A stretch of DNA of 64,000 nt. Origin: Paucibacter sp. KBW04 (lineage in GTDB: Bacteria; Pseudomonadota; Gammaproteobacteria; Burkholderiales; Burkholderiaceae_C). The stretch lies in the NCBI RefSeq assembly GCF_003852425.1, contig NZ_QAJN01000019.1, forward strand, positions 1 to 64,000, written 5' to 3'. The translations under genes and the position numbers were made by a program. Shown one piece after another: positions 1-64,000 of this stretch. The notes under the pieces are model-generated. The model worked only from the letters and a program-made list of their open reading frames with translations, was not told the origin of the DNA and made no database searches. Every line of letters starts with the position of its first letter. Position 1 is the stretch's first letter.

Positions 1-227
1 CTTCGCTGGAAGCCTGCGCGCGGGCAAGCGAGCTGCGGCCGTCATGAGCTTGATCCAATCGGCCAAGCTCAATGGGCTGGAGCCGTGGGCTTACCTGAAG
101 GGCGTGCTGACCAGGCTGCCGACGCAGCCGGACAGCCGAATCGCGGAACTGCTGCCGCATCGCTGGGCGCAGCCGACATAGCTTGAGGCCAGATCAGCCC
201 GTCAAGATGACTTGGCTGGACGCATAC
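1..227 (+). mobile_element. IS66-type element, right end (partial)
   Basis: The window opens inside the transposase of an IS66-family element. Its reading frame runs from base 2 to the TAG at 179-181 and encodes the typical TnpC C-terminus, including the motifs AKLNGLEPWAYL and ELLPHRW. About 20 bases after the stop, bases 201-227 end in GGCTGGACGCATAC. Its complement resembles the GTAAGCG(T/C)CC ends of IS66 elements, so I take 227 as the right terminal repeat. The left part of the element lies outside the window. Family assignment rests on these motifs only. Confidence 0.7.
2..181 (+). CDS. tnpC: IS66 transposase TnpC, C-terminal part
   Basis: This is the last 59 codons of an IS66-family DDE transposase, truncated by the window edge. 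The visible segment has the conserved SLIQSAKLNGL helix, then AYLKGVLTRLPT and the terminal ELLPHRW motif. The catalytic DDE residues lie upstream, outside the window, so whether the full gene is intact cannot be judged. The stop is followed closely by the element's right end, as in other IS66 members. Confidence 0.75.
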   Translation, partial: FAGSLRAGKRAAAVMSLIQSAKLNGLEPWAYLKGVLTRLPTQPDSRIAELLPHRWAQPT

Positions 228-228
228 G

Positions 229-408
229 ATGAATCGCTACAGCGCAGTGCCGATTCGTTTGGCAGACTCTGGTGGCCTTGCTGAGCTGAGGGTCAGTGGC
301 CTGTTTCAGACGGGAGACAACGCGAGCTTCGCGCGGGCTGTGGCGGCGTTGCATGGTCTGCGTGTGCTTGATGGTCCGGATCGAATTCAACTTGCCCGTC
401 CTAAGTAA
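229..408 (+). pseudogene. fecR: FecR family anti-sigma regulator, 3' fragment
   Basis: A 59-codon stretch abuts the inferred IS66 right end and runs to a TAA at 406-408. It encodes NRYSAVPIRLAD, then LRVSGLFQTGD and FARAVAALHGLRV. This matches the short C-terminal domain (DUF4974/secretin-TonB-like) found at the end of FecR-type transmembrane regulators of ECF sigma factors. The N-terminal cytoplasmic, membrane and FecR domains are missing, and no sigma factor or TonB receptor gene adjoins it here. I infer that the IS66 insertion cut the gene, so this fragment should not be functional. Confidence 0.6.
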
Positions 409-1039
409 GCCGACTTCTGCAGCATTGCCAAAATAATTGGGTGACCGGCTAGCAGGCTATCAATTGCAGTTGATAGGTGTCACAAACGAAGAGTTGCCTC
501 GAAGCCAAAGTGCATTGGCTTGAGATAACAGACTGCAATGCAGCGGTTGCTGCCGTTCGAATTTTCCGCTTGTGGGAGCGCTTGTGCGGCGGATTCAGCC
601 GTTCTCGGTGCGTTGCGGAGTAGATGGTGCCTTGAGATTTAAGGTCTGACCTTCGTGCCCCTTCAACCAGCTGCACCACCATGTTGGTGATGTTAGACGA
701 CTGCAGCTGCACACCCGTCGAGATTGGTTCGGGCGCAAGCGGTGCCGGGGCTTCGAAGAAAAGCCTCAGCTAGCTGGGCCAGCCGTTGCGCACAACGGTG
801 TGCATCAGGGGATGGACCAGAAGGGAAGCATTGACCACATGCCCCATCAGCTGCGGCGCATGGCCGCACTGCATGCTGCAGTGTCATCCTGAATGCCTCG
901 GTGGCCGTGTTTAAACCGACTAAGCCGATGAGCAAGGTCGTGACCTCGTTGAGGAAGTCCTGCAGCGAGGTATGGATTCTTGCGCCGAGCACTCCAGGCT
1001 CCTTCTGTTCAGTTGAAGCGCTATCCCGCACCCATCGTC
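409..1039. other. Non-coding stretch after fecR relic
   Basis: I see no convincing gene here. A minus-strand frame of 116 codons begins where the UvrD-like gene ends (about 1043) and runs to 693, with an ATGA-like overlap. Its composition is unremarkable, it matches no family I recognise, and it could be chance. A second minus-strand frame (449-712) is equally unsupported. The stretch probably holds decayed sequence plus the 3' end of the Gabija-like operon. Confidence 0.3.
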
Positions 1040-3019
1040 TCACGCCAACATGGCGACCTCATCCGCCTGGAACCAACCCGTTGCCTTGATTGCCGCGGCA
1101 GCCGCACCTGGGTTGGATGCCCACAGCACCAAAGCAAGGCTCTCCTCCGCTCTGCTGCAGGTCACGTAGAGCAGTCGAAGGGTTCTGTCGATGCTGGTCT
1201 CCTTGCCTTCCTCGGCGTTGGTCTTGTCGCTTGAAGAAAGCTCCTTGGCCCCGAAGAGCTTGTCGTACGAGAAGAGGAAGCCGCCGGCCTCGGAGTCGTC
1301 CATGACCACCATCACGTGCGGGAACTCAGAGCCCTTGACCACCTGATGGGTAGCGAGCTCAGCCTCCCCACTCAAGTAGGACTTGTACAGACCAATCTGT
1401 TCCCAAGGCGTCTCGAATAAGTGACTCCAACCGCGCTTTAGCCGGTCCACCCGGTCCTCCTTGGAGACGACTTTGGGAGGGTCCGGTGGTGGCGTTGGGT
1501 CCAGGAACGCATCAGTCAACCGTGCATCTGTATCGAAGACTCCCGCCACGAGCAGGGGCTGAAGGACCTCGCGAACCGTGGCACCAGGCTTCCTCGCCAC
1601 CGCTCCAAACGCGAGCACGGCGTCGTGCAGCTTGGCGAGCTCCGCCCGACGCTCGTCGATGTCCTCCGGTAGCCCCTGCAGGGATTTGGCTGCCCGAAGG
1701 ACGTTCATAACCCGGAACTCGTCGACCTCGCCTAGCTTGTCGAAGCACGCGGAGAGCTCCAGAGCAGGTCCCAGCAGCGGTCTCACCATGGATGGCCCTG
1801 AGCGTTCGCCGTTGCCCTTTGGCGCTGCGGCATCCTCATCCAACAGCTCCATCGCGAAGTACGTTTCGAAGAACCGGCCTCGCTTCGCCGCCAACTTGTG
1901 CTCTAGCGCCAGTGTCTTGAAGCTCCTCACGTCCTCAGACCACGCCACTGCACCCGTCGCCTTCAGCATGACCGCAGCACACTCCCGCTCGCGCTGCACC
2001 TTCGCTTCGGTGTCTTGTTTGGCATCTCCAATGAAGAGCCGAACCAGCCCCGCAGACTTCTCTTCCCGAGGATGCTGAGCGAAGCCAGTCTTGGCCTGAG
2101 TCCGCCCCGCAAGGTCCGCATCCCAAATCGCGTTTATGAGGTCCACCACGCGTTTCTGGCTGCGATGGTTCATCTTCAACGCCGGAAGGGCCCAGCCCTC
2201 TGGGACGTGACTAGGAAGGTCTCGGTGGCCGTCGGCATAGATGCGCTGACGGTGGTCGCCCAGCAGTCCCAAGCTGAATTTCCCTGGCCGAGCTGCTTCC
2301 AACCTGAGGAGTGCATCGAGGATGCCCCGCATCGTGTCCTGCGACTCGTCGATGAGGACGAGCGGGTGCCGCTCCTCTAGGATGCGCTGTAGGGTTGGTC
2401 GGTTGTCGATGAGCCACGCAGCAACGCGCAGGACCGTCGTGTGCGAGAGCGCTCCTGATCCATATGTGTTCTTGTCCGGGTGGTAGATGAACTTCTCCGT
2501 CGCCCGAATCGCGTCCGCTTCCTCAGCAATCTCTCGGTACCTAGCCCGGTCCTTGTCGGTCTCCCCTCGGACCTTCGTCGCAGCTTCTAGCTTGGCCTGC
2601 TTTAGTTCTTCGTCCTTGAGAGCAAGAAGGCCCTCCTGGATATCCGCGTCGAAGCCGTCAATGAGCTCCCAGCAGAACGCGTGGATAGTTGACACAACGG
2701 TCAAGTTGTTCTCGCCAAGCCGGCCGCTCACGACGTTGGTCGCGTTCTTCGTGTACGTGATGACGCGAACCGTTTGACCGTGACTGCGGAGGCGCCTTGC
2801 GAAGACACCACCGGTCTCGTGCGCAACGACGCCAGTGACCCGCCGCAGAACCTCAACAAGCGTCCGCGTCTTTCCCGACCCGGCTCCTGCGAACAGGAAG
2901 AAGCTCCTCGGCGGCTGCCCAGTCACGTAGGCGCAAATCTCCTCCACGACGTGGGCGTCTCGCTCGTTCCCACCGGCAGCGATGCCGACGGCCGCCACTG
3001 CTTCGGCTACGCCGCTCAT
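1040..3019 (-). CDS. UvrD-like helicase, GajB-like
   Basis: A 659-residue superfamily 1 helicase. Motif I is GAGSGKT at about residues 45-51, motif Ib is STIHAFC, motif II is LIDESQD near residue 225, motif III is LGLLGDHRQRIY, and motif VI is LLYVTCSRAEESL near the C-terminus. The start ATG overlaps the stop of the upstream OLD-family nuclease by four bases, so the two are co-translated. A GGGGGAA ribosome-binding site precedes it. In Gabija, GajB is such a helicase and works with GajA in phage defence. This protein is longer than the roughly 500-residue GajB first described, so it may be a divergent branch. The Gabija label is inferred from the pairing; the helicase family is clear. Confidence 0.8.
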   Translation of the reverse strand: MSGVAEAVAAVGIAAGGNERDAHVVEEICAYVTGQPPRSFFLFAGAGSGKTRTLVEVLRRVTGVVAHETGGVFARRLRSHGQTVRVITYTKNATNVVSGRLGENNLTVVSTIHAFCWELIDGFDADIQEGLLALKDEELKQAKLEAATKVRGETDKDRARYREIAEEADAIRATEKFIYHPDKNTYGSGALSHTTVLRVAAWLIDNRPTLQRILEERHPLVLIDESQDTMRGILDALLRLEAARPGKFSLGLLGDHRQRIYADGHRDLPSHVPEGWALPALKMNHRSQKRVVDLINAIWDADLAGRTQAKTGFAQHPREEKSAGLVRLFIGDAKQDTEAKVQRERECAAVMLKATGAVAWSEDVRSFKTLALEHKLAAKRGRFFETYFAMELLDEDAAAPKGNGERSGPSMVRPLLGPALELSACFDKLGEVDEFRVMNVLRAAKSLQGLPEDIDERRAELAKLHDAVLAFGAVARKPGATVREVLQPLLVAGVFDTDARLTDAFLDPTPPPDPPKVVSKEDRVDRLKRGWSHLFETPWEQIGLYKSYLSGEAELATHQVVKGSEFPHVMVVMDDSEAGGFLFSYDKLFGAKELSSSDKTNAEEGKETSIDRTLRLLYVTCSRAEESLALVLWASNPGAAAAAIKATGWFQADEVAMLA

Positions 3020-5370
3020 GGGGTTCCCCCAGCGGTCACGTTAACCTCCGCGCTCAACCACTCCAGCGCATTCTTGATGTACTCGGGGCACTGAAGGACG
3101 GCGCCGCTATTCAGGCGTTCAAACAGCGTGGCAGCAAAGTCGCCCTTGCTGAAGGTTCCGTGCATGAGGTTGTGCAGCGCCTCCAGCAGCTTCACGTGGT
3201 CGGGGTTGTCGACCACAAGCTCCACCACCTTGCTAAGAGCGCCGCGATGCTTCCTCTTCTTCCCTTCGGCGTCGACTTCTTCGTCCAGCTTCTTGAACCA
3301 ATCGATGTTCGCCAAAACGAGCGCGTCCTCGAACGAACTCGGCCACTGGTCGCTCGCGGCCGTCACCGGTAGCTGCCACGCAAAGCGCACCTTGACGCCC
3401 TTCGGCGACGTCCACTCAAGCTGCGCAGCAGTTGGCTTGCCGTAGTCCTTGAAATTCGGCAGGCCCGGATGCCACGAAGTCAGCGTGTCGTTCCCGCACT
3501 CAAGGTCGGCCTGGCCGGCGATATGCACAGCAGTCCGAACCGTCCGGCCCTTCGCGGACTTCGTTTGAATCACAGGGTCAAGGTCCGTGACGATTGCGGT
3601 TGGGATTCCAAGTTTCTCAACGAGCGGCCGGAGCCGATGCGCGTGGCTCCCACCAATGTCTACGAAGGACACATATCGCTTCGCAAGCTTGGGGACGTGC
3701 TGTTCGATGAACAGTGGCACCAACATGCGCTCAGCAGTCCCTTCCACGAAGACCGCGGCGTCCGCGAACAGCAGGTCGGTGTGCTGAACCTGGAAGTACC
3801 GCTCCGCGAAAATTCGAGTCTCCACATCCTTGCCGAACACGTCGCCGAGGTTAACCACCTCGGTGCTTGGCTTTCCGCCGGCGCCGTTGCTCGGCAGCCG
3901 CTTAACGTAGCGAAGACGCGTGAAGCTGTCGCCGTGAGCCAAGTGGCTTGAATGCGTACTGATGAGCAACTGGCTACGCAGATGGGCGTGCACGGCGTCC
4001 TTGGGCTTGATGAGCCCATGTGCGTTGGACGAGAAGTTCCTTGTCACCTGCACGTGAAGGTGAGCCTCCGGCTCTTCCACGATGACCAAGTGGATGGCAG
4101 CTGGCGCTCCCTGCGGCGGATTCAGCCGCGCTGCTCGGAACGATACGAGCATGAAGCTCAAGGATTGCAGATTCTGGTAGCCCAGCCCAATGGAATGCTC
4201 AGGGAGGGACTCATCGAGCACCGACTTGTCGAGTCGGTACTGGACCGCGGTGCTGTGAGCAAGGAGGTCAGCCGTCTGAATTCGAGTCCTAAAGTGGAAC
4301 TGCTGCGGGTCATGAAGCCCGGGGTAGCCAAGAACCTCAACGTCCTCCATCGCCGGCTTCAGCGCCTTGTAAATGAGGTCGTCCAGCTTCGCCTGCGCCT
4401 CCGCTATGGCGGCAACCAGTGCCTCACCGTGCCCAGCCGAACTCGTCGACACGTTCAGATGCTGTCGAGCGAACTTGAGCAGTTGGCTTGAGAACATGCC
4501 GGGGCGAGAGCTTGGCGTCTCTGACCTGGCTTCATCTTCCTCGGCCCCGAGTCCCCGCTGAGCCGCGACGAAGTCGACGCGAATCAGCTTACGCAGGTGG
4601 GCCAGTTCCACCGGTTCCGAGCCTGCCGGGAGAACTTGAGGCGATGACTCCCCCTTTGTCGCCAGGGGTCCCTCCGCTGGGTCCAGGCGGTAGGCGCATA
4701 CCTTTCGCAGGTCCGAGGGATGCCGCAACCAGTAGTCGATGATGTCCTCAGGCCAGGCGTGGCCCTTCTGGGGCAAGTCCTTCACCGGATGACGCGCCTC
4801 GCGGAAGGTCCACGCCAGCTTGCGAAGCTCTTCAATGTTGGAGACGGGCTCAAGCCGAAGTCGCACGCCAACGGCGCCGCCCTCCCACTTCAACGACGTG
4901 ATGAACGGAGCCACGTAGCTGTACGCACCTTCCTTGGCGTCGAACCACAGGTCCGCGAATGGCATGCAGCTGAGCAACTGCTCCAACTGGTCCACCCATA
5001 CCTCCGCGTCCTTCGTCTCAGTGGTTGGGTCCTCCGCCAGGCCTTCCCAAGCCTTGCTCAGCTCCCGGAGCTTGGACCATTGCGAGAGACTTAGGTCATA
5101 GGGCCGGAAGCCGGACTGGTCGCTCAGAAAGTTGCGAAGCACCGTCAGCAGCGAGGTCTTGCCGCTATTGTTGGCGCCGACCAGAACCGTTGTGGTCTCA
5201 TCCAGGTCCAGGCGCGTGCTGGACAACCGCCGGAAGTTGCACACCTCCACACAGGCCAGTCGAATAGGTGGTGTAGCGAAGGGCGCAGTGGCTGCGGGCG
5301 CGTCGTCATTGGATGGTGCTGCCGCCGGCACTGCGTCAACTGCGGCGGAGGAAATCGTGTGAGTAATCAT
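3016..5370 (-). CDS. OLD-family ATP-dependent endonuclease, GajA-like
   Basis: A 784-residue AAA ATPase/TOPRIM protein. From the ATG at 5370, Walker A (GANNSGKTS) is at about residues 65-73. The Walker B region reads IVEEPEAHLH near residue 420, typical of ABC-type ATPases of the OLD/RecF class. A TOPRIM domain follows at about 535-620, with acidic motifs FVEGTAE and VTDLDP. The frame also extends upstream to a TTG at 5439, but that adds only 23 residues with no domain, so I prefer the ATG, although its ribosome-binding site is weak. Together with the overlapping UvrD-like helicase it forms a Gabija-type pair in which GajA is the nuclease. An Ala/Pro-rich N-terminal extension precedes the ATPase. 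Stand-alone class 2 OLD function is the main alternative. Confidence 0.8.
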   Translation of the reverse strand: MITHTISSAAVDAVPAAAPSNDDAPAATAPFATPPIRLACVEVCNFRRLSSTRLDLDETTTVLVGANNSGKTSLLTVLRNFLSDQSGFRPYDLSLSQWSKLRELSKAWEGLAEDPTTETKDAEVWVDQLEQLLSCMPFADLWFDAKEGAYSYVAPFITSLKWEGGAVGVRLRLEPVSNIEELRKLAWTFREARHPVKDLPQKGHAWPEDIIDYWLRHPSDLRKVCAYRLDPAEGPLATKGESSPQVLPAGSEPVELAHLRKLIRVDFVAAQRGLGAEEDEARSETPSSRPGMFSSQLLKFARQHLNVSTSSAGHGEALVAAIAEAQAKLDDLIYKALKPAMEDVEVLGYPGLHDPQQFHFRTRIQTADLLAHSTAVQYRLDKSVLDESLPEHSIGLGYQNLQSLSFMLVSFRAARLNPPQGAPAAIHLVIVEEPEAHLHVQVTRNFSSNAHGLIKPKDAVHAHLRSQLLISTHSSHLAHGDSFTRLRYVKRLPSNGAGGKPSTEVVNLGDVFGKDVETRIFAERYFQVQHTDLLFADAAVFVEGTAERMLVPLFIEQHVPKLAKRYVSFVDIGGSHAHRLRPLVEKLGIPTAIVTDLDPVIQTKSAKGRTVRTAVHIAGQADLECGNDTLTSWHPGLPNFKDYGKPTAAQLEWTSPKGVKVRFAWQLPVTAASDQWPSSFEDALVLANIDWFKKLDEEVDAEGKKRKHRGALSKVVELVVDNPDHVKLLEALHNLMHGTFSKGDFAATLFERLNSGAVLQCPEYIKNALEWLSAEVNVTAGGTP

Positions 5371-5750
5371 CTGCTTGAGCTTTTGTTTCGCCAGAAGGCG
5401 AGTGTCACAAATTGAGGTGCGACGGCGTGGCAAACTCAAGCTCTAGCTCAGGTCTCCGCTCCGCAACTCTCCCCTTTCTGATTCATAACGGATTTCAGAC
5501 CAGAAACCCGACATCCGGGCGGCATACGGAACAAAAGTTGACCAAACAGGCAGCTCGCACAGAGCGCTCGCAGGAGAGCTGGTCTTGCCGGCCAGCCGAA
5601 GGTGCGAGAGTCCACGAGGCGCGAGGGTCAGGCCTCAAATCTCAAGGCCCGATGTAATCCGCGACGACGTTCTTGCTGGCCAGCGAACGGTTGCTCCGTG
5701 CGCATTGAAGACTTACGAATGCCGAGTCCGAGCGGGTGCACCTAGCCAAA
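5371..5750. other. Upstream region of Gabija-like operon
   Basis: This gap holds the 5' side of the leftward nuclease/helicase operon and must contain its promoter. I could not pick a confident -35/-10 pair, operator or terminator. No coding frame here has recognisable similarity. It ends where similarity to an IS110-type transposase begins. Confidence 0.4.
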
Positions 5751-5754
5751 TGCA

Positions 5755-6450
5755 GAAGTTGGCCGGAATTCAGCTTTGCAGCGATTGCTGTCGTTCACAT
5801 CGCAGAGCTCGAAGCCTGCAAGCGGTCGTTCAACGTCTGCGCTCATTGGACGGTGAAGCCGTTCGCTGCAGCCAGTCGCTGCACATCGTCTGCGAGGCCA
5901 GCCCCCGCGGCTACGTCATCCAGTGCCACCTCTGCGCCCAGGGCCTGCTCTGCGATGTGGTCCCACCGTCCAGCATCGCTCACGCAATTGGCGAGCGCAT
6001 CAAGACCGACCGGCGCGATGCCATGCTTCTTGCTCGGTTCGCCCGCTCGGGCGACTTGTCTGTGGTGCGCGTGCGGATACGGCCGACGAGTCTGTGCGCG
6101 ACCTGGTGTGTGCCCGCGAGGATGCCGTGCTCGAGCAGTGCAGCGGGCGCCGCCGACTGAAGGCTCTGCTGCAGCGCAACGGCGTGGCCTACGCCGGCAA
6201 TGCCTCATGGACGGTGGCGCATTTGCGCTGGCTGGGCGGTGCATCAAGCTCACGCATTCGACACAGTAGATCGCCTTCCAGGAGTACCTGCAGGCCAGCA
6301 CGCAAGCTGGCGAGCGCATCGCCCGGCTTGAGCAGGCGCTGAGCGCACGCCGGGTCGACAAGACAAAGGCGGTGGTGCGCGAGCTGGCCGGATCCGCATG
6401 GGCCATCGGGGCGCGCGAGGTGCAATTCTCAGGCTGGGCGGGCCTGAAGC
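5755..6450 (+). pseudogene. IS110-type transposase remnant, frameshifted
   Basis: Pieces of one IS110-family transposase lie in order in three frames. ERIKTDRRDAMLLARFARSGDL is at about 5990-6077. ESVRDLVCAREDA and LKALLQRNGVAYAG follow at about 6080-6240. IAFQEYLQAS and ERIARLEQAL are at about 6268-6345, preceded by a TAG at 6267 where family members usually have Gln. The KTDRRDA segment holds part of the DEDD active site. At least two frameshifts and one nonsense codon inactivate the gene, and the C-terminal serine-containing part is degraded beyond about 6430. No terminal repeats are visible. Family assignment is from motif recall. Confidence 0.7.
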
Positions 6451-6653
6451 CGTAAGCGGCGTGACGGAGTAGCTCCGACAAGCCACATGACCAACGAGGT
6501 GAAATACCAGCATCTGCACCGTCAGCGCACGGCGGGCCCATCGGATCCTGATAAGGTTGCTGCACTGGTGGCCTAAACTGCGCATCGCCTGCAGCAGGCG
6601 AGAATTTGGCACATGAGGCGTGCGCATGAACGCTCGCACAAGAGGAGGAGTAC

Positions 6654-9600
6654 ATGGGTTGGCTCACTGTGGCGATGAGGTCCGCGGGAACCGTCCTGAG
6701 CGCAGCGTTGCCGTTCTTCAAGCAGAGGTTTGCGGAGCGTGCGGCTGGAGACGCTCCGGGGGATGTCCCGGCTTCCATCACTGACGATCTGATGGACGGG
6801 GCGCTGCTGCGCCTGGGCGAGTTGAAACCCGATGACCCGCTGTGGAAGCGTAGCCTAGTCAGACTGGAAGGGGCGCTCGTTCGCCCGGACCTGTTCAACA
6901 TGCCCAGTGTGCGCGAGTGGCTCAGTCGCCCTCAGGTTCGCGAGGGGATTAAGCGCGCTGCAGAGACTGCGATCGCCCGCGGCACCGTGCCCCAGGATCT
7001 GATCAATCGGCTGGCTGATGAGTATGCGGACTCCACAGGAGATGATCGCCGATTTGCGGATCAAGCTATCCGCATCGCCGTCGCCTCCCTTCAGGCCAGC
7101 GTTCAAGCCTTCGCACGAGATCAGGGCACCGCGGCCATCGTCCAGGCGACGACGTCCGAGCTTGGTCGAAAAATCGACAGCGGCTTCGCCGACGCGGCTC
7201 GGGATAGAGCGCTCGCCGACAACCCGTTCATCTCGGAGCGCTTCACGCAGGACGGTCGTGACGAGCTCAACAGAATCCTTCGCAGGCGGGCAACGCGGGG
7301 GGCGAAAACCGCACAAGAGTTGAGGGGCCTCATCCGCGACTTCGAACCGGGCGGACGGTTTGCAGCCGCAGCACCCTCGCTTCAGAACGACGCCACGTTC
7401 TGGCTTGCGCGGATGGAGGCAGCAGCCGGCGATGGAGAAACTGCCGCCGGCCGGTTTGTCACCTTGGAACAGCGCGGGTACACGGTTCCACCCGCCGCGT
7501 GGGCGTTGGCCGACCTGGCGACCGGGGATACCCAGGCTGCGCTGCGACGCGTCCGCGATCTGACCGATGCCGAAAGTCAGACGGCGATCTTTCACATTCT
7601 CATGAGGTCGCAGGGGAAAGCAGCCGCCCTTCAGTACGTCGATGACCTTGGCGAGCTGACTCCAGGCTCCTTCACCATTATCGGTTGGAACAACGTTTGC
7701 CTCATCCTTCAAGAGGAAGGACGCATCGCCGATAGCGCTGCACTTCTGGCGCGCCTTCCGGAGTCCGTGCTCAGCCAGTGCACGAACCTCTACTACATGT
7801 ACGCGGTCAGCCAGTTGCTGCCGATGCTCCCGGTCGACAGGTATTCGGCACTCAAGAGCAACGGCTTCTATGCAGTCACGGAACCCGTGCTGGATAACCC
7901 GCAGTCATCCGTGGCTCGGACGAGAGCCCTTGAAGCGGCTGAGTTGGCCAGGCAGTGTGCAACTGATGCGCGAGACGCCTTGATCGCCGAGCAGTGCGTG
8001 AAGGGGATTCACTGCCTGCGCTTGCAGGATCCACGAACGCGGGACCAGGAGATTGCATCGATCCAGGAAGCGATGAAGGACGGCGAAGCAGCGGTACATC
8101 TCATCGGGCTCGCTCGGGCCTGTAGTATCGAATTTGACCCCCAGCCACTCGAGCGCCATCTGGACCGCGCGCAAATGATGGGCGGACTCAGCGAGCTGCA
8201 GCTACGCGCGAAGATGAACCTGCTGGCCACTCCCAACCGAAGCGGCGATCTCGTCAGGTTCCTGGACGAGTCCTGGGACAGTCTCCTGCCCGACAGCAGC
8301 ATTGAAACCCTTGTCATCATGAAGGTCCAGGCGCTCGGCAACAACAAGGACTTCGACGGCGCAACAGCGTTCCTTGACGCCTACGCCGACCGGGTCGAGG
8401 CCGCCACGCTGTCCCGGCTTCAGCTGATGTTGCAGGACGAACGTGGCGGGGATCCGAGCGACGCGGCAGCGCAACTTTTCCGCCAGTCCGATTCGATCGT
8501 GGACCTGCACAACTTGGTGCGCGTGCTCGTTGGCCGAAACCGCTGGAAGCGGCTGAAGCCATACGCTGAGCAGCTCTTCCAGAGAGAGCCCAACTATGAC
8601 AACGCCATGCTGCAGCTCAACTGCCTGCAGCGCACGCGGGCCAGCGCGAAGGAAATCTGCGCCTTTCTTGAGAGGACGATTGATCTGGTTGAGCAACGCG
8701 CCGAGATCCGATCAGCGCGGGCCTGGGCTCTGTTCAGGGTCGGCAAGCATCTGGAGGCCAAGCGCCTCAACGACGAATTGCTCGTCGAGCGCGACGCCAC
8801 CAACGATCTGGCACTGGATGTCAACATCGCGATCCGCACGGGGGACTGGGAACGCTTTGCTGCGATTGGCGCTCGAGGATGGGAGCGCCGTGCCCAGCTT
8901 GATGGGCGAATGCTACTGATGCTCGCGAGGCTGGTTGGCTTCTCGGATCCCGCTCAGTCGCTCACCCTCGCGCAAGAGGCGGTGGCAAAAGAAGGCGACG
9001 ATCCGGCGATTCTCGTTGGCGCGAACGCCATCGCGATCGCCGCCCGGAGAGACGACTTGGCCATGCCCTGGGTGCACAAAGCTGCCGAGCTTTCCAAAGA
9101 TGACGGGCCTGTGTCGGTCTTCTCCTTTAGTGAGATGGTCGAGTTCATGAGGAGGAACGCAGAGAGCTGGAGGGAGAAGAACGAGTTGTACCGCACGGGG
9201 CAGGTGCCGCTGCACCTGGCGGCGTCGCTGTTCAACGCTGCCTTCTCGCAACTGCTCATTGCTCAGCCGAGGCAGAACGCGCGAGAGGTTGACCCGAGGC
9301 GCCGCCATCCCGTCCCGATCCGTTCTGGTCAGCGAGCCGCTGCTGGGGGTCATGAGTACTCTCGTGTCTCACTCGATGTCACCGCGCTGTTTGTGCTGAG
9401 TGAACTGGGAAAGCTCGAGGCCGTTCTTGATTCGCTTGATGAGGTGTTCGTCTCACCGAGAGTGATGGACGTGCTGCTCGAGGACCGCGGGCGGGTCGCA
9501 TTTCATCAACCATCCAGGATCGCCGAAGTGAAGCCGCTGAGCGCATGGGTTGCGTCGGGTCGGCTGAAGGTCATCGATGCCAAGGCCAGCGTAGGCCTGG

Positions 9601-10913
9601 CGGACGAGGTCGGCGAGGAAGCAGCCGTCTTGTTGGCGGAGGCACAGACCCATGCGGGAATGTTCATCCATCCCGGCCCGCTCTTCAAGGTTGCCTCGTA
9701 CATGGACAAGGAAGCGGCTCTGGGCGAGCTGCAGACGCGGTTCGCCGATCCCGTCGATGTTATCAGCGCCCTTCTCGCGGAGGGCCTCCTGACACAGGCA
9801 GAAGGCGATGACGCGACGACGTTGTTGCAGCGCATCGGGATGGCCGCACGCCAGGCGGTGCAACCTTCCTCGCCCTTGTATCTCGACGGCCTCGCCGTCC
9901 AGTACCTGCAGCAAGCCAAGCTGCTTCAACCGCTGCTCAACTCGGGGCACGTTGTGTATGTCCACAAGAGCACGGTTGACGAGTGGCAGGCCCTGCTCGC
10001 CACCGAGCCGATGACGGAGGAGCTGATCCAGGCTCTCGACGCCCTCAGAAGAACGGTTCGAGCTGGTCTGATGTCCGGGAAGGTGAAGTTTCTCGCTGAG
10101 AGTGTTAGACGCAGCGAATTGAACGCGATCACCATGCTGCCGATGGTCGATCTGCTCGATGACATCGCGGGCATCGACGCGGTTGTGCTTGACGATCGCA
10201 TGCTCGGGAGCAACCACAGCCTCACCGATGCAATGGGTAAGGCCGTTCCGGTTCTATCGAGCCTGGACATGTTGGGCATGCTGGTGCACAAGGGATCGAT
10301 GACCGAAGCTTCTCAGCGCGAGTCGCTTCATCTCCTTCGCACCCGGTGCTACTTCTGCATTCCGATCGATCCAGGCGAGGTGTGCCACTACCTAGGCCAA
10401 GCCTCCGTGGAGGATGGAAAGCTGAAGGAGACGGCCCAGCTTCGTGTCATCAGACAGTATCTTGCTCGCCTGAACGCGACGGACGTCCTGTGTACGGCGG
10501 CGGACCTCAGCTACCAGCACTCGCTCTGGCGAGCCTCCAGTGTGGTCATCGGCATGCTGTGGATGGATTCAGCCACATCAATTGTCGATGCCGAAGCCAG
10601 GTCCGACTGGGTTGTCGCCTACCTTCTTCCGAACCCTGAACTTGTCATGCGGTTCACACAGGGCGAGGCAGATCGGATAGCCGAAGTCGTCGCCTCGCAG
10701 CTGACGGTCTCGTTGATGCCTGTTGGCGGGGACGCCGCACGACGCAAGGCCTACGCCAATTGGTTGGAGCGCGCCCGCCTGTCAACTCTCCTGCCGGCCA
10801 ACTCGCGCGTGCTGGACCTGGCAGCCGAGCAGGCCGCGGAATTGTTGATCAGGCGAGCCTCGGAGATTGCAGATGAAATTAGAAGCAGAAGTAGCGCGGA
10901 TCCAACTGAATAG
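6654..10913 (+). CDS. Large helical-repeat protein with tandem PIN-like domains
   Basis: A 1419-residue protein with a strong ribosome-binding site (AGAGGAGGAG) just upstream. The N-terminal 230 residues are helical and unrecognised. Residues about 240-870 look like TPR-type helical repeats. Two PIN-like nuclease folds follow. The first, from Asp908 (LDVTAL), seems degenerate, because the third acidic cluster is replaced by MFIHPGPL. The second keeps Asp1078 (LDGLA), Glu1110 (TVDEW) and Asp1180-Asp1181 (VVLDDR), the expected metal-binding set. About 230 helical residues end the protein. The layout recalls families described as PIN-TPR-GreABC, though I see no clear GreA/B-like C-terminus. It overlaps the next gene by 41 bases, so they form one operon. 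RNA or tRNA cleavage in stress or phage defence is plausible but inferred. Confidence 0.6.
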   Translation: MGWLTVAMRSAGTVLSAALPFFKQRFAERAAGDAPGDVPASITDDLMDGALLRLGELKPDDPLWKRSLVRLEGALVRPDLFNMPSVREWLSRPQVREGIKRAAETAIARGTVPQDLINRLADEYADSTGDDRRFADQAIRIAVASLQASVQAFARDQGTAAIVQATTSELGRKIDSGFADAARDRALADNPFISERFTQDGRDELNRILRRRATRGAKTAQELRGLIRDFEPGGRFAAAAPSLQNDATFWLARMEAAAGDGETAAGRFVTLEQRGYTVPPAAWALADLATGDTQAALRRVRDLTDAESQTAIFHILMRSQGKAAALQYVDDLGELTPGSFTIIGWNNVCLILQEEGRIADSAALLARLPESVLSQCTNLYYMYAVSQLLPMLPVDRYSALKSNGFYAVTEPVLDNPQSSVARTRALEAAELARQCATDARDALIAEQCVKGIHCLRLQDPRTRDQEIASIQEAMKDGEAAVHLIGLARACSIEFDPQPLERHLDRAQMMGGLSELQLRAKMNLLATPNRSGDLVRFLDESWDSLLPDSSIETLVIMKVQALGNNKDFDGATAFLDAYADRVEAATLSRLQLMLQDERGGDPSDAAAQLFRQSDSIVDLHNLVRVLVGRNRWKRLKPYAEQLFQREPNYDNAMLQLNCLQRTRASAKEICAFLERTIDLVEQRAEIRSARAWALFRVGKHLEAKRLNDELLVERDATNDLALDVNIAIRTGDWERFAAIGARGWERRAQLDGRMLLMLARLVGFSDPAQSLTLAQEAVAKEGDDPAILVGANAIAIAARRDDLAMPWVHKAAELSKDDGPVSVFSFSEMVEFMRRNAESWREKNELYRTGQVPLHLAASLFNAAFSQLLIAQPRQNAREVDPRRRHPVPIRSGQRAAAGGHEYSRVSLDVTALFVLSELGKLEAVLDSLDEVFVSPRVMDVLLEDRGRVAFHQPSRIAEVKPLSAWVASGRLKVIDAKASVGLADEVGEEAAVLLAEAQTHAGMFIHPGPLFKVASYMDKEAALGELQTRFADPVDVISALLAEGLLTQAEGDDATTLLQRIGMAARQAVQPSSPLYLDGLAVQYLQQAKLLQPLLNSGHVVYVHKSTVDEWQALLATEPMTEELIQALDALRRTVRAGLMSGKVKFLAESVRRSELNAITMLPMVDLLDDIAGIDAVVLDDRMLGSNHSLTDAMGKAVPVLSSLDMLGMLVHKGSMTEASQRESLHLLRTRCYFCIPIDPGEVCHYLGQASVEDGKLKETAQLRVIRQYLARLNATDVLCTAADLSYQHSLWRASSVVIGMLWMDSATSIVDAEARSDWVVAYLLPNPELVMRFTQGEADRIAEVVASQLTVSLMPVGGDAARRKAYANWLERARLSTLLPANSRVLDLAAEQAAELLIRRASEIADEIRSRSSADPTE

Positions 10914-12759
10914 CCTGCCACCGCTGATAGCGGAGCGGCTGTTGATGCGGCGTGACGTTGCTTCGCTGGTCGAAGCGGGTTCTGCATCGATCAGAGATAT
11001 CGGTCAGTTCAGGTATGCCGATATCCGAGATGTCCTGGCAACGGCGCCGCTTGGCAGCTTCGTGGACGTATCTGGTGCAGTTGGCGCTGGGCTCTCGATC
11101 GCCCGGTCATCCGACGCATTGATCCGGGTCCGCGGGCAGACGGGTAAAGAGAAGATCCTGCCGGAGTTGTCGCTGCTCGATCCTTCGCAGGAGATTCGAC
11201 TGGAAGGCATCAGGCTTCTGTCAGAGAGGGCACAACCCCACTGGCCGCGCCGCTTGAGCTGGCGCCAGAAAGCATCCGATTCGCCGCTCGCCGACAGCGA
11301 ATTCGGGTTGTTGCTCGATGAGCTGCAGAACATTGCAGAGCCGGTCATCGGCGAGATCGGGCAGAAGCTGGAAAATGCAGGTTTTGGCGCAAAGGACCTT
11401 GTTCCTACGAACACGACCTACTACGAGTCGATCCTTGGGGGGATACCGTGGACGATCGGCGTTGACGAGTACATTGCCGACACTCTCATGCCGCACCTAA
11501 CTGCCATGTTTAGTAGGAATCCCACATGGGGTTTAAGGTGCATGCAGGCCAGCTGTGTCTCGGAAAGAGTCGACCCGGTGCCATTGACGGCCTCGGTTTC
11601 GAACGACGATCTTCTGTCTGCCATCAATTCCATCGGCCATGGCCAGACGCCGTTCGCCGTGCTTGCGACCTACAAGCTGGCGTCCTCCCGCGCCTCCGGC
11701 GACGAGCGATTCGCAAAAGTCGCCCAGGCCGCCCTGCAGCAGCTCTTCGATCGCACCACCACAGGCGATGATCCCAGAGGCCTCGATGAGCTGCTGATTG
11801 CGCTTGTGAAACTGACGCTGAGCATCATGGGCCAGGCGGAGCAGCTAGCACTTGCACCTGTGTTCTGGCGTCGGCTCGTGGCATTTGCCCATCCGACCCT
11901 CCTTCTGGAGTCGATGAACATCTCCGAAGATGATGTGAGAGACCTTGCTGACTGGATCGCAGCACGCCTCACGCGTGAGAGTGCGGCAGTTGAGATCCTT
12001 GATGAGCTCGCGGAGCCTGGATGGCGTACTGATTCCCTCCATGGCCAGGAACTCTGGGCAACAGCGCTGCTTCGCGGCCTGCAGTTCTCCTCAGCAAGTT
12101 CCGCATCGGCGGTCTTGTCGCCCGCCCAGCTGAAACTGGCTGAGTCGCACCTCGTGCATGTCGCGGGCTTGCCGGACCCGCTGAGCGGTGCCAGGCGAGA
12201 CTGGGCAGCCGTCACGACCAATACGCTTGACGCGGATCTGCTCAAGAATATGGACGCCGCGAACCCCGATGGATCCGCAGCTGAACCTATCCGTGTCTGG
12301 AGCGCACTCGTGCACCACGCGCAGATCTACCGCTTTGGCGAAGACCTTTTGGCGCGGATCCGCGACCGGCTCAACAGCTCGATGCCCGCAGCGGGCACAA
12401 ACCTCTCTGAGGACCATGAGACGCTGGTTCTTTGCTGCAACCTCGCGTCGACTCAGGGCGACATCGACCTGGCTGCGATCGTGGCCGCACGGGCCATAGA
12501 GGCCGGCGAGAGCTCCACCGATCCAGCCAGCGCGTCGCTGGCAGCTTACATCGTGATCCTGGCCGCCGGCGCAGCCAAAGACAAGCCTGCCAGTTTGGAG
12601 TGGGCTGCCGAAAGGCTGCTGCAGCTGGCATATCGCCTGCCCCACGGCGCACCCTGCGCAGCTTTTGCAGCGACCATCACGATGTTCCAGCGACTCATTC
12701 CGTTCCAAGAACGGCGTTGGGCCAAGGCGTTGGTTGTTGCCAGTTCGGCCGCTACTTGA
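10873..12759 (+). CDS. Helical protein of unknown function, PIN-protein partner
   Basis: A 628-residue, mostly alpha-helical, Ala/Leu-rich cytosolic protein with no signal peptide or membrane segment. The frame can begin at a TTG (10867), but the ATG at 10873 is preferred because a CGGAG element sits just upstream. The start lies inside the end of the PIN-domain gene (41-base overlap), which implies translational coupling and joint function. I recognise no catalytic motif. The N-terminal part has IRLEGIRLLSER and the segment around IPWTIGVDEYIADTL. The C-terminal half looks like irregular helical repeats. A regulatory, scaffold or antidote role for the nuclease is possible. I do not know the family. 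Confidence 0.55.
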   Translation: MKLEAEVARIQLNSLPPLIAERLLMRRDVASLVEAGSASIRDIGQFRYADIRDVLATAPLGSFVDVSGAVGAGLSIARSSDALIRVRGQTGKEKILPELSLLDPSQEIRLEGIRLLSERAQPHWPRRLSWRQKASDSPLADSEFGLLLDELQNIAEPVIGEIGQKLENAGFGAKDLVPTNTTYYESILGGIPWTIGVDEYIADTLMPHLTAMFSRNPTWGLRCMQASCVSERVDPVPLTASVSNDDLLSAINSIGHGQTPFAVLATYKLASSRASGDERFAKVAQAALQQLFDRTTTGDDPRGLDELLIALVKLTLSIMGQAEQLALAPVFWRRLVAFAHPTLLLESMNISEDDVRDLADWIAARLTRESAAVEILDELAEPGWRTDSLHGQELWATALLRGLQFSSASSASAVLSPAQLKLAESHLVHVAGLPDPLSGARRDWAAVTTNTLDADLLKNMDAANPDGSAAEPIRVWSALVHHAQIYRFGEDLLARIRDRLNSSMPAAGTNLSEDHETLVLCCNLASTQGDIDLAAIVAARAIEAGESSTDPASASLAAYIVILAAGAAKDKPASLEWAAERLLQLAYRLPHGAPCAAFAATITMFQRLIPFQERRWAKALVVASSAAT

Positions 12760-13080
12760 GCGTTCGTTGCCCCTCTGCCGGCTTCCGCTCGCATGAGCGG
12801 GCGTCAGTATCCGGACATCGGGCAAGTACCAGTCCAAGTCCGCTTGCTAGAAAGTGGGCCAGGTGAATTGCAGCCTCTCAGTAGATCCCGTGATGAAGAA
12901 TAGTGAGGCCCTGCCCTGGCCATCGCGACGCGGCCGGGGGGCGGTGGTCGAGGATCTCCCTCAGCCGATCCAAATCGGGTGGTACTCCCCGTTGGCCTTG
13001 ACCCAATCGTTCATGCTGGTCTCGCTAGCCTAGACGAATCTGCCCCGGCGTTTGGCGGGCAGTTGACCTAATATTCAGGC
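12760..13080. other. Non-coding debris
   Basis: No intact gene is visible. On the minus strand around 12970-13035 a short frame reads MNDWVKANGEYHPIW, which may be a leftover of another mobile or conserved gene, but it is broken at once by a stop. I cannot assign it. The stretch separates the PIN-protein operon from the integrase relic. Confidence 0.3.
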
Positions 13081-13254
13081 CGTCACTCTGTCACCTCACT
13101 GCGAGGTGTCTGCACCGTACAGGAACTGCTCGGACACGTCGATGGGGCGACGACCATGACCTACACCCCTTGGCTCAGGATGGGCTGCGGTGCCGTGCGC
13201 AGCCCCTTGGACTCTCTGCCTGGGACTGGAGAGCCGCAAAGCAGTCGCTGGTGA
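13081..13254 (+). pseudogene. intI: Integron-type integrase, C-terminal relic
   Basis: An open frame of 57 codons ends at the TGA 13252-13254. It encodes RHS, then [14 protein letters not shown] and AVRSPLDSL in the right order and spacing for the C-terminus of integron (IntI/XerC-like) tyrosine recombinases. It keeps the HxxR-box start, the late His (LGH) and the presumed nucleophilic Tyr (MTYT). Residues between RHS and the LLGH block are shortened. A stop lies just upstream in frame, and nothing resembling the N-terminal two thirds is present. It is a dead fragment and points to a past integron or integron-like element nearby. Confidence 0.65.
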
Positions 13255-13604
13255 AATACCGCAATCAGCCTTGAGCCGACTTCGCATTGCCGAACGGCTG
13301 TAGTGCAGCGGGAGCGGTCGCTGCGTCTCGCTAGGTCTCAGACAGGTTCGTTGCACCTACCGGCCATTCCTTTGACAACTTGTCCCTAAGTTCGTCGGCT
13401 ATCCTCGGATCAAAGGTAAACAACTATTGGGACCTGCCGGTTCATCCAATGTCGTCGAGCGTTCGTCTGGGCCGTTTAGAGGGGGTGGCCAGGTTCTTGT
13501 TCGCTGCATGGCAAATCAATGCAGTGATGAACGGCGGCGGCGGCATTGTTCCGGCATTAGAGTGCGCCTAGGAGGCCGTTCAGCGTCAAGGGATATGCGA
13601 GTGC
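13255..13604. other. Non-coding stretch after integrase relic
   Basis: I find no supported gene. A 63-codon plus-strand frame with a TTG start (13380-13571) has a protein-like composition in its second half, but matches nothing I recognise. It could be a gene-cassette remnant. The end of hxsA, on the opposite strand, closes the stretch. No clear terminator hairpin with a T-run was seen. Confidence 0.3.
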
Positions 13605-14378
13605 TCAGTTCACCGTCGGCACACCCAGGGCGTTCAGCGTATCTGTGAGCATCAGGCCCGTCGGACGCAAGCCTTTGACGATCTGGAAATGCTTCACAGC
13701 TTCCTGCGTCTCCGCGTTGAACACGCCATCAATCTGCCCCTCGTAGAGCCCCATCCGCTTGAGCGCAAGTTGCACACGGAGCACTTGCAAGCGAAGCTTC
13801 TCGGCGCGCTTCAACTCTGGCGTAGCGCCCTCTGGCTTCGGTGACACGCCCGGTGCGTACAGCACCTGCGCCGGCGCGCGGGAAGGCGAAGTTCTCACGC
13901 CGGACGTCGTCCCACTTAGCGGGGGAGCTTGATTCGCATCAAGCGTCAGCGGGACCCGGACGTGCTCGCCCGAAGTGGGCTGCGAAGTGTCTTGCGAGGA
14001 GAGTGGTTGCGCGGACAAAGGGAGCGAGCGCGCAGGCGCCGGTGCTGCGGGCTGCGCGTAGGTCGGCGCAGGAGCCGGAGCCGGAGTCAGGTTCAGTACC
14101 GGCGCGGATGCCGGCGGTGCTGGCGCTGGAGGGACGTAACGGCTGCTGCCGCTGCTTCCTGAGTAGTGAGAGCTATGGCTCGAATGTGACCGATGGCTTG
14201 AATGGGATCGGTGTGCCGCGAAGAGGTTGTCAATGTCCGAGTTCAGCGGCCTCAGCGACACCGGCTTCAGGTCATCGCTGGTCGGCGTGGTTGGGGCAGG
14301 GGCCGCCACCGAAGGCTTCAGGCCGAGCAGCGGAGCGCCTGCCAAGAACAGGGTTAATGTGCGCAGGAACTTAGACAT
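13605..14378 (-). CDS. hxsA: His-Xaa-Ser repeat protein HxsA
   Basis: A 257-residue exported protein. A signal-peptide-like N-terminus (about residues 1-26, ending SVAA) is followed by a tract near residues 56-73 of His-Xaa-Ser triplets (HRSHSSHRSHSSHSSHYS). A long Pro/Ala-rich linker comes next, and a C-terminal peptidoglycan-binding domain covers about 195-255 (LKRMGLYEGQIDGVF, then TQEAVKHFQ). The HxS tract is the presumed substrate of the two radical SAM maturases encoded upstream. The start codon overlaps the end of hxsC by eight bases. The protein probably acts at the cell wall, but the modification and function of this system are not established. Confidence 0.85.
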   Translation of the reverse strand: MSKFLRTLTLFLAGAPLLGLKPSVAAPAPTTPTSDDLKPVSLRPLNSDIDNLFAAHRSHSSHRSHSSHSSHYSGSSGSSRYVPPAPAPPASAPVLNLTPAPAPAPTYAQPAAPAPARSLPLSAQPLSSQDTSQPTSGEHVRVPLTLDANQAPPLSGTTSGVRTSPSRAPAQVLYAPGVSPKPEGATPELKRAEKLRLQVLRVQLALKRMGLYEGQIDGVFNAETQEAVKHFQIVKGLRPTGLMLTDTLNALGVPTVN

Positions 14379-15456
14379 GTTTGGCTCGCAGTATTGGTGT
14401 GACGCGGGTCCTGTGAAGGGAGCTCTTGTCCCAGGTGAAGAAGCCGCTGCATCTGGGCTTCAGCTGGCAGAGTTCGCATTCGGGGGCGAACTCGTTCTTC
14501 CAATCGGAAATGCTTGCCGCGGCGAAGGGGCGGAGCTGCGCAGGGAGCTTACAGAGCGGCAGGTTCATTAGCACAGGTGTGAGGCCATGAAGTCGCAGAG
14601 TCGCTACCGCCGCGCGGATCTCGTCCACCCGCTCGGACGGGTCAACTAGGCACATCTCCGCGTTGGCCAGCGCAAAGCCGATGGGCTCTGTGCCCATGAG
14701 CGCCACCGTTTGCACGAACGGCAGGTTCTTCGCGATGAACTCGCAGAGCGCGGGAAGCTGGTCCAGGACAGGCTGGATGAGCACCGTCCTTACTTGGATT
14801 GACTGACTGTGCGCTTGCAGGTTGAGCAAGCCGCCAATGGTCTGGTCGAACGCGCACGGCGCCTGGACCACGAAGTCGTGCAGCTCATCAGCCCCCCCAT
14901 ACAGAGGCACCAACCAGGTCGTCCGGCCCGGACGAAGCCCCTCGAGCAAGGCTGCTGCTACACCCGCCTCGCCAAGCTGCCTGGCGTTGGTGAGCACCTC
15001 CACGGTCGTAACCGGCCAGCTTGCATGCGCGAAGTCCAATAGTTCGCGCAGCTTCGCCGCATGGAGAGTCGGCTCCCCTCCCGTCACGCCTACTACCCGC
15101 GGCGGGCACTCGATAAGTGAGATGGTCTCCATCGCCTCGCGGAACAGCCAGCTGTCATCCTGGCGCGTTGGCGGCTGCGAGCACATCAGGCATCGGCTGT
15201 TGCACTGGTTCGTGACGAAGAGCGTGTGGTGCGTATCCGCAGCGCGGTACGCCACGATGACGCGGCTCAGCCCTTCAGAGAGCCGAACCACATCCTGCGG
15301 CACAAGGCAGGCCGAGCCATCAAGCTGACAAACAATGCTGCGCTGAGGCTCGCCTCCTAACGAGCTGCTGGTCAACGTCACCAAGCGCCCCGCGAGGCTG
15401 GACACCTTGAAAATGCCTGACGTCGGCGATGGCGACGCGAGAAGAACCTCCCTCAT
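14371..15456 (-). CDS. hxsC: His-Xaa-Ser system radical SAM maturase HxsC
   Basis: A 361-residue radical SAM enzyme. The [4Fe-4S] motif is CNSRCLMC (CxxxCxxC) near residue 87, preceded by HHTLFVTNQ. GVTGGEPTLH follows as the glycine-rich SAM-contact segment. A C-terminal cysteine group (CELCQLKPRC) could hold an auxiliary cluster. The start overlaps the stop of hxsB (ATGA) and the end overlaps hxsA, so the genes form a tight operon in the order B-C-A. Like its relatives it should modify the HxS repeats of HxsA by radical chemistry. The product is unknown. Confidence 0.85.
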   Translation of the reverse strand: MREVLLASPSPTSGIFKVSSLAGRLVTLTSSSLGGEPQRSIVCQLDGSACLVPQDVVRLSEGLSRVIVAYRAADTHHTLFVTNQCNSRCLMCSQPPTRQDDSWLFREAMETISLIECPPRVVGVTGGEPTLHAAKLRELLDFAHASWPVTTVEVLTNARQLGEAGVAAALLEGLRPGRTTWLVPLYGGADELHDFVVQAPCAFDQTIGGLLNLQAHSQSIQVRTVLIQPVLDQLPALCEFIAKNLPFVQTVALMGTEPIGFALANAEMCLVDPSERVDEIRAAVATLRLHGLTPVLMNLPLCKLPAQLRPFAAASISDWKNEFAPECELCQLKPRCSGFFTWDKSSLHRTRVTPILRAKHV

Positions 15457-16922
15457 GACGCGCCCGCCATGCTGTTGGGTTGCGCCCAGCGAGCAAGAAG
15501 GTCCGCCGTTTGCGTATCGCCCCGCCCTTCAACATCACCAAGCCGGTTCAGCCAGAAATCGAACATGGCGGTCTGGCGCCGACAGTGCTCGGTCTCGCGG
15601 GTAGGCGCTGCGTGGCCGCCTTGCGCGAGGGCTGCGGCATCAACGGGGCTCGGGGCGCAGTGGCTCTTGAACGCGCATGCACTACAGTCCGGGTCGCCGG
15701 AGGCGTCTCCCTGGTCGGCAATCCTGGAGGACACATCGCAGCTGAGCAGCGCCTCCAATGGCGTGCCGATGGCGCCCATGCGGAAGCTCGTATCGCCTGT
15801 CTCCGCAAGCATCCTTGCCTCGTCACTCGGATACACCCAGCCATCGTAGTTGTAGACCAGCACCGCACGCCCGGAGGCATTGGGACTTTGCAGGTCGACG
15901 TAGCCGGCATCAAAGCTGGAGATGAGCTTGTTGAGGATCAATCCTGCGTAGGCCTCGCGGATGGCGACGCCCTGACCGTTCCACCAGAGGACCCGATCCA
16001 CAGCCCGCTTGTAGAAGCGCATGAAGTCCTGCGTCGAGTAGCCGAGGTAGGCCAGATTCCGCTTGGCGAACCCGTATGGACTGAGCGGGCGGATGAACAC
16101 ATCCTGCAGGCCAAGAGCGACATACTCATCCACGATGGCCTCTGCATACTCAATGCTATGGTGCGTCGTTGTCATCAACGCCGACACCGAGTCCGGGCCC
16201 AAAGCAGCCCGCGCCAGCTCAATGCCCTGAAGAGTTCGGGCATACGAATCCCGGGTCGGCAACGGCCTGTTCTTGTTGTGCAGCCAAGCCGGTCCGTCGA
16301 TGCTGGTCGACAGCTTCACGTCATACTGCCTTAAGTAGCTGCACATCTGGCCGGTCAGTTGGTGCAGCGTCGACGCGATGACGAATCGGATGGCTCTACC
16401 TTGGCGCGCCGGATGGTGTGCAAGTGCTTCAATGGCCAGCTGGATCAGGTCGAACCGGTTAAGCGGATCGCCGCCCTGAAACTCGACGGTCAGGGTCTCA
16501 GCGGCGCTGGCCATGATGGTGTCGCAGGCGGCCAGCATCTCGTTTTGCGACATCGAGAAGCCTTGCGCGTCAAGGGCCCGGCTCACCTGGCAATACTGAC
16601 AGCTGTGCGCGCACTGGAGGGTCGGCACCAGGATGTGCAGGGCGGGAGGCCCGGCAGCGGTGGCCGCCTTCTCGGCCAGACGGGATGCGTAGAGTCTATC
16701 CAGTCCTGGGGTCGACGCCGAGCTCGTCAGAAAGTGCTTGGCTTTGAGGCACTGGCGGAGGTCGCCGTCGACCTCTTCGGGAGCGGTGCGGAGCAGCTCG
16801 AGTATCTGGGCGTCTAGGAAGGCGACCTCGCCAACCGGGGACAGGCACGCCCAGCGACCGCCTTCGAGGCGGCGCGTCTCAAATGGACGGACCTTTGCTT
16901 GATAAACCGTCCCTACGCTCAC
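15453..16922 (-). CDS. hxsB: His-Xaa-Ser system radical SAM maturase HxsB
   Basis: A 489-residue radical SAM protein. The cluster motif is CAHSCQYC (CxxxCxxC) at about residues 103-110, in the context LVPTLQ. FQGGDPLNRFDL follows as the SAM-binding stretch. A C-terminal SPASM-like cysteine group is present (CSACAFKSHC, then a later Cys in TEHC). Translation starts at GTG 16922, preceded by GGGGAG at good spacing. In known loci a small HxsD gene usually sits upstream. I searched the minus strand up to 17332 and found no frame with the HxsD signature, so this locus may lack it or keep it elsewhere. Confidence 0.85.
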   Translation of the reverse strand: MSVGTVYQAKVRPFETRRLEGGRWACLSPVGEVAFLDAQILELLRTAPEEVDGDLRQCLKAKHFLTSSASTPGLDRLYASRLAEKAATAAGPPALHILVPTLQCAHSCQYCQVSRALDAQGFSMSQNEMLAACDTIMASAAETLTVEFQGGDPLNRFDLIQLAIEALAHHPARQGRAIRFVIASTLHQLTGQMCSYLRQYDVKLSTSIDGPAWLHNKNRPLPTRDSYARTLQGIELARAALGPDSVSALMTTTHHSIEYAEAIVDEYVALGLQDVFIRPLSPYGFAKRNLAYLGYSTQDFMRFYKRAVDRVLWWNGQGVAIREAYAGLILNKLISSFDAGYVDLQSPNASGRAVLVYNYDGWVYPSDEARMLAETGDTSFRMGAIGTPLEALLSCDVSSRIADQGDASGDPDCSACAFKSHCAPSPVDAAALAQGGHAAPTRETEHCRRQTAMFDFWLNRLGDVEGRGDTQTADLLARWAQPNSMAGAS

Positions 16923-17332
16923 GTACGTCTCCCCGTCTGCTGAACAGACTCGCGGCCGCCGGCGGTTTGTTGGGTTCTGCCGTTACGGACATTTCTAATT
17001 TTGTGTATGTTGGCACGCAGGCGCGCCCGGAAGAAGAGGGTCGTTCCTTAGTGAAGTCTGTGGGCGACTCAGCAAGCAAAGAGGGGCAATACCTGACTGC
17101 AAGCATCTAACTGCCGCGGACATTGCAAGGTAAGAGCTCGAAAGACTTGGCGGATTGCACCCAATGAGTGTACGTTAGGCCCAATGACCTCTTAATGTGA
17201 TCGCCGACACTCTCTGTTCGACGATGAATGTCGCTGACAGCCTAATGCAGGCGGCCGGGTTGCTTGAGTATCCGCAGATCTAGCTAGGATGTTGCGCCGG
17301 CACTGCTTGTTTGGAAGCTGAAAGCGCCCGTT
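16923..17332. other. Upstream region of hxs operon
   Basis: This region carries the hxsB ribosome-binding site and presumably its promoter. A pair of 75-codon frames on opposite strands (about 16880-17110) covers the same bases, and neither looks like a protein I know. Bases 17105-17180 have paired ends resembling an integron attC site, listed separately. Nothing else stands out. Confidence 0.35.
17105..17180 (+). repeat. attC-like imperfect inverted repeat
   Basis: The ends are ATCTAAC (17105-17111) and GTTAGGC (17174-17180), which fit the RYYYAAC and GTTRRRY core sites of integron attC elements. An inner pair, CATTG (17121-17125) and CAATG (17162-17166), sits where L boxes would be, with spacers of 9 and 7 bases. 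Outer pairing is only 5 bp. No neighbouring copy was found, so this may be coincidence. Confidence 0.25.
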
Positions 17333-17563
17333 TCAATATGAAGATGGCTTTCTGGCTCGGCTCCATTCGGCCAAGTCCGACAGGCGCCACCCAACGGCGC
17401 GGCCGGAGAGATGAACCGAAGTGGGGAACTCATGGGTTGCCATAAGTCGATAGATCGTCGATCGGCCCAGGCCTGTCATTCGCCGGACCGTAGGCATGCG
17501 TACGAAGTGCGGCGTCTGCAGATCAACATCGTTGGATTCATGTGGGGCTGACTGGGAATGCAT
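17333..17563 (-). CDS. AlpA-type helix-turn-helix regulator
   Basis: A 76-residue DNA-binding protein. PTVRRMTGLGRSTIYRLM at about residues 24-41 is the helix-turn-helix of the AlpA/prophage CP4-57 regulator family. FPTSVHLSGRAVGWRLSDLAEW then matches the wing and the specificity segment. The start is supported by a GGAG seven bases upstream. In P4-like elements AlpA activates excision genes, including the integrase. Here it lies 31 kb from the only intact integrase, so its target is unclear. It may mark one edge of the island or be left from another element. Confidence 0.75.
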   Translation of the reverse strand: MHSQSAPHESNDVDLQTPHFVRMPTVRRMTGLGRSTIYRLMATHEFPTSVHLSGRAVGWRLSDLAEWSRARKPSSY

Positions 17564-18780
17564 GGTGCGACTCCGTTGATGATGTGCCCTTGAATCTACG
17601 CAACATTGGGGTCAATGTTTGCGATGACTTCGATCAGTAAATCATCTCTTCATCTCCGACCTGGTATGAACGTCGGTAAGGCTGTGGGTCATGGTCGTTA
17701 GCGGAGTGCTCGGGTTTCAAAACGCGGCCCTTCCCGAGCCAGAGGAGAGGCGAGCGCTGTTTCATTCACGCTTTGCGTGAACGCGCTCGCCTGCCGAACA
17801 GGCCTGTGGCCAGATCGGCACCTCTGGCTCCCGCCACGCCCGAAGCCGGGCCGCTCGCGACGCTGTGCGTCGCTTGGTTCCTTGCGCGCATTGCGGTTGA
17901 TTTGGGGGCTTCGATTGGGGTGGAATTTGGTAGCTTCAAGTCCGTCTCCTGCGCGCCAGTGCGTGGGCATTTGATTGGCTTCGGGGGCTGAAGTGAACTT
18001 CGGTAGCTTTGGGTTGAGTGCGTCTGGCCAAATGTGCCAGCGTGTCTACGTTGACAGGCTCTCCTTGCACGCTGTGGCTTGTTTTTGCGGTGCAGTGGGA
18101 CCAACTCAAGTTGCTCAGTTCAAGGGGCTAGGCTGGGGGTTGTTAAGTCGCTTAACTATCTGGTCGGTCACAAGGTGAGTCCAATCTGCCGGGTGATCTC
18201 CTTGAGTGCAGTCTTGAGCTTTTTGTGATGGCCACTTTCGGCTTGTTGGGCCGCTCAACGCTTTCTCGGCCGAAGCCTAGGCGCTTGGCTGGCGTGGCTG
18301 ACTCGTGGAACTGTTGCTGGTTAGCAGTTGAGGCCGCGGGGAGCTAGAGGCAGCATCTCTTTCGGCTGAATCGGGCCATGACAGTTTCGCTCTTGGTGCG
18401 GACTCTGTTCGGATACGGTTCAGTTGTGGTTCGGTTGTGGTTCACTTGTGAGTCGCTTAGTTGCCGGTCTCTGTTCACTCTCTGTGCTTTGTATGCGGCA
18501 GAGCTTGTCTTTGTGGAACCTGAAAACTGGTGAGTTTTGGTGAGTGCAGAGATAGGCGCGGTGGCGTAGTTGTCAGACAAATGGCGCGCGCGAAACTTTT
18601 AGCTCAAACAAGCAATGCGTTCATTTGTCGCCAGCGCAATCCAGGCAGGGCAGCCGGGAAATCCCTCTGCCATAAAACACGGCCAGTGAGTAACTCGACT
18701 TGCCAACAAGGTATCGTTACGAAAATTGTTGGCTGATCGACGTCACTGAGGCGGCGACAGACCGGCAAAGGGAGTCGGCC
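17564..18780. other. 1.2-kb non-coding, palindrome-rich region
   Basis: No gene can be supported in this long gap between the AlpA regulator and the TerB operon. It contains a nested set of inverted repeats (17736-17830), a 7-bp hairpin with a TGT loop (17857-17873), and the palindrome GTTAAG-TCG-CTTAAC (18142-18156). There is also a run of related G/T-rich words around 18406-18455 (GGTTCAGTTGTGGTTCGG and similar). The promoter of the downstream operon must lie in its right part. An unannotated structured RNA is possible. Confidence 0.4.
17736..17830. repeat. Nested inverted repeats
   Basis: The outer arms are GAGCCAGAGG (17736-17745) and CCTCTGGCTC (17821-17830), a perfect 10-bp pair. Inside them, GGCGAGCGC (17749-17757) pairs with GCGCTCGCC (17783-17791). 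Innermost, TTCACGC (17765-17771) pairs with GCGTGAA (17775-17781) across a TTT loop. The symmetry suggests a folded RNA, a recombination site or a cruciform. There is no T-run, so it is not a simple terminator. Confidence 0.7.
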
Positions 18781-21267
18781 TTGAGCAGGAAGAAAAAAAC
18801 GGGCGCTGGACTTAGCGCCTTGATCGTCGTTGGCGTGTTGGTTGCGTTGTTCGCGGCTATCTCTAAGGAAGTGTGGCTGGTCTTAGCATTTCTTGCTGCG
18901 GGCTGGTTCATCGTGAAGATGTTCAACGGAAGCAAAGGGCCGGTGGCGCAGCGAGAAGAATCTCGGTCGCCGGCTTCGGGTGTTCGTTCAGGATCGTCCT
19001 TCCCGGCACCGACACCTCGTGAGCCACCGGCGCCTCGTGTCATCACTTTGGAGCCTCAAGCCTCCAACGCGGCAATGAAGACGCCCGTGGCTGCGCCGAC
19101 CTTGGTTACTTCTACGCCGATTGCGTTTGATGAACCAGTTCTTGTGGTGCCCGCGGCGCCTGCTCCAACGCGAGTGGAGTTCAAACTGCCGAGCGGCCCG
19201 AAGTTTTTGGGACCGGCGACATGGATTCCGCACGGCTCTGCGGTGGAAGTTGCAGGCGTCTTGATTCAGGGTGGGTTGGTTTATGTCGGGACGGTGTTGA
19301 AAACACCGAGCGGGGCGAATGATCCTTGCCTCATCGACCCTACAAAGTCGGTTGCGTCCCATGGCGACTATATGGATCGCCACATGGGCTATTGGCCCAG
19401 CTACTCGGAAATTCCCAGTGTGGCTCGACGGGCGTATTTGAACTGGTTGGCTGGAGGGCGCTCAGACCCGAACGCCGATATTGGCTACGTTTTCCTTTTC
19501 TTCTATGGTCTAGAGCGGCGGGCAGTCATTGATGCAAATGCCGACGCTTCTGCAATGTCTGACTGGCCAGTGATCGCCGATGAGCTGCGCCGTTTGCTCG
19601 CTGTTTATGGAGACAAGTCAGGCTCATTCAGGAGCTACGCCGGTGAACTCTTGAACTGGGTTTCGCTGAACAAAGATGGCAAGCTCTACGAGAAACCAGT
19701 TCCGAATCTGATAAAGACGTTTGAGCTTCCGCTTTACCTGAAGCTGGCGTTGGGTCAGGCTGCGCTTGATGGTGCGCCGGTTCCCACGGCACTGGCTCTG
19801 GCGTGGGTTAGGTTTGATCCAAATTACTACCCTAGAACGCCCGCGACGCGCTGCGTGGACCAGTTCAATGCGATGTTCGAGATCGAGTACCGGAAGCGAT
19901 TCGGCAATGGGATTGCTTTGCCGAAGAATCGAACGAAGTTGAAGTTTGTCTACCGACCTGCCTCATCAGGATTTCACGGGTTCAATGAGATCAAGCTTGT
20001 CTTTGGAGATACGCCTGACGTGTCTGTCTTGACGAAGCCAATCAAAGAGCTTCGTGCCCTAGCTGATCTGGTGACTGACCAGTTGGACGCGTTTAGCCGT
20101 TTCGTCGGGCGCAATCCTGAAGGCAGAGACACGTTGGAGGGAATGCTGTTTCTTCCGAACTATCTTTGGCCCGGCTTGGCCCGTGAAACTTTGGATAGAT
20201 ATCGTGAGGAAGTTAGATGCGCCCCGGTGTCGCTGGGGTACCAGGAGCTTCTAACTGCACTAGGTGCCAAGAGTGTTTTGAACAAGGAAAGGACACAGGC
20301 GCTTGCTCGCGCTTTCGCGGCAGCGGGTATTGGCATTGAGCCTGATGTTCTCGGAAACTCAAGGCCGCCAAAACCGGAGGAGCGCGTGGTCCTCTTTGAG
20401 TTGTTGGCGATTGAGGAGCTCTCACGTGCCACCCCTGCTTATCAATCGGCTTTGCTGACGTTGCAGCTGGCTTCCTCTGTCGCGTCAGCCGATGGTGATT
20501 TTGGAGAATCCGAGCTAGAGCATTTGAAGTCTCAAGTCAAAACTTGGGTTCACTTGTCGCCCAGTCACCAACATCGTTTGGCTGCCCATTTGCAGCTCTT
20601 GGCTGCTGCTCCGATGTCTTTGACGTCGCTGAAGAAGCGATTGGAAACATTGGATGTTTCGGCCAAGGAGTCGATTGCGTCGTTCATGGCTATCTTGGCC
20701 CAGGCAGATGGCACTGTGTCGCCTCAGGAAGTGAAGACCTTGGAGAAGGTTTACAAAATTCTGGGCCTTGATCCTAAGAAGGTTTTCAGCGATCTCCATG
20801 CGGTAACGGCAGGCGAGGGGGTAGACAAAACGTCGGTCTCCGTGGGAGGTTTGAAAGAGGGGTTCAAGCTCGATGCCGCCCGCATCGCTTCGCTGCAGCA
20901 GGACACTGCGAAAGTCTCGGCGCTGCTGGCCGGTATCTTTACAGAGGACTCAGCGGAGCAAGCTGTGGGCTTGTCTAGAAGCGTCGAACTCGAGTCAGAC
21001 CTTGAAGTTGAACCGTCTGATGAAGCCGCGCCTGCGTTGTTGTTTGGCCTTGATGAAGCGCACGCTTCATTGGCCAGGTTGTTGCTGACGCGACCGCATT
21101 GGACTCGTGAAGAGTTGCAAGATGTGGCAGCTGACCTTGACCTGATGCTGGATGGTGCGATTGAGTGCATCAATGAGGCGGCGTTCGACAAGCATGACAT
21201 TCCATTCACCGAGGGTGATGACCCGATCGAGGTCAGCAACGAAATCAGGGAGAAGATTGAAGCATGA
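18781..21267 (+). CDS. TerB-domain membrane protein, Shango SngA-like
   Basis: An 828-residue protein if the TTG at 18781 is the start. That codon has AGGGAG seven bases upstream and yields a sensible Lys-rich N-terminus. A TTG at 18700 would add 27 residues. Two hydrophobic segments (about 8-25 and 29-45) anchor it. A Pro/Ala-rich linker precedes a TerB-N-like domain (about 140-300, containing GDYMDRHMGYWPSYSEIP and FFYGLERR). A central TerB-like helical domain follows at about 565-670 (ASADGDF, QADGTVSPQE). A TerB-C-like end closes it. The four-base overlap with an ATPase gene and the helicase beyond match the three-gene Shango anti-phage system. The Shango label is from recall of gene content. 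Confidence 0.7.
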   Translation: MSRKKKTGAGLSALIVVGVLVALFAAISKEVWLVLAFLAAGWFIVKMFNGSKGPVAQREESRSPASGVRSGSSFPAPTPREPPAPRVITLEPQASNAAMKTPVAAPTLVTSTPIAFDEPVLVVPAAPAPTRVEFKLPSGPKFLGPATWIPHGSAVEVAGVLIQGGLVYVGTVLKTPSGANDPCLIDPTKSVASHGDYMDRHMGYWPSYSEIPSVARRAYLNWLAGGRSDPNADIGYVFLFFYGLERRAVIDANADASAMSDWPVIADELRRLLAVYGDKSGSFRSYAGELLNWVSLNKDGKLYEKPVPNLIKTFELPLYLKLALGQAALDGAPVPTALALAWVRFDPNYYPRTPATRCVDQFNAMFEIEYRKRFGNGIALPKNRTKLKFVYRPASSGFHGFNEIKLVFGDTPDVSVLTKPIKELRALADLVTDQLDAFSRFVGRNPEGRDTLEGMLFLPNYLWPGLARETLDRYREEVRCAPVSLGYQELLTALGAKSVLNKERTQALARAFAAAGIGIEPDVLGNSRPPKPEERVVLFELLAIEELSRATPAYQSALLTLQLASSVASADGDFGESELEHLKSQVKTWVHLSPSHQHRLAAHLQLLAAAPMSLTSLKKRLETLDVSAKESIASFMAILAQADGTVSPQEVKTLEKVYKILGLDPKKVFSDLHAVTAGEGVDKTSVSVGGLKEGFKLDAARIASLQQDTAKVSALLAGIFTEDSAEQAVGLSRSVELESDLEVEPSDEAAPALLFGLDEAHASLARLLLTRPHWTREELQDVAADLDLMLDGAIECINEAAFDKHDIPFTEGDDPIEVSNEIREKIEA

Positions 21268-22574
21268 GCACCCCAATACGTCCAAAGGATCGCGACGCGG
21301 TCATCCAATCTTTGCGGGCTGGCGTCGTGCCGCGGGCTGGGCAGCACTTGATTCAGGTAGGGCGCACCCGAGAGATTCAAACTTTGCTTGCGGATATCGA
21401 ACGTGTCGCTGATGGTGGTTCGGCGTTCAGGGTTGTGACCGGTGAGTACGGCGCTGGCAAGACTTTTTTCCTGAATCTGGTGCGAGCAGTCGCGATGGAG
21501 AAGAAGCTTGTGGTCGCAAGCGCAGATCTGAACCCTGATCGCCGTCTGCATGCAAGTGGAGGCCAGGCGCGCTCGCTGTATGCAGAGTTGATGAGGAACT
21601 TGTCGACGCGGACAAAACCAGATGGGGGGGCCTTGGCGGGCATTGTTGAAAAGTTCATTGCGACAGCGAAGGCCGAAGCCAAGGCCGCAGGGATCACGAC
21701 CGAAGCAGCGATCCGGCAAAAGCTTGACCACCTCACAGAGTTGGTCAATGGGTACGACTTTGCCGAGGTGATCGCCGCCTATTGCCGTGGCTTCGAAGAG
21801 GGCAACGAACAACTCAAGGCTGATGCGGTTCGTTGGTTGCGCGGTGAGTTCACCACCAAAACTGATGCCAGACAGGCGCTCGGTGTGCGTACTATCGTGG
21901 ACGACGCAGCGGTCTATGACCAGTTGAAACTGATGGCTCGGTTCATCCGACTTTCGGGCTTTTCAGGGCTGCTCGTGAGCTTGGATGAGCTTGTGAACCT
22001 GTACAAGCTCGCGAACACACAGGCTCGAAATGCGAACTATGAGCAGATCCTTCGAATTCTGAATGACTCGCTCCAAGGGTCCGCTGAAGGATTGGGTTTC
22101 GTCTTAGGCGGAACTCCCGAGTTCTTGCTCGACACTCGGCGAGGTCTGTATAGCTATCCTGCGCTGCAGAGTCGATTGGCTCAAAACACATTTGCCGCAG
22201 AGGGCCTGGTTGACTTCAGTGGGCCTGTTGTGAGGCTTTCCAGCCTGACGCCCGAAGACTTTTATGTCTTGTTGCAGAAGATTCGGCATGTCTTCGCCGG
22301 TGGTGATGCGGAGAAGTACCTCGTGCCTGATCAAGGCATCTTCAGTTTTATGGAGCATTGCTCGAATCGAATCGGCGAGACCTATTTTCGAACGCCTCGC
22401 ACGACGATTACGTCTTTCATCAACTTGTTGGCCGTCTTGGAGCAAAACAAAGGCGCGGCGTGGCAAGAAATTTTGGGGGGTGTTGAGGTCCTTCGTGACG
22501 CGGGCGGTATTGCCGACACTTTGGTCGAAGGCGACGCTGACGCCGATGATGAGTTCGCGTCATTCAAGCTGTAG
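21264..22574 (+). CDS. BrxD-like P-loop ATPase, Shango SngB-like
   Basis: A 436-residue ATP-binding protein of the DUF2791/BrxD type. Walker A is GEYGAGKTFF at about residues 58-67. A Walker B-like LLVSLDELVNL is near residue 240. LGGTPEFLLD follows as the sensor-like segment, then a C-terminal winged-helix-like part. The start ATG overlaps the stop of the TerB gene. A helicase gene begins 13 bases after its end, so all three should be one transcript. BREX type 2 uses a related ATPase, but no other BREX genes (pglX, pglZ, brxC) are here, which favours a Shango-type system. The P-loop family is clear; the system name is inference. Confidence 0.75.
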   Translation: MSTPIRPKDRDAVIQSLRAGVVPRAGQHLIQVGRTREIQTLLADIERVADGGSAFRVVTGEYGAGKTFFLNLVRAVAMEKKLVVASADLNPDRRLHASGGQARSLYAELMRNLSTRTKPDGGALAGIVEKFIATAKAEAKAAGITTEAAIRQKLDHLTELVNGYDFAEVIAAYCRGFEEGNEQLKADAVRWLRGEFTTKTDARQALGVRTIVDDAAVYDQLKLMARFIRLSGFSGLLVSLDELVNLYKLANTQARNANYEQILRILNDSLQGSAEGLGFVLGGTPEFLLDTRRGLYSYPALQSRLAQNTFAAEGLVDFSGPVVRLSSLTPEDFYVLLQKIRHVFAGGDAEKYLVPDQGIFSFMEHCSNRIGETYFRTPRTTITSFINLLAVLEQNKGAAWQEILGGVEVLRDAGGIADTLVEGDADADDEFASFKL

Positions 22575-22587
22575 TTGCGATCTCTAG

Positions 22588-24825
22588 GTGTCCAAACTGA
22601 GCACACACACCTCTTCTGCCTTTGACCTGCTTGATGTACGCATCCAGCGCTTCATCTGGGCGGAAGGATGGGCAGCCCTTCGGGAAGCCCAGGAAGCCGC
22701 GATCCCTCTTGTTCTTAAGGCTGATCGTGATGTGATCGTTGCCGCAGCGACAGCGGCTGGCAAAACCGAAGCTGCCTTTCTTCCTGCACTGACACATCTC
22801 CTCAGTCAGGAATCTCCAGGGTTGATTGTTTACATCAGCCCATTGAAGGCGCTGATCAACGATCAGTTTGGCCGACTTGACAGGCTGTGCGATCAGTTGG
22901 ATCTGCCTGTGTGGCCATGGCATGGGGACATCACGGCCTCGACGAAATCTCGGTTCTTGTCGAAGCGCCAGGGGGTTTTACTTATTACGCCTGAATCGCT
23001 GGAAGCCTTGCTTTGCAATCGAGGTACATCGATAGGGGCGATCTTTCGTCGCTTGGACTTCTTCGTAGTTGACGAACTCCACGCATTCATCGGCTCGGAA
23101 CGAGGAAAGCAATTGCAGTCCTTGATGCATCGAATTGAATGTGCCGTGGCACGGACTGTTCCTCGCATAGGACTTTCTGCGACGCTGGGTGACATGAGCC
23201 TAGCGGCAGAGTTCTTGCGCCCCGGAAAGGCGCGAGGCGTTGCGATTGTTGATTCGAAGTCTGAGGGCAATGAACTCAAAGTCCTGATCAAAGGCTATGA
23301 AGAGCCTCTGACTATCAGGCATTCTCGGGACTTCGAGGACGATGAGCAAGAGACTGAACCAGCGACGCCTGGGCAAGTTGCCGCGCATCTTTTCCAGGTG
23401 CTCCGAGGATCGAACAACCTTGTTTTTCCCAACTCCAGGCGAGAGGTCGAACGCTACACACATTTGCTGAGCAAGATGTGTTTGGATCAACAGGTCCCGA
23501 ATGAGTTCTGGCCCCACCATGGCAGTCTGTCCAAAGAAATTAGGGCGGAAACCGAGTTGGCTCTGAAGCAAAAGGAGCGACCTGTAACAGCTGTTTGCAC
23601 CAACACTTTGGAGTTGGGCATTGACATCGGTGCTGTCAAGTGTGTGGTCCAAATCAATCCGCCACCAACAGTTGCAAGTGTTCGTCAGCGATTGGGCCGG
23701 TCAGGGCGTCGCCCAGGTGAGCCTGCAATTTTGCGAGGCTACTGCATTGAGGACGCGATCGATGCAAAGTCGCCGCTCGAATCGCTGCTGCGACTCCGCA
23801 CGGTTCAGATGACAGCCACGGTTGGGCTTTTGATCGAGGCCTGGTTTGAACCACCAAAGGCCAATGGGCTACATCTATCCACACTGGTCCAGCAGGTTCT
23901 TTCATTCATAGCTCAGAACGGCGGGGCTTCGATTGCGCAGCTGTATGGCTTGCTCTGCGGCCCGGGTAAGCCGTTCGCGGGTTTAAGCAAAGAAGAGTTC
24001 GCTTCGCTGATTCGGCACCTGGGTAGCAAAGATTTGATCGTCCAAGAGTCTTCGGGGACGTTGCTGCACGGTGTACTTGGCGAAAAATTCGTCAACCACT
24101 ACAGCTTCTATGCCGCGTTTTCTGCTGATGAGGAGTTTCGAGTAGTCGCGGGAGGAAAGTCCCTTGGCACGATCCCGGTCTCACAGATGTTGTCCATCGG
24201 CCAGCGGATTCTTTTTGCTGGGAAAACCTGGCGCGTTGATGAAGTCGACGAGGAGCAGAAAGCGATCTACGTGACGAGGACTTCTGGCGGTGTGCCACCG
24301 ATGTTTAATGGCGGCGCAGGGCGAACCCATACGCGGGTCCGTCAAAGAATGCGTGCTTTGCTTGAGTCGGCGGATGTGCCTGTGTTTTTGGATCCGACTG
24401 CAACGCGGTTTTTGATGGAGGCGCGAGAGGCTTATCGGGTTCGAAACATCTCCACTGAGTTTGTGCTGGACCAAGGCCGCCACTTCCTCCTTTTGACTTG
24501 GCTTGGCGATTCAGCAAATGAGGCGCTGGCTTGCCTTCTGAGATCTCGTGGATTTACGGCTGCGGCGACAGGGCCGGGTATCGAGGTTCAGAAGGCGCAT
24601 TGGTCGATTCGAGATATTTTCGAGGTGTTGTTGGATTTGGCAAATAGTGAGCCTCCGTCTTTCGAGCAAATGCTTGACGATGTTTCCAATCTTCAGCGCG
24701 AGAAGTGGGATTGGGCATTGCCGGACGGACTGCTGAGAAGAGCCTACGCCAGCATCTACTTGGATATCCCCGAGGCCCTGGCTTGGGCAAAAGAGGCTGA
24801 GTCCTTTCCAAGGCGGAGCCGGTAG
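22588..24825 (+). CDS. DEAD/DEAH-box helicase, Shango SngC-like
   Basis: A 745-residue superfamily 2 helicase of the Lhr/BrxHI type. Motif I is AAATAAGKTEAAF near residues 51-63, motif Ia is YISPLKALI, motif II is VVDELHAF near 163, motif III is GLSATLGD. Motif V/VI segments are CTNTLELGIDIG and RQRLGRSGRRPG at about 335-380. A long C-terminal region follows, as in Lhr-like proteins. The start is GTG 22588. A strong terminator hairpin lies downstream at 24947-24980, ending the three-gene unit. It would supply DNA or RNA unwinding in the Shango-like defence complex. Confidence 0.8.
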   Translation: MSKLSTHTSSAFDLLDVRIQRFIWAEGWAALREAQEAAIPLVLKADRDVIVAAATAAGKTEAAFLPALTHLLSQESPGLIVYISPLKALINDQFGRLDRLCDQLDLPVWPWHGDITASTKSRFLSKRQGVLLITPESLEALLCNRGTSIGAIFRRLDFFVVDELHAFIGSERGKQLQSLMHRIECAVARTVPRIGLSATLGDMSLAAEFLRPGKARGVAIVDSKSEGNELKVLIKGYEEPLTIRHSRDFEDDEQETEPATPGQVAAHLFQVLRGSNNLVFPNSRREVERYTHLLSKMCLDQQVPNEFWPHHGSLSKEIRAETELALKQKERPVTAVCTNTLELGIDIGAVKCVVQINPPPTVASVRQRLGRSGRRPGEPAILRGYCIEDAIDAKSPLESLLRLRTVQMTATVGLLIEAWFEPPKANGLHLSTLVQQVLSFIAQNGGASIAQLYGLLCGPGKPFAGLSKEEFASLIRHLGSKDLIVQESSGTLLHGVLGEKFVNHYSFYAAFSADEEFRVVAGGKSLGTIPVSQMLSIGQRILFAGKTWRVDEVDEEQKAIYVTRTSGGVPPMFNGGAGRTHTRVRQRMRALLESADVPVFLDPTATRFLMEAREAYRVRNISTEFVLDQGRHFLLLTWLGDSANEALACLLRSRGFTAAATGPGIEVQKAHWSIRDIFEVLLDLANSEPPSFEQMLDDVSNLQREKWDWALPDGLLRRAYASIYLDIPEALAWAKEAESFPRRSR

Positions 24826-24946
24826 ACAAGCGTCGAAAGCTGGTCACTCATTCGCTACTTGGATTGAGGCTAGGCAGCAGTTTGCAGGTCCCAGGCTCTT
24901 TGAACGGGCCGCGTCAGGGCTAGCACAAGTTCGCATGACCTGCTCC

Positions 24947-24980
24947 CTTCCTGGCATCCGAGGACGCCAGGAAGTCTTTT
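24947..24980 (+). terminator. Rho-independent terminator after helicase gene
   Basis: CTTCCTGGC (24947-24955) pairs perfectly with GCCAGGAAG (24966-24974), and TCTTTT follows. It lies 121 bases after the helicase stop and 50 bases before the HEPN-like gene, so it should end the Shango-like transcript. The HEPN-like gene then needs its own promoter or read-through. Confidence 0.8.
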
Positions 24981-25030
24981 CATAGTTGGGCACATTCCAA
25001 TGCCGATTGCACTTTGATGGTTTTGACTGA

Positions 25031-25519
25031 ATGGGAAACGAGATGCTGACATCGCTTAGGCCAAGCGGCCACATTTGGATGCACGCCGAGCAGTTCTTTA
25101 ACGCAGCCGAAATCTTGTGGAACGCCGAAGGTGTTGACCTCAGCAAGCTCTGCATTCCACTCGTGGTGAACTATGCGCTCAGCGCGGAGTTGGCCATGAA
25201 GGCGGCCGAGGGATTTACGAACTACGGGCCTGTGATTGACGGGATTATTGGCGCTGCGACCTTGGGGTCGAGTGCTCGCGGGCACAAACTGCCAGAGGTT
25301 TTCAACAAGCTTCAGACTGACACGCAAGCTGGAATTTCTCGCGAGTTCTACCTCGCAACCGGCGAACCACTTCAGCCTTTGCTCGAGAGGTGCGCTGACT
25401 ATTTCGTCCAAGGTCGGTATGCCTACGAATCAAAGGGCGGGTCCTATGACCTGACTGCGATCCGAATGCTCGCTGGCGGCTTGCTCAAGGCCGTAAAGGC
25501 TCATGGGCTGAAACAGTAG
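25031..25519 (+). CDS. HEPN-like protein
   Basis: A 162-residue helical protein. The run of PLVVNYALSAELAMKAA, RGHKLPEVFNKL and FVQGRYAYE resembles a group of HEPN-fold proteins often annotated near defence genes. I do not see a convincing RNase-type Rx4-6H motif, so nuclease activity is doubtful. It follows the Shango-like operon on the same strand, but a terminator lies between them. It could be an accessory toxin or regulator, or unrelated cargo. An internal ATG four codons downstream is an alternative start. Confidence 0.45.
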   Translation: MGNEMLTSLRPSGHIWMHAEQFFNAAEILWNAEGVDLSKLCIPLVVNYALSAELAMKAAEGFTNYGPVIDGIIGAATLGSSARGHKLPEVFNKLQTDTQAGISREFYLATGEPLQPLLERCADYFVQGRYAYESKGGSYDLTAIRMLAGGLLKAVKAHGLKQ

Positions 25520-25895
25520 GAGCTGCCGTGGCGCTGTTCCTTTGCGGCGTTGCTTGTGAATGACAACATCGGGCTCAGACGTTCGTTGTTCAACGAGAAG
25601 ACAGCCGCCTCAAATTGGCAACTCGTGCCCTTTTCACTTCCAAGTCTCCTTGGCTTGAAAGCGCGCGTTCGAATGCAATGGTCTGTTCGTCGCTGACCAG
25701 CCATAGCAGTAGCTTGTCGCATTTGTTTGTAGGACGTGGGTGTCTACAAAGCCAATCCTTTTTTAGTGCGAAGGGAGGAGTCAATTTGCGAAGCCCCCCA
25801 AAGGTGGGATTTCTCATCGTGAAGAGATTGAACGACCATGCCCTTGGTTTGTAGGTAACTGTGATGTAACCGCTGATAGCGGATCAGGGAGAAAA
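25520..25895. other. Upstream region of type I secretion operon
   Basis: No gene is supported here. The right end carries the ribosome-binding site of the exporter gene (AGGGAGAAAA) and a short dyad, CCGC-TGATA-GCGG (25870-25882), immediately before it. That could be an operator or attenuate translation. A weak C-run/G-run pairing near 25795-25807 is not a credible terminator. Confidence 0.35.
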
Positions 25896-28157
25896 ATGAC
25901 AATCACGGCAGACGCAGTGAGCGCCATGCCCGGGGATGTGTCTAGCGTGCCGCTTGATGCCAAATCCGGAACTGTTTTACCCGACGAGGCCAAATTAGGC
26001 CCGCCTCCCGACTCGACTTTGGCTGCCTTGGCAATCGTCGCAAGGTTGCACCATGTGGCCATCGAACCTTCGGCTTTGCGCCATCAGTTGGGTCTTGGCG
26101 ACACAGACAACGTTTCTCGCCAAGACCTGCTGCTAGCAGCAAGGCAGCTCGGTCTCAAAGCCAAGAGCACGAGTAGCAGCTCGGATCGCCTGAGCTTGCA
26201 ACCCCTGCCCGCGTTGGCATTTCTCGCAGACGGCCGTGTGGTTGTGCTTGCCCAGTGCGACGGACAGCGCGTCCTTTTTATGGACCCTGCTGGGCATCAA
26301 AATGGTCAAGCAACTCGACCCACCATCGAGCCCGTTGAGGTCTTTGCCTCGCAATGGACGGGCGAGCTGATCTTGATTGCCAGTCGCGCCAGCCTTGCGG
26401 GCGAGCTGGCCAAATTTGATTTCAGCTGGTTCATCCCCAGCATTGTCAAGCACCGCAAGCTGCTGGGCGAGGTCTTGACGGTCTCCTTGTTCCTGCAGCT
26501 CTTCGCCCTGGTCTCGCCGCTGTTCTTCCAGGTGGTCATGGACAAGGTGCTGGTGCATCGCGGGCTGAGTACCTTGGATGTGTTGGTGGTCGGCTTGGTC
26601 GTCATCATGCTGTTCGAGAGCGTGCTCAATGTGCTGCGCAGCTATGTGATGAGCCACACCACCAGTCGAATCGATGTCGAACTGGGGGCCCGCCTGTTTC
26701 GTCACCTTTTGAACCTGCCCTTGGCCTATTTTCAGGCTCGCCGTGTGGGTGACTCGGTGGCGCGTGTGCGTGAGTTGGAGAACATCCGGCAGTTCCTCAC
26801 CGGGAATGCCTTGACTCTGGTGCTGGACGTGCTGTTCTCGGTGATCTTCATCGCCGTGATGTTTGTTTACAGCGTGCCGCTAACGCTGATTGTTTTGTGT
26901 TCGCTTCCGCTGTACCTGGGCCTGAGCTTGGCAATCGTTCCGATCTTGCGTGGTCGCCTAAACGAGAAGTTTGCCCGCGGCGCCGAGAACCAAAGCCTGC
27001 TGGTCGAGACCATCACCGGCATCCAAACTGTCAAGGCCAGTGCCTTGGAGCCGCAGATGGCGCGGCGCTGGGATCAACAGTTGGCCGCCTACGTTTCGGC
27101 CAGCTTCAAGACCCAGACCTTGGCGCAGTACGGCCACGAGGGGGTCAACCTGGTTGGCAAGCTGGTGAACGCTGCGACGCTTTGGTATGGCGCGCATTTG
27201 GTCATGGATGGGCAGCTGACAGTCGGCATGTTTGTGGCCTTCAATATGTTTGCGGGCCGGGTGGCCCAGCCCATCATGCGCATCGCGCAGATGTGGACCG
27301 ACTTCCAGCAAACCGGGCTTTCCATGGCTCGCCTGGGCGACATCCTCAACACCCGCACCGAGCTTGCTTCGCAAAGCGCCAGCCCGCTGCCCCGCATCCA
27401 AGGCCGTGTGACGCTGGATCAGTTGAGCTTTCGTTACCGCCCCGATGCTCAGCCTGTGCTGAACGGCATCAACCTCGATGTGCGCCCCGGCGAGGTGATT
27501 GGCATCGTTGGCCGCAGCGGCTCCGGCAAGAGCACGCTGACCAAGCTGATTCAGCGCCTCTACGTGCCCGAGAGCGGGCGGGTGCTGGTCGACGGGCACG
27601 ATGTGGCCATGATCGATGCCGCGCAGTTGCGCCGTCAGGTGGGTGTGGTGCTGCAGGAGAACATGCTGTTCAACCGCAGCGTGCGCGAGAACATCGCCGT
27701 CTCCGACCCGGCGGCGCCCCTGGAGGCGGTGATCCATGCCGCCAAGCAGGCGGGGGCCCACGACTTCATCGCCGAGCTGCCCGAGGGCTATGACACGGTG
27801 GTGGGCGAGCAGGGCTCCAGCCTCTCGGGCGGGCAGCGCCAACGCATCGCCATCGCTCGGGCCTTGTTCAGCCAACCCCGCATCCTGATCTTCGACGAAG
27901 CCACCAGCGCGCTGGACTACGAAAGCGAGGCCATCATTCAACGCAATATGCGCCTCATCTGCCAGGGCCGCACCGTCTTCATCATTGCGCACCGGCTCAG
28001 TGCCGTGCGCCAAGCCCACCGCATCATCGCGATGGACAAGGGGCGCATAGTCGAGGTGGGCAGCCACGAGCAACTGCTTGCCAAGCCGCAAGGCCTCTAT
28101 GCCCATCTGTGGCGCATGCAGAAGAACGCGGGTCAAGCCGAAGGAGCGTCAGCATGA
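25896..28157 (+). CDS. Type I secretion ABC transporter with C39-like domain
   Basis: A 753-residue inner-membrane exporter of the HlyB/RtxB class. Residues about 25-155 form a peptidase C39-like domain. The region where catalytic Cys would sit reads [11 protein letters not shown] and has no Cys, so the domain should bind substrate without cleaving it, as in RTX systems. A six-helix membrane domain follows. The nucleotide-binding domain has Walker [10 protein letters not shown] (about 538-546), signature LSGGQ near 642, Walker [13 protein letters not shown] near 664 and switch His in IIAHRLS. The stop overlaps the hlyD-type start by four bases. Its likely cargo is the giant RTX protein at the end of the operon. 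No TolC-type gene is present here. Confidence 0.9.
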
Positions 28158-29605
28158 CAACCGCTGCTGAAACAAGCCCACCTCCCAAGTCGCCCCGACA
28201 CCCCGTCAGCGAGCTATTGGCGCGCTATGGCGCGATCTTCAAGGCGGCGTGGGCCGTGCGGGATCAGCTCGCCGGCCCCAAGCGCCTGGCCGACGAGCGC
28301 GCCTTTTTGCCGGCTGCACTGGCCTTGCAAGAGACGCCACCGCATCCGGCACCCAGGCGAGCGGCGATTGCCATCTGCAGCCAGTTCGTCATCGCCTTGC
28401 TGTGGTCCATCTTCGGCCAAATCGACATTGTTGCCGTGGCTCAAGGGCGCATCATCGTGAGCCAACGCAGCAAGACCATCCAGCCCTTGGAAACCAGCGT
28501 GGTCAAAGCTATCCATGTGAAGGACGGTGATCGAGTCAAGGCCGGGCAGCTGCTGATCTCGCTGGACGCCACCGCCACCCAGGCCGACGCCAACCGGGTG
28601 GGCGAGGAGCGCAGTGCTGCCTGGAGCGAATTACTCCGCTCGCAAAGCCTGCTCAAAAGCCTGGCCAGCGGCCTGCCGCCACAGCTTGCCGAGAATCGGG
28701 CGCTGAACGCTGCCGATCTCGCCACCAGCCGCATCCAGCTGCAAAGCGACTGGGCCGACATCAGCGCCAAGTTCGCCAAGTTCGACGCCGAGGCCGCCCG
28801 CCGCCGGGCCGAGATTGCGACGGCCGAGCAATTGGTGGCCAAGCTGCAAACCACCTTGCCCATGGCCCAGCAGCGTGAAAGCGACTTCAAATCCCTGACC
28901 GAACAAGGCTTTATGGCCGGCCACGCCGAACAAGACCGCCGACGCGAGCGCGTCGAGTTGGAGCGAGACCTGGCCACCGCCCTGGCCAGACGAAGCGAGG
29001 CGCAGGCTGCCTTGAAAGAAAGCGAGCAGTCACGTCTCGCCTACCGGGCAGAAACCGAACGTCTGCTGCGCGAGCGCTCAGCGCAAGCCGAACTGAAGAC
29101 CAAGCAACTGGGTGAAGAAGGCATCAAGGCCGACAAGCGTAACGCGCTGACCCAGCTGACCGCACCTGTCGCCGGCACGGTGCAGCAGCTAGCCGTGCAC
29201 ACGTCCGGCGGCGTAGTCACCGAAGCGCAGGTGCTGCTGGTGCTGGTGCCTGACGACGCCGCAGTCACCGCCGAAGTCGTGCTGGAGAACAAAGACATGG
29301 GCTTTGTCCGTGAGGGCCAAGCGGTCACCGTCAAGCTGGAAACCTTCCCCTACACCCGCTACGGCACGGTCAGCGCCACGGTCAGCAGCATCAGTGCAGA
29401 CGCCGTCAACGATGAGAAGCGCGGGGCCATCTTCCCGGCCACCTTGGTGCTCAATCAAACTGAGCTCAAAGTTGACGGCAAGCGCATCAAGCTGGCGCCC
29501 GGCATGAATTTGACGGCCGAAATCAAGACCGGCAAGCGCCGGGTGATCGACTATCTGCTCAGCCCGGTGCAGAGGCATGTGGATGAGAGTTTGAAGGAGC
29601 GTTGA
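28154..29605 (+). CDS. HlyD-family type I secretion adaptor
   Basis: A 483-residue membrane fusion protein. The preferred ATG at 28154 overlaps the exporter stop; an upstream in-frame ATG would extend back into that gene. A cytoplasmic N-terminus precedes one transmembrane segment (about residues 70-95). IKVKDGDRVKAGQ-like biotinyl/lipoyl sequence (AIHVKDGDRVKAGQLL) comes next, then a long coiled-coil hairpin rich in Glu/Arg/Ala, and the returning half of the lipoyl fold near LTAPVAGTVQQLAVH. A C-terminal beta-barrel ends with GMNLTAEIKTGKRRV. It links the ABC exporter to an outer-membrane channel encoded elsewhere. Confidence 0.9.
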   Translation: MTTAAETSPPPKSPRHPVSELLARYGAIFKAAWAVRDQLAGPKRLADERAFLPAALALQETPPHPAPRRAAIAICSQFVIALLWSIFGQIDIVAVAQGRIIVSQRSKTIQPLETSVVKAIHVKDGDRVKAGQLLISLDATATQADANRVGEERSAAWSELLRSQSLLKSLASGLPPQLAENRALNAADLATSRIQLQSDWADISAKFAKFDAEAARRRAEIATAEQLVAKLQTTLPMAQQRESDFKSLTEQGFMAGHAEQDRRRERVELERDLATALARRSEAQAALKESEQSRLAYRAETERLLRERSAQAELKTKQLGEEGIKADKRNALTQLTAPVAGTVQQLAVHTSGGVVTEAQVLLVLVPDDAAVTAEVVLENKDMGFVREGQAVTVKLETFPYTRYGTVSATVSSISADAVNDEKRGAIFPATLVLNQTELKVDGKRIKLAPGMNLTAEIKTGKRRVIDYLLSPVQRHVDESLKER

Positions 29606-30927
29606 TGCGGATCCTCATCATTCATCAGAACTTCCCCGGCCAGTTCAAACACATGGCCGCCGACTGGGCCAAGCGCCCCGGCTGGCAAGTCATTGCCATT
29701 GGGCGCGACACCGCACCTGGCTTGCCGGATACACCCCAACTTCAGTTGATCCGGTACAAGCCCCATCGAGCTGTTGGAAAGGAACAGCACCCCTACTTGC
29801 GCAGAATGGAAGACGCGGTCCTGCACGGTCAAGCCGTGGCGCGCATCCTGCTCAAGCTCAGGGCTCAGGGCTTCAAGCCCGATGCCATCCTGGCCCACCC
29901 CGGTTGGGGTGAGACCTTGTATGCCAAGGACGTGTTCCCCGATGCCAGACTCGTCCACTACGCAGAATGGTTTTACAACGCTCACGGCGCAGACATCGGC
30001 TTTGACCCCGAGTTCCCGAGCACCTTCGACGACCAGGCCCGCATCCGTTCTTGGAACGCCTTGCATCTGCTGAACCTGGAGAACTGCGACGCAGCCATCA
30101 GCCCCACGCATTGGCAAAAGGCCCAGCACCCCAAGGCCTATCTGGACAAGATCACGGTGGCGCATGAGGGCATTGATACCCAGAACTTGGGGCCAGACCC
30201 CGCTGCACGGTTCAAGTTGCCGGGCGGCCATGTGCTCAAGGCCGGGGACGCCGTCATCACCTACGTGGCCAGAAACCTGGAGCCCTATCGCGGCTTCCAC
30301 ACCTTCATGCGGGCCTTGCCGCAGATTCAGGCCGCGCACAAACACTGCCACACCGTCATCGTCGGTGGCGACGACGTGAGCTACGGCAGCAGGCCAAAAG
30401 ACGCCCCCAATTGGCGCGAGAAATTGCTCCGCGAGGTGGGGGCGGGTATAGATCCGGCGCGCACGCACTTCTTGGGCAAAGTGCCTTACCAAGACTACAA
30501 AAAGATCCTGCAAGTTTCAGCGGCGCATGTGTACCTGAGCTATCCCTTCGTGTTGAGTTGGTCGTGCCTGGAGGCCATGGCCTCGGCTTGCCTGGTGATT
30601 GGCTCAGACACCGCCCCAGTCAGAGAAGTCTTGACGGATGGCGTGAACGGGCGGGTGCTGCCGTTTTTTGACCGGGTGCGGCTAAGAGAAGCCGTTTTGC
30701 ATGCGCTGGAAGAGCGGGCAGATGGCTTGCGACAAGCAGCACAGCAAACGGTACGAACCAGGTTTTTAAGGTCGTCTGGGGAGGCGGCGATTTTGCGTTG
30801 CCTTGATTTACGAACTTCAGTTGACCTCGTGCGCCGTCCGGAAGCAGTGCTGGCAATGAAGTCGAAGCAACGGCCTCAAGCTGGCGTGCCGAACCTCAAT
30901 GTTGAAGTTTCCAAAGCATTGTCATGA
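29605..30927 (+). CDS. Glycosyltransferase, GT4-like, in RTX operon
   Basis: A 440-residue GT-B fold glycosyltransferase. The start ATG shares its A with the TGA of the hlyD gene (TGATG). The N-terminus MRILIIHQNFPGQFKH and the downstream HPGWGE stretch fit the GT4-type N-terminal domain. The C-terminal donor-binding half has SWSCLEAMASACLVIGS and TDGVNGRVL, the usual E-x7-E-like region. It is embedded between secretion genes and the RTX gene with no gaps, so it may glycosylate the RTX protein or a surface partner. The acceptor is unknown. Confidence 0.8.
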   Translation: MRILIIHQNFPGQFKHMAADWAKRPGWQVIAIGRDTAPGLPDTPQLQLIRYKPHRAVGKEQHPYLRRMEDAVLHGQAVARILLKLRAQGFKPDAILAHPGWGETLYAKDVFPDARLVHYAEWFYNAHGADIGFDPEFPSTFDDQARIRSWNALHLLNLENCDAAISPTHWQKAQHPKAYLDKITVAHEGIDTQNLGPDPAARFKLPGGHVLKAGDAVITYVARNLEPYRGFHTFMRALPQIQAAHKHCHTVIVGGDDVSYGSRPKDAPNWREKLLREVGAGIDPARTHFLGKVPYQDYKKILQVSAAHVYLSYPFVLSWSCLEAMASACLVIGSDTAPVREVLTDGVNGRVLPFFDRVRLREAVLHALEERADGLRQAAQQTVRTRFLRSSGEAAILRCLDLRTSVDLVRRPEAVLAMKSKQRPQAGVPNLNVEVSKALS

Positions 30928-31421
30928 CTGGAATTCTGCTCATCGTTGTGTTGATTTTTTGGGTTTGGGCCTGCACCGCCATCACGCGAGCGCTGATGCG
31001 CAGACTGCCATCACGGTGGCGCGCAGGCATAGGCCTATTGGTCTGGTTGGGCCTGTTGATGTTGCCGGTAGCGGACGAAATTGTGGGGGGCATTCAGTTC
31101 CGATCGATGTGTGAACGTGACGCCGTAGTCAAGATCGATGCTGAAAAGGTCCGTGGCAGAACCTTACGGCAAGTCGGTCAACAGTCCTTTCCTAGGTATA
31201 CGGTGCTTCGCATCGAACGGGCACGAATTGGTTTGGTAGATACAACCAGTGGCGATGAAGTAGGAAGTTATGTTTGGCTAAGAAGTTACGGGGGCTGGCT
31301 TGTTCGGGCACTGTTCGCGTCCGATGGAGTTAGCCCATTGCTGATACATCCATCCACTTGTGATCCGTGGATGCATCACCGTCTAGATAAGGCATACGGT
31401 TTTGTCTTGGTACAAGATTGA
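30924..31421 (+). CDS. Small membrane protein of unknown function
   Basis: A 165-residue protein whose start overlaps the glycosyltransferase stop by four bases. Two hydrophobic segments (about residues 3-22 and 36-53) suggest an inner-membrane anchor. The remaining 110 residues are soluble and probably periplasmic, with a few Cys and Trp. I do not recognise the family. It ends 12 bases before the RTX gene, so it could help processing, export or protection against the RTX lipase-like domain. This is inference from position. Confidence 0.6.
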   Translation: MTGILLIVVLIFWVWACTAITRALMRRLPSRWRAGIGLLVWLGLLMLPVADEIVGGIQFRSMCERDAVVKIDAEKVRGRTLRQVGQQSFPRYTVLRIERARIGLVDTTSGDEVGSYVWLRSYGGWLVRALFASDGVSPLLIHPSTCDPWMHHRLDKAYGFVLVQD

Positions 31422-31433
31422 TAGGAACGAACT

Positions 31434-34400
31434 ATGAATTCTCTCGAAAATACTTACATCAACGCGCTTCTTGCTGATGCAGTCTATGTTGACCTTGCGC
31501 CGACTAGTGATCTTCGAACAGCGCTGAAAGGCAGGCTCACCCCATCGCTTGCTGACTTTGTAGCCACGAATTTCAGCGTTTTAACCTCAGTGAACTCCCC
31601 TGGTGTCATGGGCTCAGGTTTTGACGCGACGGTGTGGAAAGGTGCTGCCAACTCAAATTACGCAGGCAAGGTTTACGTTTCGATGCGAGGCACAACGCCG
31701 GGCATTGATTTGCTCAATGACATTGATCTGACGTTTGGTGGCCCTGCCGGAAATCAGTTGGTAGATATGGTCAACTGGTGGTTGAGAGTCACAACGCCTG
31801 CTGGTCAGACGGTACAACAAATTCAATTGGCCAGCGTATTCAACCCTTTGGCCTGGTTTGCTGCTGCACCCTCAGCGTTGGGAACAGGAGAAATTTCTGC
31901 TGCTGACCTGATCAACGGCCGGGTTGAGGTAAACGGGCATAGTTTGGGCGGCTATTTGGCTAGCGCGTTCACGCGATTGTTTGGAACTCAAGCTCATATC
32001 ACACATACAACCACATTTAACAGTGCTGGCTTTGGGCCCGGAAGTGAGACAGTTTTCAATCAGCTCCAACAGATTGTTGGGCTGGGCTACGGCTTGGGTC
32101 GATTCCCCAATGCTGTGGAGCAAACCAATGCCTTCGCCGTGAATGGTCTTAACGTCACGACCAATAGCTTTTGGTTCAATCAAGTAGGCCAGCGCCTTGA
32201 GTTGTTCAACGAGGAAGGCACGGGCATACCGAACCATTCCATGTACAAGCTCACCGACCTTTTGGCGCTGGGCTCGGTGCTGGAGAAGTTGGACTCTAGC
32301 TTTACCACGGCCAAGCTGAACGACATTGTTAAGGCTGGCAGCAACTTGAAGCCAAATTCGCTCGAAGAGGTGCTGGATGCCTTGCGGCGCGCCGTGTGGG
32401 GGCCTGCATTGGGCGCTGTTCCGGTGGGTGATGCGGGTGACAGCGCGGCTTCCCGGGTGAGTTATCACGAGCTGCTGAAGCAGCTGAGTGATTCGGATCC
32501 GTTCAAGTCCCTGGCGGGCAAGGTTCGGGTGACGGCGGTGGGGAGTAATTTGGCAGACCAAGCCAAGGCGCGGGTGGATTTTGAGACGTTTGTGGCGTTG
32601 CAGACGCTGGCACCTTTCGTTGTCGATGCCTATGGGCCTGATGGTCAGGCGGCGTTGGACGCATTGTGGGAGTCGCCAGTTTGGCGAGATAGTTACCAAG
32701 CTTGGCAGGACGACAGAAATAGCCTGAATGCAAAGGGTGAGGCGACCAATTTTACGGATGAGTATCTGAGCGATAGAGCTGCGTTGTTAAATGCGATTCA
32801 AGTTCGCAATCAACTTGATATTCCGAATGATGCTGTTGTTCCAGCCAAGGTCATTGGCGATCCGGCTATTCATTTCAAAGACTTTGCTTCTGGCATTGAG
32901 TTTAACTTTGGAGGGCTAGCTGAAAAGCAAATTCAGTTCGGTGACGCGAGAGACAATGAGCTGTGGGGAAAAACGCGTGACGACCGCATTTACGGCGGGG
33001 CGGGAAAAGATATGATTTTTGGGGAAGGTGGTGATGATTACTTAGAAGGAAATACTGGTAATGATTTATTGGCGGGTGGAGATGGCAATGACATATTGCT
33101 AGGCGGCACGGGTAACGATGAGCTCAAAGGCGGCGACGGTGTTGATCTGTTGAATGGCGGAAAAGACAATGACATCCTCGATGGCGGCGCCGGGAATGAC
33201 CTGCTTCGCGGCGGCGCTGGCGGTGACATCTACACCTTTACTGGCGCTTACGGCACGGACATCATTGTCGACAGCGATGGTATTGGTGCCATCAAAATCG
33301 ATGAGCAGACAGTCGGCGAAGCCCAATTCAAATTCGAGAATATCTATAAGGACGAAGCTTCAGGGAATACCTTTGTAAAACTGAACGGTGGTAATAGCAT
33401 CGTCATCTTGAAGCCCGGAGAAACCAACCGAATTCTCGTGAATGACTGGTCAGAGACGGGGAGTTTAGGGATTTCACTGCAAGGTGAAACGCCAACTGCG
33501 CCCGTCGCGACTATCACAGGTGACTTCAAGAAGAAAATAGATACTAAGGACACGGTATCGGAGGCAGATGACACCTATGTAATGGATGGCGGCAACTATT
33601 CAAGAGATGGTGTAGAAGTTGGTGCGCTGGACCTCATTAGCGGCGCGTCGGGAGACGATGTCATAGATGGTCTGGGAGGCGATGACGCACTTTCGGGAAG
33701 AGCAGGCAATGACTACATCCAGGGTGGCGCAGGCAGCGACGTCATCCAAGGTGGGCTCGGGAAAGACACGCTGAACGGTGGCTCGGGTGAAGACAAAATT
33801 TACGGCTCGAGCGATGAAGATCTAGGAAAGCCTCACGATGTCGGCTTCACCAAGCCGGTTAATTCATACTCGCATGCTAGCGGAACTGGATTCAATTGGA
33901 CGGCTGGGTATGATTCGACTTACTCGAATGGGGTGCCCAAGGGTTATACGGATGCTCCACGAAATAGATTGGATGGCGATGACGGGAATATGATTGATGG
34001 CGGCGCGGGTGATGATTTTATCGCTGCCGGCACCGGATCTGACTACGTGCATGGCGGATCAGACAAGGATCTGATTTTTGGCATGGGGAAAGATGATATT
34101 ATTTTCGGAGATGACGGGAGTGATATCATTTATGGCGACGGCGGTTTGCCCGATGGTTCTTCGGTCGTTTGGGCGCTACCGGAAGATCATGGTGCCGACG
34201 TCATTGACGGGGGGCAAGGTGATGACTGGATTATCGGTCAAGGAAACAGTGACATTATTTTTGGAGGTATTGGCGACGACCGTATCTGGGGCGATAGCGA
34301 CGAAGATGATCTGCCGGTTCAATACGCAGGAGATGACTTCATATTTGGCGGAGAGGGTGCTGACTCGATAGGCGGAGGCTCTGGAAACGATTACCTTGAG

Positions 34401-37400
34401 GGCGGTACTGGCACAGACACTATCTGGGGTGGCGTCGGAAATGACATCTACTTTTTCAACAAGGGCGATGGGGTCGATGTAATCTGGGATTCAGTGGGCG
34501 AAAATAACATTATTCGCTTCGGTGATGGCGTGAGCAGCTCAGATATTAAGTTGCGCCTCGGATCTCTGCTTTTGGATCTTGGCAATGGCGATGCCATTCA
34601 TGTCGGCGCATTCGATCAAACTAATGTCTTCAACAGCTCTTCCGTTGCGAGCTTTGAATTTTCAGATGGAAGCACCCTCACCGTTCAGGAGTTACTGGCC
34701 AGGGGCTTCGATATTGACGGCACAGACGATGACGACGGCACAATTGATGTAGTCGACCCTACCACTGGATCGTCTGTCACTCTGTACAAGTTAGTAGGAA
34801 CCAATACAAATGATCGCATTAATGGTCATGGAGGCAATGACTCCTTGTTTGGCATCGACGGCAATGACAGCCTCGATGGCGGTTCTGGCAATGACTGGTT
34901 GCAGGGCGGAAATGGCAACGACACGTTGGTCGGGTCCGACGGAAATGACACGCTTTTAGGCGAGGCAAATGATGACCTGCTCACCGGAGGCGTTGGAGAC
35001 GACAACTTGAGTGGCGGCCACGGCGATGACACTTTGGATGGCGGCGCTGGATTCGATGTTCTTGATGGAGGGGCAGGTTCAGATGTCTATCGATTTGGTC
35101 GTGGCTCTGGCAGAGACACCATAGTTGGTGACGGCAACATCGATCCAGATGGGAATGATCGCATCGAAATTTTTGGAAGTATTGCCCCGGCTGCTTTGAG
35201 CGTCTCTACCACGTCGAACGGTGATTTGATACTGACGACTGATGGCGGCGACACGCTCATCGTGCAGCGATATTTCTCGACACCCATTGAATTTCGAAAC
35301 CCACCCAAAATCACGTTTGCCGACGGCACGGTCTGGGAGTTGGCCGATGTTGTAAATCGTGCCAGCGTTGGAACAAGTAGAAATGACACGCTCAACGGTG
35401 GGGGCAACAGCGACAGCATCTCAGGTGGCGATGGGAACGATGAAATTCGTAGCTGGGGAGGCAACGACACCTTGGATGGTGGTGCAGGCAATGACGAGAT
35501 GTATGGGGGGCAGGGATCGGATGTCTACAGATTCGGACGTGGCAGCGGCAATGACGTGGTGTTCGAGGTCAACGACCCGCAACTCGGCGAGCTGGACGCA
35601 GTCTCCTTCGATGCCACGGTCGATCCAGCGGACGTGAAGGTGTCGGCCAGCGGCCAGGACTTGATCTTCACGTTGCGCTCCACCCTGGAAACACTCACCA
35701 TCAGCGGCTTCTTCGCCGACGGCTCCCGCGTCATTGAGCGCGTGGACTTCGCAGACGGCACGCAGTGGGACGCGACATTCATCCGCACTTTGCTGTTGGC
35801 GGGCAGCAGTGGCGACGACTCGCTAATGGGTGGCAGCGCCAACGACACCATTGCGGGCCTTGAATGTAACGACCAGGTGACTGGTGCGGACGGCGACGAT
35901 CAGCTCTACGGCAACGATGGCCGCGACTCGCTCAATGGTGGCAGCGGCAGCGACGTGTTGATCGGTGGCGCGGGTGACGATACGCTGGATGGTGGCCGCT
36001 ATGGCCCTCCCGCCGGCGACCTGGTGGCAGGAGGAGGCGGCAACGATTACTTATACGGTGGCTCTGGGGGGGAGTGGGCTGCCGGTGGGTTCATCGGTGG
36101 CACTGGCAACGATGTGCTTTACGGGGAGGGCGGCGTCAATACCTACCTCTTCAATCGAGGCGATGGTCAAGACGAACTCGCCAGCTTCGCCAGCGACCCG
36201 GGCTATGACGTTCTGCTACTGGGGCCAACAATTGGCACCGCTGACATCATCCTAACTCGCTCCGGCAAAAATCTCGTCCTTGCGATTGCGGGCGGGTCGG
36301 ACTCGGTGACCATCCGTGCATGGTTCGACCGGTCGCCGGACCGCAGTGGCGTCGTGCTGTTTGACGACGGCACGCAATGGGGCCCCAATGAACTGCTGGC
36401 GCACCTCAGCGTGCCCGTGACAACCGAAGGCCCCGACTTGATCCAGTTGTACGTTGACGGCAGCGTCACGCTCTCGGGAGGCGGTGGTGATGATCAGTTG
36501 AGAGCGGGCGGCGGCAACGACGTGCTCGATGGGGGCTCGGGCAACGACTATCTATTCGGCGGCTGGGGAGGAAACGATACGCTGATCGGGGGATTGGGTA
36601 ATGACACGCTTAATGGCGGCGGCCGTACCACTTACATCTTCAACCCAGGCGACGGTTCCGATGTCATCTACCCTCCCGGATCGGGCTCCGAATGGGAACA
36701 TGCCGAGCTCAATACGATTCGAATCAACGGCACTCCGGCCGGCGTCACGCTGGCCCGTGGTGGCTCCGATAACAGCAGCGTTTTTCTTGTGCTGCCCAGT
36801 GGTGACAGCATTGAACTGTGGAGATGGCTCCAGTCCAAAGACGACGTCTCGGGTACCTTTGAGGTCATCTTTTCCGACGGCACAGTGTGGGACGCTGCGA
36901 CCCTGGTTGCAAACTCCAAGGTCGCAGCAACGGACAATGCTGACCGTCTGTATGGCGCCCCGGGTGCTGACCTCATCAAAGCGCTGGGCGGCGATGATTC
37001 AATCCGCGGAAGTGCAGGAAACGATACGCTCGTTGGTGGTGCAGGCAACGATACCATCGAAGGGGGCTCTGGAGCGGACGAGTACGTGTTTGGCTACGGA
37101 GACGGCCAAGACGTCATCTACGACCGGGACGGGACATCGGTAGCCGAGCTGAGCATCGACACGATCCGACTCTCGCCAGGCGTAACCGTGGCTGATGTGA
37201 ACGTGGTCAGTAACGGGTCACAGATCACACTCTCACTGGCCAACTCGACGGATTCCATCAGGTGGACGCAGGATGACCGAAATCGCATCGAGAGACTGGT
37301 TTTCGAGGACGGTACCGTGAGGAATCTTGCTATAAACCCTGCCGGCCCGACCAATGGCACGGGTGGCAACGACTCTCTATCGGGTACTGGCTACGACGAC

Positions 37401-40400
37401 CTCATCAGCGGGGGCGCTGGCAACGACACGCTGACCGGCGGATATGGCAACGACACGCTACTGGGGGGGGACGGCAACGACTACATGGGCGAGAACGGAG
37501 CATCGGGCTACAACCGCTTCGATGGAGGGGGAGGCAACGACACAATCTACAGCTGGCAGGATCAAGACACCGTCGTGTTCGGCTATGGTTACGGAACTGA
37601 CACCTTCTATCGAAACGGGCATGCCACGATCGAGTTCATTGCTGGCGTCCGACCCGAGGACCTAATCCTCACGGGCAGCACCTACTGGACCTTGCAGGTG
37701 AAGCTGCAAGGCTCGTCCGACGTGCTGACCATTTCGGATTGGTTCAGCCCCACAGATCCAGATTCGCCGCTGGACTCTTTTTTGTTCGCCGACGGAACAC
37801 GCTGGACGGTGCAGGACGTTCGCGCGCATATTTCGACTGGTGGCGGCGCGGGCAATGACACCATGTACGGATTTGTCGGTGCCGATACATTGTTTGGTGG
37901 CGGTGGGAATGACAGTCTGACCGGCATGGGCGGCGACGACAGCCTTCTGGGCGGGGACGGCTTCGACAGCATCGACGGGGGCCAGGGCGCCGACACACTG
38001 GTCGGGGGGGCGGGCAACGACAGCCTGCGAGGCGGCGAAGGGCGGGATACCTATGTCTTCAACGCTGGCTTTGGTCAGGACACCATTGACGACACCGGTG
38101 ACGTCCACGGTACGCGCTCAGCCAACCGGATCATATTTGGTGCCGGAATATCGGCGCCCAACATTGTCATCAGTGCGGATGCTGACAGCGTGCCGAACTG
38201 GCAACGCAATCTCTACCTTTCGATATCCGGAACCAGCGACCGGATCGCACTCAAGGGATGGTTCACGTCCCAGTCGACGGTGGATTCGGTCGAATTCTTC
38301 GATGGCACCGTGTGGAATCGCGGGGACCTGGTCGCGCGCTTCAACGCACTCTGGGCGTCAGACAAGGTGTTGGCTAGCGACGCCGGTGAGACGCTCGTCG
38401 GCACCTCGGGTCACGATGACATCGAAGCTCTTGCCGGCGACGACTTTTTGCAAGGCCTTGGCGGCGACGACATGTTGATTGGCGACCTCGGAAACGATTC
38501 ATTGGATGGCGGCAGCGGTGACGACATATTGATTGGAGGGATCGGCGACGATGCCTACATGTTCGGACTAGGCTCGGGCTCGGATGTCATCGTCGACATG
38601 GACCGCACCGGCGGGCACGACCGTGTGCTGTTTGGGCCTGGCATCACAGAGACCGATGTCGTCGTGACTCGCGACGAAGGCAACCTCTATCTGACTCTTG
38701 CCGGCAGCAGAGACCGGCTTACGATCCGCTGGTACCTGGACGCTGCGCTGCAAATTGAAGAATTCCGCTTCAGTGACGGCAGCATGTGGACTGCCGAGCA
38801 AGTGACCGCCATGGCTGATGCAACCGTCACGCAGCAGGGAACCAGCGGCGATGACGCGATGTTCGGTGACGGCAAACGAAACTTCCTCTTCGGCGGCGAG
38901 GGAAACGATACGCTCATCGGATTGAGCGGCAACGATGTGCTCAATGGGGGCTCGGGCGATGACCGGCTGGACGGGGGTATGGGCGACGATCTGCTCGTCG
39001 GCGGTGCGGGCGACGACATGTATGTAGTAGATAGTGGCAGTGACCTGATCACCGAGCTGGTTGGCGGCGGCGTTGACAGCGTGGAGTCCACCATCGATTT
39101 CACGATGGGTGGGGAACTAGAGAACCTCAAGCTCACCGGCTATGCAGTCATTGGCGGCACCGGCAACACGCAGGACAACCGCATCACCGGCAATGCGGCG
39201 GCCAATGCACTATCAGGGGGCGCAGGTGCGGACACGCTAGAGGGCGGCGCTGGCGACGACACCCTGACAGGCGGTGCGGGCGCAGACCACTACCACTACG
39301 CCGCCGGATGGGGCCACGATACCGTGATAGACAGCGAAGCCGATATCGATGTGATCGTCTTCGATGCGAGCGTCGACCGAGCAACCATGAATTACCAAAT
39401 CCAAGGCAGCAGCATCGTGCTGAGTTCAGGGGGCGCCAGCATCACCCTGAAGGATCTACTGAATTCATCCAATGGGGGCGTGGAGCAACTCCGGTTCGCC
39501 GACGGCATGATCGTCACGCGAGCGCAGATGATCACGCAGGTCAGCTCGGTGTACGGCACAGAAAGTGCCGACTCGATAAATGCGCCACTCTCAAGTGACT
39601 GTCTGCTCTACGGCTTAGGTGGTGATGACAACATCGTCGGTAGCGCCGGGAACGATCTGCTGGATGGCGGCACGGACAACGATAGCCTTAGCGGTGATGA
39701 GGGAAATGATTCTCTCCGCGGTGGGCAGGGCAACGATAGCGCCTACGGCGGCCTAGGCCGCGACACGCTTCAGGGAGGTGCAGGCAATGATTACCTGGAT
39801 GGACAGTCGGGCGCCGACGTCTACCAGTTCGCCCGCGGCGATGGGGCGGACACTATAAACGGAGCCCTTTCTGAGGCTTTCACCTTCGACGAGTTGCAAT
39901 TCGCAACAGGTATCGCGCCGAGTGATGTGACCGTCATTTCCAATGGCGGTGGCACAGACATGCTCGTAACTATCAATGGCACGACCGACTCCGTTTTGGT
40001 TGCAGGATTCCTCTTCGCAAGTTCTTCGTTCTCAACTATCCGGTTCGCAGACGGGACCACATGGACTCGTGAACACCTGATTGGCCAACTTACCTCCATC
40101 TTTGGCACGAACGGTGCTGATAGTCTGACGGGTGGGGCGGGAGCAGAAAGATTGTTTGGCTTGGGGGGGAACGATACGCTGAATGGTGGAGCTGGCTGGG
40201 ACACCTTGGACGGTGGTGTCGGTGCTGACCGTATGCTTGGAGGTGTGGGGAACGACAGTTATATCGTCGACTCCACCTCCGATGTTGTCATCGAAAATTC
40301 GGGAGAGGGTTTCAACGATGGCGTTGAGAGCTTTGTCACCTACACATTGCCGAGCAACGTCGAGTCCTTAATTCTGTCGGGCGCTGCAAATATCAATGGT

Positions 40401-41768
40401 ACGGGCAATAGCTTGGGGAACTTCCTAGCCGGCAACTCAGGTAACAATTCGTTAAGTGGTGCTGCGGGGGTGGACGATCTCTTCGGTAACGAGGGCAACG
40501 ACACCCTCAATGGCGGCACTGGTGATGACTACATGGCAGGAGGCCTCGGCGACGACAGCTATGTGGTGGACTCGACACCGGTCTGGAATGGCGAGGAGCT
40601 GGTAGCTGGTGACTTCGTTGAAGAAGGGGTGAACGAGGGAGTAGATAGCGTCTCGGCAAGCGTTGTTTACGAATTACCAGCTAATGTTGAAAACCTTACG
40701 TTGACCGGAACGGCCAGTATCGGGGGTGGAGGCAACGGAATGGCTAACTTGCTGACTGGCAACAGCGGAGCCAATCGCCTCGTTGGGCAGGACGGCAACG
40801 ACACTCTGAATGGCGGTTCTGGTGTCGACACCTTGATCGGCGGAGCAGGAGATGACAGCTTCGTCGTCGATGCTTCTGGCGAACTCATCGCAGAAAATGC
40901 GAATGAAGGTATTGACAGTGTCCAGTCCAGTGTTACTCATACTTTGGGCGCCAATGTCGAGAACCTGACGCTGACCGGCAGTTCGAGGATCAATGGCACA
41001 GGCAATGTGCTGGACAACGTGTTGATTGGAAACAGCGCCAACAACACGCTGACCGGCGCTGCGGGTAATGACACTTTGGACGGCGGCGCCGGCATCGACA
41101 CCATGGTTGGCGGCCAGGGTAACGATACTTTCTACGTGTCTGTTGCCACCGATGTAGTCACCGAGGCAGCGTCAGAAGGAGTCGATACAGTCAATTCAGT
41201 CGTGACCTATACGCTGGGCACGAACGTTGAAAATCTCACGCTGTCAGGGGTTTCCGCAATTAACGGAACCGGCAATACGCTGGACAACGTGCTGCAAGGC
41301 AATGCCATGGCCAACACCTTGACGAGTTCAGCGGGCAATGACACTTTGGATGGGGCGGCAGGGAATGACACTCTTGTAGGTGGAACAGGCGCGGATCGAT
41401 ATCGCTTTGGCCGTGGCTATGGCATGGATCGGGTCAATGAAAATGATTCGACGGCGAACGTTTTGGACTGGGTAGAGCTCGGTGCAAACGTAGTCCAGTC
41501 CGACGTGAAGTTTGTTCGCAACGTAAATGCGCTTGAGTTGCGAATCAACGGGACGACAGATGTCTTGAGCATAGAGAACTGGTTTTCAGGCGCTCAGTAT
41601 CACGTTGAGCGTTTCAAGTTCTCTGATGGCGCGATCTTGACAAATACGCAGGTCGCTTCTCTCGTCCAGGCGATGTCGTCGTTTAATGCTCCAGCATCGA
41701 CTACAACGGCAATTTGGCGAGACACTTCCTGGCGTCGCGGCAGCATGGTGCTTGTGGCTGACTACTGA
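31434..41768 (+). CDS. Giant RTX protein with N-terminal lipase-like domain
   Basis: A 3444-residue secreted protein, one of the largest frames possible here. Residues about 1-290 form a lipase-like alpha/beta-hydrolase with nucleophile elbow GHSLGG (Ser170) and a likely catalytic His268 in NHSMYKL. From about residue 500 onward, blocks of Gly/Asp-rich nonapeptides (GGxGxDxLx) bind calcium. They alternate with modules of roughly 90-100 residues, each ending in FxDGTxW, that resemble haemolysin-type calcium-binding-related domains. Five related VENLTLTG modules fill the C-terminal fifth. There is no N-terminal signal peptide; the C-terminal tail fits a type I signal. The upstream exporter/adaptor pair is the presumed secretion machine. 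Function could be lipase, adhesin or both. Confidence 0.85.
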   Translation: MNSLENTYINALLADAVYVDLAPTSDLRTALKGRLTPSLADFVATNFSVLTSVNSPGVMGSGFDATVWKGAANSNYAGKVYVSMRGTTPGIDLLNDIDLTFGGPAGNQLVDMVNWWLRVTTPAGQTVQQIQLASVFNPLAWFAAAPSALGTGEISAADLINGRVEVNGHSLGGYLASAFTRLFGTQAHITHTTTFNSAGFGPGSETVFNQLQQIVGLGYGLGRFPNAVEQTNAFAVNGLNVTTNSFWFNQVGQRLELFNEEGTGIPNHSMYKLTDLLALGSVLEKLDSSFTTAKLNDIVKAGSNLKPNSLEEVLDALRRAVWGPALGAVPVGDAGDSAASRVSYHELLKQLSDSDPFKSLAGKVRVTAVGSNLADQAKARVDFETFVALQTLAPFVVDAYGPDGQAALDALWESPVWRDSYQAWQDDRNSLNAKGEATNFTDEYLSDRAALLNAIQVRNQLDIPNDAVVPAKVIGDPAIHFKDFASGIEFNFGGLAEKQIQFGDARDNELWGKTRDDRIYGGAGKDMIFGEGGDDYLEGNTGNDLLAGGDGNDILLGGTGNDELKGGDGVDLLNGGKDNDILDGGAGNDLLRGGAGGDIYTFTGAYGTDIIVDSDGIGAIKIDEQTVGEAQFKFENIYKDEASGNTFVKLNGGNSIVILKPGETNRILVNDWSETGSLGISLQGETPTAPVATITGDFKKKIDTKDTVSEADDTYVMDGGNYSRDGVEVGALDLISGASGDDVIDGLGGDDALSGRAGNDYIQGGAGSDVIQGGLGKDTLNGGSGEDKIYGSSDEDLGKPHDVGFTKPVNSYSHASGTGFNWTAGYDSTYSNGVPKGYTDAPRNRLDGDDGNMIDGGAGDDFIAAGTGSDYVHGGSDKDLIFGMGKDDIIFGDDGSDIIYGDGGLPDGSSVVWALPEDHGADVIDGGQGDDWIIGQGNSDIIFGGIGDDRIWGDSDEDDLPVQYAGDDFIFGGEGADSIGGGSGNDYLEGGTGTDTIWGGVGNDIYFFNKGDGVDVIWDSVGENNIIRFGDGVSSSDIKLRLGSLLLDLGNGDAIHVGAFDQTNVFNSSSVASFEFSDGSTLTVQELLARGFDIDGTDDDDGTIDVVDPTTGSSVTLYKLVGTNTNDRINGHGGNDSLFGIDGNDSLDGGSGNDWLQGGNGNDTLVGSDGNDTLLGEANDDLLTGGVGDDNLSGGHGDDTLDGGAGFDVLDGGAGSDVYRFGRGSGRDTIVGDGNIDPDGNDRIEIFGSIAPAALSVSTTSNGDLILTTDGGDTLIVQRYFSTPIEFRNPPKITFADGTVWELADVVNRASVGTSRNDTLNGGGNSDSISGGDGNDEIRSWGGNDTLDGGAGNDEMYGGQGSDVYRFGRGSGNDVVFEVNDPQLGELDAVSFDATVDPADVKVSASGQDLIFTLRSTLETLTISGFFADGSRVIERVDFADGTQWDATFIRTLLLAGSSGDDSLMGGSANDTIAGLECNDQVTGADGDDQLYGNDGRDSLNGGSGSDVLIGGAGDDTLDGGRYGPPAGDLVAGGGGNDYLYGGSGGEWAAGGFIGGTGNDVLYGEGGVNTYLFNRGDGQDELASFASDPGYDVLLLGPTIGTADIILTRSGKNLVLAIAGGSDSVTIRAWFDRSPDRSGVVLFDDGTQWGPNELLAHLSVPVTTEGPDLIQLYVDGSVTLSGGGGDDQLRAGGGNDVLDGGSGNDYLFGGWGGNDTLIGGLGNDTLNGGGRTTYIFNPGDGSDVIYPPGSGSEWEHAELNTIRINGTPAGVTLARGGSDNSSVFLVLPSGDSIELWRWLQSKDDVSGTFEVIFSDGTVWDAATLVANSKVAATDNADRLYGAPGADLIKALGGDDSIRGSAGNDTLVGGAGNDTIEGGSGADEYVFGYGDGQDVIYDRDGTSVAELSIDTIRLSPGVTVADVNVVSNGSQITLSLANSTDSIRWTQDDRNRIERLVFEDGTVRNLAINPAGPTNGTGGNDSLSGTGYDDLISGGAGNDTLTGGYGNDTLLGGDGNDYMGENGASGYNRFDGGGGNDTIYSWQDQDTVVFGYGYGTDTFYRNGHATIEFIAGVRPEDLILTGSTYWTLQVKLQGSSDVLTISDWFSPTDPDSPLDSFLFADGTRWTVQDVRAHISTGGGAGNDTMYGFVGADTLFGGGGNDSLTGMGGDDSLLGGDGFDSIDGGQGADTLVGGAGNDSLRGGEGRDTYVFNAGFGQDTIDDTGDVHGTRSANRIIFGAGISAPNIVISADADSVPNWQRNLYLSISGTSDRIALKGWFTSQSTVDSVEFFDGTVWNRGDLVARFNALWASDKVLASDAGETLVGTSGHDDIEALAGDDFLQGLGGDDMLIGDLGNDSLDGGSGDDILIGGIGDDAYMFGLGSGSDVIVDMDRTGGHDRVLFGPGITETDVVVTRDEGNLYLTLAGSRDRLTIRWYLDAALQIEEFRFSDGSMWTAEQVTAMADATVTQQGTSGDDAMFGDGKRNFLFGGEGNDTLIGLSGNDVLNGGSGDDRLDGGMGDDLLVGGAGDDMYVVDSGSDLITELVGGGVDSVESTIDFTMGGELENLKLTGYAVIGGTGNTQDNRITGNAAANALSGGAGADTLEGGAGDDTLTGGAGADHYHYAAGWGHDTVIDSEADIDVIVFDASVDRATMNYQIQGSSIVLSSGGASITLKDLLNSSNGGVEQLRFADGMIVTRAQMITQVSSVYGTESADSINAPLSSDCLLYGLGGDDNIVGSAGNDLLDGGTDNDSLSGDEGNDSLRGGQGNDSAYGGLGRDTLQGGAGNDYLDGQSGADVYQFARGDGADTINGALSEAFTFDELQFATGIAPSDVTVISNGGGTDMLVTINGTTDSVLVAGFLFASSSFSTIRFADGTTWTREHLIGQLTSIFGTNGADSLTGGAGAERLFGLGGNDTLNGGAGWDTLDGGVGADRMLGGVGNDSYIVDSTSDVVIENSGEGFNDGVESFVTYTLPSNVESLILSGAANINGTGNSLGNFLAGNSGNNSLSGAAGVDDLFGNEGNDTLNGGTGDDYMAGGLGDDSYVVDSTPVWNGEELVAGDFVEEGVNEGVDSVSASVVYELPANVENLTLTGTASIGGGGNGMANLLTGNSGANRLVGQDGNDTLNGGSGVDTLIGGAGDDSFVVDASGELIAENANEGIDSVQSSVTHTLGANVENLTLTGSSRINGTGNVLDNVLIGNSANNTLTGAAGNDTLDGGAGIDTMVGGQGNDTFYVSVATDVVTEAASEGVDTVNSVVTYTLGTNVENLTLSGVSAINGTGNTLDNVLQGNAMANTLTSSAGNDTLDGAAGNDTLVGGTGADRYRFGRGYGMDRVNENDSTANVLDWVELGANVVQSDVKFVRNVNALELRINGTTDVLSIENWFSGAQYHVERFKFSDGAILTNTQVASLVQAMSSFNAPASTTTAIWRDTSWRRGSMVLVADY
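39062..41310 (+). repeat. Five diverged copies of a VENLTLTG module
   Basis: Within the RTX gene, related units begin near 39062, 40317, 40640, 40908 and 41179. Each is about 125-135 bases long and encodes D-S-V-x-S-x-V-x-Y-T-L-G-x-N-V-E-N-L-T-L-T-G, then INGTGN and a GNSANNTL-like end. Pieces of near-identical DNA (for example AACGTCGAGAACCTGACG) point to internal duplication, and the last three copies are the most alike. Confidence 0.75.
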
Positions 41769-41966
41769 GTTCATTGACGGCCGGGCAGGCTCGTTTTAGG
41801 ACCTCGCTCGGGCCGACACAGTCTCAAAATTCCGAACAGTTTCTTTGGCGCATCGACCTGCTGAGGATGTTGGCCTCCCATCGAAGCAACTCGCTTTCGA
41901 ACTTTGGAGGTGGCTTGCTATTTGTTTCTAGATGGGCGCTGAGTTTTCAAGCGCCACGTCTTTCAT
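41769..41966. other. Gap between RTX gene and AbiE pair
   Basis: This 198-base gap separates the RTX gene from the converging AbiEii gene. No coding frame is supported and no clear terminator with a T-run was seen. Confidence 0.3.
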
Positions 41967-42869
41967 TCATGTCCACCGCAGAAAGCTCGGATGCCAAGTC
42001 GCAGTCGCTCGACTACGTGTGATGGCAGTTTCCGTCGGTAGCCTTAGCAGTGTGTCTAGGAGAGTGACTGTGTCGCCGAGTGTTGCCGCCTCAATGCGAT
42101 TTTTGTTCAGGAAGGCTTGCCATTGGCGCAGCTTGGCCGCGTCTTCGCTGAATTGCTTGGTTAGGGCCAGTGGACGCTCGGCTGGCAGTACGGTCTGGCG
42201 CCGAGAAAATGTGGCGGTGATGGCTTTGGCAAGCGTCGCGCTGTCCAGCTCTGTACGCCTTGCAATGACGGCGATGTCGAAGAAGTCCTTCATGCGAGTA
42301 TTGGCCTGACCGAGCATCACCATGGCTTGGTACTTTTCTGCGATCACGGTGTAGACCGGATAGACCCGCAGCGAGGGCGACTGGAAATCGCTGAGCAAAG
42401 TGGGGTAGGACACCGTTAGAGGGCCTGGCGTTACGGCGTCACCGAAGCCAACGTCAATTTGGAGGGCGCAACGTGCGGACCCGATCCGTGCCGTCAGGGT
42501 GATGCGGGTGCCGCCATAAGGGTTCTCTTCACGAATGGCGTCTGCCTTGACGGTGTCGGGGTCGAACACGATGCCGTCAGCCAAGTCCATGCCAGCGACT
42601 TCGCGGAATGTAGCAATCAGATCTTGCTCGTCGTCAGGACCGAATCCCAACAGGTCTGCGTCCCGCGTTGGGCGATGTGGGGTGTCGTACCAAAGAGAGA
42701 AGAGCAGGGCGCCTTTGAGCAAGAACCGGTCAGCGTATTGGGAGGTACTGATGCGGGCGAGTAAGCGCTCCAGCCCAAAACGGTTGAGCAAAAGGCTGTA
42801 ATCGTCGCCTCGCTGCTTGGCCAAGGCCAGCAGACGTGCGAGGATGGATGCCGATAGATTTGCGCTCAT
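41967..42869 (-). CDS. abiEii: AbiEii-type nucleotidyltransferase toxin
   Basis: A 300-residue nucleotidyltransferase-fold protein of the AbiEii/AbiGii family. KGALLFSLWYDTPHRPTRDADLLGFG (summarised: KGALL at 52-56, TRDAD at 68-72) is the conserved motif holding the two catalytic Asp residues. DVGFGDAVTP and a C-terminal VIAEKYQAM-KDFFDIAVIARR region complete the family pattern. The start overlaps the stop of the AbiEi gene (ATGA), the usual antitoxin-first order. AbiEii toxins transfer nucleotides and arrest growth, giving abortive infection or plasmid stabilisation. It is apparently intact. Confidence 0.85.
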   Translation of the reverse strand: MSANLSASILARLLALAKQRGDDYSLLLNRFGLERLLARISTSQYADRFLLKGALLFSLWYDTPHRPTRDADLLGFGPDDEQDLIATFREVAGMDLADGIVFDPDTVKADAIREENPYGGTRITLTARIGSARCALQIDVGFGDAVTPGPLTVSYPTLLSDFQSPSLRVYPVYTVIAEKYQAMVMLGQANTRMKDFFDIAVIARRTELDSATLAKAITATFSRRQTVLPAERPLALTKQFSEDAAKLRQWQAFLNKNRIEAATLGDTVTLLDTLLRLPTETAITRSRATATWHPSFLRWT

Positions 42870-43465
42870 GCCATCACTGCCTCGAGGTAAGGTTGCATGA
42901 CGCGTTCGACACGATTAATTCTGGCGAAGTGATTCAACTCGTCCATGGTGACCAGGCGGTTCCGCCAGGCATCTTTGAGCGCCTCTAGGGCTACATCCAG
43001 GCCGATCTTGTTGCGGAACTTGAAACAGTCGGTCACGGTTTTGGCGACGCTGTAGACGCGGATTGGTGAGCCTTGCTCTGTCACGGTCTGGATCCCTGCT
43101 GAGTAGGCTTCGCCCCTTAGGCGTGCGATGCGCAGTGTTGGGTAGTCCAGCGCTGGGGTCTGTGTGGCTTCCGGTAGTGCGACCCATACTTCATAAGGCA
43201 TTTGAGTGCCTATGCCGTGGAACTGCAGCGCGCTCAGCAGGCACAGAACGGCTTTTGGCACGCGCTTGCATACTTCGATCAAGGTCTGGTGCTCTGTGAG
43301 CTCCGCATCAGGCAGGCTGTAGAGGCCTCGCGCCGTTCGTTGCAGTTTGCCGGCATGGTGCAGCTTGAGCAGCAGCTGTGGCGACCAGCCGTGCTCTCGC
43401 AGGTCTGCGGCGCGTAGCACGCGCCGGTGGCGAGCAAGGGCAAGGATTTGGTCGGACTGGCTCAT
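42866..43465 (-). CDS. abiEi: AbiEi-type antitoxin and autorepressor
   Basis: A 199-residue protein if the ATG at 43465 (MSQSDQ) is used. An upstream ATG at 43489 would add eight residues, but it lies inside a good inverted repeat (43485-43510), which looks like the operator, so the shorter form is preferred. The N-terminal winged helix-turn-helix (ILALARHRRVLRAADLREHG) binds DNA. The C-terminal part has the AbiEi pattern VWVALPE and YSVAKTVTDCFKFR. It should repress its own operon and counter the AbiEii toxin (type IV-like antitoxin). Confidence 0.8.
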   Translation of the reverse strand: MSQSDQILALARHRRVLRAADLREHGWSPQLLLKLHHAGKLQRTARGLYSLPDAELTEHQTLIEVCKRVPKAVLCLLSALQFHGIGTQMPYEVWVALPEATQTPALDYPTLRIARLRGEAYSAGIQTVTEQGSPIRVYSVAKTVTDCFKFRNKIGLDVALEALKDAWRNRLVTMDELNHFARINRVERVMQPYLEAVMA

Positions 43466-43484
43466 GTGCTCAGAGTTTAATAGT

Positions 43485-43510
43485 CGCATGACTTATTTTC
43501 AAGTAATGCG
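43485..43510. promoter_or_regulatory. Inverted repeat, likely AbiEi operator
   Basis: CGCATGACTT (43485-43494) and AAGTAATGCG (43501-43510) pair at 9 of 10 positions across a 6-base spacer. It lies about 20-45 bases upstream of the preferred abiEi start. AbiEi proteins are known to bind inverted repeats in their own promoter, so this fits autoregulation. Confidence 0.55.
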
Positions 43511-43724
43511 AATTTTCTTTCAACTTATCGTCCTTGGAGTGAACGCCTACGCGCAATTCGAAAGATTCAATCGGATCCACGGGCCGAGGAGTGATACTGG
43601 TAAGTAACGCATAATCTAAGCGGTATCAATATGCTGGGAACTCGCCTTTGATCGCCGCAGTAAGAACGATTGGTTTATGCGAACGGATCGTGCCCGCGTC
43701 TAGACTTCTGTAAGAACATTTCAC

Positions 43725-44525
43725 ATGCTCACGTTGGTAGAGCCTCGAAGATCGATTGCGACTTTGATTGCCTCTCGGCCAAAGTGCCCTGAACTACTCC
43801 TTCATGCCGTGTCAACCGTTGTGACTCAACGCCGGCCCTCGGATAAGTTGATACTGGTATTTGACCGAGACATGCCAGATGCGGCGGTGCTGTTGGCGAT
43901 TGAGCGTGATTGCGCGGACTTGTCGCTGACCATCCTTCGGAATCAAGGAAGCCCTGGTGCGGCAGGTACTTGGAACACCGGACTTGCATGGCTTCAGGCG
44001 CAAGGCTTCACAGGTTATGTGGCCGTTCTCGATGATGATGACGAATGGGACGATGACCATTTGGCCCGTTGTGAACTGGCCAGTGGCGACGGAACAGCCG
44101 ACGTTGTGCTGTCCGGACTTCGAGTCAAGAAGGATGGCGTCGAGTTACCTAGAGAGCCGCTGGCTTCAGTTCGCAGAGATGACTTTCTCGCCGGCAACCC
44201 AGGTTGGCAGGGCAGCAATACCTTCGTGAGTCTTGAGGCCTTGTTGAGGGTCGGAGGCTTTACCGATGGGCTGCCGAGCACCAATGACAGGGATCTGGCT
44301 GTTCGGCTGTTGAGTCTTCCAGCTTTGAACGTGGCATTCACTCATCGAATGACGGCGACTTGGCATATCAACACAAAGGGCGACGCGCTGTCGCGCCCTG
44401 GTAGTGCCGAGAAGCGAGATGGGCTCATTCGCTTCCTTGCGATGCATGGCGACTTGATGACACCTGAAATCCGGGCCAAGTTCAAGGCACGAGCTCGAGA
44501 CTTGTTCGGCGTGGAGGTTTTTTAG
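43725..44525 (+). CDS. GT2-like glycosyltransferase
   Basis: A 266-residue GT-A fold enzyme. STVVTQRRPSDKLILVFDRD follows a short N-terminus. NQGSPGAAGTWNTGL and the acidic metal site VLDDDDEWDDDH (about 101-112) mark the nucleotide-sugar domain. GGFTDGLPSTNDRDLAVRLL follows as the acceptor-side motif. No strong ribosome-binding site is seen before the ATG. The next gene starts three bases after the stop, so the pair is co-transcribed. The sugar and acceptor are unknown. Confidence 0.8.
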   Translation: MLTLVEPRRSIATLIASRPKCPELLLHAVSTVVTQRRPSDKLILVFDRDMPDAAVLLAIERDCADLSLTILRNQGSPGAAGTWNTGLAWLQAQGFTGYVAVLDDDDEWDDDHLARCELASGDGTADVVLSGLRVKKDGVELPREPLASVRRDDFLAGNPGWQGSNTFVSLEALLRVGGFTDGLPSTNDRDLAVRLLSLPALNVAFTHRMTATWHINTKGDALSRPGSAEKRDGLIRFLAMHGDLMTPEIRAKFKARARDLFGVEVF

Positions 44526-44527
44526 CG

Positions 44528-47500
44528 ATGGCATTGGGCAGTCAATCTCACTCTCGTGACTGGTCTGAGCCAACCCGGCCTGCGGTCAGGCTGACGCATC
44601 GGAACATGCACTTCATCAAGGCACCAATGGACCTGGCTTTGCACGCTGAGGTCGTGGTTGGGGTGACCCATCGCAACCATCCAGAGGAGCTTCGAGTTGC
44701 TCTGGAGTCTGCACTTGCTCAGGAAGCTCCATTTGGCGTTTTCTGCTTGGTGCTCGATGACAGTTCTGACGAGGGGTGGATGAACTCTTTGAGCCCCGAA
44801 TTGTTGGCAGATCCGAGAATCGTGATCGCCGCGGGAGCATTTGGGTCACCTGCTCAGGCTAGAAACGGGTTACTTGACTTGGTGGATCAGCACTTCCCGA
44901 ACGCCAGATGGGTGGCGCGAATGGATGCAGATGATCGGTTTGCAACTCAAGTAAGTTTGCGGGCCATGATTGAAGCTGGCCATACCTACGGCAGCAAGTA
45001 CGTGGTGGGTAGCAACAGCTTGTCAGTGGATGGCGTAGTGCTTTCGGGCGTCAACGTCGCGAGTTCGGCGACGCTTTTGGATCGGGGGCGGTTGAATGCT
45101 TTCATACAAGCGTTTTGTCGCCATGAAGTTCCCAACGAATTGCCTTCCTGCAACCTGGTGCTGAGAACCCAATCCGGCATTCGGTATCCCAGTTCGGTCA
45201 GTGCGGAAGATCACTGGTTGGTGGCTGGGTTGCTCATGCACCATCCGCACGACGGCTGTGTTGTCGCTGATCCCGTCTATGCCGTTTATTCCCTCGGTGG
45301 TGCTGCAACGCTTGCCAATAAGCAGTCAGAGGCTTGGACAAAGTCGCGACTGGCGCTGGCAAGTGCGGCCGATGTCTGGTACCAAACGCATCAGGCGCCA
45401 GGCGCCAAACTGTTGGGGTGGGGGCAAGAGGGCGTGGTGTGGCGCCAAGCATCGCTTGTTTACAAACGCTTCTATCCCTATGCCGTAACTATGCCGGAGT
45501 TGGTCGATATCAAGCGGCTAGCGGATCTTGCAGGTGATGCGGTTATCTCATTTGAGCCGCATGCCGACGATGGGCCAGGCGCTCGAATACTTTTGTGCCC
45601 AGAGCCTCTGGCGGAACTTCCGCAACGATGGCTCCCGATGCTCACGCGTCAATTTCTGCAGAAGCTGTATCGAGCAGGCGTGGTCACCAGCAATGTCAAG
45701 CGTGACAACTTGAGACTGACCCTTTCCGGCGAACTGCAGTACATCGACATCGGGCGCGACATCGTCAAACTGACTGCTTCAAGATTCTTGGATTGCGCGG
45801 CACGCTTGTTTGCAATTGGTGAGTTGGGCTGGTCGGATCATGAGTTGGCAAGACGTAAGACGATTGCTCGGGAGGCTGATGTATTTCGGGCACTCCCGGG
45901 ATTCGAAGCCTTTTACGGTGAACTTGTTTTTGCTTTGCATCCTGACTGCGATCTCAGCGGTTTCAGCACAGAAACTTTGTACGCCCCGGCTGACCACCGG
46001 GATGTCACGTTATTGATCAAATGCTGCCCGCAAGATGCCATGACGATTGATAGTCAGGTTCGGCATTTGGTTGGTGAACTTCGACTTCGTGCTCGATTCG
46101 CAAAGACGGTTCTTCTTGTCGACCAGTTTGAAGGGCCATACCTTCGCCAGTACGCTGCTGGTGACCTTTCGCAACTGTTGTCCTCCATAGAGCACTTGCA
46201 TCAGGATGCGGTGCTAGATGAGGTCTGGCTGGCACCAAATGACCCCAAGGTAGTCGGGAATGTCCACCGTCGCTGGTTCGCGGCACCATATGCGACGCTT
46301 TCCCATACCTCTCAGGGAGCGCCAGTTGCTTCTCAGGTTTGGGCATTTGATCGCGTTCAAACGCCGTACGTCTTGCAGATGGATGTCGATGTCTTCATTG
46401 GAGGAACTGACGCAAGCCACGATGTTCTGTCGGACATGAAACAAGCATGCGCTGAACCCGGGGTTTGGTGTGTGGGCTTCAACATTCCTCAGAGCCGGCA
46501 GGGCTTCAAACCCTACGAGGGGAGGCCAGACCAGTTCGCGCCGGAAGTTCGTTGTGGCCTGTTGAACTTGGAGCGAATCAAACGCTCAGCGCCGTTTGAG
46601 AACCCGGTCATCGAAGGGCGACTGTCTTGGATGTGGCACCGGGCGCTGCAACAAGCGCAGCCCAAGCTGGGTATGTGCAGTGTGCGAGGTGGTGATAGCC
46701 GGACTTTCTACGTGCATCCAAGGAACGAAGACAAGCACCTTGAGACATTGGACCAATTGCGGGACCTTATCGGACAAGGTTGTATTCCGGCAGGCCAGGC
46801 TGACGCGTGGGATCTGGTTCCTTCTGCAAGGTGGCATCGAAAGCCGCGCTTTGAAGACATCGTCTTCTTGCTTTTTGGGCGGGACACCCCCTCTAATAAG
46901 CTGGAACGCTGCTTTGCATCTTTGGCAAGCCAATCTTGCCAAGACTTCGGTGTCGTATTCATCGAGGACGGAGGCTCTGCTCTCGCCGCGGCTGAATTAC
47001 CCCAGCGCATTGGCCCGCTGAAAGATCGCGTTACGTTGATCAGGCGAACCGCTCAGGCCGGCTACATGGCTAATTTCAATGAGGCGGTCTTGACGATCTG
47101 CCCGCGCCCTGAGTCCTTGATGGTGGTCTTGGATCAGGATGATGCGCTGATGCATGTTGACGTGGTCAAAATGCTCCGGGAGGCTTGGCAAGCGGGGGCT
47201 GATCTGATTAACGCACCCATGTTTAGGCCAGAAAAGCCCTTGGCCCAATACAGGGTTGACTACGCCCAACCTCGCCAGCGAGGAGGTGGCAATGTTTGGA
47301 GTCATTTACGAGCGTTCCGCAAGTCACTCTTCGAGCGGGTGCCCTCCAGTGCATGGGAGAGCGCGCCTGACGCTTGGTGCCTATCAGATTTTCTGACCAT
47401 GGTGCCGATGGCTGAGTTGGCGGAAAAGCCCACTTGGCTTGATGGGCCTTACCTTTATTGGCATCAACGATTGCCCTACTCCGCCGAGCGGAAAGAAAGA

Positions 47501-47563
47501 GAGCAGGCCATGAAAACCTGGTTGTTTACGCAGCCTTCACTTGCGACTCAAGCGCTCGGCTGA
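44528..47563 (+). CDS. Glycosyltransferase/kinase-like multidomain fusion
   Basis: A 1011-residue protein of four parts. A GT-A domain (about 40-230) has VVGVTHRNHP and the metal motif RMDADD (131-136). A kinase-like domain (about 290-440) has a Gly-rich loop GWGQEGVVWR, a catalytic-loop-like NVKRDNLRL near 390-398, and IDIG for the metal loop. A second glycosyltransferase-like domain (about 495-740) has MDVDVF near 619. A third GT-A domain (about 775-950) has DGG and LDQDD near 870. An internal ATG at 44606 is an alternative start. No signal peptide or membrane segment is seen. Phospho-sugar or multi-step glycan assembly would fit but is inference. Confidence 0.7.
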   Translation: MALGSQSHSRDWSEPTRPAVRLTHRNMHFIKAPMDLALHAEVVVGVTHRNHPEELRVALESALAQEAPFGVFCLVLDDSSDEGWMNSLSPELLADPRIVIAAGAFGSPAQARNGLLDLVDQHFPNARWVARMDADDRFATQVSLRAMIEAGHTYGSKYVVGSNSLSVDGVVLSGVNVASSATLLDRGRLNAFIQAFCRHEVPNELPSCNLVLRTQSGIRYPSSVSAEDHWLVAGLLMHHPHDGCVVADPVYAVYSLGGAATLANKQSEAWTKSRLALASAADVWYQTHQAPGAKLLGWGQEGVVWRQASLVYKRFYPYAVTMPELVDIKRLADLAGDAVISFEPHADDGPGARILLCPEPLAELPQRWLPMLTRQFLQKLYRAGVVTSNVKRDNLRLTLSGELQYIDIGRDIVKLTASRFLDCAARLFAIGELGWSDHELARRKTIAREADVFRALPGFEAFYGELVFALHPDCDLSGFSTETLYAPADHRDVTLLIKCCPQDAMTIDSQVRHLVGELRLRARFAKTVLLVDQFEGPYLRQYAAGDLSQLLSSIEHLHQDAVLDEVWLAPNDPKVVGNVHRRWFAAPYATLSHTSQGAPVASQVWAFDRVQTPYVLQMDVDVFIGGTDASHDVLSDMKQACAEPGVWCVGFNIPQSRQGFKPYEGRPDQFAPEVRCGLLNLERIKRSAPFENPVIEGRLSWMWHRALQQAQPKLGMCSVRGGDSRTFYVHPRNEDKHLETLDQLRDLIGQGCIPAGQADAWDLVPSARWHRKPRFEDIVFLLFGRDTPSNKLERCFASLASQSCQDFGVVFIEDGGSALAAAELPQRIGPLKDRVTLIRRTAQAGYMANFNEAVLTICPRPESLMVVLDQDDALMHVDVVKMLREAWQAGADLINAPMFRPEKPLAQYRVDYAQPRQRGGGNVWSHLRAFRKSLFERVPSSAWESAPDAWCLSDFLTMVPMAELAEKPTWLDGPYLYWHQRLPYSAERKEREQAMKTWLFTQPSLATQALG

Positions 47564-48386
47564 AGGCGAACTGTTGAGCGCTTCTGATGCTGTGGGCAAT
47601 CTGCTCGATTAGGGCAGATGCTTGCGCATCGTAGAGCCACCAATTGCGCGTATCGCTTTGCTCTCGATCTAGCTGGAACATCGCTTCCAACTTGCGGTTG
47701 AGTTCTGACGGTCTCAAAAGTTCAGGCCCGGTCTGAATGGCAAATTGAGAGATGCGTTGAATTGGGGCAAGTGACCCGGAGTGTGCTGCCGCCTCCAAAT
47801 AACCAGCCACTTCAGCAAGATCGATTAGTCGCTTTCCAGCCAATAGGGGAAGCTCGGCGTCATCGCGGACGCCTGCTTTGACCAATGGCCAGGACCATCC
47901 CAAGCACGGTGAGTTCAACCAACGCAGGAACGTAGTCCTTCGCTCGCCAAGCCAGTTGTGAAACGCTTGGGGTAGCGGCTTGCGTACAGGCAGATTGCCT
48001 GGCCTAGCAAGACTTGGGTCGAATCTGATTCCAATGATTGAAACGTCGCAAGCCTCGTCCCATAGGCCGTGGAGAACGGCATAGCCTGTCGAGGGAAGGC
48101 AGCCAAGATCGAGTGCTTGTTGCGAGAGGTTTTGGTTGAGGTGCTCCTCAATTGGGCCAGGCATTGCTCGTTCGCTGTTTGCAAATACGCTTAGCTTTGG
48201 CTTGCCGAACACGTCCTTGGTCATGCGTACATCGAGGTTGATGCCAGTCCTGGTCAATGGCTGGCGCCCGTTGAATGTAAGCGTGACTGCAGCCTCGCGA
48301 GGTGGAGGGGATTGAGCTGCGCCATTTCCAAGAATCAAGATTTCACCCGACGGGAACAGGCTGTTGACGACTTCAGCGAACTTCAT
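47526..48386 (-). CDS. Unknown protein, possibly GT29-like
   Basis: A 286-residue protein on the opposite strand. Its 3' end overlaps the end of the glycosyltransferase fusion by 38 bases (tail to tail). ILILGNGAAQ, LTFNG, LPSTGYAVLHGLW and VSIIGIRFDPSL have the order and feel of bacterial GT29 (sialyltransferase-like) proteins, but this is a weak match by eye. No ribosome-binding site is evident. It sits between glycan genes and the integrase, so a role in the same surface-glycan locus is plausible. An unrelated function cannot be excluded. Confidence 0.45.
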   Translation of the reverse strand: MKFAEVVNSLFPSGEILILGNGAAQSPPPREAAVTLTFNGRQPLTRTGINLDVRMTKDVFGKPKLSVFANSERAMPGPIEEHLNQNLSQQALDLGCLPSTGYAVLHGLWDEACDVSIIGIRFDPSLARPGNLPVRKPLPQAFHNWLGERRTTFLRWLNSPCLGWSWPLVKAGVRDDAELPLLAGKRLIDLAEVAGYLEAAAHSGSLAPIQRISQFAIQTGPELLRPSELNRKLEAMFQLDREQSDTRNWWLYDAQASALIEQIAHSIRSAQQFAFSRALESQVKAA

Positions 48387-48509
48387 GTTCGATGGTGTTT
48401 TTTGGTACCTGGGCGAGCTGCATCTCTGTCTGCACAGACTTCGGTGGAGATTTGGCGTACAAATGCCGGAAGATAGATGCGTTCCATAGGTGAAGCCCCC
48501 TTCGCCGGA

Positions 48510-49745
48510 CTACTTCGGCGTTCCAAGTAGATCAAAGATTGATGCCCCGTCCTTGGGCTTCCCGATGAATGACTCCCAGTCCAACATCAGAGCACGTCGT
48601 TTCTCAAGCGCGTCGCCTCGGCGGTAAGCAGCTTCGACCTTGTTCTCAAGCACATGCGCAAGAGCTTGCTCGGCCACTTCTCGCGGATGGTTTGTGCGCT
48701 CGCCAGCCCAGTCTCTGAACGTGGATCGGAAACCATGGGGAACAGCGTTCGCTTTCATTCGCCTTAGCACTTGGATCAAAGCCATGTCAGATAGCTGAGC
48801 ACCGCTTGGGCCGGGAAAAATGTATTCGCTGTTCTCAATCCTGGGTATGCGTCCAATCAGCCTGAGCACTTCGTCAGTCAGTGGGACGCGGTGTTCCTTG
48901 CCTGCCTTCATACGCTCGGCAGGTATGGTCCAGACTTTGGCTGACTTGTCGATCTCGGCCCAGCTTGCACCCCGGACCTCACCGCTGCGCGCTGCAGTCA
49001 AAATTGTGAACTCAAGAGCGCGTGCTGCTGTGCCTTCGCGCTCTCGAAGGGCACGCATGAACTCGGGCATGGCGTCGATCGGTAGTGCTCGAAAGTGTTC
49101 TACCTTTTGAATCTTGCCTGGTGCTGCCAAAAGCTTGTCGAGATGCCCTTTCCACCTTGCTGGGTTGTCGCCCGTCCGGTACTTGCGGACCGTGGCCCAG
49201 TCCAGGACCGCCTCTAGTCGGCCTCGTAGTCGGCTTGCTGTTTCAGTCTTGGACTTCCAGATCGGTTCTAAGATCTTCAGCACATGCTCTTGACCGATAT
49301 CTTGGATCAGCAAATCGCCAATGACTGGATGAGCGTAATTGTTCAGGGTTCCGTTCCATTGGGCGAGGTGTTTGGCGCTTTTCCATGCCTCGCCGTGGGC
49401 GCTGACGTAGTTCTCGGCTGCGGTCTTGAAGGTAATGGCCGTAGCCTGCCGGGCCCGCAAATGGCTGGCTGCTTCCTTCCTTCTTTCGATGGGGTCGATA
49501 CCTTGAGCGATCTCATCACGAGCTCTTCTCGCGCGCTCCTTGGCTTGTGCCAGTGGAACATCTGGGAATCCGCCTAAGCCGATGTGCCGCCGCTTGGTTC
49601 CAACCATCGCTCGCAACACCCAGGATCTGGATCCGGATTCAACGACATAAAGATAAAGGCCTGCGACTCCGCCCACCGCATGGTGGCCTGGCTGCGTCAG
49701 GCGACCCACAGAAAGCGGTGAAAGCTCTTTGGCTTTGCGTGGCAT
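48510..49745 (-). CDS. int: P4-type tyrosine integrase
   Basis: A 411-residue phage/island integrase. The N-terminal arm-binding domain (DUF4102 type, about 1-95) contains GLYLYVVESGSRSWVLR and IGLGGFPDVPLAQAKERAR. The catalytic domain has Arg in AARSGEVRG (about 250), HGFR near 335, His in ALAHVL and the nucleophile Tyr in AAYRRGDALEKR near 370, so it looks intact. It reads inward from the right edge of the accessory region, the normal place for an island integrase next to its att site. The target gene is not obvious; see the dyads and orphan terminator at 49.9 kb. Confidence 0.9.
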   Translation of the reverse strand: MPRKAKELSPLSVGRLTQPGHHAVGGVAGLYLYVVESGSRSWVLRAMVGTKRRHIGLGGFPDVPLAQAKERARRARDEIAQGIDPIERRKEAASHLRARQATAITFKTAAENYVSAHGEAWKSAKHLAQWNGTLNNYAHPVIGDLLIQDIGQEHVLKILEPIWKSKTETASRLRGRLEAVLDWATVRKYRTGDNPARWKGHLDKLLAAPGKIQKVEHFRALPIDAMPEFMRALREREGTAARALEFTILTAARSGEVRGASWAEIDKSAKVWTIPAERMKAGKEHRVPLTDEVLRLIGRIPRIENSEYIFPGPSGAQLSDMALIQVLRRMKANAVPHGFRSTFRDWAGERTNHPREVAEQALAHVLENKVEAAYRRGDALEKRRALMLDWESFIGKPKDGASIFDLLGTPK

Positions 49746-49916
49746 GGTGAAAGTGACCTCGATTTATCTACCAATGTTTCTACCATAAATTTTGCGATTG
49801 AGCGCTAGTTTCTAGGATGCTGTGAGACTCTCGAAGGTGTCTCTCTCCTATGAAAACAGCGATTTTTGGACGAATTGGGATGCTGCGAAATTGAGCCGCA
49901 TCCGCCCCCCTCTCCT

Positions 49917-49934
49917 CCAAGTGACTTCACTTGG
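49917..49934. repeat. 18-bp palindrome near integrase
   Basis: CCAAGTGA and TCACTTGG are perfect inverted arms around a 2-base centre. It lies 172 bases upstream of the integrase start and directly before the orphan terminator. It could be a regulator or recombinase site. Confidence 0.5.
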
Positions 49935-49948
49935 AAAACAAAGAAAAG

Positions 49949-49975
49949 GGCCAGTCCATGTGACTGGCCTTTTTT
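49949..49975 (+). terminator. Rho-independent terminator with no gene before it
   Basis: GGCCAGTC (49949-49956) pairs with GACTGGCC (49962-49969) across CATGT, followed by six T. An A-run precedes the stem, so it may also work on the minus strand. No plus-strand gene ends nearby: the nearest, at 47563, is separated by two minus-strand genes. It may be the native terminator of a gene displaced by island insertion. Confidence 0.75.
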
Positions 49976-50027
49976 CGTTTCTGACGGGTTGTTTGCCTTC
50001 ATGCGGGAGCATGTGCGCAGGTGCGAG

Positions 50028-50043
50028 ATGACAAAAACGTAAT
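50028..50043. promoter_or_regulatory. Predicted response-regulator operator
   Basis: ATGACAAAAACGTAAT, a partial dyad, ends 34 bases before the response-regulator ATG. It matches the dyad upstream of the CzcE-like gene at 13 of 16 positions, which suggests autoregulation by the response regulator. Confidence 0.5.
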
Positions 50044-50077
50044 CTGCTGCTTGGCCTGGGCCCTGCAAAATCGGGCC

Positions 50078-50779
50078 ATGAAGATTCTGGTGATCGAGGA
50101 TGAGCGCAAACTGGCCGCCTATTTGCGGCGGGGTTTGAGTGAAGAGGGCTTTGGCGTTGAGCTGGCGTATGACGGGATCGACGGCTTGCATCAGGCGAGC
50201 GAAGGTAGCTTCGATCTGATCTTGCTGGACAGCATGCTGCCTGGCATTGACGGCCTGGCGGTGCTGGCCGCGCTGCGCAAGACGAGCCGGACGGCGCAGA
50301 CGCCGGTGCTGATGCTGACGGCGCGTGCCCAGGTGGAGGACCGGGTGCTGGGCTTGCAGAGCGGGGCGGACGACTATCTGGTCAAGCCCTTTGCCTTCTC
50401 GGAATTGCTGGCGCGCATCCAGGTCTTGCTGCGACGCAGCTCGGCGGCCGCCGGTGCTTTGGAGCCCACGGTCTACCGCCTGGCCGATCTGGAGCTGGAC
50501 CTGATTCGCCGCAAGGCCAGGCGAGCCGATCAGCGCCTGGATCTGACAGCCAAGGAGTTCAATCTGCTGAGTCTCTTGCTGCGTCGGCAGGGTGAGGTCT
50601 TGTCGCGCACCGAGTTGGCCGAACAGGTCTGGGACATGAATTTCGACAGCGAGACCAATGTGGTGGAGGTGGCCATACGGCGCCTGCGCAGCAAATTGGA
50701 TCAACCCTTTGCGCTGCCCTTGCTGCATACCGTGCGTGGCATGGGTTATGTGTTGGAGTTTCGCGAGGCCAAGTCATGA
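50078..50779 (+). CDS. OmpR/CopR-type response regulator
   Basis: A 233-residue regulator. The preferred ATG is 50078 (MKILVIEDE); the frame extends further upstream without conserved sequence. The receiver domain has acidic EDE at 7-9, phospho-acceptor Asp in LILLDSMLPG near 52, Thr in MLTA and Lys in VKPF near 101. A C-terminal winged helix (about 125-230) ends RRLRSKLD and VRGMGYVLE. The four-base overlap with a histidine kinase gene makes the pair an operon. The similarity to CopR/CzcR/IrlR regulators and the CzcE-like neighbour suggest heavy-metal (probably copper) sensing. Confidence 0.9.
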   Translation: MKILVIEDERKLAAYLRRGLSEEGFGVELAYDGIDGLHQASEGSFDLILLDSMLPGIDGLAVLAALRKTSRTAQTPVLMLTARAQVEDRVLGLQSGADDYLVKPFAFSELLARIQVLLRRSSAAAGALEPTVYRLADLELDLIRRKARRADQRLDLTAKEFNLLSLLLRRQGEVLSRTELAEQVWDMNFDSETNVVEVAIRRLRSKLDQPFALPLLHTVRGMGYVLEFREAKS

Positions 50780-52158
50780 GCCTAGTGAGCTCAACAAGCC
50801 CAACAAGCCAAGCGGGCCCAGGGGAGTCGCTCAGTCTCGGGCAGCGCCTGTCCTGGTGGTTGGCCTGGCAGGCCTTGCTAGGCCTCAGCCTAGTGTGTGC
50901 CAGCGTCTACATCGTCACGGCCCTGACCCTGGCCCAGCGCCAGGAAGAAGTGCTGGATCAAAAGCAGGTCGTTTTGCAGCATCTCTTGGCCGAAGGTCGT
51001 GCAAGCCATGCGAACGAGGGTGTTCAACACCAGTTGGAAGACTTCCATGCCGGGCATAGCGATCTGCAGCTGCGGGTCCTCGCGCCGGACGGCCGCCTGC
51101 TCTACGCCAGCGCGAACGCCGCCTCGGCCGCGCCGCGTCTGAAGTCGCGCGTGTTTGAGATCAACTCGCCGGAGCTGGGTCCGCCCGATGATGCGAGCTG
51201 GGCCCGGGCCGAGCTGAGCCTGGATGTGGGGGCCGACGATGTGCTCTTGAGTCGCCTGGCCAAGACTTTGGCGGCCGCGGCCCTGGCCGGAACCTTCTTG
51301 ATCGCCTTGGGTGGCTTTCGCCTGGTTCGGCTGGGCCTGCGTCCGCTGCACTTGCTGGTGGACCAGACCCGGGCCTTGGACGCTCGCCAAATGGATGCCC
51401 GTCTGGATGGCTCGGCCCAGCCGGCCGAGTTGCAGCCCTTGATCGCCCAGTTCAATGCATTGCTCGATCGCCTGGCGGGCAGTTATCGGCAGATGGAGGG
51501 CTTTAACGCCGATGTGGCGCATGAGCTCAACACGCCGCTGGCCACGCTGATCAGCAGCTGTGAGCTGGCTCTGCGCCGCAGCCGCGATGCGGACGAACTG
51601 CGCGAGCTATTGGCCAGCAATTTGGAAGAGCTGCAGCGCATGGCCGGCATGGTGGGCGATATGTTGTTCCTCGCCCATGCCGATCGCGGCCACGGCGCTC
51701 GACGGCAAGCCCTGCCCAGCCTGGCTCAGGTGGCGCGAGAGGTGATTGAGTTCCACGAGGCCGCGCTGGAAGAAGCCAACCTGGCCGCCGAAGTCCTGGG
51801 TGATGCAAGCGGCGTGGTGGATGGCCGCTTGCTGCGCCGTGCGCTTTCCAATCTATTGAGCAATGCCCGCCGCTTTGCTCGCCCAGGCACTCGCTTGCAA
51901 GTGCGCATTCAGGCCGAGGCGCAAGGCATGCTCAGGCTGAGTGTGATCAATCAAGGCGAGGTCCTGGACCCGGTCGACTTGCCGCGCTGGTTTGATCGCT
52001 TTTACCGGGCCGATAGCGCCAGGGGGCAAGATCAGCGCAATCACGGCCTGGGTCTGTCCATCGTGGCCGCGATTGCGCGTCTGCATGGCGGTGAAGGCTT
52101 TGCCCACACGGCCCAGGGGCGGACCGAGGTAGGCTTCAGTCTGAGAGCGGTCTCGTAG
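50776..52158 (+). CDS. Heavy-metal-type sensor histidine kinase
   Basis: A 460-residue membrane sensor. One transmembrane helix (about 30-55) and a second (about 170-190) flank a periplasmic domain of about 110 residues. A HAMP linker follows. The HisKA box is FNADVAHELNTPLATL with the phospho-His near 248. The ATP-binding domain has N-box SNLLSNARRFA and G-box HGLGLSIVAAIARLHGG. It is co-translated with the response regulator through an ATGA overlap and should phosphorylate it. The ligand is not visible in the sequence; metal sensing is inferred from family and context. Confidence 0.9.
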   Translation: MSLVSSTSPTSQAGPGESLSLGQRLSWWLAWQALLGLSLVCASVYIVTALTLAQRQEEVLDQKQVVLQHLLAEGRASHANEGVQHQLEDFHAGHSDLQLRVLAPDGRLLYASANAASAAPRLKSRVFEINSPELGPPDDASWARAELSLDVGADDVLLSRLAKTLAAAALAGTFLIALGGFRLVRLGLRPLHLLVDQTRALDARQMDARLDGSAQPAELQPLIAQFNALLDRLAGSYRQMEGFNADVAHELNTPLATLISSCELALRRSRDADELRELLASNLEELQRMAGMVGDMLFLAHADRGHGARRQALPSLAQVAREVIEFHEAALEEANLAAEVLGDASGVVDGRLLRRALSNLLSNARRFARPGTRLQVRIQAEAQGMLRLSVINQGEVLDPVDLPRWFDRFYRADSARGQDQRNHGLGLSIVAAIARLHGGEGFAHTAQGRTEVGFSLRAVS

Positions 52159-52166
52159 CGAGCGTC

Positions 52167-52538
52167 TTAGCTGCGCTCGGACTCATTGCGGTCGACGTAG
52201 ACCAGCAGCGGCTTCTTGATGAAGCCCGCGGGCGCGATCTTTTGCAGGTCCACGATGCGATGGCTGACCACGTCGAACTTCCAGGTAAAGCTTTGCGCGC
52301 CTTGCCGGAAGGTGAGGGTGTCGCCGCATTTGACATTCAGCGCGTCCAGCTGATCGACATTGACCTCCTTTACCGCGCTGCTGGCCGTGGCCGGCACACC
52401 GTAGATGGACTTGCCATTCATCAGTCGTTCGCCATTCGCACCTGTGGCGGCCTGGCTGGCGCCGGCCATGCTGAGGGCAGACAGAGCCAAGGCGAGGGCG
52501 AAGGTGGAGGCATTGAGGGACGGGGTTTTGCGCTTCAT
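52167..52538 (-). CDS. CzcE-like periplasmic metal-binding protein
   Basis: A 123-residue exported protein. The ATG at 52538 gives a clear signal peptide (MKRKTPSLN, hydrophobic core ALALALSALSMAGA, cleavage near SQAA) and a GAGAG element upstream. The longer frame to 52667 has none of these and runs through the operator. The mature part has VNVDQLDALNVKCGDTLTF, QSFTWKFDVV and LLVYVDRNE, the pattern of CzcE, a copper-binding protein of metal-resistance loci. It converges on the histidine kinase gene with an 8-base gap. A dyad at 52648 links it to the adjacent response regulator. Confidence 0.75.
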   Translation of the reverse strand: MKRKTPSLNASTFALALALSALSMAGASQAATGANGERLMNGKSIYGVPATASSAVKEVNVDQLDALNVKCGDTLTFRQGAQSFTWKFDVVSHRIVDLQKIAPAGFIKKPLLVYVDRNESERS

Positions 52539-52647
52539 GATGGGACTCTCCTGAGGACGTTTCGCTCGGCCGGGACATCCGGCCCTTGCTGCTTTGCGTC
52601 TGGCCTCCAATGTAGAAACGCGACCCCGACTGCAAGCCGTCTGGCGG

Positions 52648-52663
52648 ATGACAAATGCGTCAT
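52648..52663. promoter_or_regulatory. Predicted operator upstream of CzcE-like gene
   Basis: ATGACA-AATG-CGTCAT is a near-perfect dyad (5 of 6 in each arm), 109 bases upstream of the CzcE-like ATG. It shares 13 of 16 bases with the site before the response-regulator gene. Confidence 0.55.
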
Positions 52664-52794
52664 GCAAGCCGCTGGGTTGGTGTTTTTGTAACGCTTGAAT
52701 ATGAAGTTATGTTTTTGCTGTACGCAGGGTTTGGCTGGGCTTGCGACCATCGTCCTGCTTGGTGCCAGCCTCGATATGCATTACCATCTGCCCC

Positions 52795-53050
52795 GTTGGT
52801 GCTCGCGTCGCCCGCTCAAGGCGCGCAGTTAAACGGGAATTGGCAGGGAGGGTCTCCGCAGGGAGTGCGCCCACCCAAAGTCAAGCTGCCCCCGCAACGG
52901 TAAGTGAAAGAAGTCTCGCCCATGCAGTCGCAAATGCAATAGCAGATGCGCTTGTGCATGGCCAGCCTTCAAGCAAGTCGAAATCCCACTGGATGTTTTT
53001 TCCGGGAAGGGCACTTGCTGATTTTCACGAGCCCGGATACCGGCCAACAG
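52795..53050 (+). ncRNA. Cobalamin riboswitch 1
   Basis: Conserved elements occur in order: GTTAAACGGGAA (52828-52839), CTGCCCCCGCAACGGTAA (52886-52903) and the B12 box AGCCCGGATACCGGCC (53030-53045). The segment between the last two is long, so the variable arm is expanded. It lies about 280 bases before the CbiM-like permease gene and should repress the cobalamin operon when adenosylcobalamin is plentiful. Confidence 0.92.
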
Positions 53051-53332
53051 GCGAGTTCGTGCGAGAAGCGCGGGCTCATTCGGTGCATGACCTGCGGGGA
53101 AGCGGGTCGGCGCATTTGGTCAGGCTCCACCATGTCCTCATTCATCCAGAACTAGCCCCTGGCTTGTCAGTTTTGCTGACCAGCGGCGCTGCTGCGCGCT
53201 TGAATCCCTGGTTTACCTTTTTGGATCCGACTTCCCGGGTCTGGCTGCTGCATGGGCGATCGCCTTGCTGAGCCCAGGCTCATGGCCCACTGCCGCCCTT
53301 TGTTGATGGGGCGGCGCAAGGAGTTTTCTCTC
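53051..53332. other. Leader between riboswitch and permease gene
   Basis: No gene is supported in this 282-base leader. The expression platform of the riboswitch must lie in or near it, but I saw no clear terminator. AAGGAG ten bases before the ATG at 53333 is the ribosome-binding site. Alternative upstream starts of the permease frame (53252) are not preferred. Confidence 0.4.
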
Positions 53333-54001
53333 ATGCATATCGAACCCGGCTTGATCGCCCCCGCCAAACTCTTGTTCGCGGCCGCGGCCGCCACCGCTGT
53401 GTTGGCCTGCTATGTGCCGCGCCTGCTCAAGCAGCCGGCGCTGGCCTTGCGCACCTTGCTGGCGGCACTGTTCTTCTCGGTCTTCATGCAGATCTTCCAT
53501 ATGAAGGCCGGGCCTTCGGAGTTGCATTTCCTGGGGGCCATCCCGCTCTATCTGAGCTTTGGATTTGTGCCCACGCTCTTGGGCCTGGCCCTGGGCCTGC
53601 TCTTGCAAGGCCTGGTGTTTGAACCGCAGGATCTGGTGCATCTGGCGGTCAACTCGCTGTCTTTGATGCTGCCCCTGATGCTGATGCATTACGGTCCGGC
53701 CCGCCGCCTGCTGGGCGACAAGGACAAGCCCGTCGGTGTGGCCACCCTGGTCAAGCTGGACACGGTTTTTTACAGCGGCGTTGTGGCCATGGTGGGCTTC
53801 TGGCTGGCCCTGGGTCAGACCCAAACCGCCCTTGCCGACTGGGCCAGTTTTGCCGCCGCCTATCTGCCTTGGTTGATTGTTGAGCCCTTGTTCACGCTGG
53901 CGATTCTGTGGCTGCTGCGCCCGGCCGGTGCCCTGCGCCGCTATGCCCTGGCACGCCTGTGCTTCGACTTCAGCCTGACTTCCCGAGCAGCCCAGGCGTG
54001 A
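53333..54001 (+). CDS. cbiM: CbiM-like cobalt ECF transporter permease
   Basis: A 222-residue membrane protein with about six hydrophobic segments. The preferred ATG gives MHIEPGLIAPAKLL, which matches the MHIPDG-type N-terminus of CbiM proteins, where the His is a metal ligand. AAGGAG precedes it. The B12 riboswitch upstream and the ring-synthesis genes downstream support cobalt uptake. No cbiN, cbiQ or cbiO gene is in the window, so partners would be elsewhere or the protein acts differently. Its stop overlaps the GTG start of cobM. Confidence 0.75.
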   Translation: MHIEPGLIAPAKLLFAAAAATAVLACYVPRLLKQPALALRTLLAALFFSVFMQIFHMKAGPSELHFLGAIPLYLSFGFVPTLLGLALGLLLQGLVFEPQDLVHLAVNSLSLMLPLMLMHYGPARRLLGDKDKPVGVATLVKLDTVFYSGVVAMVGFWLALGQTQTALADWASFAAAYLPWLIVEPLFTLAILWLLRPAGALRRYALARLCFDFSLTSRAAQA

Positions 54002-54825
54002 GCGAGCAGGAGGCAAGACCTGGCACCGTCTGGTTTGTCGGTGCCGGCCCGGGTGACCCGGATCTGATCACGGTCAAGGGTCGTGAGTTGATAGCGCGTG
54101 CTGGCGCCATTCTGTTTGCCGGCTCCCTGGTCGATGAGGCGGCCACGCGTTGGGCGCCGCCCGGCTGCGAGATCGCCGATTCCAAGGGCATGACGCTGGA
54201 GCAGATGTCGGCCTGGCTGATCGAGCGCGCCGCCAGGCATGAGACCGTGCTGCGCCTGCAGACCGGCGACCCGGCCCTGTACGGTGCGCTGATGGAATTG
54301 GTCCAGCCCCTGGACGCGGCCGGCGTGCCCCTGCGGGTGGTGCCCGGCGTGTCCTCGGCCATGGCCTCGGCGGCGGCGGCGGTGGAAACCTTCACCCTGC
54401 CGGAGCTGACCCAGAGCGTGATCTTCACCCGCGTCGAGGGCCGCACGCCCATGCCGCCGGGTGAGGACCTGGCGGCCCTGGCCGCGCACCGCTGCACCCT
54501 GTGCATCTTTTTGTCCATCACCTTGCTGGGCAAGGTCACGAGTGAGTTACGCGCCGCTGGTTGGGCCGAGGACGCGCCCATCTTGGTGGTGCACAAAGCG
54601 TCCTGGCCGGGTGAGCAACAGATCGTCCGCGCGACCCTGGCCGATGTGAAGCAGCGCTGCCGCGAGGCCGGCATCGTTAGCCAATCCATGATCATCGCCA
54701 GCCCCACCCTGGGCTCGCGCCACTGGCCTGAGCTGGCCAAGTCCAAGCTCTATGACGCCACGTTCACCCATAAATTCCGCCGCGCCTCGGCGCCTGCACA
54801 AACTGCTCAAGAAGAACAAGCATGA
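53998..54825 (+). CDS. cobM: Precorrin-4 C11-methyltransferase
   Basis: A 275-residue SAM-dependent tetrapyrrole methylase (CobM/CbiF). The GTG at 53998 overlaps the permease stop (GTGA). Motifs are FVGAGPGDPDLITVKG near the N-terminus, LQTGDPALYGAL near 90, VVPGVSSAMASAA and VIFTRVEGRTPMPPGE, all diagnostic of the C11 enzyme. It methylates C11 of (cobalt-)precorrin-4. The frame also opens further upstream, but that would sit inside cbiM. Confidence 0.93.
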   Translation: MSEQEARPGTVWFVGAGPGDPDLITVKGRELIARAGAILFAGSLVDEAATRWAPPGCEIADSKGMTLEQMSAWLIERAARHETVLRLQTGDPALYGALMELVQPLDAAGVPLRVVPGVSSAMASAAAAVETFTLPELTQSVIFTRVEGRTPMPPGEDLAALAAHRCTLCIFLSITLLGKVTSELRAAGWAEDAPILVVHKASWPGEQQIVRATLADVKQRCREAGIVSQSMIIASPTLGSRHWPELAKSKLYDATFTHKFRRASAPAQTAQEEQA

Positions 54826-55832
54826 CGACAACACATCTGCACGATTTTGAGACCGTGCTGCTGGTGGGCCATGGCTCCCGCGAGGCCGGGGCTAACGATG
54901 AAATCGAGCGCTTTGCGCAAGTCTGGCGCGCGCGTCAGCCGGAATGGCGCATCGAGGTTTGCTTTATCGAGTTCGCCCCGGTGATGCTGCACGCCGGCCT
55001 GCGCCGCGCGGCCCAGGGCGCCCAGCGGGTGCTGGTGTTGCCGCTGATCCTGAATGCGGCCGGCCACGTCAAGATGGACATTCCGCAAGCGATTGACTCG
55101 GCCCGCCTGGACTGCCCCGGCACCCAGTTCCTGTACGCCCCGCACCTGAGCGCCTGCGACCCCATCCTGGCCCTGCTCAAGCGCCGCCTGCGCCAGGCCA
55201 TGCTGAGCCTCGATATGCCCGACCCACACAGCACCGGCGTCGTGCTCCTGGGCCGTGGCGCCTCGGACCGCCAGGCCAATGGCGATGTAGCCAAGATGGC
55301 GCGCTGGCTGCAGGAAGAGGGGGACCATGAGCTGGTGGACATCGCCTTCACCGGCATCACCTTCCCGCGCCTGGAGCGGGTGGTGCAGCGTCAATCGATG
55401 CAGATGATGAGCCAGGTGGTGGTGCTGCCTTACTACCTCTTCAGCGGCACCTTGATCAGCCGCATTCAGCGCCAGGTCGAGCATCTGCGCCGGCAATACC
55501 CGCAGATCCGTTTCGCCCTGGCTGACTATTTTGGTGCCGAGAAAGAGATTTTCGAGCTGCTGGAACAGCGCGCCCAGGACCTGCGCGACGCGGCACCGGC
55601 CGCCCTGATGCCTTGCGACGGCTGCAAGTACCGCGAGATTGCCATCACCCTGGGTCACGGCGGCCACCACCATGGGCCGGAGGCGCACACGCATGATCAC
55701 GATCACCCACACGATCACCCACACGATCATGCCCATGAGCACTCGCACGATCACGCGCACGATCACGCGCACACGCATGCCCACGATCACGACCATGGCC
55801 ATGCCCACCCGCATGCGCATGCCCCCGCATGA
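54822..55832 (+). CDS. cbiX: Sirohydrochlorin cobaltochelatase, His-rich tail
   Basis: A 336-residue CbiX of the two-domain type. The first domain begins LLVGHGSREAGAND, with the catalytic His in GHGS near 17. The second runs from about residue 140 to 265 with LLGRGASDRQANGD and LPYYLFSGTLISRI. After residue 282 (CDGC) the last 55 residues are almost a pure His/Asp/Pro tract. This tail probably binds or stores cobalt, or guides metal to the active site. Cobalt insertion here marks the cobalt-early pathway. ATGA overlaps occur on both sides. Confidence 0.92.
   Translation: MTTTHLHDFETVLLVGHGSREAGANDEIERFAQVWRARQPEWRIEVCFIEFAPVMLHAGLRRAAQGAQRVLVLPLILNAAGHVKMDIPQAIDSARLDCPGTQFLYAPHLSACDPILALLKRRLRQAMLSLDMPDPHSTGVVLLGRGASDRQANGDVAKMARWLQEEGDHELVDIAFTGITFPRLERVVQRQSMQMMSQVVVLPYYLFSGTLISRIQRQVEHLRRQYPQIRFALADYFGAEKEIFELLEQRAQDLRDAAPAALMPCDGCKYREIAITLGHGGHHHGPEAHTHDHDHPHDHPHDHAHEHSHDHAHDHAHTHAHDHDHGHAHPHAHAPA
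55670..55830 (+). repeat. His-codon tandem repeat in cbiX
   Basis: A CAC/CAT-rich run with recurring CACGATCAC and GATCACCCACAC words encodes the His/Asp tail of CbiX. It is prone to length variation by slippage. Confidence 0.7.
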
Positions 55833-56533
55833 GCGCCGCCCTGCCCAATCTCAACACCGTCACCGAACAGCTGACCGCTGCGGGCCGCGCCATCGAGCAT
55901 GACTCTTTCGCGGTGATCGACCGCGAGGTCGGCCCGCATGTGTACGACGCCCAGCAATGGCCGGTGGTGCGCCGCATGATCCACGCCAATGCGGACTTTG
56001 ACTTCAACGGATTGACGGATTTTCATCCGCAGGCGGTGGCGGCGGGCGTGGCCGCCATTCGCAGCCGGGCCAGCCGCGTGGTGGCCGATGTGGAGATGAT
56101 TTGCGTGGGCCTCTCGCGCCCGCGTTTGAGCCATTTCGGCATCGTCGGCTATCAGTTCATCAGCGATGCGGATGTGATCGAGCGCGCCAGCGCCGAGGGC
56201 ACGACCCGCGCCGTGCAAGCCATGCGCAAAGCCCATGCCCATGGCTTGTTGAACGAGGCCATCGTGGGCATTGGCAATGCGCCCACCGCCTTGATTGAGT
56301 TGGTGCGGCTGATCCGCGAAGAGGGCGCCAAGCCCGCCCTGGTGGTGGGCATGCCGGTGGGCTTTGTCTCGGCGGCCGAGAGCAAGGATTTGATGGCCGA
56401 GCTGAGCGAGGTGCCCTGGATCGTCATCCGCGGCCGCAAGGGCGGCTCCACCCTGGTGGTGGCGGCCATCCACGCCTTGCTGGGCCTGGCCGAGGCGGAG
56501 GAACTGGCGGAGAAGGGCTTGCACCGGCCATGA
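55829..56533 (+). CDS. cobH: (Cobalt-)precorrin-8 methylmutase
   Basis: A 234-residue CobH/CbiC protein. It moves the methyl group from C11 to C12, forming (hydrogeno)cobyrinate. HANADFDFNGLTDFHPQAV, then VGVGNAPTALIEL-like IGIGNAPTALIELVRLI and VGMPVGFVSAAESKD, match the family. The conserved His of the active site is in RRMIHANADFD near 51. Start and stop overlap cbiX and cbiD by four bases. Confidence 0.93.
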   Translation: MSAALPNLNTVTEQLTAAGRAIEHDSFAVIDREVGPHVYDAQQWPVVRRMIHANADFDFNGLTDFHPQAVAAGVAAIRSRASRVVADVEMICVGLSRPRLSHFGIVGYQFISDADVIERASAEGTTRAVQAMRKAHAHGLLNEAIVGIGNAPTALIELVRLIREEGAKPALVVGMPVGFVSAAESKDLMAELSEVPWIVIRGRKGGSTLVVAAIHALLGLAEAEELAEKGLHRP

Positions 56534-57630
56534 TGGAAAAAACCGTCAAGCGCGGCACACGCACCGGCTTCACCACCGGCGCTTGCTCGGCCGCGGCCGC
56601 GCGCGCCGCCGTGCTGGGCCTGCTGAACGGTGGCGTGCCCGAGACGGTGGAATGCTTGCTGCCCAATGGCCAGCGGGTCAGCTTTGCCGTCAATGACGGG
56701 GTGTGCGATGGCTCGCAAGCCCACGCCATGGTGATCAAGGACGCGGGCGACGACCCGGACTGCACCGACAAAGCCCATCTGACCGCCGATGTGCGGGTGC
56801 GACCCGAGCTGCAGGGGCAGGTCTTGCTACTGGGCGGCTTCGGTGTGGGCACGGTCACCATGCCCGGCCTGGGCCTGGCCGTGGGCGGGCCGGCCATCAA
56901 CCCGGTGCCGCGTCAGAACATCGAGGACAACGTGCGCGAGGCGGGCGTGGCCCTGCTAGACGAGGTGGGGCTGGAGGTGACGATCTCGGTGCCGCAAGGC
57001 CTGGAGATGGCCAAGAAGACGCTGAACGCGCGCTTAGGCATCTTGGGCGGCATCTCCATCCTGGGCACCACCGGCATCGTCAAGCCTTACTCCACCGCCG
57101 CCTACCGGGCCAGTGTGGTGCAGGGCGTGCAGGTGGCCGGCACCACGGGTGCGGGCATGGTGGCCCTCACCACCGGTGGCCGCACCGAGAAGTTTGTGAT
57201 GGAAGAAATGCCTCAGCTGCCGCAAGCCTGTTTTGTGCAGATGGGCGACTTCCTGCGCTATGCCTTGGATGCCGCGGTCAAGGCCAAGCTGGGCCATGTG
57301 GTCATCGGCGGCATGGTGGGCAAGCTGACCAAGATTGCGCAGGGCGAGACCATCACCCATGCCGGCCGGGCCGAGGTGGATACCGGCTTGCTGGCTGAGC
57401 TGTGCGCCGGCATCGGCGTGCCCGCCGATGTTTGCGAGGACATCCGCAATGCCGAGACCGCGCGTTATGCCAGCGAGCGGGTCGAGGCCCTGGGTCTGGT
57501 GCTGGAGTTTCACCAGGCCCTGGCTGAGAAGGTGGTGCAAACCGTGCTGGGCCGCTACCCCGGCCGCTTCCGCCTGACCGTGCTGGTTTGTGATTTCGAT
57601 GGCCGCAAGCTGGCCGAGGCGCAGGGCTGA
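56530..57630 (+). CDS. cbiD: Cobalt-precorrin-5B C1-methyltransferase
   Basis: A 366-residue CbiD. The N-terminal RTGFTTGACSAAAARAA motif is diagnostic. GFGVGTVTMPGLGLAVGGPAINPVPRQ and LGILGGISILGTTGIVKPYS follow, and GDFLRYALDAAVKAK and VIGGMVGKLTKIAQG lie in the second half. It methylates C1 in the anaerobic (cobalt-early) route, which agrees with the CbiX gene. The ATG overlaps the cobH stop; the gap to cobL is 18 bases. Confidence 0.94.
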   Translation: MMEKTVKRGTRTGFTTGACSAAAARAAVLGLLNGGVPETVECLLPNGQRVSFAVNDGVCDGSQAHAMVIKDAGDDPDCTDKAHLTADVRVRPELQGQVLLLGGFGVGTVTMPGLGLAVGGPAINPVPRQNIEDNVREAGVALLDEVGLEVTISVPQGLEMAKKTLNARLGILGGISILGTTGIVKPYSTAAYRASVVQGVQVAGTTGAGMVALTTGGRTEKFVMEEMPQLPQACFVQMGDFLRYALDAAVKAKLGHVVIGGMVGKLTKIAQGETITHAGRAEVDTGLLAELCAGIGVPADVCEDIRNAETARYASERVEALGLVLEFHQALAEKVVQTVLGRYPGRFRLTVLVCDFDGRKLAEAQG

Positions 57631-57648
57631 AAGAGTACAAGAAAAACC

Positions 57649-59001
57649 ATGGATTCAATACAAGAAGATGTGATCGTCGGGGAGGACCTGACGTATGAAG
57701 GCCAGCGCTTCACCCGCGGGCCACGCTGCCGCGTCATCGGTGTGCTGGACGACGGTGCGGCCAGCCTCAGCAGTCTGGCCTTGGCTCATCTGCGAGAGGC
57801 CGAATGCGTCATCGGTGCGAGCCGCACCTTGGCTCTGCTGGAAGCTCAAATTGCGCCCACCGCCCAGCGTCTGGACCTGGGCGAAGGCCTGAGCCAGGTG
57901 CCCGAGTGGGTGAGGCAGGCACAGGCGCAGGGCCGGCGCTGCGTGGTCCTGGCCACGGGCGACCCGCTCTTCTTCGGCATCGCCAGCTATCTGGCGGCGC
58001 GGCTGTGTGTGGATGCGTTGGAGGTGCTGCCTAACTTGAGCACCGTGCAGATCGCTTGTGCCCGCCTGGGCCTGCCTTGGCAGTCCATCAAGCTGTGCTC
58101 CATCCATGCCCGTGATGCGGGCGAATGGCGGGTCGGGGCCGAGGCCTCGCATGGCCTCTACGAGCTGATGCAGACCCTGCGCTCGCATGAACGGGTCGCC
58201 GTGCTGACCAGCCCGGACAACAGCCCCGACCGCATCGCCCGCATGCTTTTGGCCGAGGGCCTGGGCGAGGAGTTTCAGCTCGCCGTGGCAGAGTCTCTGT
58301 GCCAGCCGGGTGAGCGGGTGCGCGCCGAGTTGAGCGCGGCCGAGGTCGCGCAGATGCGCTTTGCCGAGCTGAATATCGTGCTGCTGCTGCGCCTCAAGCC
58401 CCGGCCCCGGCCCGTGCTGCTGGGCTTGGCGGACAGCAACTATGAACAGCGCCAACCCGAGAAGGGCTTGATCACCAAGCAGGAGGTGCGGGCCGTCTCG
58501 CTGGCGCGCATGCAGCTGCGTGCCGACAGCATCGTCTGGGACATCGGCGCGGGCTCCGGTTCGGTGGGCCTGGAGGCCGCGCGCCTGTGCAGCGAAGGCC
58601 ATGTCTACGCCATCGAGAAGAACGCAGAGGACTTCGCCATTGCCGGCCGCAATCACCGCGCCATGGCACTCTCCAACTACAGCTTGCAGCAGGGCAGGGC
58701 GCCGGAGGGCTTGGATGCCTGGGCGGACCCGGACGCCGTCTTCGTCGGCGGCTCGGGCGGCGAGTTGGCCCAGCTGATCGCACGCATCCTGGCCCGGCTC
58801 AAGCCCCAGGGCATGCTGGTGATGAACTTCGTCACGATAGAAAACTTGGGCACGGCGGTCGAGGCCTTGAACGCTTCTGGCGCTCAGTGGGACGTCCTGC
58901 AGCTGCAGGCCTCGCGCAGCAAACCCATCCTGCATATGCATCGCATGGCGGCCGAGAACCCGGTGTGGATTGTCTGCGCGCAGAGCGGGGCCAAGCCATG
59001 A
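57649..59001 (+). CDS. cobL: Precorrin-6Y C5,15-methyltransferase (CbiE-CbiT fusion)
   Basis: A 450-residue fused enzyme. The CbiE half (about 20-230) has ECVIGASRTL, LATGDPLFFGI and VLPNLSTVQIACARLG. The CbiT half (about 260-430) has the SAM-binding WDIGAGSGSVGLEAARL, and VFVGGSGGEL further on. Together they methylate C5 and C15 and decarboxylate the C12 acetate chain. A short gap separates it from cbiD, while the stop overlaps the cobI start. Confidence 0.93.
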   Translation: MDSIQEDVIVGEDLTYEGQRFTRGPRCRVIGVLDDGAASLSSLALAHLREAECVIGASRTLALLEAQIAPTAQRLDLGEGLSQVPEWVRQAQAQGRRCVVLATGDPLFFGIASYLAARLCVDALEVLPNLSTVQIACARLGLPWQSIKLCSIHARDAGEWRVGAEASHGLYELMQTLRSHERVAVLTSPDNSPDRIARMLLAEGLGEEFQLAVAESLCQPGERVRAELSAAEVAQMRFAELNIVLLLRLKPRPRPVLLGLADSNYEQRQPEKGLITKQEVRAVSLARMQLRADSIVWDIGAGSGSVGLEAARLCSEGHVYAIEKNAEDFAIAGRNHRAMALSNYSLQQGRAPEGLDAWADPDAVFVGGSGGELAQLIARILARLKPQGMLVMNFVTIENLGTAVEALNASGAQWDVLQLQASRSKPILHMHRMAAENPVWIVCAQSGAKP

Positions 59002-59780
59002 GCGCGCAAACCGGACGTTTGATCGGCGTTTCGCTAGGCCCCGGCGATGCCGGCCTGATCACCCGCCGTGCCTGGGCTCAGCTGCAGCGCGCCGAGCCGC
59101 TGTGGACCTACCCCTTGCGCTCGCTCAAGACCGAGAGCTATGCCCTGGCCATCGCCCACCGTTCGGGCTTGCCCCTGCCGGCGGACGCCCAGGCCCTGGT
59201 CTTCCCCATGACGCATGACGCCGAGAAGCTGGCCCGCGCCTGGCTGCGCGCGGCGGCCCAGGTTTTGCCGGTGCTGCAAAGCGGGCGCGATGTGCTCTTC
59301 CTGGTCGAGGGCGATGCCTCCACCTATGCCACCTTCGGCCATCTGGAACGCACGCTGCGCGGGCTGGCGCCCGAGCTTCAGGTCGAAATCATTCCCGGCA
59401 TCACCAGCTTCCATGCCTCCTGCGCGCGCCTGCAAATCCCCTTCTCGGAGCAGGACGACACGGTCGCCATCGTGCCCGCCGCTTACGGGGTGGAGATGGT
59501 GGAGCGCTTGTTCGACGACTTCGACACCCTGGTGCTGATGAAGGTCAAACCCTTGATTGACGAGCTGGTCGATCTGCTTGAGCGCCGCCAGCTGCTGGAC
59601 AAGAGCTGCTTTGTCGAAAAAGCCGGCTCGCCCGAGGAGCGGGTGCTGCGCGGGGCCGAGCTGCTGAGCCTGCGTGGAGCCAAGGTCAATTACCTCTCCT
59701 TGCTGCTGGTCAAGAACGACCAAAGGCTTCGCGGCGAACGCGTCAAGGGCTGCAAAAAGAAAGCATCGATCACCGCATGA
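58998..59780 (+). CDS. cobI: Precorrin-2 C20-methyltransferase
   Basis: A 260-residue CobI/CbiL. GVSLGPGDAGLITRRAW begins the methylase fold. VEGDASTYATFGHLE is the second SAM-contact motif. IIPGITSFHASCARL and VLMKVKP follow, as in C20 enzymes. It makes (cobalt-)precorrin-3. The ATG overlaps the cobL stop, and the stop overlaps cbiG. Confidence 0.92.
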   Translation: MSAQTGRLIGVSLGPGDAGLITRRAWAQLQRAEPLWTYPLRSLKTESYALAIAHRSGLPLPADAQALVFPMTHDAEKLARAWLRAAAQVLPVLQSGRDVLFLVEGDASTYATFGHLERTLRGLAPELQVEIIPGITSFHASCARLQIPFSEQDDTVAIVPAAYGVEMVERLFDDFDTLVLMKVKPLIDELVDLLERRQLLDKSCFVEKAGSPEERVLRGAELLSLRGAKVNYLSLLLVKNDQRLRGERVKGCKKKASITA

Positions 59781-60535
59781 ACACCTCTCATCACTCCCAG
59801 GCTGCGGCCCCCGTCCGCACCGTCCTCGTCGCCATCACCAAGCATGGGGCCGCTCAGGTGGCCAAGCTGGCGGCCCAGCTGCCGGAGGCCGAGCTTTGCG
59901 TCTCCGCCAAATTCGCCGCCCAGATGGCGGGTTTGGCAAATCCGCTGCAGGTCTATGCCGGTGCCTTCAAGGACGAGATTGGCGCGCTGTTTGAGCGCTT
60001 CGATCAAGTCGTCTTTTTCGTCTCTTTGGGCGCCGTCGTGCGCCTGATCGCCCCGCATCTGAAGAGCAAGGACGAGGACCCCGGCGTCGTGGTGGTGGAC
60101 GACGCGGGAGAGTTCGTCATCCCCGTGCTGTCCGGCCATGTGGGCGGCGCCAATGCCATGGCCTTGGAGATCGCCGCGCTGCTGCAAGCCACGCCGGTGC
60201 TGACCACGGCCTCCGATGTGGGCAAGACCATTCCCGTCGACATCCTGGGCCGCGAACTGGGCTGGACGGTGGAAGCGCCCAAGATCAATATCACCCGGGT
60301 TTCGGCCCATGTGGTGAACGAAGAGCCGGTCGCCTTTGTGCAGGAGGCGGGCAGCCCGAACTGGTGGACCCGGCCCACGCCCCTGCCATCGAACATCCAC
60401 TGCTTCAAGCAGTTGGTGGATGTGGACCTGGCCCGCTACAAGGCCGTGCTCTGGGTGACCAACGCCGAGGTCAGCCCTCAGCTTTGGCAGCGCCTGCAAG
60501 AGCGCCTCGTGGTCTACCGGCCGCCGCTGTTGTGA
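59777..60535 (+). CDS. cbiG: Cobalt-precorrin-5A hydrolase, CbiG N-terminal/central
   Basis: A 252-residue protein with the N-terminal and central CbiG domains. VFFVSLGAVVRLIAPHLKSKDEDPGVVVVDD is seen in parts, and LSGHVGGAN is the diagnostic central motif. TTASDVGKTIPVDILG follows. It opens the lactone of cobalt-precorrin-5A and releases acetaldehyde. The C-terminal CbiG/CobE domain, fused in many species, is a separate overlapping gene here. Confidence 0.9.
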   Translation: MNTSHHSQAAAPVRTVLVAITKHGAAQVAKLAAQLPEAELCVSAKFAAQMAGLANPLQVYAGAFKDEIGALFERFDQVVFFVSLGAVVRLIAPHLKSKDEDPGVVVVDDAGEFVIPVLSGHVGGANAMALEIAALLQATPVLTTASDVGKTIPVDILGRELGWTVEAPKINITRVSAHVVNEEPVAFVQEAGSPNWWTRPTPLPSNIHCFKQLVDVDLARYKAVLWVTNAEVSPQLWQRLQERLVVYRPPLL

Positions 60536-60945
60536 GGCTAGGGATTCGCTTGACCTTGGGCCTGGGCTGCGATCGCGGCACGCCGCCCGAGACCTTGGCG
60601 CAGGCGGTGGACCAGGCCCTGGCCCGCCTGGGCTGCCTGCCCTCCCAGGTCAGCGGCGCGGCCAGCATCGATCTGAAGGCCGATGAACAAGGCTTGCTGC
60701 GCCTGGCCGAGCAACGTGGTTGGCCGCTGCAGTTTTACAGCGCGGCCGCGCTGGCGGCGGTGGCTGTGCCCAACCCTTCGGAGACGGTGCGGCGCTACAC
60801 CGGCACGCCCTCGGTCAGCGAGGCCGCGGCCTTGTTGCTGGGGCAGGGGGAACTGGGCGATTTGCTGCTGGAGAAGTTCAAACATCAAGGCGCCGACGGC
60901 CGCAATGCCACCGTCTCGGTGGCCAGGGATAGACGCGAGGAATGA
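60532..60945 (+). CDS. cobE: CobE/CbiG C-terminal domain protein
   Basis: A 137-residue protein starting at GTG 60532, which overlaps the cbiG stop (GTGA). LGLGCDRGTPPETLAQAVDQAL, then AASIDLKADEQGLLRLA and NPSETVRRYTGTPSVSEAAALL, are the CobE/CbiG-C pattern. Its role in corrin synthesis is accessory and not well defined. A longer frame from 60364 lies within cbiG and is not preferred. cobJ starts four bases after its stop. Confidence 0.9.
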   Translation: MRLGIRLTLGLGCDRGTPPETLAQAVDQALARLGCLPSQVSGAASIDLKADEQGLLRLAEQRGWPLQFYSAAALAAVAVPNPSETVRRYTGTPSVSEAAALLLGQGELGDLLLEKFKHQGADGRNATVSVARDRREE

Positions 60946-60949
60946 AGCA

Positions 60950-61951
60950 ATGACAGAACAAAAAGAACAAGCGCAGGCCGGCAAGATCATGCTGGTGGGC
61001 ATAGGCCCGGGCAGCGTGGAGCATATGACCCAGCGCGCCCGGGATGCGATTGCCGAGGCCGATGTGGTGATCGGTTATGTCACCTATATCAAGCTGGTGG
61101 CCGATCTGCTGGAGGGCAAGGAGATCATCCGCAAAAGCATGACGGAGGAGTTGGACCGCGCCATCAGCGCGCTCGAAGCGGCCGAGGCCGGCAAAAAAGT
61201 GGCCTTGATCTCCAGCGGCGATGCGGGCGTTTACGGCATGGCCGGGCCGACCTTCGAGGTCTTGTTCCAGGCGGGCTGGACGCCCGAGCACGCCGTGCAA
61301 ATCGAGATCATCCCCGGCGCCTCGGCCCTGAACAGCTGTGCCGCCCGGGTCGGTGCGCCGCTAACCCATGATTTCTGCGCCATCTCGCTGTCCGATCTGC
61401 TGACGCCCTGGCCGACGATTGCGCGCCGCCTGGACGCCGTGGCCTATGCCGACTTTGTGGTGGCGCTCTACAACCCCAAGAGCGGGCGCCGCACCCGCCA
61501 GATCGTCGAGGCCCAGCGCCTCTTCCTGCGCCACCGTCGGCCTGACACGCCGGTGGCCATCGTCAAGAGCGCCTACCGCCGGCGTGAGCGCATCGAGTTC
61601 ACGACCCTGGACCGCATGGCCGAGGCCGATATCGGCATGCTGTCGACCGTGCTGATCGGCAATAGCAATACCTTTGTGCGCCACGGCCTGATGGTGACGC
61701 CGCGCGGCTATGCCAATAAATACGATTTGGAGGAGGGCGGCAGCACGCTGGCGGGCGAGAAGGCGGGCCGCTCCCTGAGCACCGGCTTGCTGGGTTGGCT
61801 GGAGAACATACAGGCTGAGCACGCGGCCGGCGCCACGCTGGAGGCCCTGGCCTTGCAGCACCAACTGCCGCTGGACTATATCCGTGCCACCCTGAGCGAG
61901 CCGCTTGAGGAGGCTCCCAAGATGATGGAAGAGGAGAGCACGAGCGAGTAA
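60950..61951 (+). CDS. cobJ: Precorrin-3B C17-methyltransferase
   Basis: A 333-residue CobJ/CbiH. MLVGIGPGSVEHMTQRA, DVVIGYVTYIKLV, ISSGDAGVYGMAGP and IIPGASALNSCAARVGAPLTHDF define the family. VALYNPKSGRRTRQI follows. It methylates C17 with ring contraction. The C-terminal 75 residues go beyond the methylase fold and are acidic at the end. It is the last gene of the operon; a second riboswitch starts about 30 bases later. The ATG at 60950 is preferred over an upstream start that would run through cobE. Confidence 0.93.
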   Translation: MTEQKEQAQAGKIMLVGIGPGSVEHMTQRARDAIAEADVVIGYVTYIKLVADLLEGKEIIRKSMTEELDRAISALEAAEAGKKVALISSGDAGVYGMAGPTFEVLFQAGWTPEHAVQIEIIPGASALNSCAARVGAPLTHDFCAISLSDLLTPWPTIARRLDAVAYADFVVALYNPKSGRRTRQIVEAQRLFLRHRRPDTPVAIVKSAYRRRERIEFTTLDRMAEADIGMLSTVLIGNSNTFVRHGLMVTPRGYANKYDLEEGGSTLAGEKAGRSLSTGLLGWLENIQAEHAAGATLEALALQHQLPLDYIRATLSEPLEEAPKMMEEESTSE

Positions 61952-61979
61952 GAAAGACCAGGGATTGATCCACCAGCTG

Positions 61980-62205
61980 CCAGGTGCTTGCGTCCGCTTT
62001 TGAAGGCGATGCGAGTTAAACGGGAATGGGGTCAGGTCTTGCCACCGCTGCAAGACCGCATGCCCCGACTGCCCCCGCAACGGTAGGCGAGTGCGGTGTC
62101 CTCTGGGTGCGCGCAGCCCTTGCGCCAGCACCAGCCACTGAGCTTGTATGCAAGCTTGGGAAGGCGAGGCCACAAGACTCGCGAGTCCGGATACCGGCCT
62201 GCAGC
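61980..62205 (+). ncRNA. Cobalamin riboswitch 2
   Basis: GTTAAACGGGAAT (about 62015-62027), CTGCCCCCGCAACGGTAG (about 62069-62086) and the B12 box AGTCCGGATACCGGCC (62184-62199) are in the right order. It precedes the BtuB-type receptor gene by about 150 bases and should shut it off when cobalamin is abundant. Confidence 0.92.
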
Positions 62206-62357
62206 CTACGCGCCAGCGCCCTTTGTGCGCTTGGCCTTTAAAACGACCGCCCACGGGGTGTTGGACGGAGCTTGGCCTGCGCCTATCGCTGCTCTTTTGC
62301 GCTGCGCAGCCCTGTTCTCGTGCCATGTAGGCGGTCATTGATTGAACTGCTTTGAAC
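62206..62357. other. Leader between riboswitch and btuB
   Basis: A 152-base leader without a gene. The expression platform should be here. No terminator was identified with confidence, so control at translation initiation is possible. Confidence 0.35.
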
Positions 62358-64000
62358 ATGCGAAATTTATCGAAGGGCGCTGCCCGCCTGAACTTTTTGG
62401 CGGCGGCTTCATTGCTGGCCCTGCAAGCCCCGACCACAGCAAGCCCTGCGGCCGACCCCAAAGCCCTGGAGATGGTCGTCATCACCGGCAGCCGCACGCC
62501 CACCCGCTTGGCGGACAGCCCGCAGCGCATCGAGCTGATCAGCGCTGAGGACATCGAGCGCACCGTCAGCCGCGAGCTGAGCGATCTGCTGAAGAAGAAC
62601 GCCAGCGTGGACGTCATTCAGTACCCCGGCAATCTGTCGGGCATAGGCATACGGGGTTTCCGGCCCGAGTTCTCGGGCATCAACAAGCGCAGCCTTTTGC
62701 TGGTGGACGGGCGGCCCGCCATGTCCACCAATTTAAGCCTGGTCAATATGGACATGGTGGAACGGGTCGAGGTGCTCAAAGGCCCGGCTTCCGCGCTCTA
62801 CGGCTCGCAAGCCATGGGGGGGGTGGTGAACTTGATCACGCGCCAAAGCCGTGGGCCACTGGGCGGCATGGTGCAGGCTTCCCTGGGCACGGCAAAGGTG
62901 CGCGAGCTCAGAGCCCGTCTTGGGGGTCGTTTGAACGAGACCCTGGATTTCGACTACGCGGCTTCCGTCTATTCGCAAGCGGACTTCCGCATGGGCGACG
63001 GCCAGCTGCGCCCCAGCACCGCTTATGGCCAGCAAAGCCATGGCCTGCGGGCGGGGCTGAACTTGGGCCCCGATTGGCGTGTGAGCGCCAGCGGCGAGTT
63101 CTACCGCGGCCGTGACATCGCCACTCCCGGCGACCTGGCCTATGGCATGAACCAGCAGGGCAATAAAGACATGGACCGTCATGCCCTGGACTTGCGCCTG
63201 AATGGGCGTGTGGCCGCGCATCAGCTGGGGCTGACCCTGTTCAGCGGCAGCCAGTGGTATGAGACGCGCACCACCAGCTCCAGCAATCCGACGCAGCAGG
63301 CCTACCTGCCTTTCCGCAGCTTTGCCGAGGACCTGCAATGGCAGGGCGTGCAGCTGCAGGACAGCTGGGCCTGGGGGAACGGCCGGCAGTTGGTGATGGG
63401 CGTGGATTGGGAGCGTGCCCAGGCCGACAGCAAGAGCTATCTGCCCCAAGGTCCGGCCAAGGCCCCCTTCTCGGCCGACAACAGCCGCAGCGCCCTGGGT
63501 GTTTACGCACAGAACAGCTGGCAGCTCAATCAAGGCGACACGGTGTTGACGGCCGGCCTGCGCCACGACCGCATCGAGGTGCGCACCCTGGAGACCCCCT
63601 TGAAGACGGACTTCGAGCCCTCGGTCGCACAGTTCTCCAGCACCAATCCCAGTCTGGGCTTCAAGCAGCAGCTGGCCTCCGGTCTGCACTTGCACGGCAC
63701 CCTGGGCCAGGGTTTTGTTTCACCCTCGGCCGCCGAGTTGACCGGCACCGCCACCACCCAGTACAGCAACCGGGTCGAGATCACTCAGGGCAATGCCGCC
63801 CTGCGGCCGGAGTCCAGCCGAAGCTGGGATCTGGGGCTGGCCTGGGCCTGGGCCGGCCTGAGCCTGGATGCGACCTACTTCGACACCCGGGTGAAAGACA
63901 AGATCAGCCGCGACGCCGGGCGCCGCCTGGACGCTCGCACCCAGGTATTCAGTTATGTGAACGCGGCGCAGGCCCGCATGCAGGGCTTGGAGCTGGAGGG
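62358..64000 (+). CDS. btuB: BtuB-like TonB-dependent receptor (partial)
   Basis: The first 547 codons of an outer-membrane receptor that runs off the window. A signal peptide (hydrophobic core LNFLAAASLLAL, cleavage near TASPAA) precedes a TonB-box-like EMVVITGSR. The plug domain includes LLLVDGRP, RVEVLKGPASALYGSQAMGGVVNLIT, and beta-barrel strands follow. The gene has no complete stop in view. The upstream cobalamin riboswitch and the B12 operon make corrinoid import the best assignment. Barrel specificity itself cannot be read. Confidence 0.85.
   Translation, partial: MRNLSKGAARLNFLAAASLLALQAPTTASPAADPKALEMVVITGSRTPTRLADSPQRIELISAEDIERTVSRELSDLLKKNASVDVIQYPGNLSGIGIRGFRPEFSGINKRSLLLVDGRPAMSTNLSLVNMDMVERVEVLKGPASALYGSQAMGGVVNLITRQSRGPLGGMVQASLGTAKVRELRARLGGRLNETLDFDYAASVYSQADFRMGDGQLRPSTAYGQQSHGLRAGLNLGPDWRVSASGEFYRGRDIATPGDLAYGMNQQGNKDMDRHALDLRLNGRVAAHQLGLTLFSGSQWYETRTTSSSNPTQQAYLPFRSFAEDLQWQGVQLQDSWAWGNGRQLVMGVDWERAQADSKSYLPQGPAKAPFSADNSRSALGVYAQNSWQLNQGDTVLTAGLRHDRIEVRTLETPLKTDFEPSVAQFSSTNPSLGFKQQLASGLHLHGTLGQGFVSPSAAELTGTATTQYSNRVEITQGNAALRPESSRSWDLGLAWAWAGLSLDATYFDTRVKDKISRDAGRRLDARTQVFSYVNAAQARMQGLELE

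Follow-up and report, generated by a model that had tools for sequence, protein, structure and literature searches.

A predicted variant of the TPR-GreA/B-C-PIN conflict systems, with two genes and two PIN domains, in Paucibacter sp. KBW04

The window analysed here, a stretch of 64,000 nucleotides from contig NZ_QAJN01000019.1 of Paucibacter sp. KBW04, carries two genes overlapping by 41 bases (Table 1), in agreement with an earlier interpretation of the bare DNA (hereafter, the sequence-only reading). From the N- to the C-terminus, the product of gene 1 comprises an N-terminal module, a helical arm, an HTH, two PIN domains (PIN1 and PIN2) and a helical C-terminus, as delimited by Pfam, the family alignment and a structural model. 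Both genes appear to be under purifying selection: against the nearest relative, locus L027, dN is about 0.34 for gene 1 and about 0.50 for its partner, gene 2, with saturated dS values of 4.1 and 3.0, respectively. A promoter scan returned none (mean of 1.3 in shuffles), and the five terminator-like sites showed no excess over the 5.2 of shuffled sequences.

Table 1. Features of the gene pair, in window coordinates
Feature	Position	Strand	Description
Shine-Dalgarno-like GA-rich stretch ahead of gene 1	6642-6649	+	read by eye
Gene 1	6654-10913	+	ORF, ATG start, 1419 aa
N-terminal variable module	6654-7253	+	~aa 1-200, without Pfam match
Helical-repeat (TPR-like) arm	7254-9113	+	~aa 201-820
HTH_upst_double_PIN domain (PF24407)	9126-9335	+	aa 825-894, Pfam 2e-21
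PIN1	9345-9839	+	~aa 898-1062; family alignment, model
PIN2, PF20698 (PIN-TPR-GreABC)	9879-10202	+	aa 1076-1183, Pfam 6e-18
Gene 2 (partner)	10873-12759	+	ATG start, 628 aa
Small beta-rich domain of gene 2	10981-11157	+	aa 37-95, AF2 model
All-helical part of gene 2	11161-12756	+	aa 97-628, AF2 model

The pair was first described as lying between a Gabija-like system and integrase relics. The Gabija system on one side is real (GajA 1.3e-238, GajB 1.6e-210), whereas the nameable upstream relic is a weak match to an IS110-type transposase (PF01548, 1.7e-4, below cut-off). About 6 kb past the opposite end of the pair lies a Shango system (SngABC). Moreover, the neighbours of the relatives gave 128 defence-model matches for 112 proteins against 32 for 112 control proteins taken from genomes other than the test loci, the counts being of models and not of distinct proteins. 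The proposed defence setting is thus borne out both by the flanks of the window pair and by its relatives.

The system is found in one of 18 genomes of the genus, six of 369 of the class and four of 398 of the phylum, the own genome included, and some copies of the family are plasmid-borne. The viral contigs searched for close relatives gave four pattern matches, none of which is a relative. A patchy, accessory distribution is supported by the genome counts. GreA/B-C and PIN domains are found in housekeeping proteins as well, and the pair might on that account be taken for a housekeeping factor of RNA processing or transcription quality. This is very improbable in view of the genome counts, the absence of PF24407 matches from 14 well-known control genomes, the variable N-terminus and the plasmid-borne copies, and such a role was rejected on distribution; nor are partnerless homologues in housekeeping surroundings the rule.

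Gene 1 and gene 2 are adjacent in 34 of 48 loci and detectably fused in six, while a single chain with a tail of about 672 aa is present in another six. The pair is therefore adjacent or on one chain in 46 of the 48, which supports a conserved pairing; gene 2 was not found in the remaining two loci, both truncated. When the partner profile was run against the six single-chain tails, only that of L009 was matched, and weakly (5.9e-5), with none at E 10 for L010-L012, L025 and L026; since the tails are mostly missed, these six loci are named "long chain" and regarded as possible fusions.

Two tightly overlapping genes of this kind could also constitute a giant toxin-antitoxin or stress module, in which gene 1 would be a VapC-like RNase, gene 2 its inhibitor and host RNA, not phage, the target; VapC toxins are the most familiar setting of PIN domains. 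The same association is stated in PMC13092281. This explanation is quite unlikely: the fusion in cis of the partner to the PIN protein in six of 48 loci, and maybe in six more, speaks against a separate neutralising antitoxin, the partner is of scaffold size, and the exchange of N-terminal effectors, together with the Gabija and Shango flanks, resembles immune systems.

As regards the N-terminus of gene 1, the module of the window copy is common to L027 and perhaps to L061 (25% identity), and gave no match to plasmids at E 0.01. In other relatives, Pfam recognises six effector types in this position (caspase, HNH, SMEK, phosphorylase, (metallo)phosphoesterase and esterase) or none, and 10 of the 42 typed proteins have, judged by length, no room for a module. 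Fourteen type labels, assigned by the authors themselves, require 18 changes on the family tree against a minimum possible of 13, with L024, L025, L026 and L008 on long branches of uncertain placement. N-terminal modules are thus exchanged among the relatives of gene 1. As for the repeats that the sequence-only reading had seen ahead of the PIN domains, no Pfam TPR model matches the window protein; weak TPR or ANAPC3 matches, below cut-off, appear in relatives.

The presence of two PIN domains, as first proposed, is upheld at the level of sequence profiles. The PF20698 match in gene 1 falls in two stretches and scores 65.8 bits against a cut-off of 27.8; taken on its own, the PIN1 region reaches 5.8e-5 with this model, short of the cut-off. 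Of 39 PIN1 regions scanned, 33 give a match to it at 0.1 or better. A direct comparison of PIN1 and PIN2 by hhalign was weak (probability 29, E 6e-4), so that the duplication rests on both regions matching PF20698. The acids attributed to PIN2 (D1078, E1110, D1180 and D1181) are all present in the window copy, together with D1175 and R1182. Within the family, D1181 is found in 46 of 46 members and D1180 in 45, while the full set is intact in 29 and the first Asp (1078) is lost in eight, including L027, which has N there.

PIN1 had been taken as apparently inactive. This fits the window copy, where the family acids D908, E944, E1019/E1020 and D1022 read D, D, K/E and A, so that K1019 and A1022 replace a conserved E and D. 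It does not fit the family: the PIN1 set, picked from conserved alignment columns as putative catalytic residues, is intact in 42 of 46 members, and judged from this alignment a PIN1 that is dead throughout the family is not supported. Because these acids are so widely kept, a composite PIN1-PIN2 active site is possible. One single pair shows a contrast, the window having a degraded PIN1 and a whole PIN2, and L027 a whole PIN1 and N1078 in PIN2; across the family, however, there was no sign of linked loss of the two acid sets (Fisher p 0.62). The lost acids of the window PIN1 and N1078 of L027 weaken a simple view of PIN2 as the nuclease.

It could be argued that the PIN domains catalyse little and serve for sensing or as a scaffold, while the exchangeable N-terminal effector is the weapon (in the window, a module that would recruit or form something). 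The recognisable effector enzymes of many relatives, the eight losses of the first Asp, L027 among them, and the limited number of full PIN2 sets speak in favour of this role; the near-invariance of D1181 and D1180, the retention of the PIN1 set in most members and the typed proteins without room for an effector speak against it. On balance it is considered unlikely.

No recognised domain had been noticed in the partner. Although gene 2 of the window has no Pfam match of its own, PF24388 (Permuted_GreAB-C) included, this model matches 34 of 40 members of the gene 2 family, and a family profile built without the window copy and L027 recovers the window protein at 1.7e-30. By these profiles, the window gene 2 is assigned to a partner family that mostly matches Permuted_GreAB-C. 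The beta-rich domain of gene 2 lies roughly where PF24388 sits in L007 (aa 46-98) and L008 (aa 49-99). The whole AF2 model of gene 2 has a pLDDT of 85.6 and a pTM of 0.86; its weak Foldseek matches are mostly helical repeats.

In the AF2 model of gene 1 aa 821-1419, the HTH precedes two units in which strands and helices alternate, as they do at 1070-1185, where the sequence-only reading expected a PIN fold. Foldseek searches of the PDB with this whole model and with that of gene 2 gave weak matches, none of which reached E 0.001, and structural confirmation of the PIN and GreA folds was thus not obtained from these multi-domain models; in addition, for profiles of PIN1, PIN2 and the gene 2 beta domain, no PIN or GreA relative was among the PDB sequences listed up to E 1.

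The pair had been presented as a candidate for a poorly described defence or stress nuclease system. Its kind was in fact predicted by Kaur, Iyer, Burroughs and Aravind (eLife 2021; PMC8195603) as the TPR-GreA/B-C-PIN conflict system, with an immune role linked to RNA polymerase, and Pfam models exist for the HTH, the PIN and the permuted GreA/B-C domains. In the archetype, a mostly stand-alone gene encodes TPR, GreA/B-C and PIN in one chain, with N-terminal effectors such as REase, HNH, phosphorylase and others, and docking at the secondary channel of RNA polymerase with transcript cleavage was proposed for this single-gene form (PMC8195603). The likeness lies in the PF20698 PIN, the GreA/B-C-type domain of the partner family and the variable N-terminal effector, albeit the window N-terminus has no Pfam match. 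The window pair differs in having an HTH, two PINs and separate genes, and in that the permuted GreA/B-C domain of the family stands downstream of the PINs, either in the product of a second gene or C-terminally in the same chain. Since the archetypal order within one chain is not present, the pair is filed as a variant and not as the archetype; on domain content, it is best classed as a two-gene, divergent double-PIN variant. The available text of PMC8195603 gives no description of such a two-gene form, and literature searches found no experiment on the double-PIN family among the matches listed. Three single-PIN proteins of congeners (L013, L014 and L015), from three other genomes of the genus, have PF20698 above cut-off but differ in having one match per genome and no phmmer match (E 0.001) to either window protein.

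Other PIN systems have been likened to the pair by description. Phage protection by DS-3 and DS-5 of DefensePredictor requires the PIN catalytic residues; DS-5 comprises two proteins, both required, and was judged likely not to be a toxin-antitoxin system (PMC13092281). However, DS-3 is a single protein with its PIN split between its ends, and the DS-5 partner has a DUF5830 and an AcrIF4-like domain (PMC13092281). In SMG5-SMG6, two paralogous PIN domains complete one active site (PMC12923823), which offers a precedent for the possible working of a PIN pair, although there in nonsense-mediated mRNA decay and on two proteins.

The explanation considered somewhat more probable than not is that of a two-subunit anti-invader system, in which the TPR-GreA/B-C-PIN conflict systems would have a variant split over two genes and equipped with a double PIN. 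It builds on what was computed for the pair and its relatives, namely the pairing and fusion of the genes, their domain families, the signs of purifying selection, the exchange of N-terminal modules, the patchy distribution and the defence neighbours. Counting against it are the missing PF24388 match of the window partner, the negative searches of the PDB, the altered acids of the window PIN1 and of the L027 PIN2, and the absence of linked loss between the two acid sets. The products of both genes, which make up a single chain in some species, would form one complex; the gene 2 beta domain, GreA/B-C-like in relatives, could bind RNA polymerase by its secondary channel (as proposed in PMC8195603 for the single-gene form), while the two helical arms would sense an invader-specific state, with phage as the presumed trigger. 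Cleavage of RNA by the tandem PINs, probably of the transcript, would follow; the N-terminal module, being exchangeable, may serve as a back-up or recruitment effector, and cell death could be the outcome. As about a quarter of the typed relatives seemingly lack an N-terminal module, the PIN core should be able to act in its absence. A more specific form, an immune complex on RNA polymerase through the GreA-like subunit in which the nearly invariant PIN2 DDR would be completed by PIN1 acids, by analogy with SMG5-SMG6, is speculative and rather improbable.

Should the anti-invader explanation be true, bacteria would own a modular immune system surveying transcription itself, and the PIN system tied to RNA polymerase that was predicted in 2021 would become directly testable, as the two-gene form lets the GreA-like half and the nuclease half be expressed and tested apart. 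The contribution of the optional N-terminal effectors to a core apparently occurring without them would also emerge, and it would become clear if the active site of tandem PINs is a common one, as reported for SMG5-SMG6 (PMC12923823). Finally, the mechanical ORF list also contains an alternative start of gene 2, a TTG located 6 bases upstream, which gives a protein of 630 aa.

Domain searches relate the overlapping plus-strand ORFs of the window, which the sequence-only reading had proposed and ORF calling confirmed, to a predicted conflict system. The first product matches the Pfam models PF24407 (HTH_upst_double_PIN, aa 825-894, 2e-21) and PF20698 (PIN-TPR-GreABC, aa 1076-1183, 6e-18, in two stretches), the latter at PIN2. 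The PIN1 region scanned alone matches PF20698 at 5.8e-5, short of the curated threshold; family-wide, 33 of 39 such regions match the model at 0.1 or better. Against NCBIfam and PADLOC, both genes gave chance-level matches only (best 0.017 and 0.016, respectively). Comparison with the nearest relative (L027, Achromobacter marplatensis; L-numbers denote loci from other genomes or plasmids) suggests purifying selection on both genes, with dS saturated.

The pair is very probably a divergent form, split and with a double PIN, of the TPR-GreA/B-C-PIN conflict system that Kaur et al. predicted in 2021 (PMC8195603). In that paper the system, found via EAD10, is a single chain of TPR, GreA/B-C and a PIN domain, mostly stand-alone and with 13 alternative effector domains; it is predicted to target hijacked RNA polymerase, the PIN domain cutting the transcript and the N-terminal effector being a fallback. 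The archetype described there has one chain and a PIN domain, whereas the window has two genes and a double PIN. Among the matches listed from the open-licence literature (including PMC7159879, PMC12839542, PMC10853773, PMC13092281 and PMC12988326), the available portions held no experiment on the system and no text on a two-gene form; the names of the models suggest that the double-PIN form is known to Pfam curators.

As regards the second gene, the sequence-only reading saw no recognised domain, and this does not hold for the family. PF24388 (Permuted_GreAB-C) is matched by the downstream gene in the plasmid copies from Agrobacterium and Methylophaga, and at 0.1 or better by 34 of the 40 gene-2 sequences scanned. 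The window's own copy gave no match to this model at 0.1 or better, and joins the family through a profile of 38 other gene-2 sequences (window and L027 left out), which recovers it over residues 7-610 at 1.7e-30. In its AlphaFold2 model, built with 38 sequences (pLDDT 85.6, pTM 0.86), residues 37-95 form a small, beta-rich domain, roughly at the position of the GreA/B-C match in L007 and L008, and helices alone follow. Foldseek with the whole model returned weak helical-repeat matches only, leaving the GreA/B-C fold of the window copy without structural confirmation.

One genome scan gave 37 loci, in phyla including Pseudomonadota, Bacillota, Cyanobacteriota, Acidobacteriota, Bacteroidota and Myxococcota; adding six plasmid loci, five further ones and that of the window itself, and removing one duplicate contig, brought the set to 48. 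A gene-2 homologue adjoins gene 1 in 34 (one, L049, visibly broken), with mechanically called overlapping ORFs in 31 of these. Six loci show a detectable fusion of gene 2 to gene 1, and in six others gene 1 is a single chain with a tail of 671-680 aa, weakly matched by the partner profile in L009 only; in the remaining two, both truncated, gene 2 was not found. The one-chain or split state needs five changes on the tree, where the window and L027 form a separate deep branch. That the two products are repeatedly found in one chain is the strongest sign here that they may act as one machine.

Conservation in the two PIN domains was counted over 46 sequences: D1181 (46), D1180 (45), R1182 (45), D1078 (38) and E1110 (36) in PIN2, and D908 (41, with E in 5), E944 (42), E1020 (43) and D1022 (42) in PIN1. 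Complete acid sets occur in 42/46 for PIN1 and 29/46 for PIN2, a comparison that favours PIN1, its set having been chosen from conserved columns with D or E both accepted. The earlier view of an inactive PIN1 beside a complete PIN2 therefore fits the window copy and not the family: K1019 and A1022 make the window PIN1 unusual, and L027 keeps the PIN1 acids and has N1078 in PIN2. An active site shared by PIN1 and PIN2 is possible by analogy with the SMG5-SMG6 composite PIN, a precedent for such an arrangement (PMC12923823).

A helical arm and a common C-terminal half run through the family, whose members differ in their first residues. Pfam identifies caspase (L009), HNH (L060), SMEK (L035), phosphorylase (L039), calcineurin-like phosphoesterase (L055) and DUF676 esterase (L007) modules, further HNH and DUF676 rows being assigned by BLAST to these members; L008 resembles, by eye only, a two-helix membrane segment. 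In 10 of 42 typed rows there is no room for a module, judging by length rather than by Pfam scan. The fourteen labels, which are our own (4 of 46 rows unlabelled), change 18 times on the tree, the unavoidable minimum being 13. The window's module, without a match in the Pfam scan, is common to L027 (48% identity) and perhaps L061 (25%). On the Leptolyngbya boryana plasmid (L009, 6736-13386), a 2216-aa chain has caspase and HTH matches over the cut-off and PF20698 just under it.

Features of the window around the gene pair
Feature	Position	Strand	Remarks
GajB (Gabija)	1040-3019	-	PADLOC 1.6e-210; left of pair
GajA (Gabija)	3016-5439	-	PADLOC 1.3e-238; immediately left of pair
IS110-type transposase remnant	about 5870-6075	+	PF01548 1.7e-4, under cut-off; between Gabija and pair
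Gene 1	6654-10913	+	ORF, 1419 aa
Gene 2	10873-12759	+	ORF, 628 aa; overlaps gene 1
Row of three genes (peptidoglycan-binding, two radical SAM)	13605-16922	-	Between pair and Shango; one of these matches just under Pfam cut-off; possibly peptide modification
Shango SngA/SngB/SngC	18700-24825	+	PADLOC 1.9e-108, 4.5e-183, 1.4e-272; about 6 kb right of pair

The Gabija-like neighbour noted earlier is indeed Gabija; Shango was absent from that reading. At 1e-20, 128 PADLOC models were matched by 112 proteins from around the relatives, versus 32 by 112 control proteins. Models rather than proteins were counted, each list displayed its first 25 entries only, the controls came from species other than those of the test loci (drawn from the genus, family, order and class of the window), and the neighbours of L058-L063 were excluded for size, so that the excess is no more than supporting evidence for a defence setting. 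Control proteins too have a few defence-type matches among the matches listed. By genome tallies, with the own genome counted in each, the pair is patchily distributed, and three congeners (L013, L014 and L015) have other PF20698 proteins in its place. Every functional step of the double-PIN pair is one that we infer: an anti-invader role is likely, while the mechanism, in which the pair would dock on RNA polymerase and would cleave RNA, is proposed tentatively.

Finally, the N-termini of L013 and L015 look nuclease-like by eye. On the Agrobacterium fabrum plasmid pAtN33_94 (L083, 4000-45000), the pair is annotated together with an integrase, two VapBC pairs, an HsdR-N protein and a SIR2/AAA cluster. 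In the window, a C39-peptidase ABC transporter, an HlyD-like protein, a glycosyltransferase and then a 3444-aa ORF (31434-41768) lie at 25896-41768 (+), in what looks like an export operon with a giant protein.
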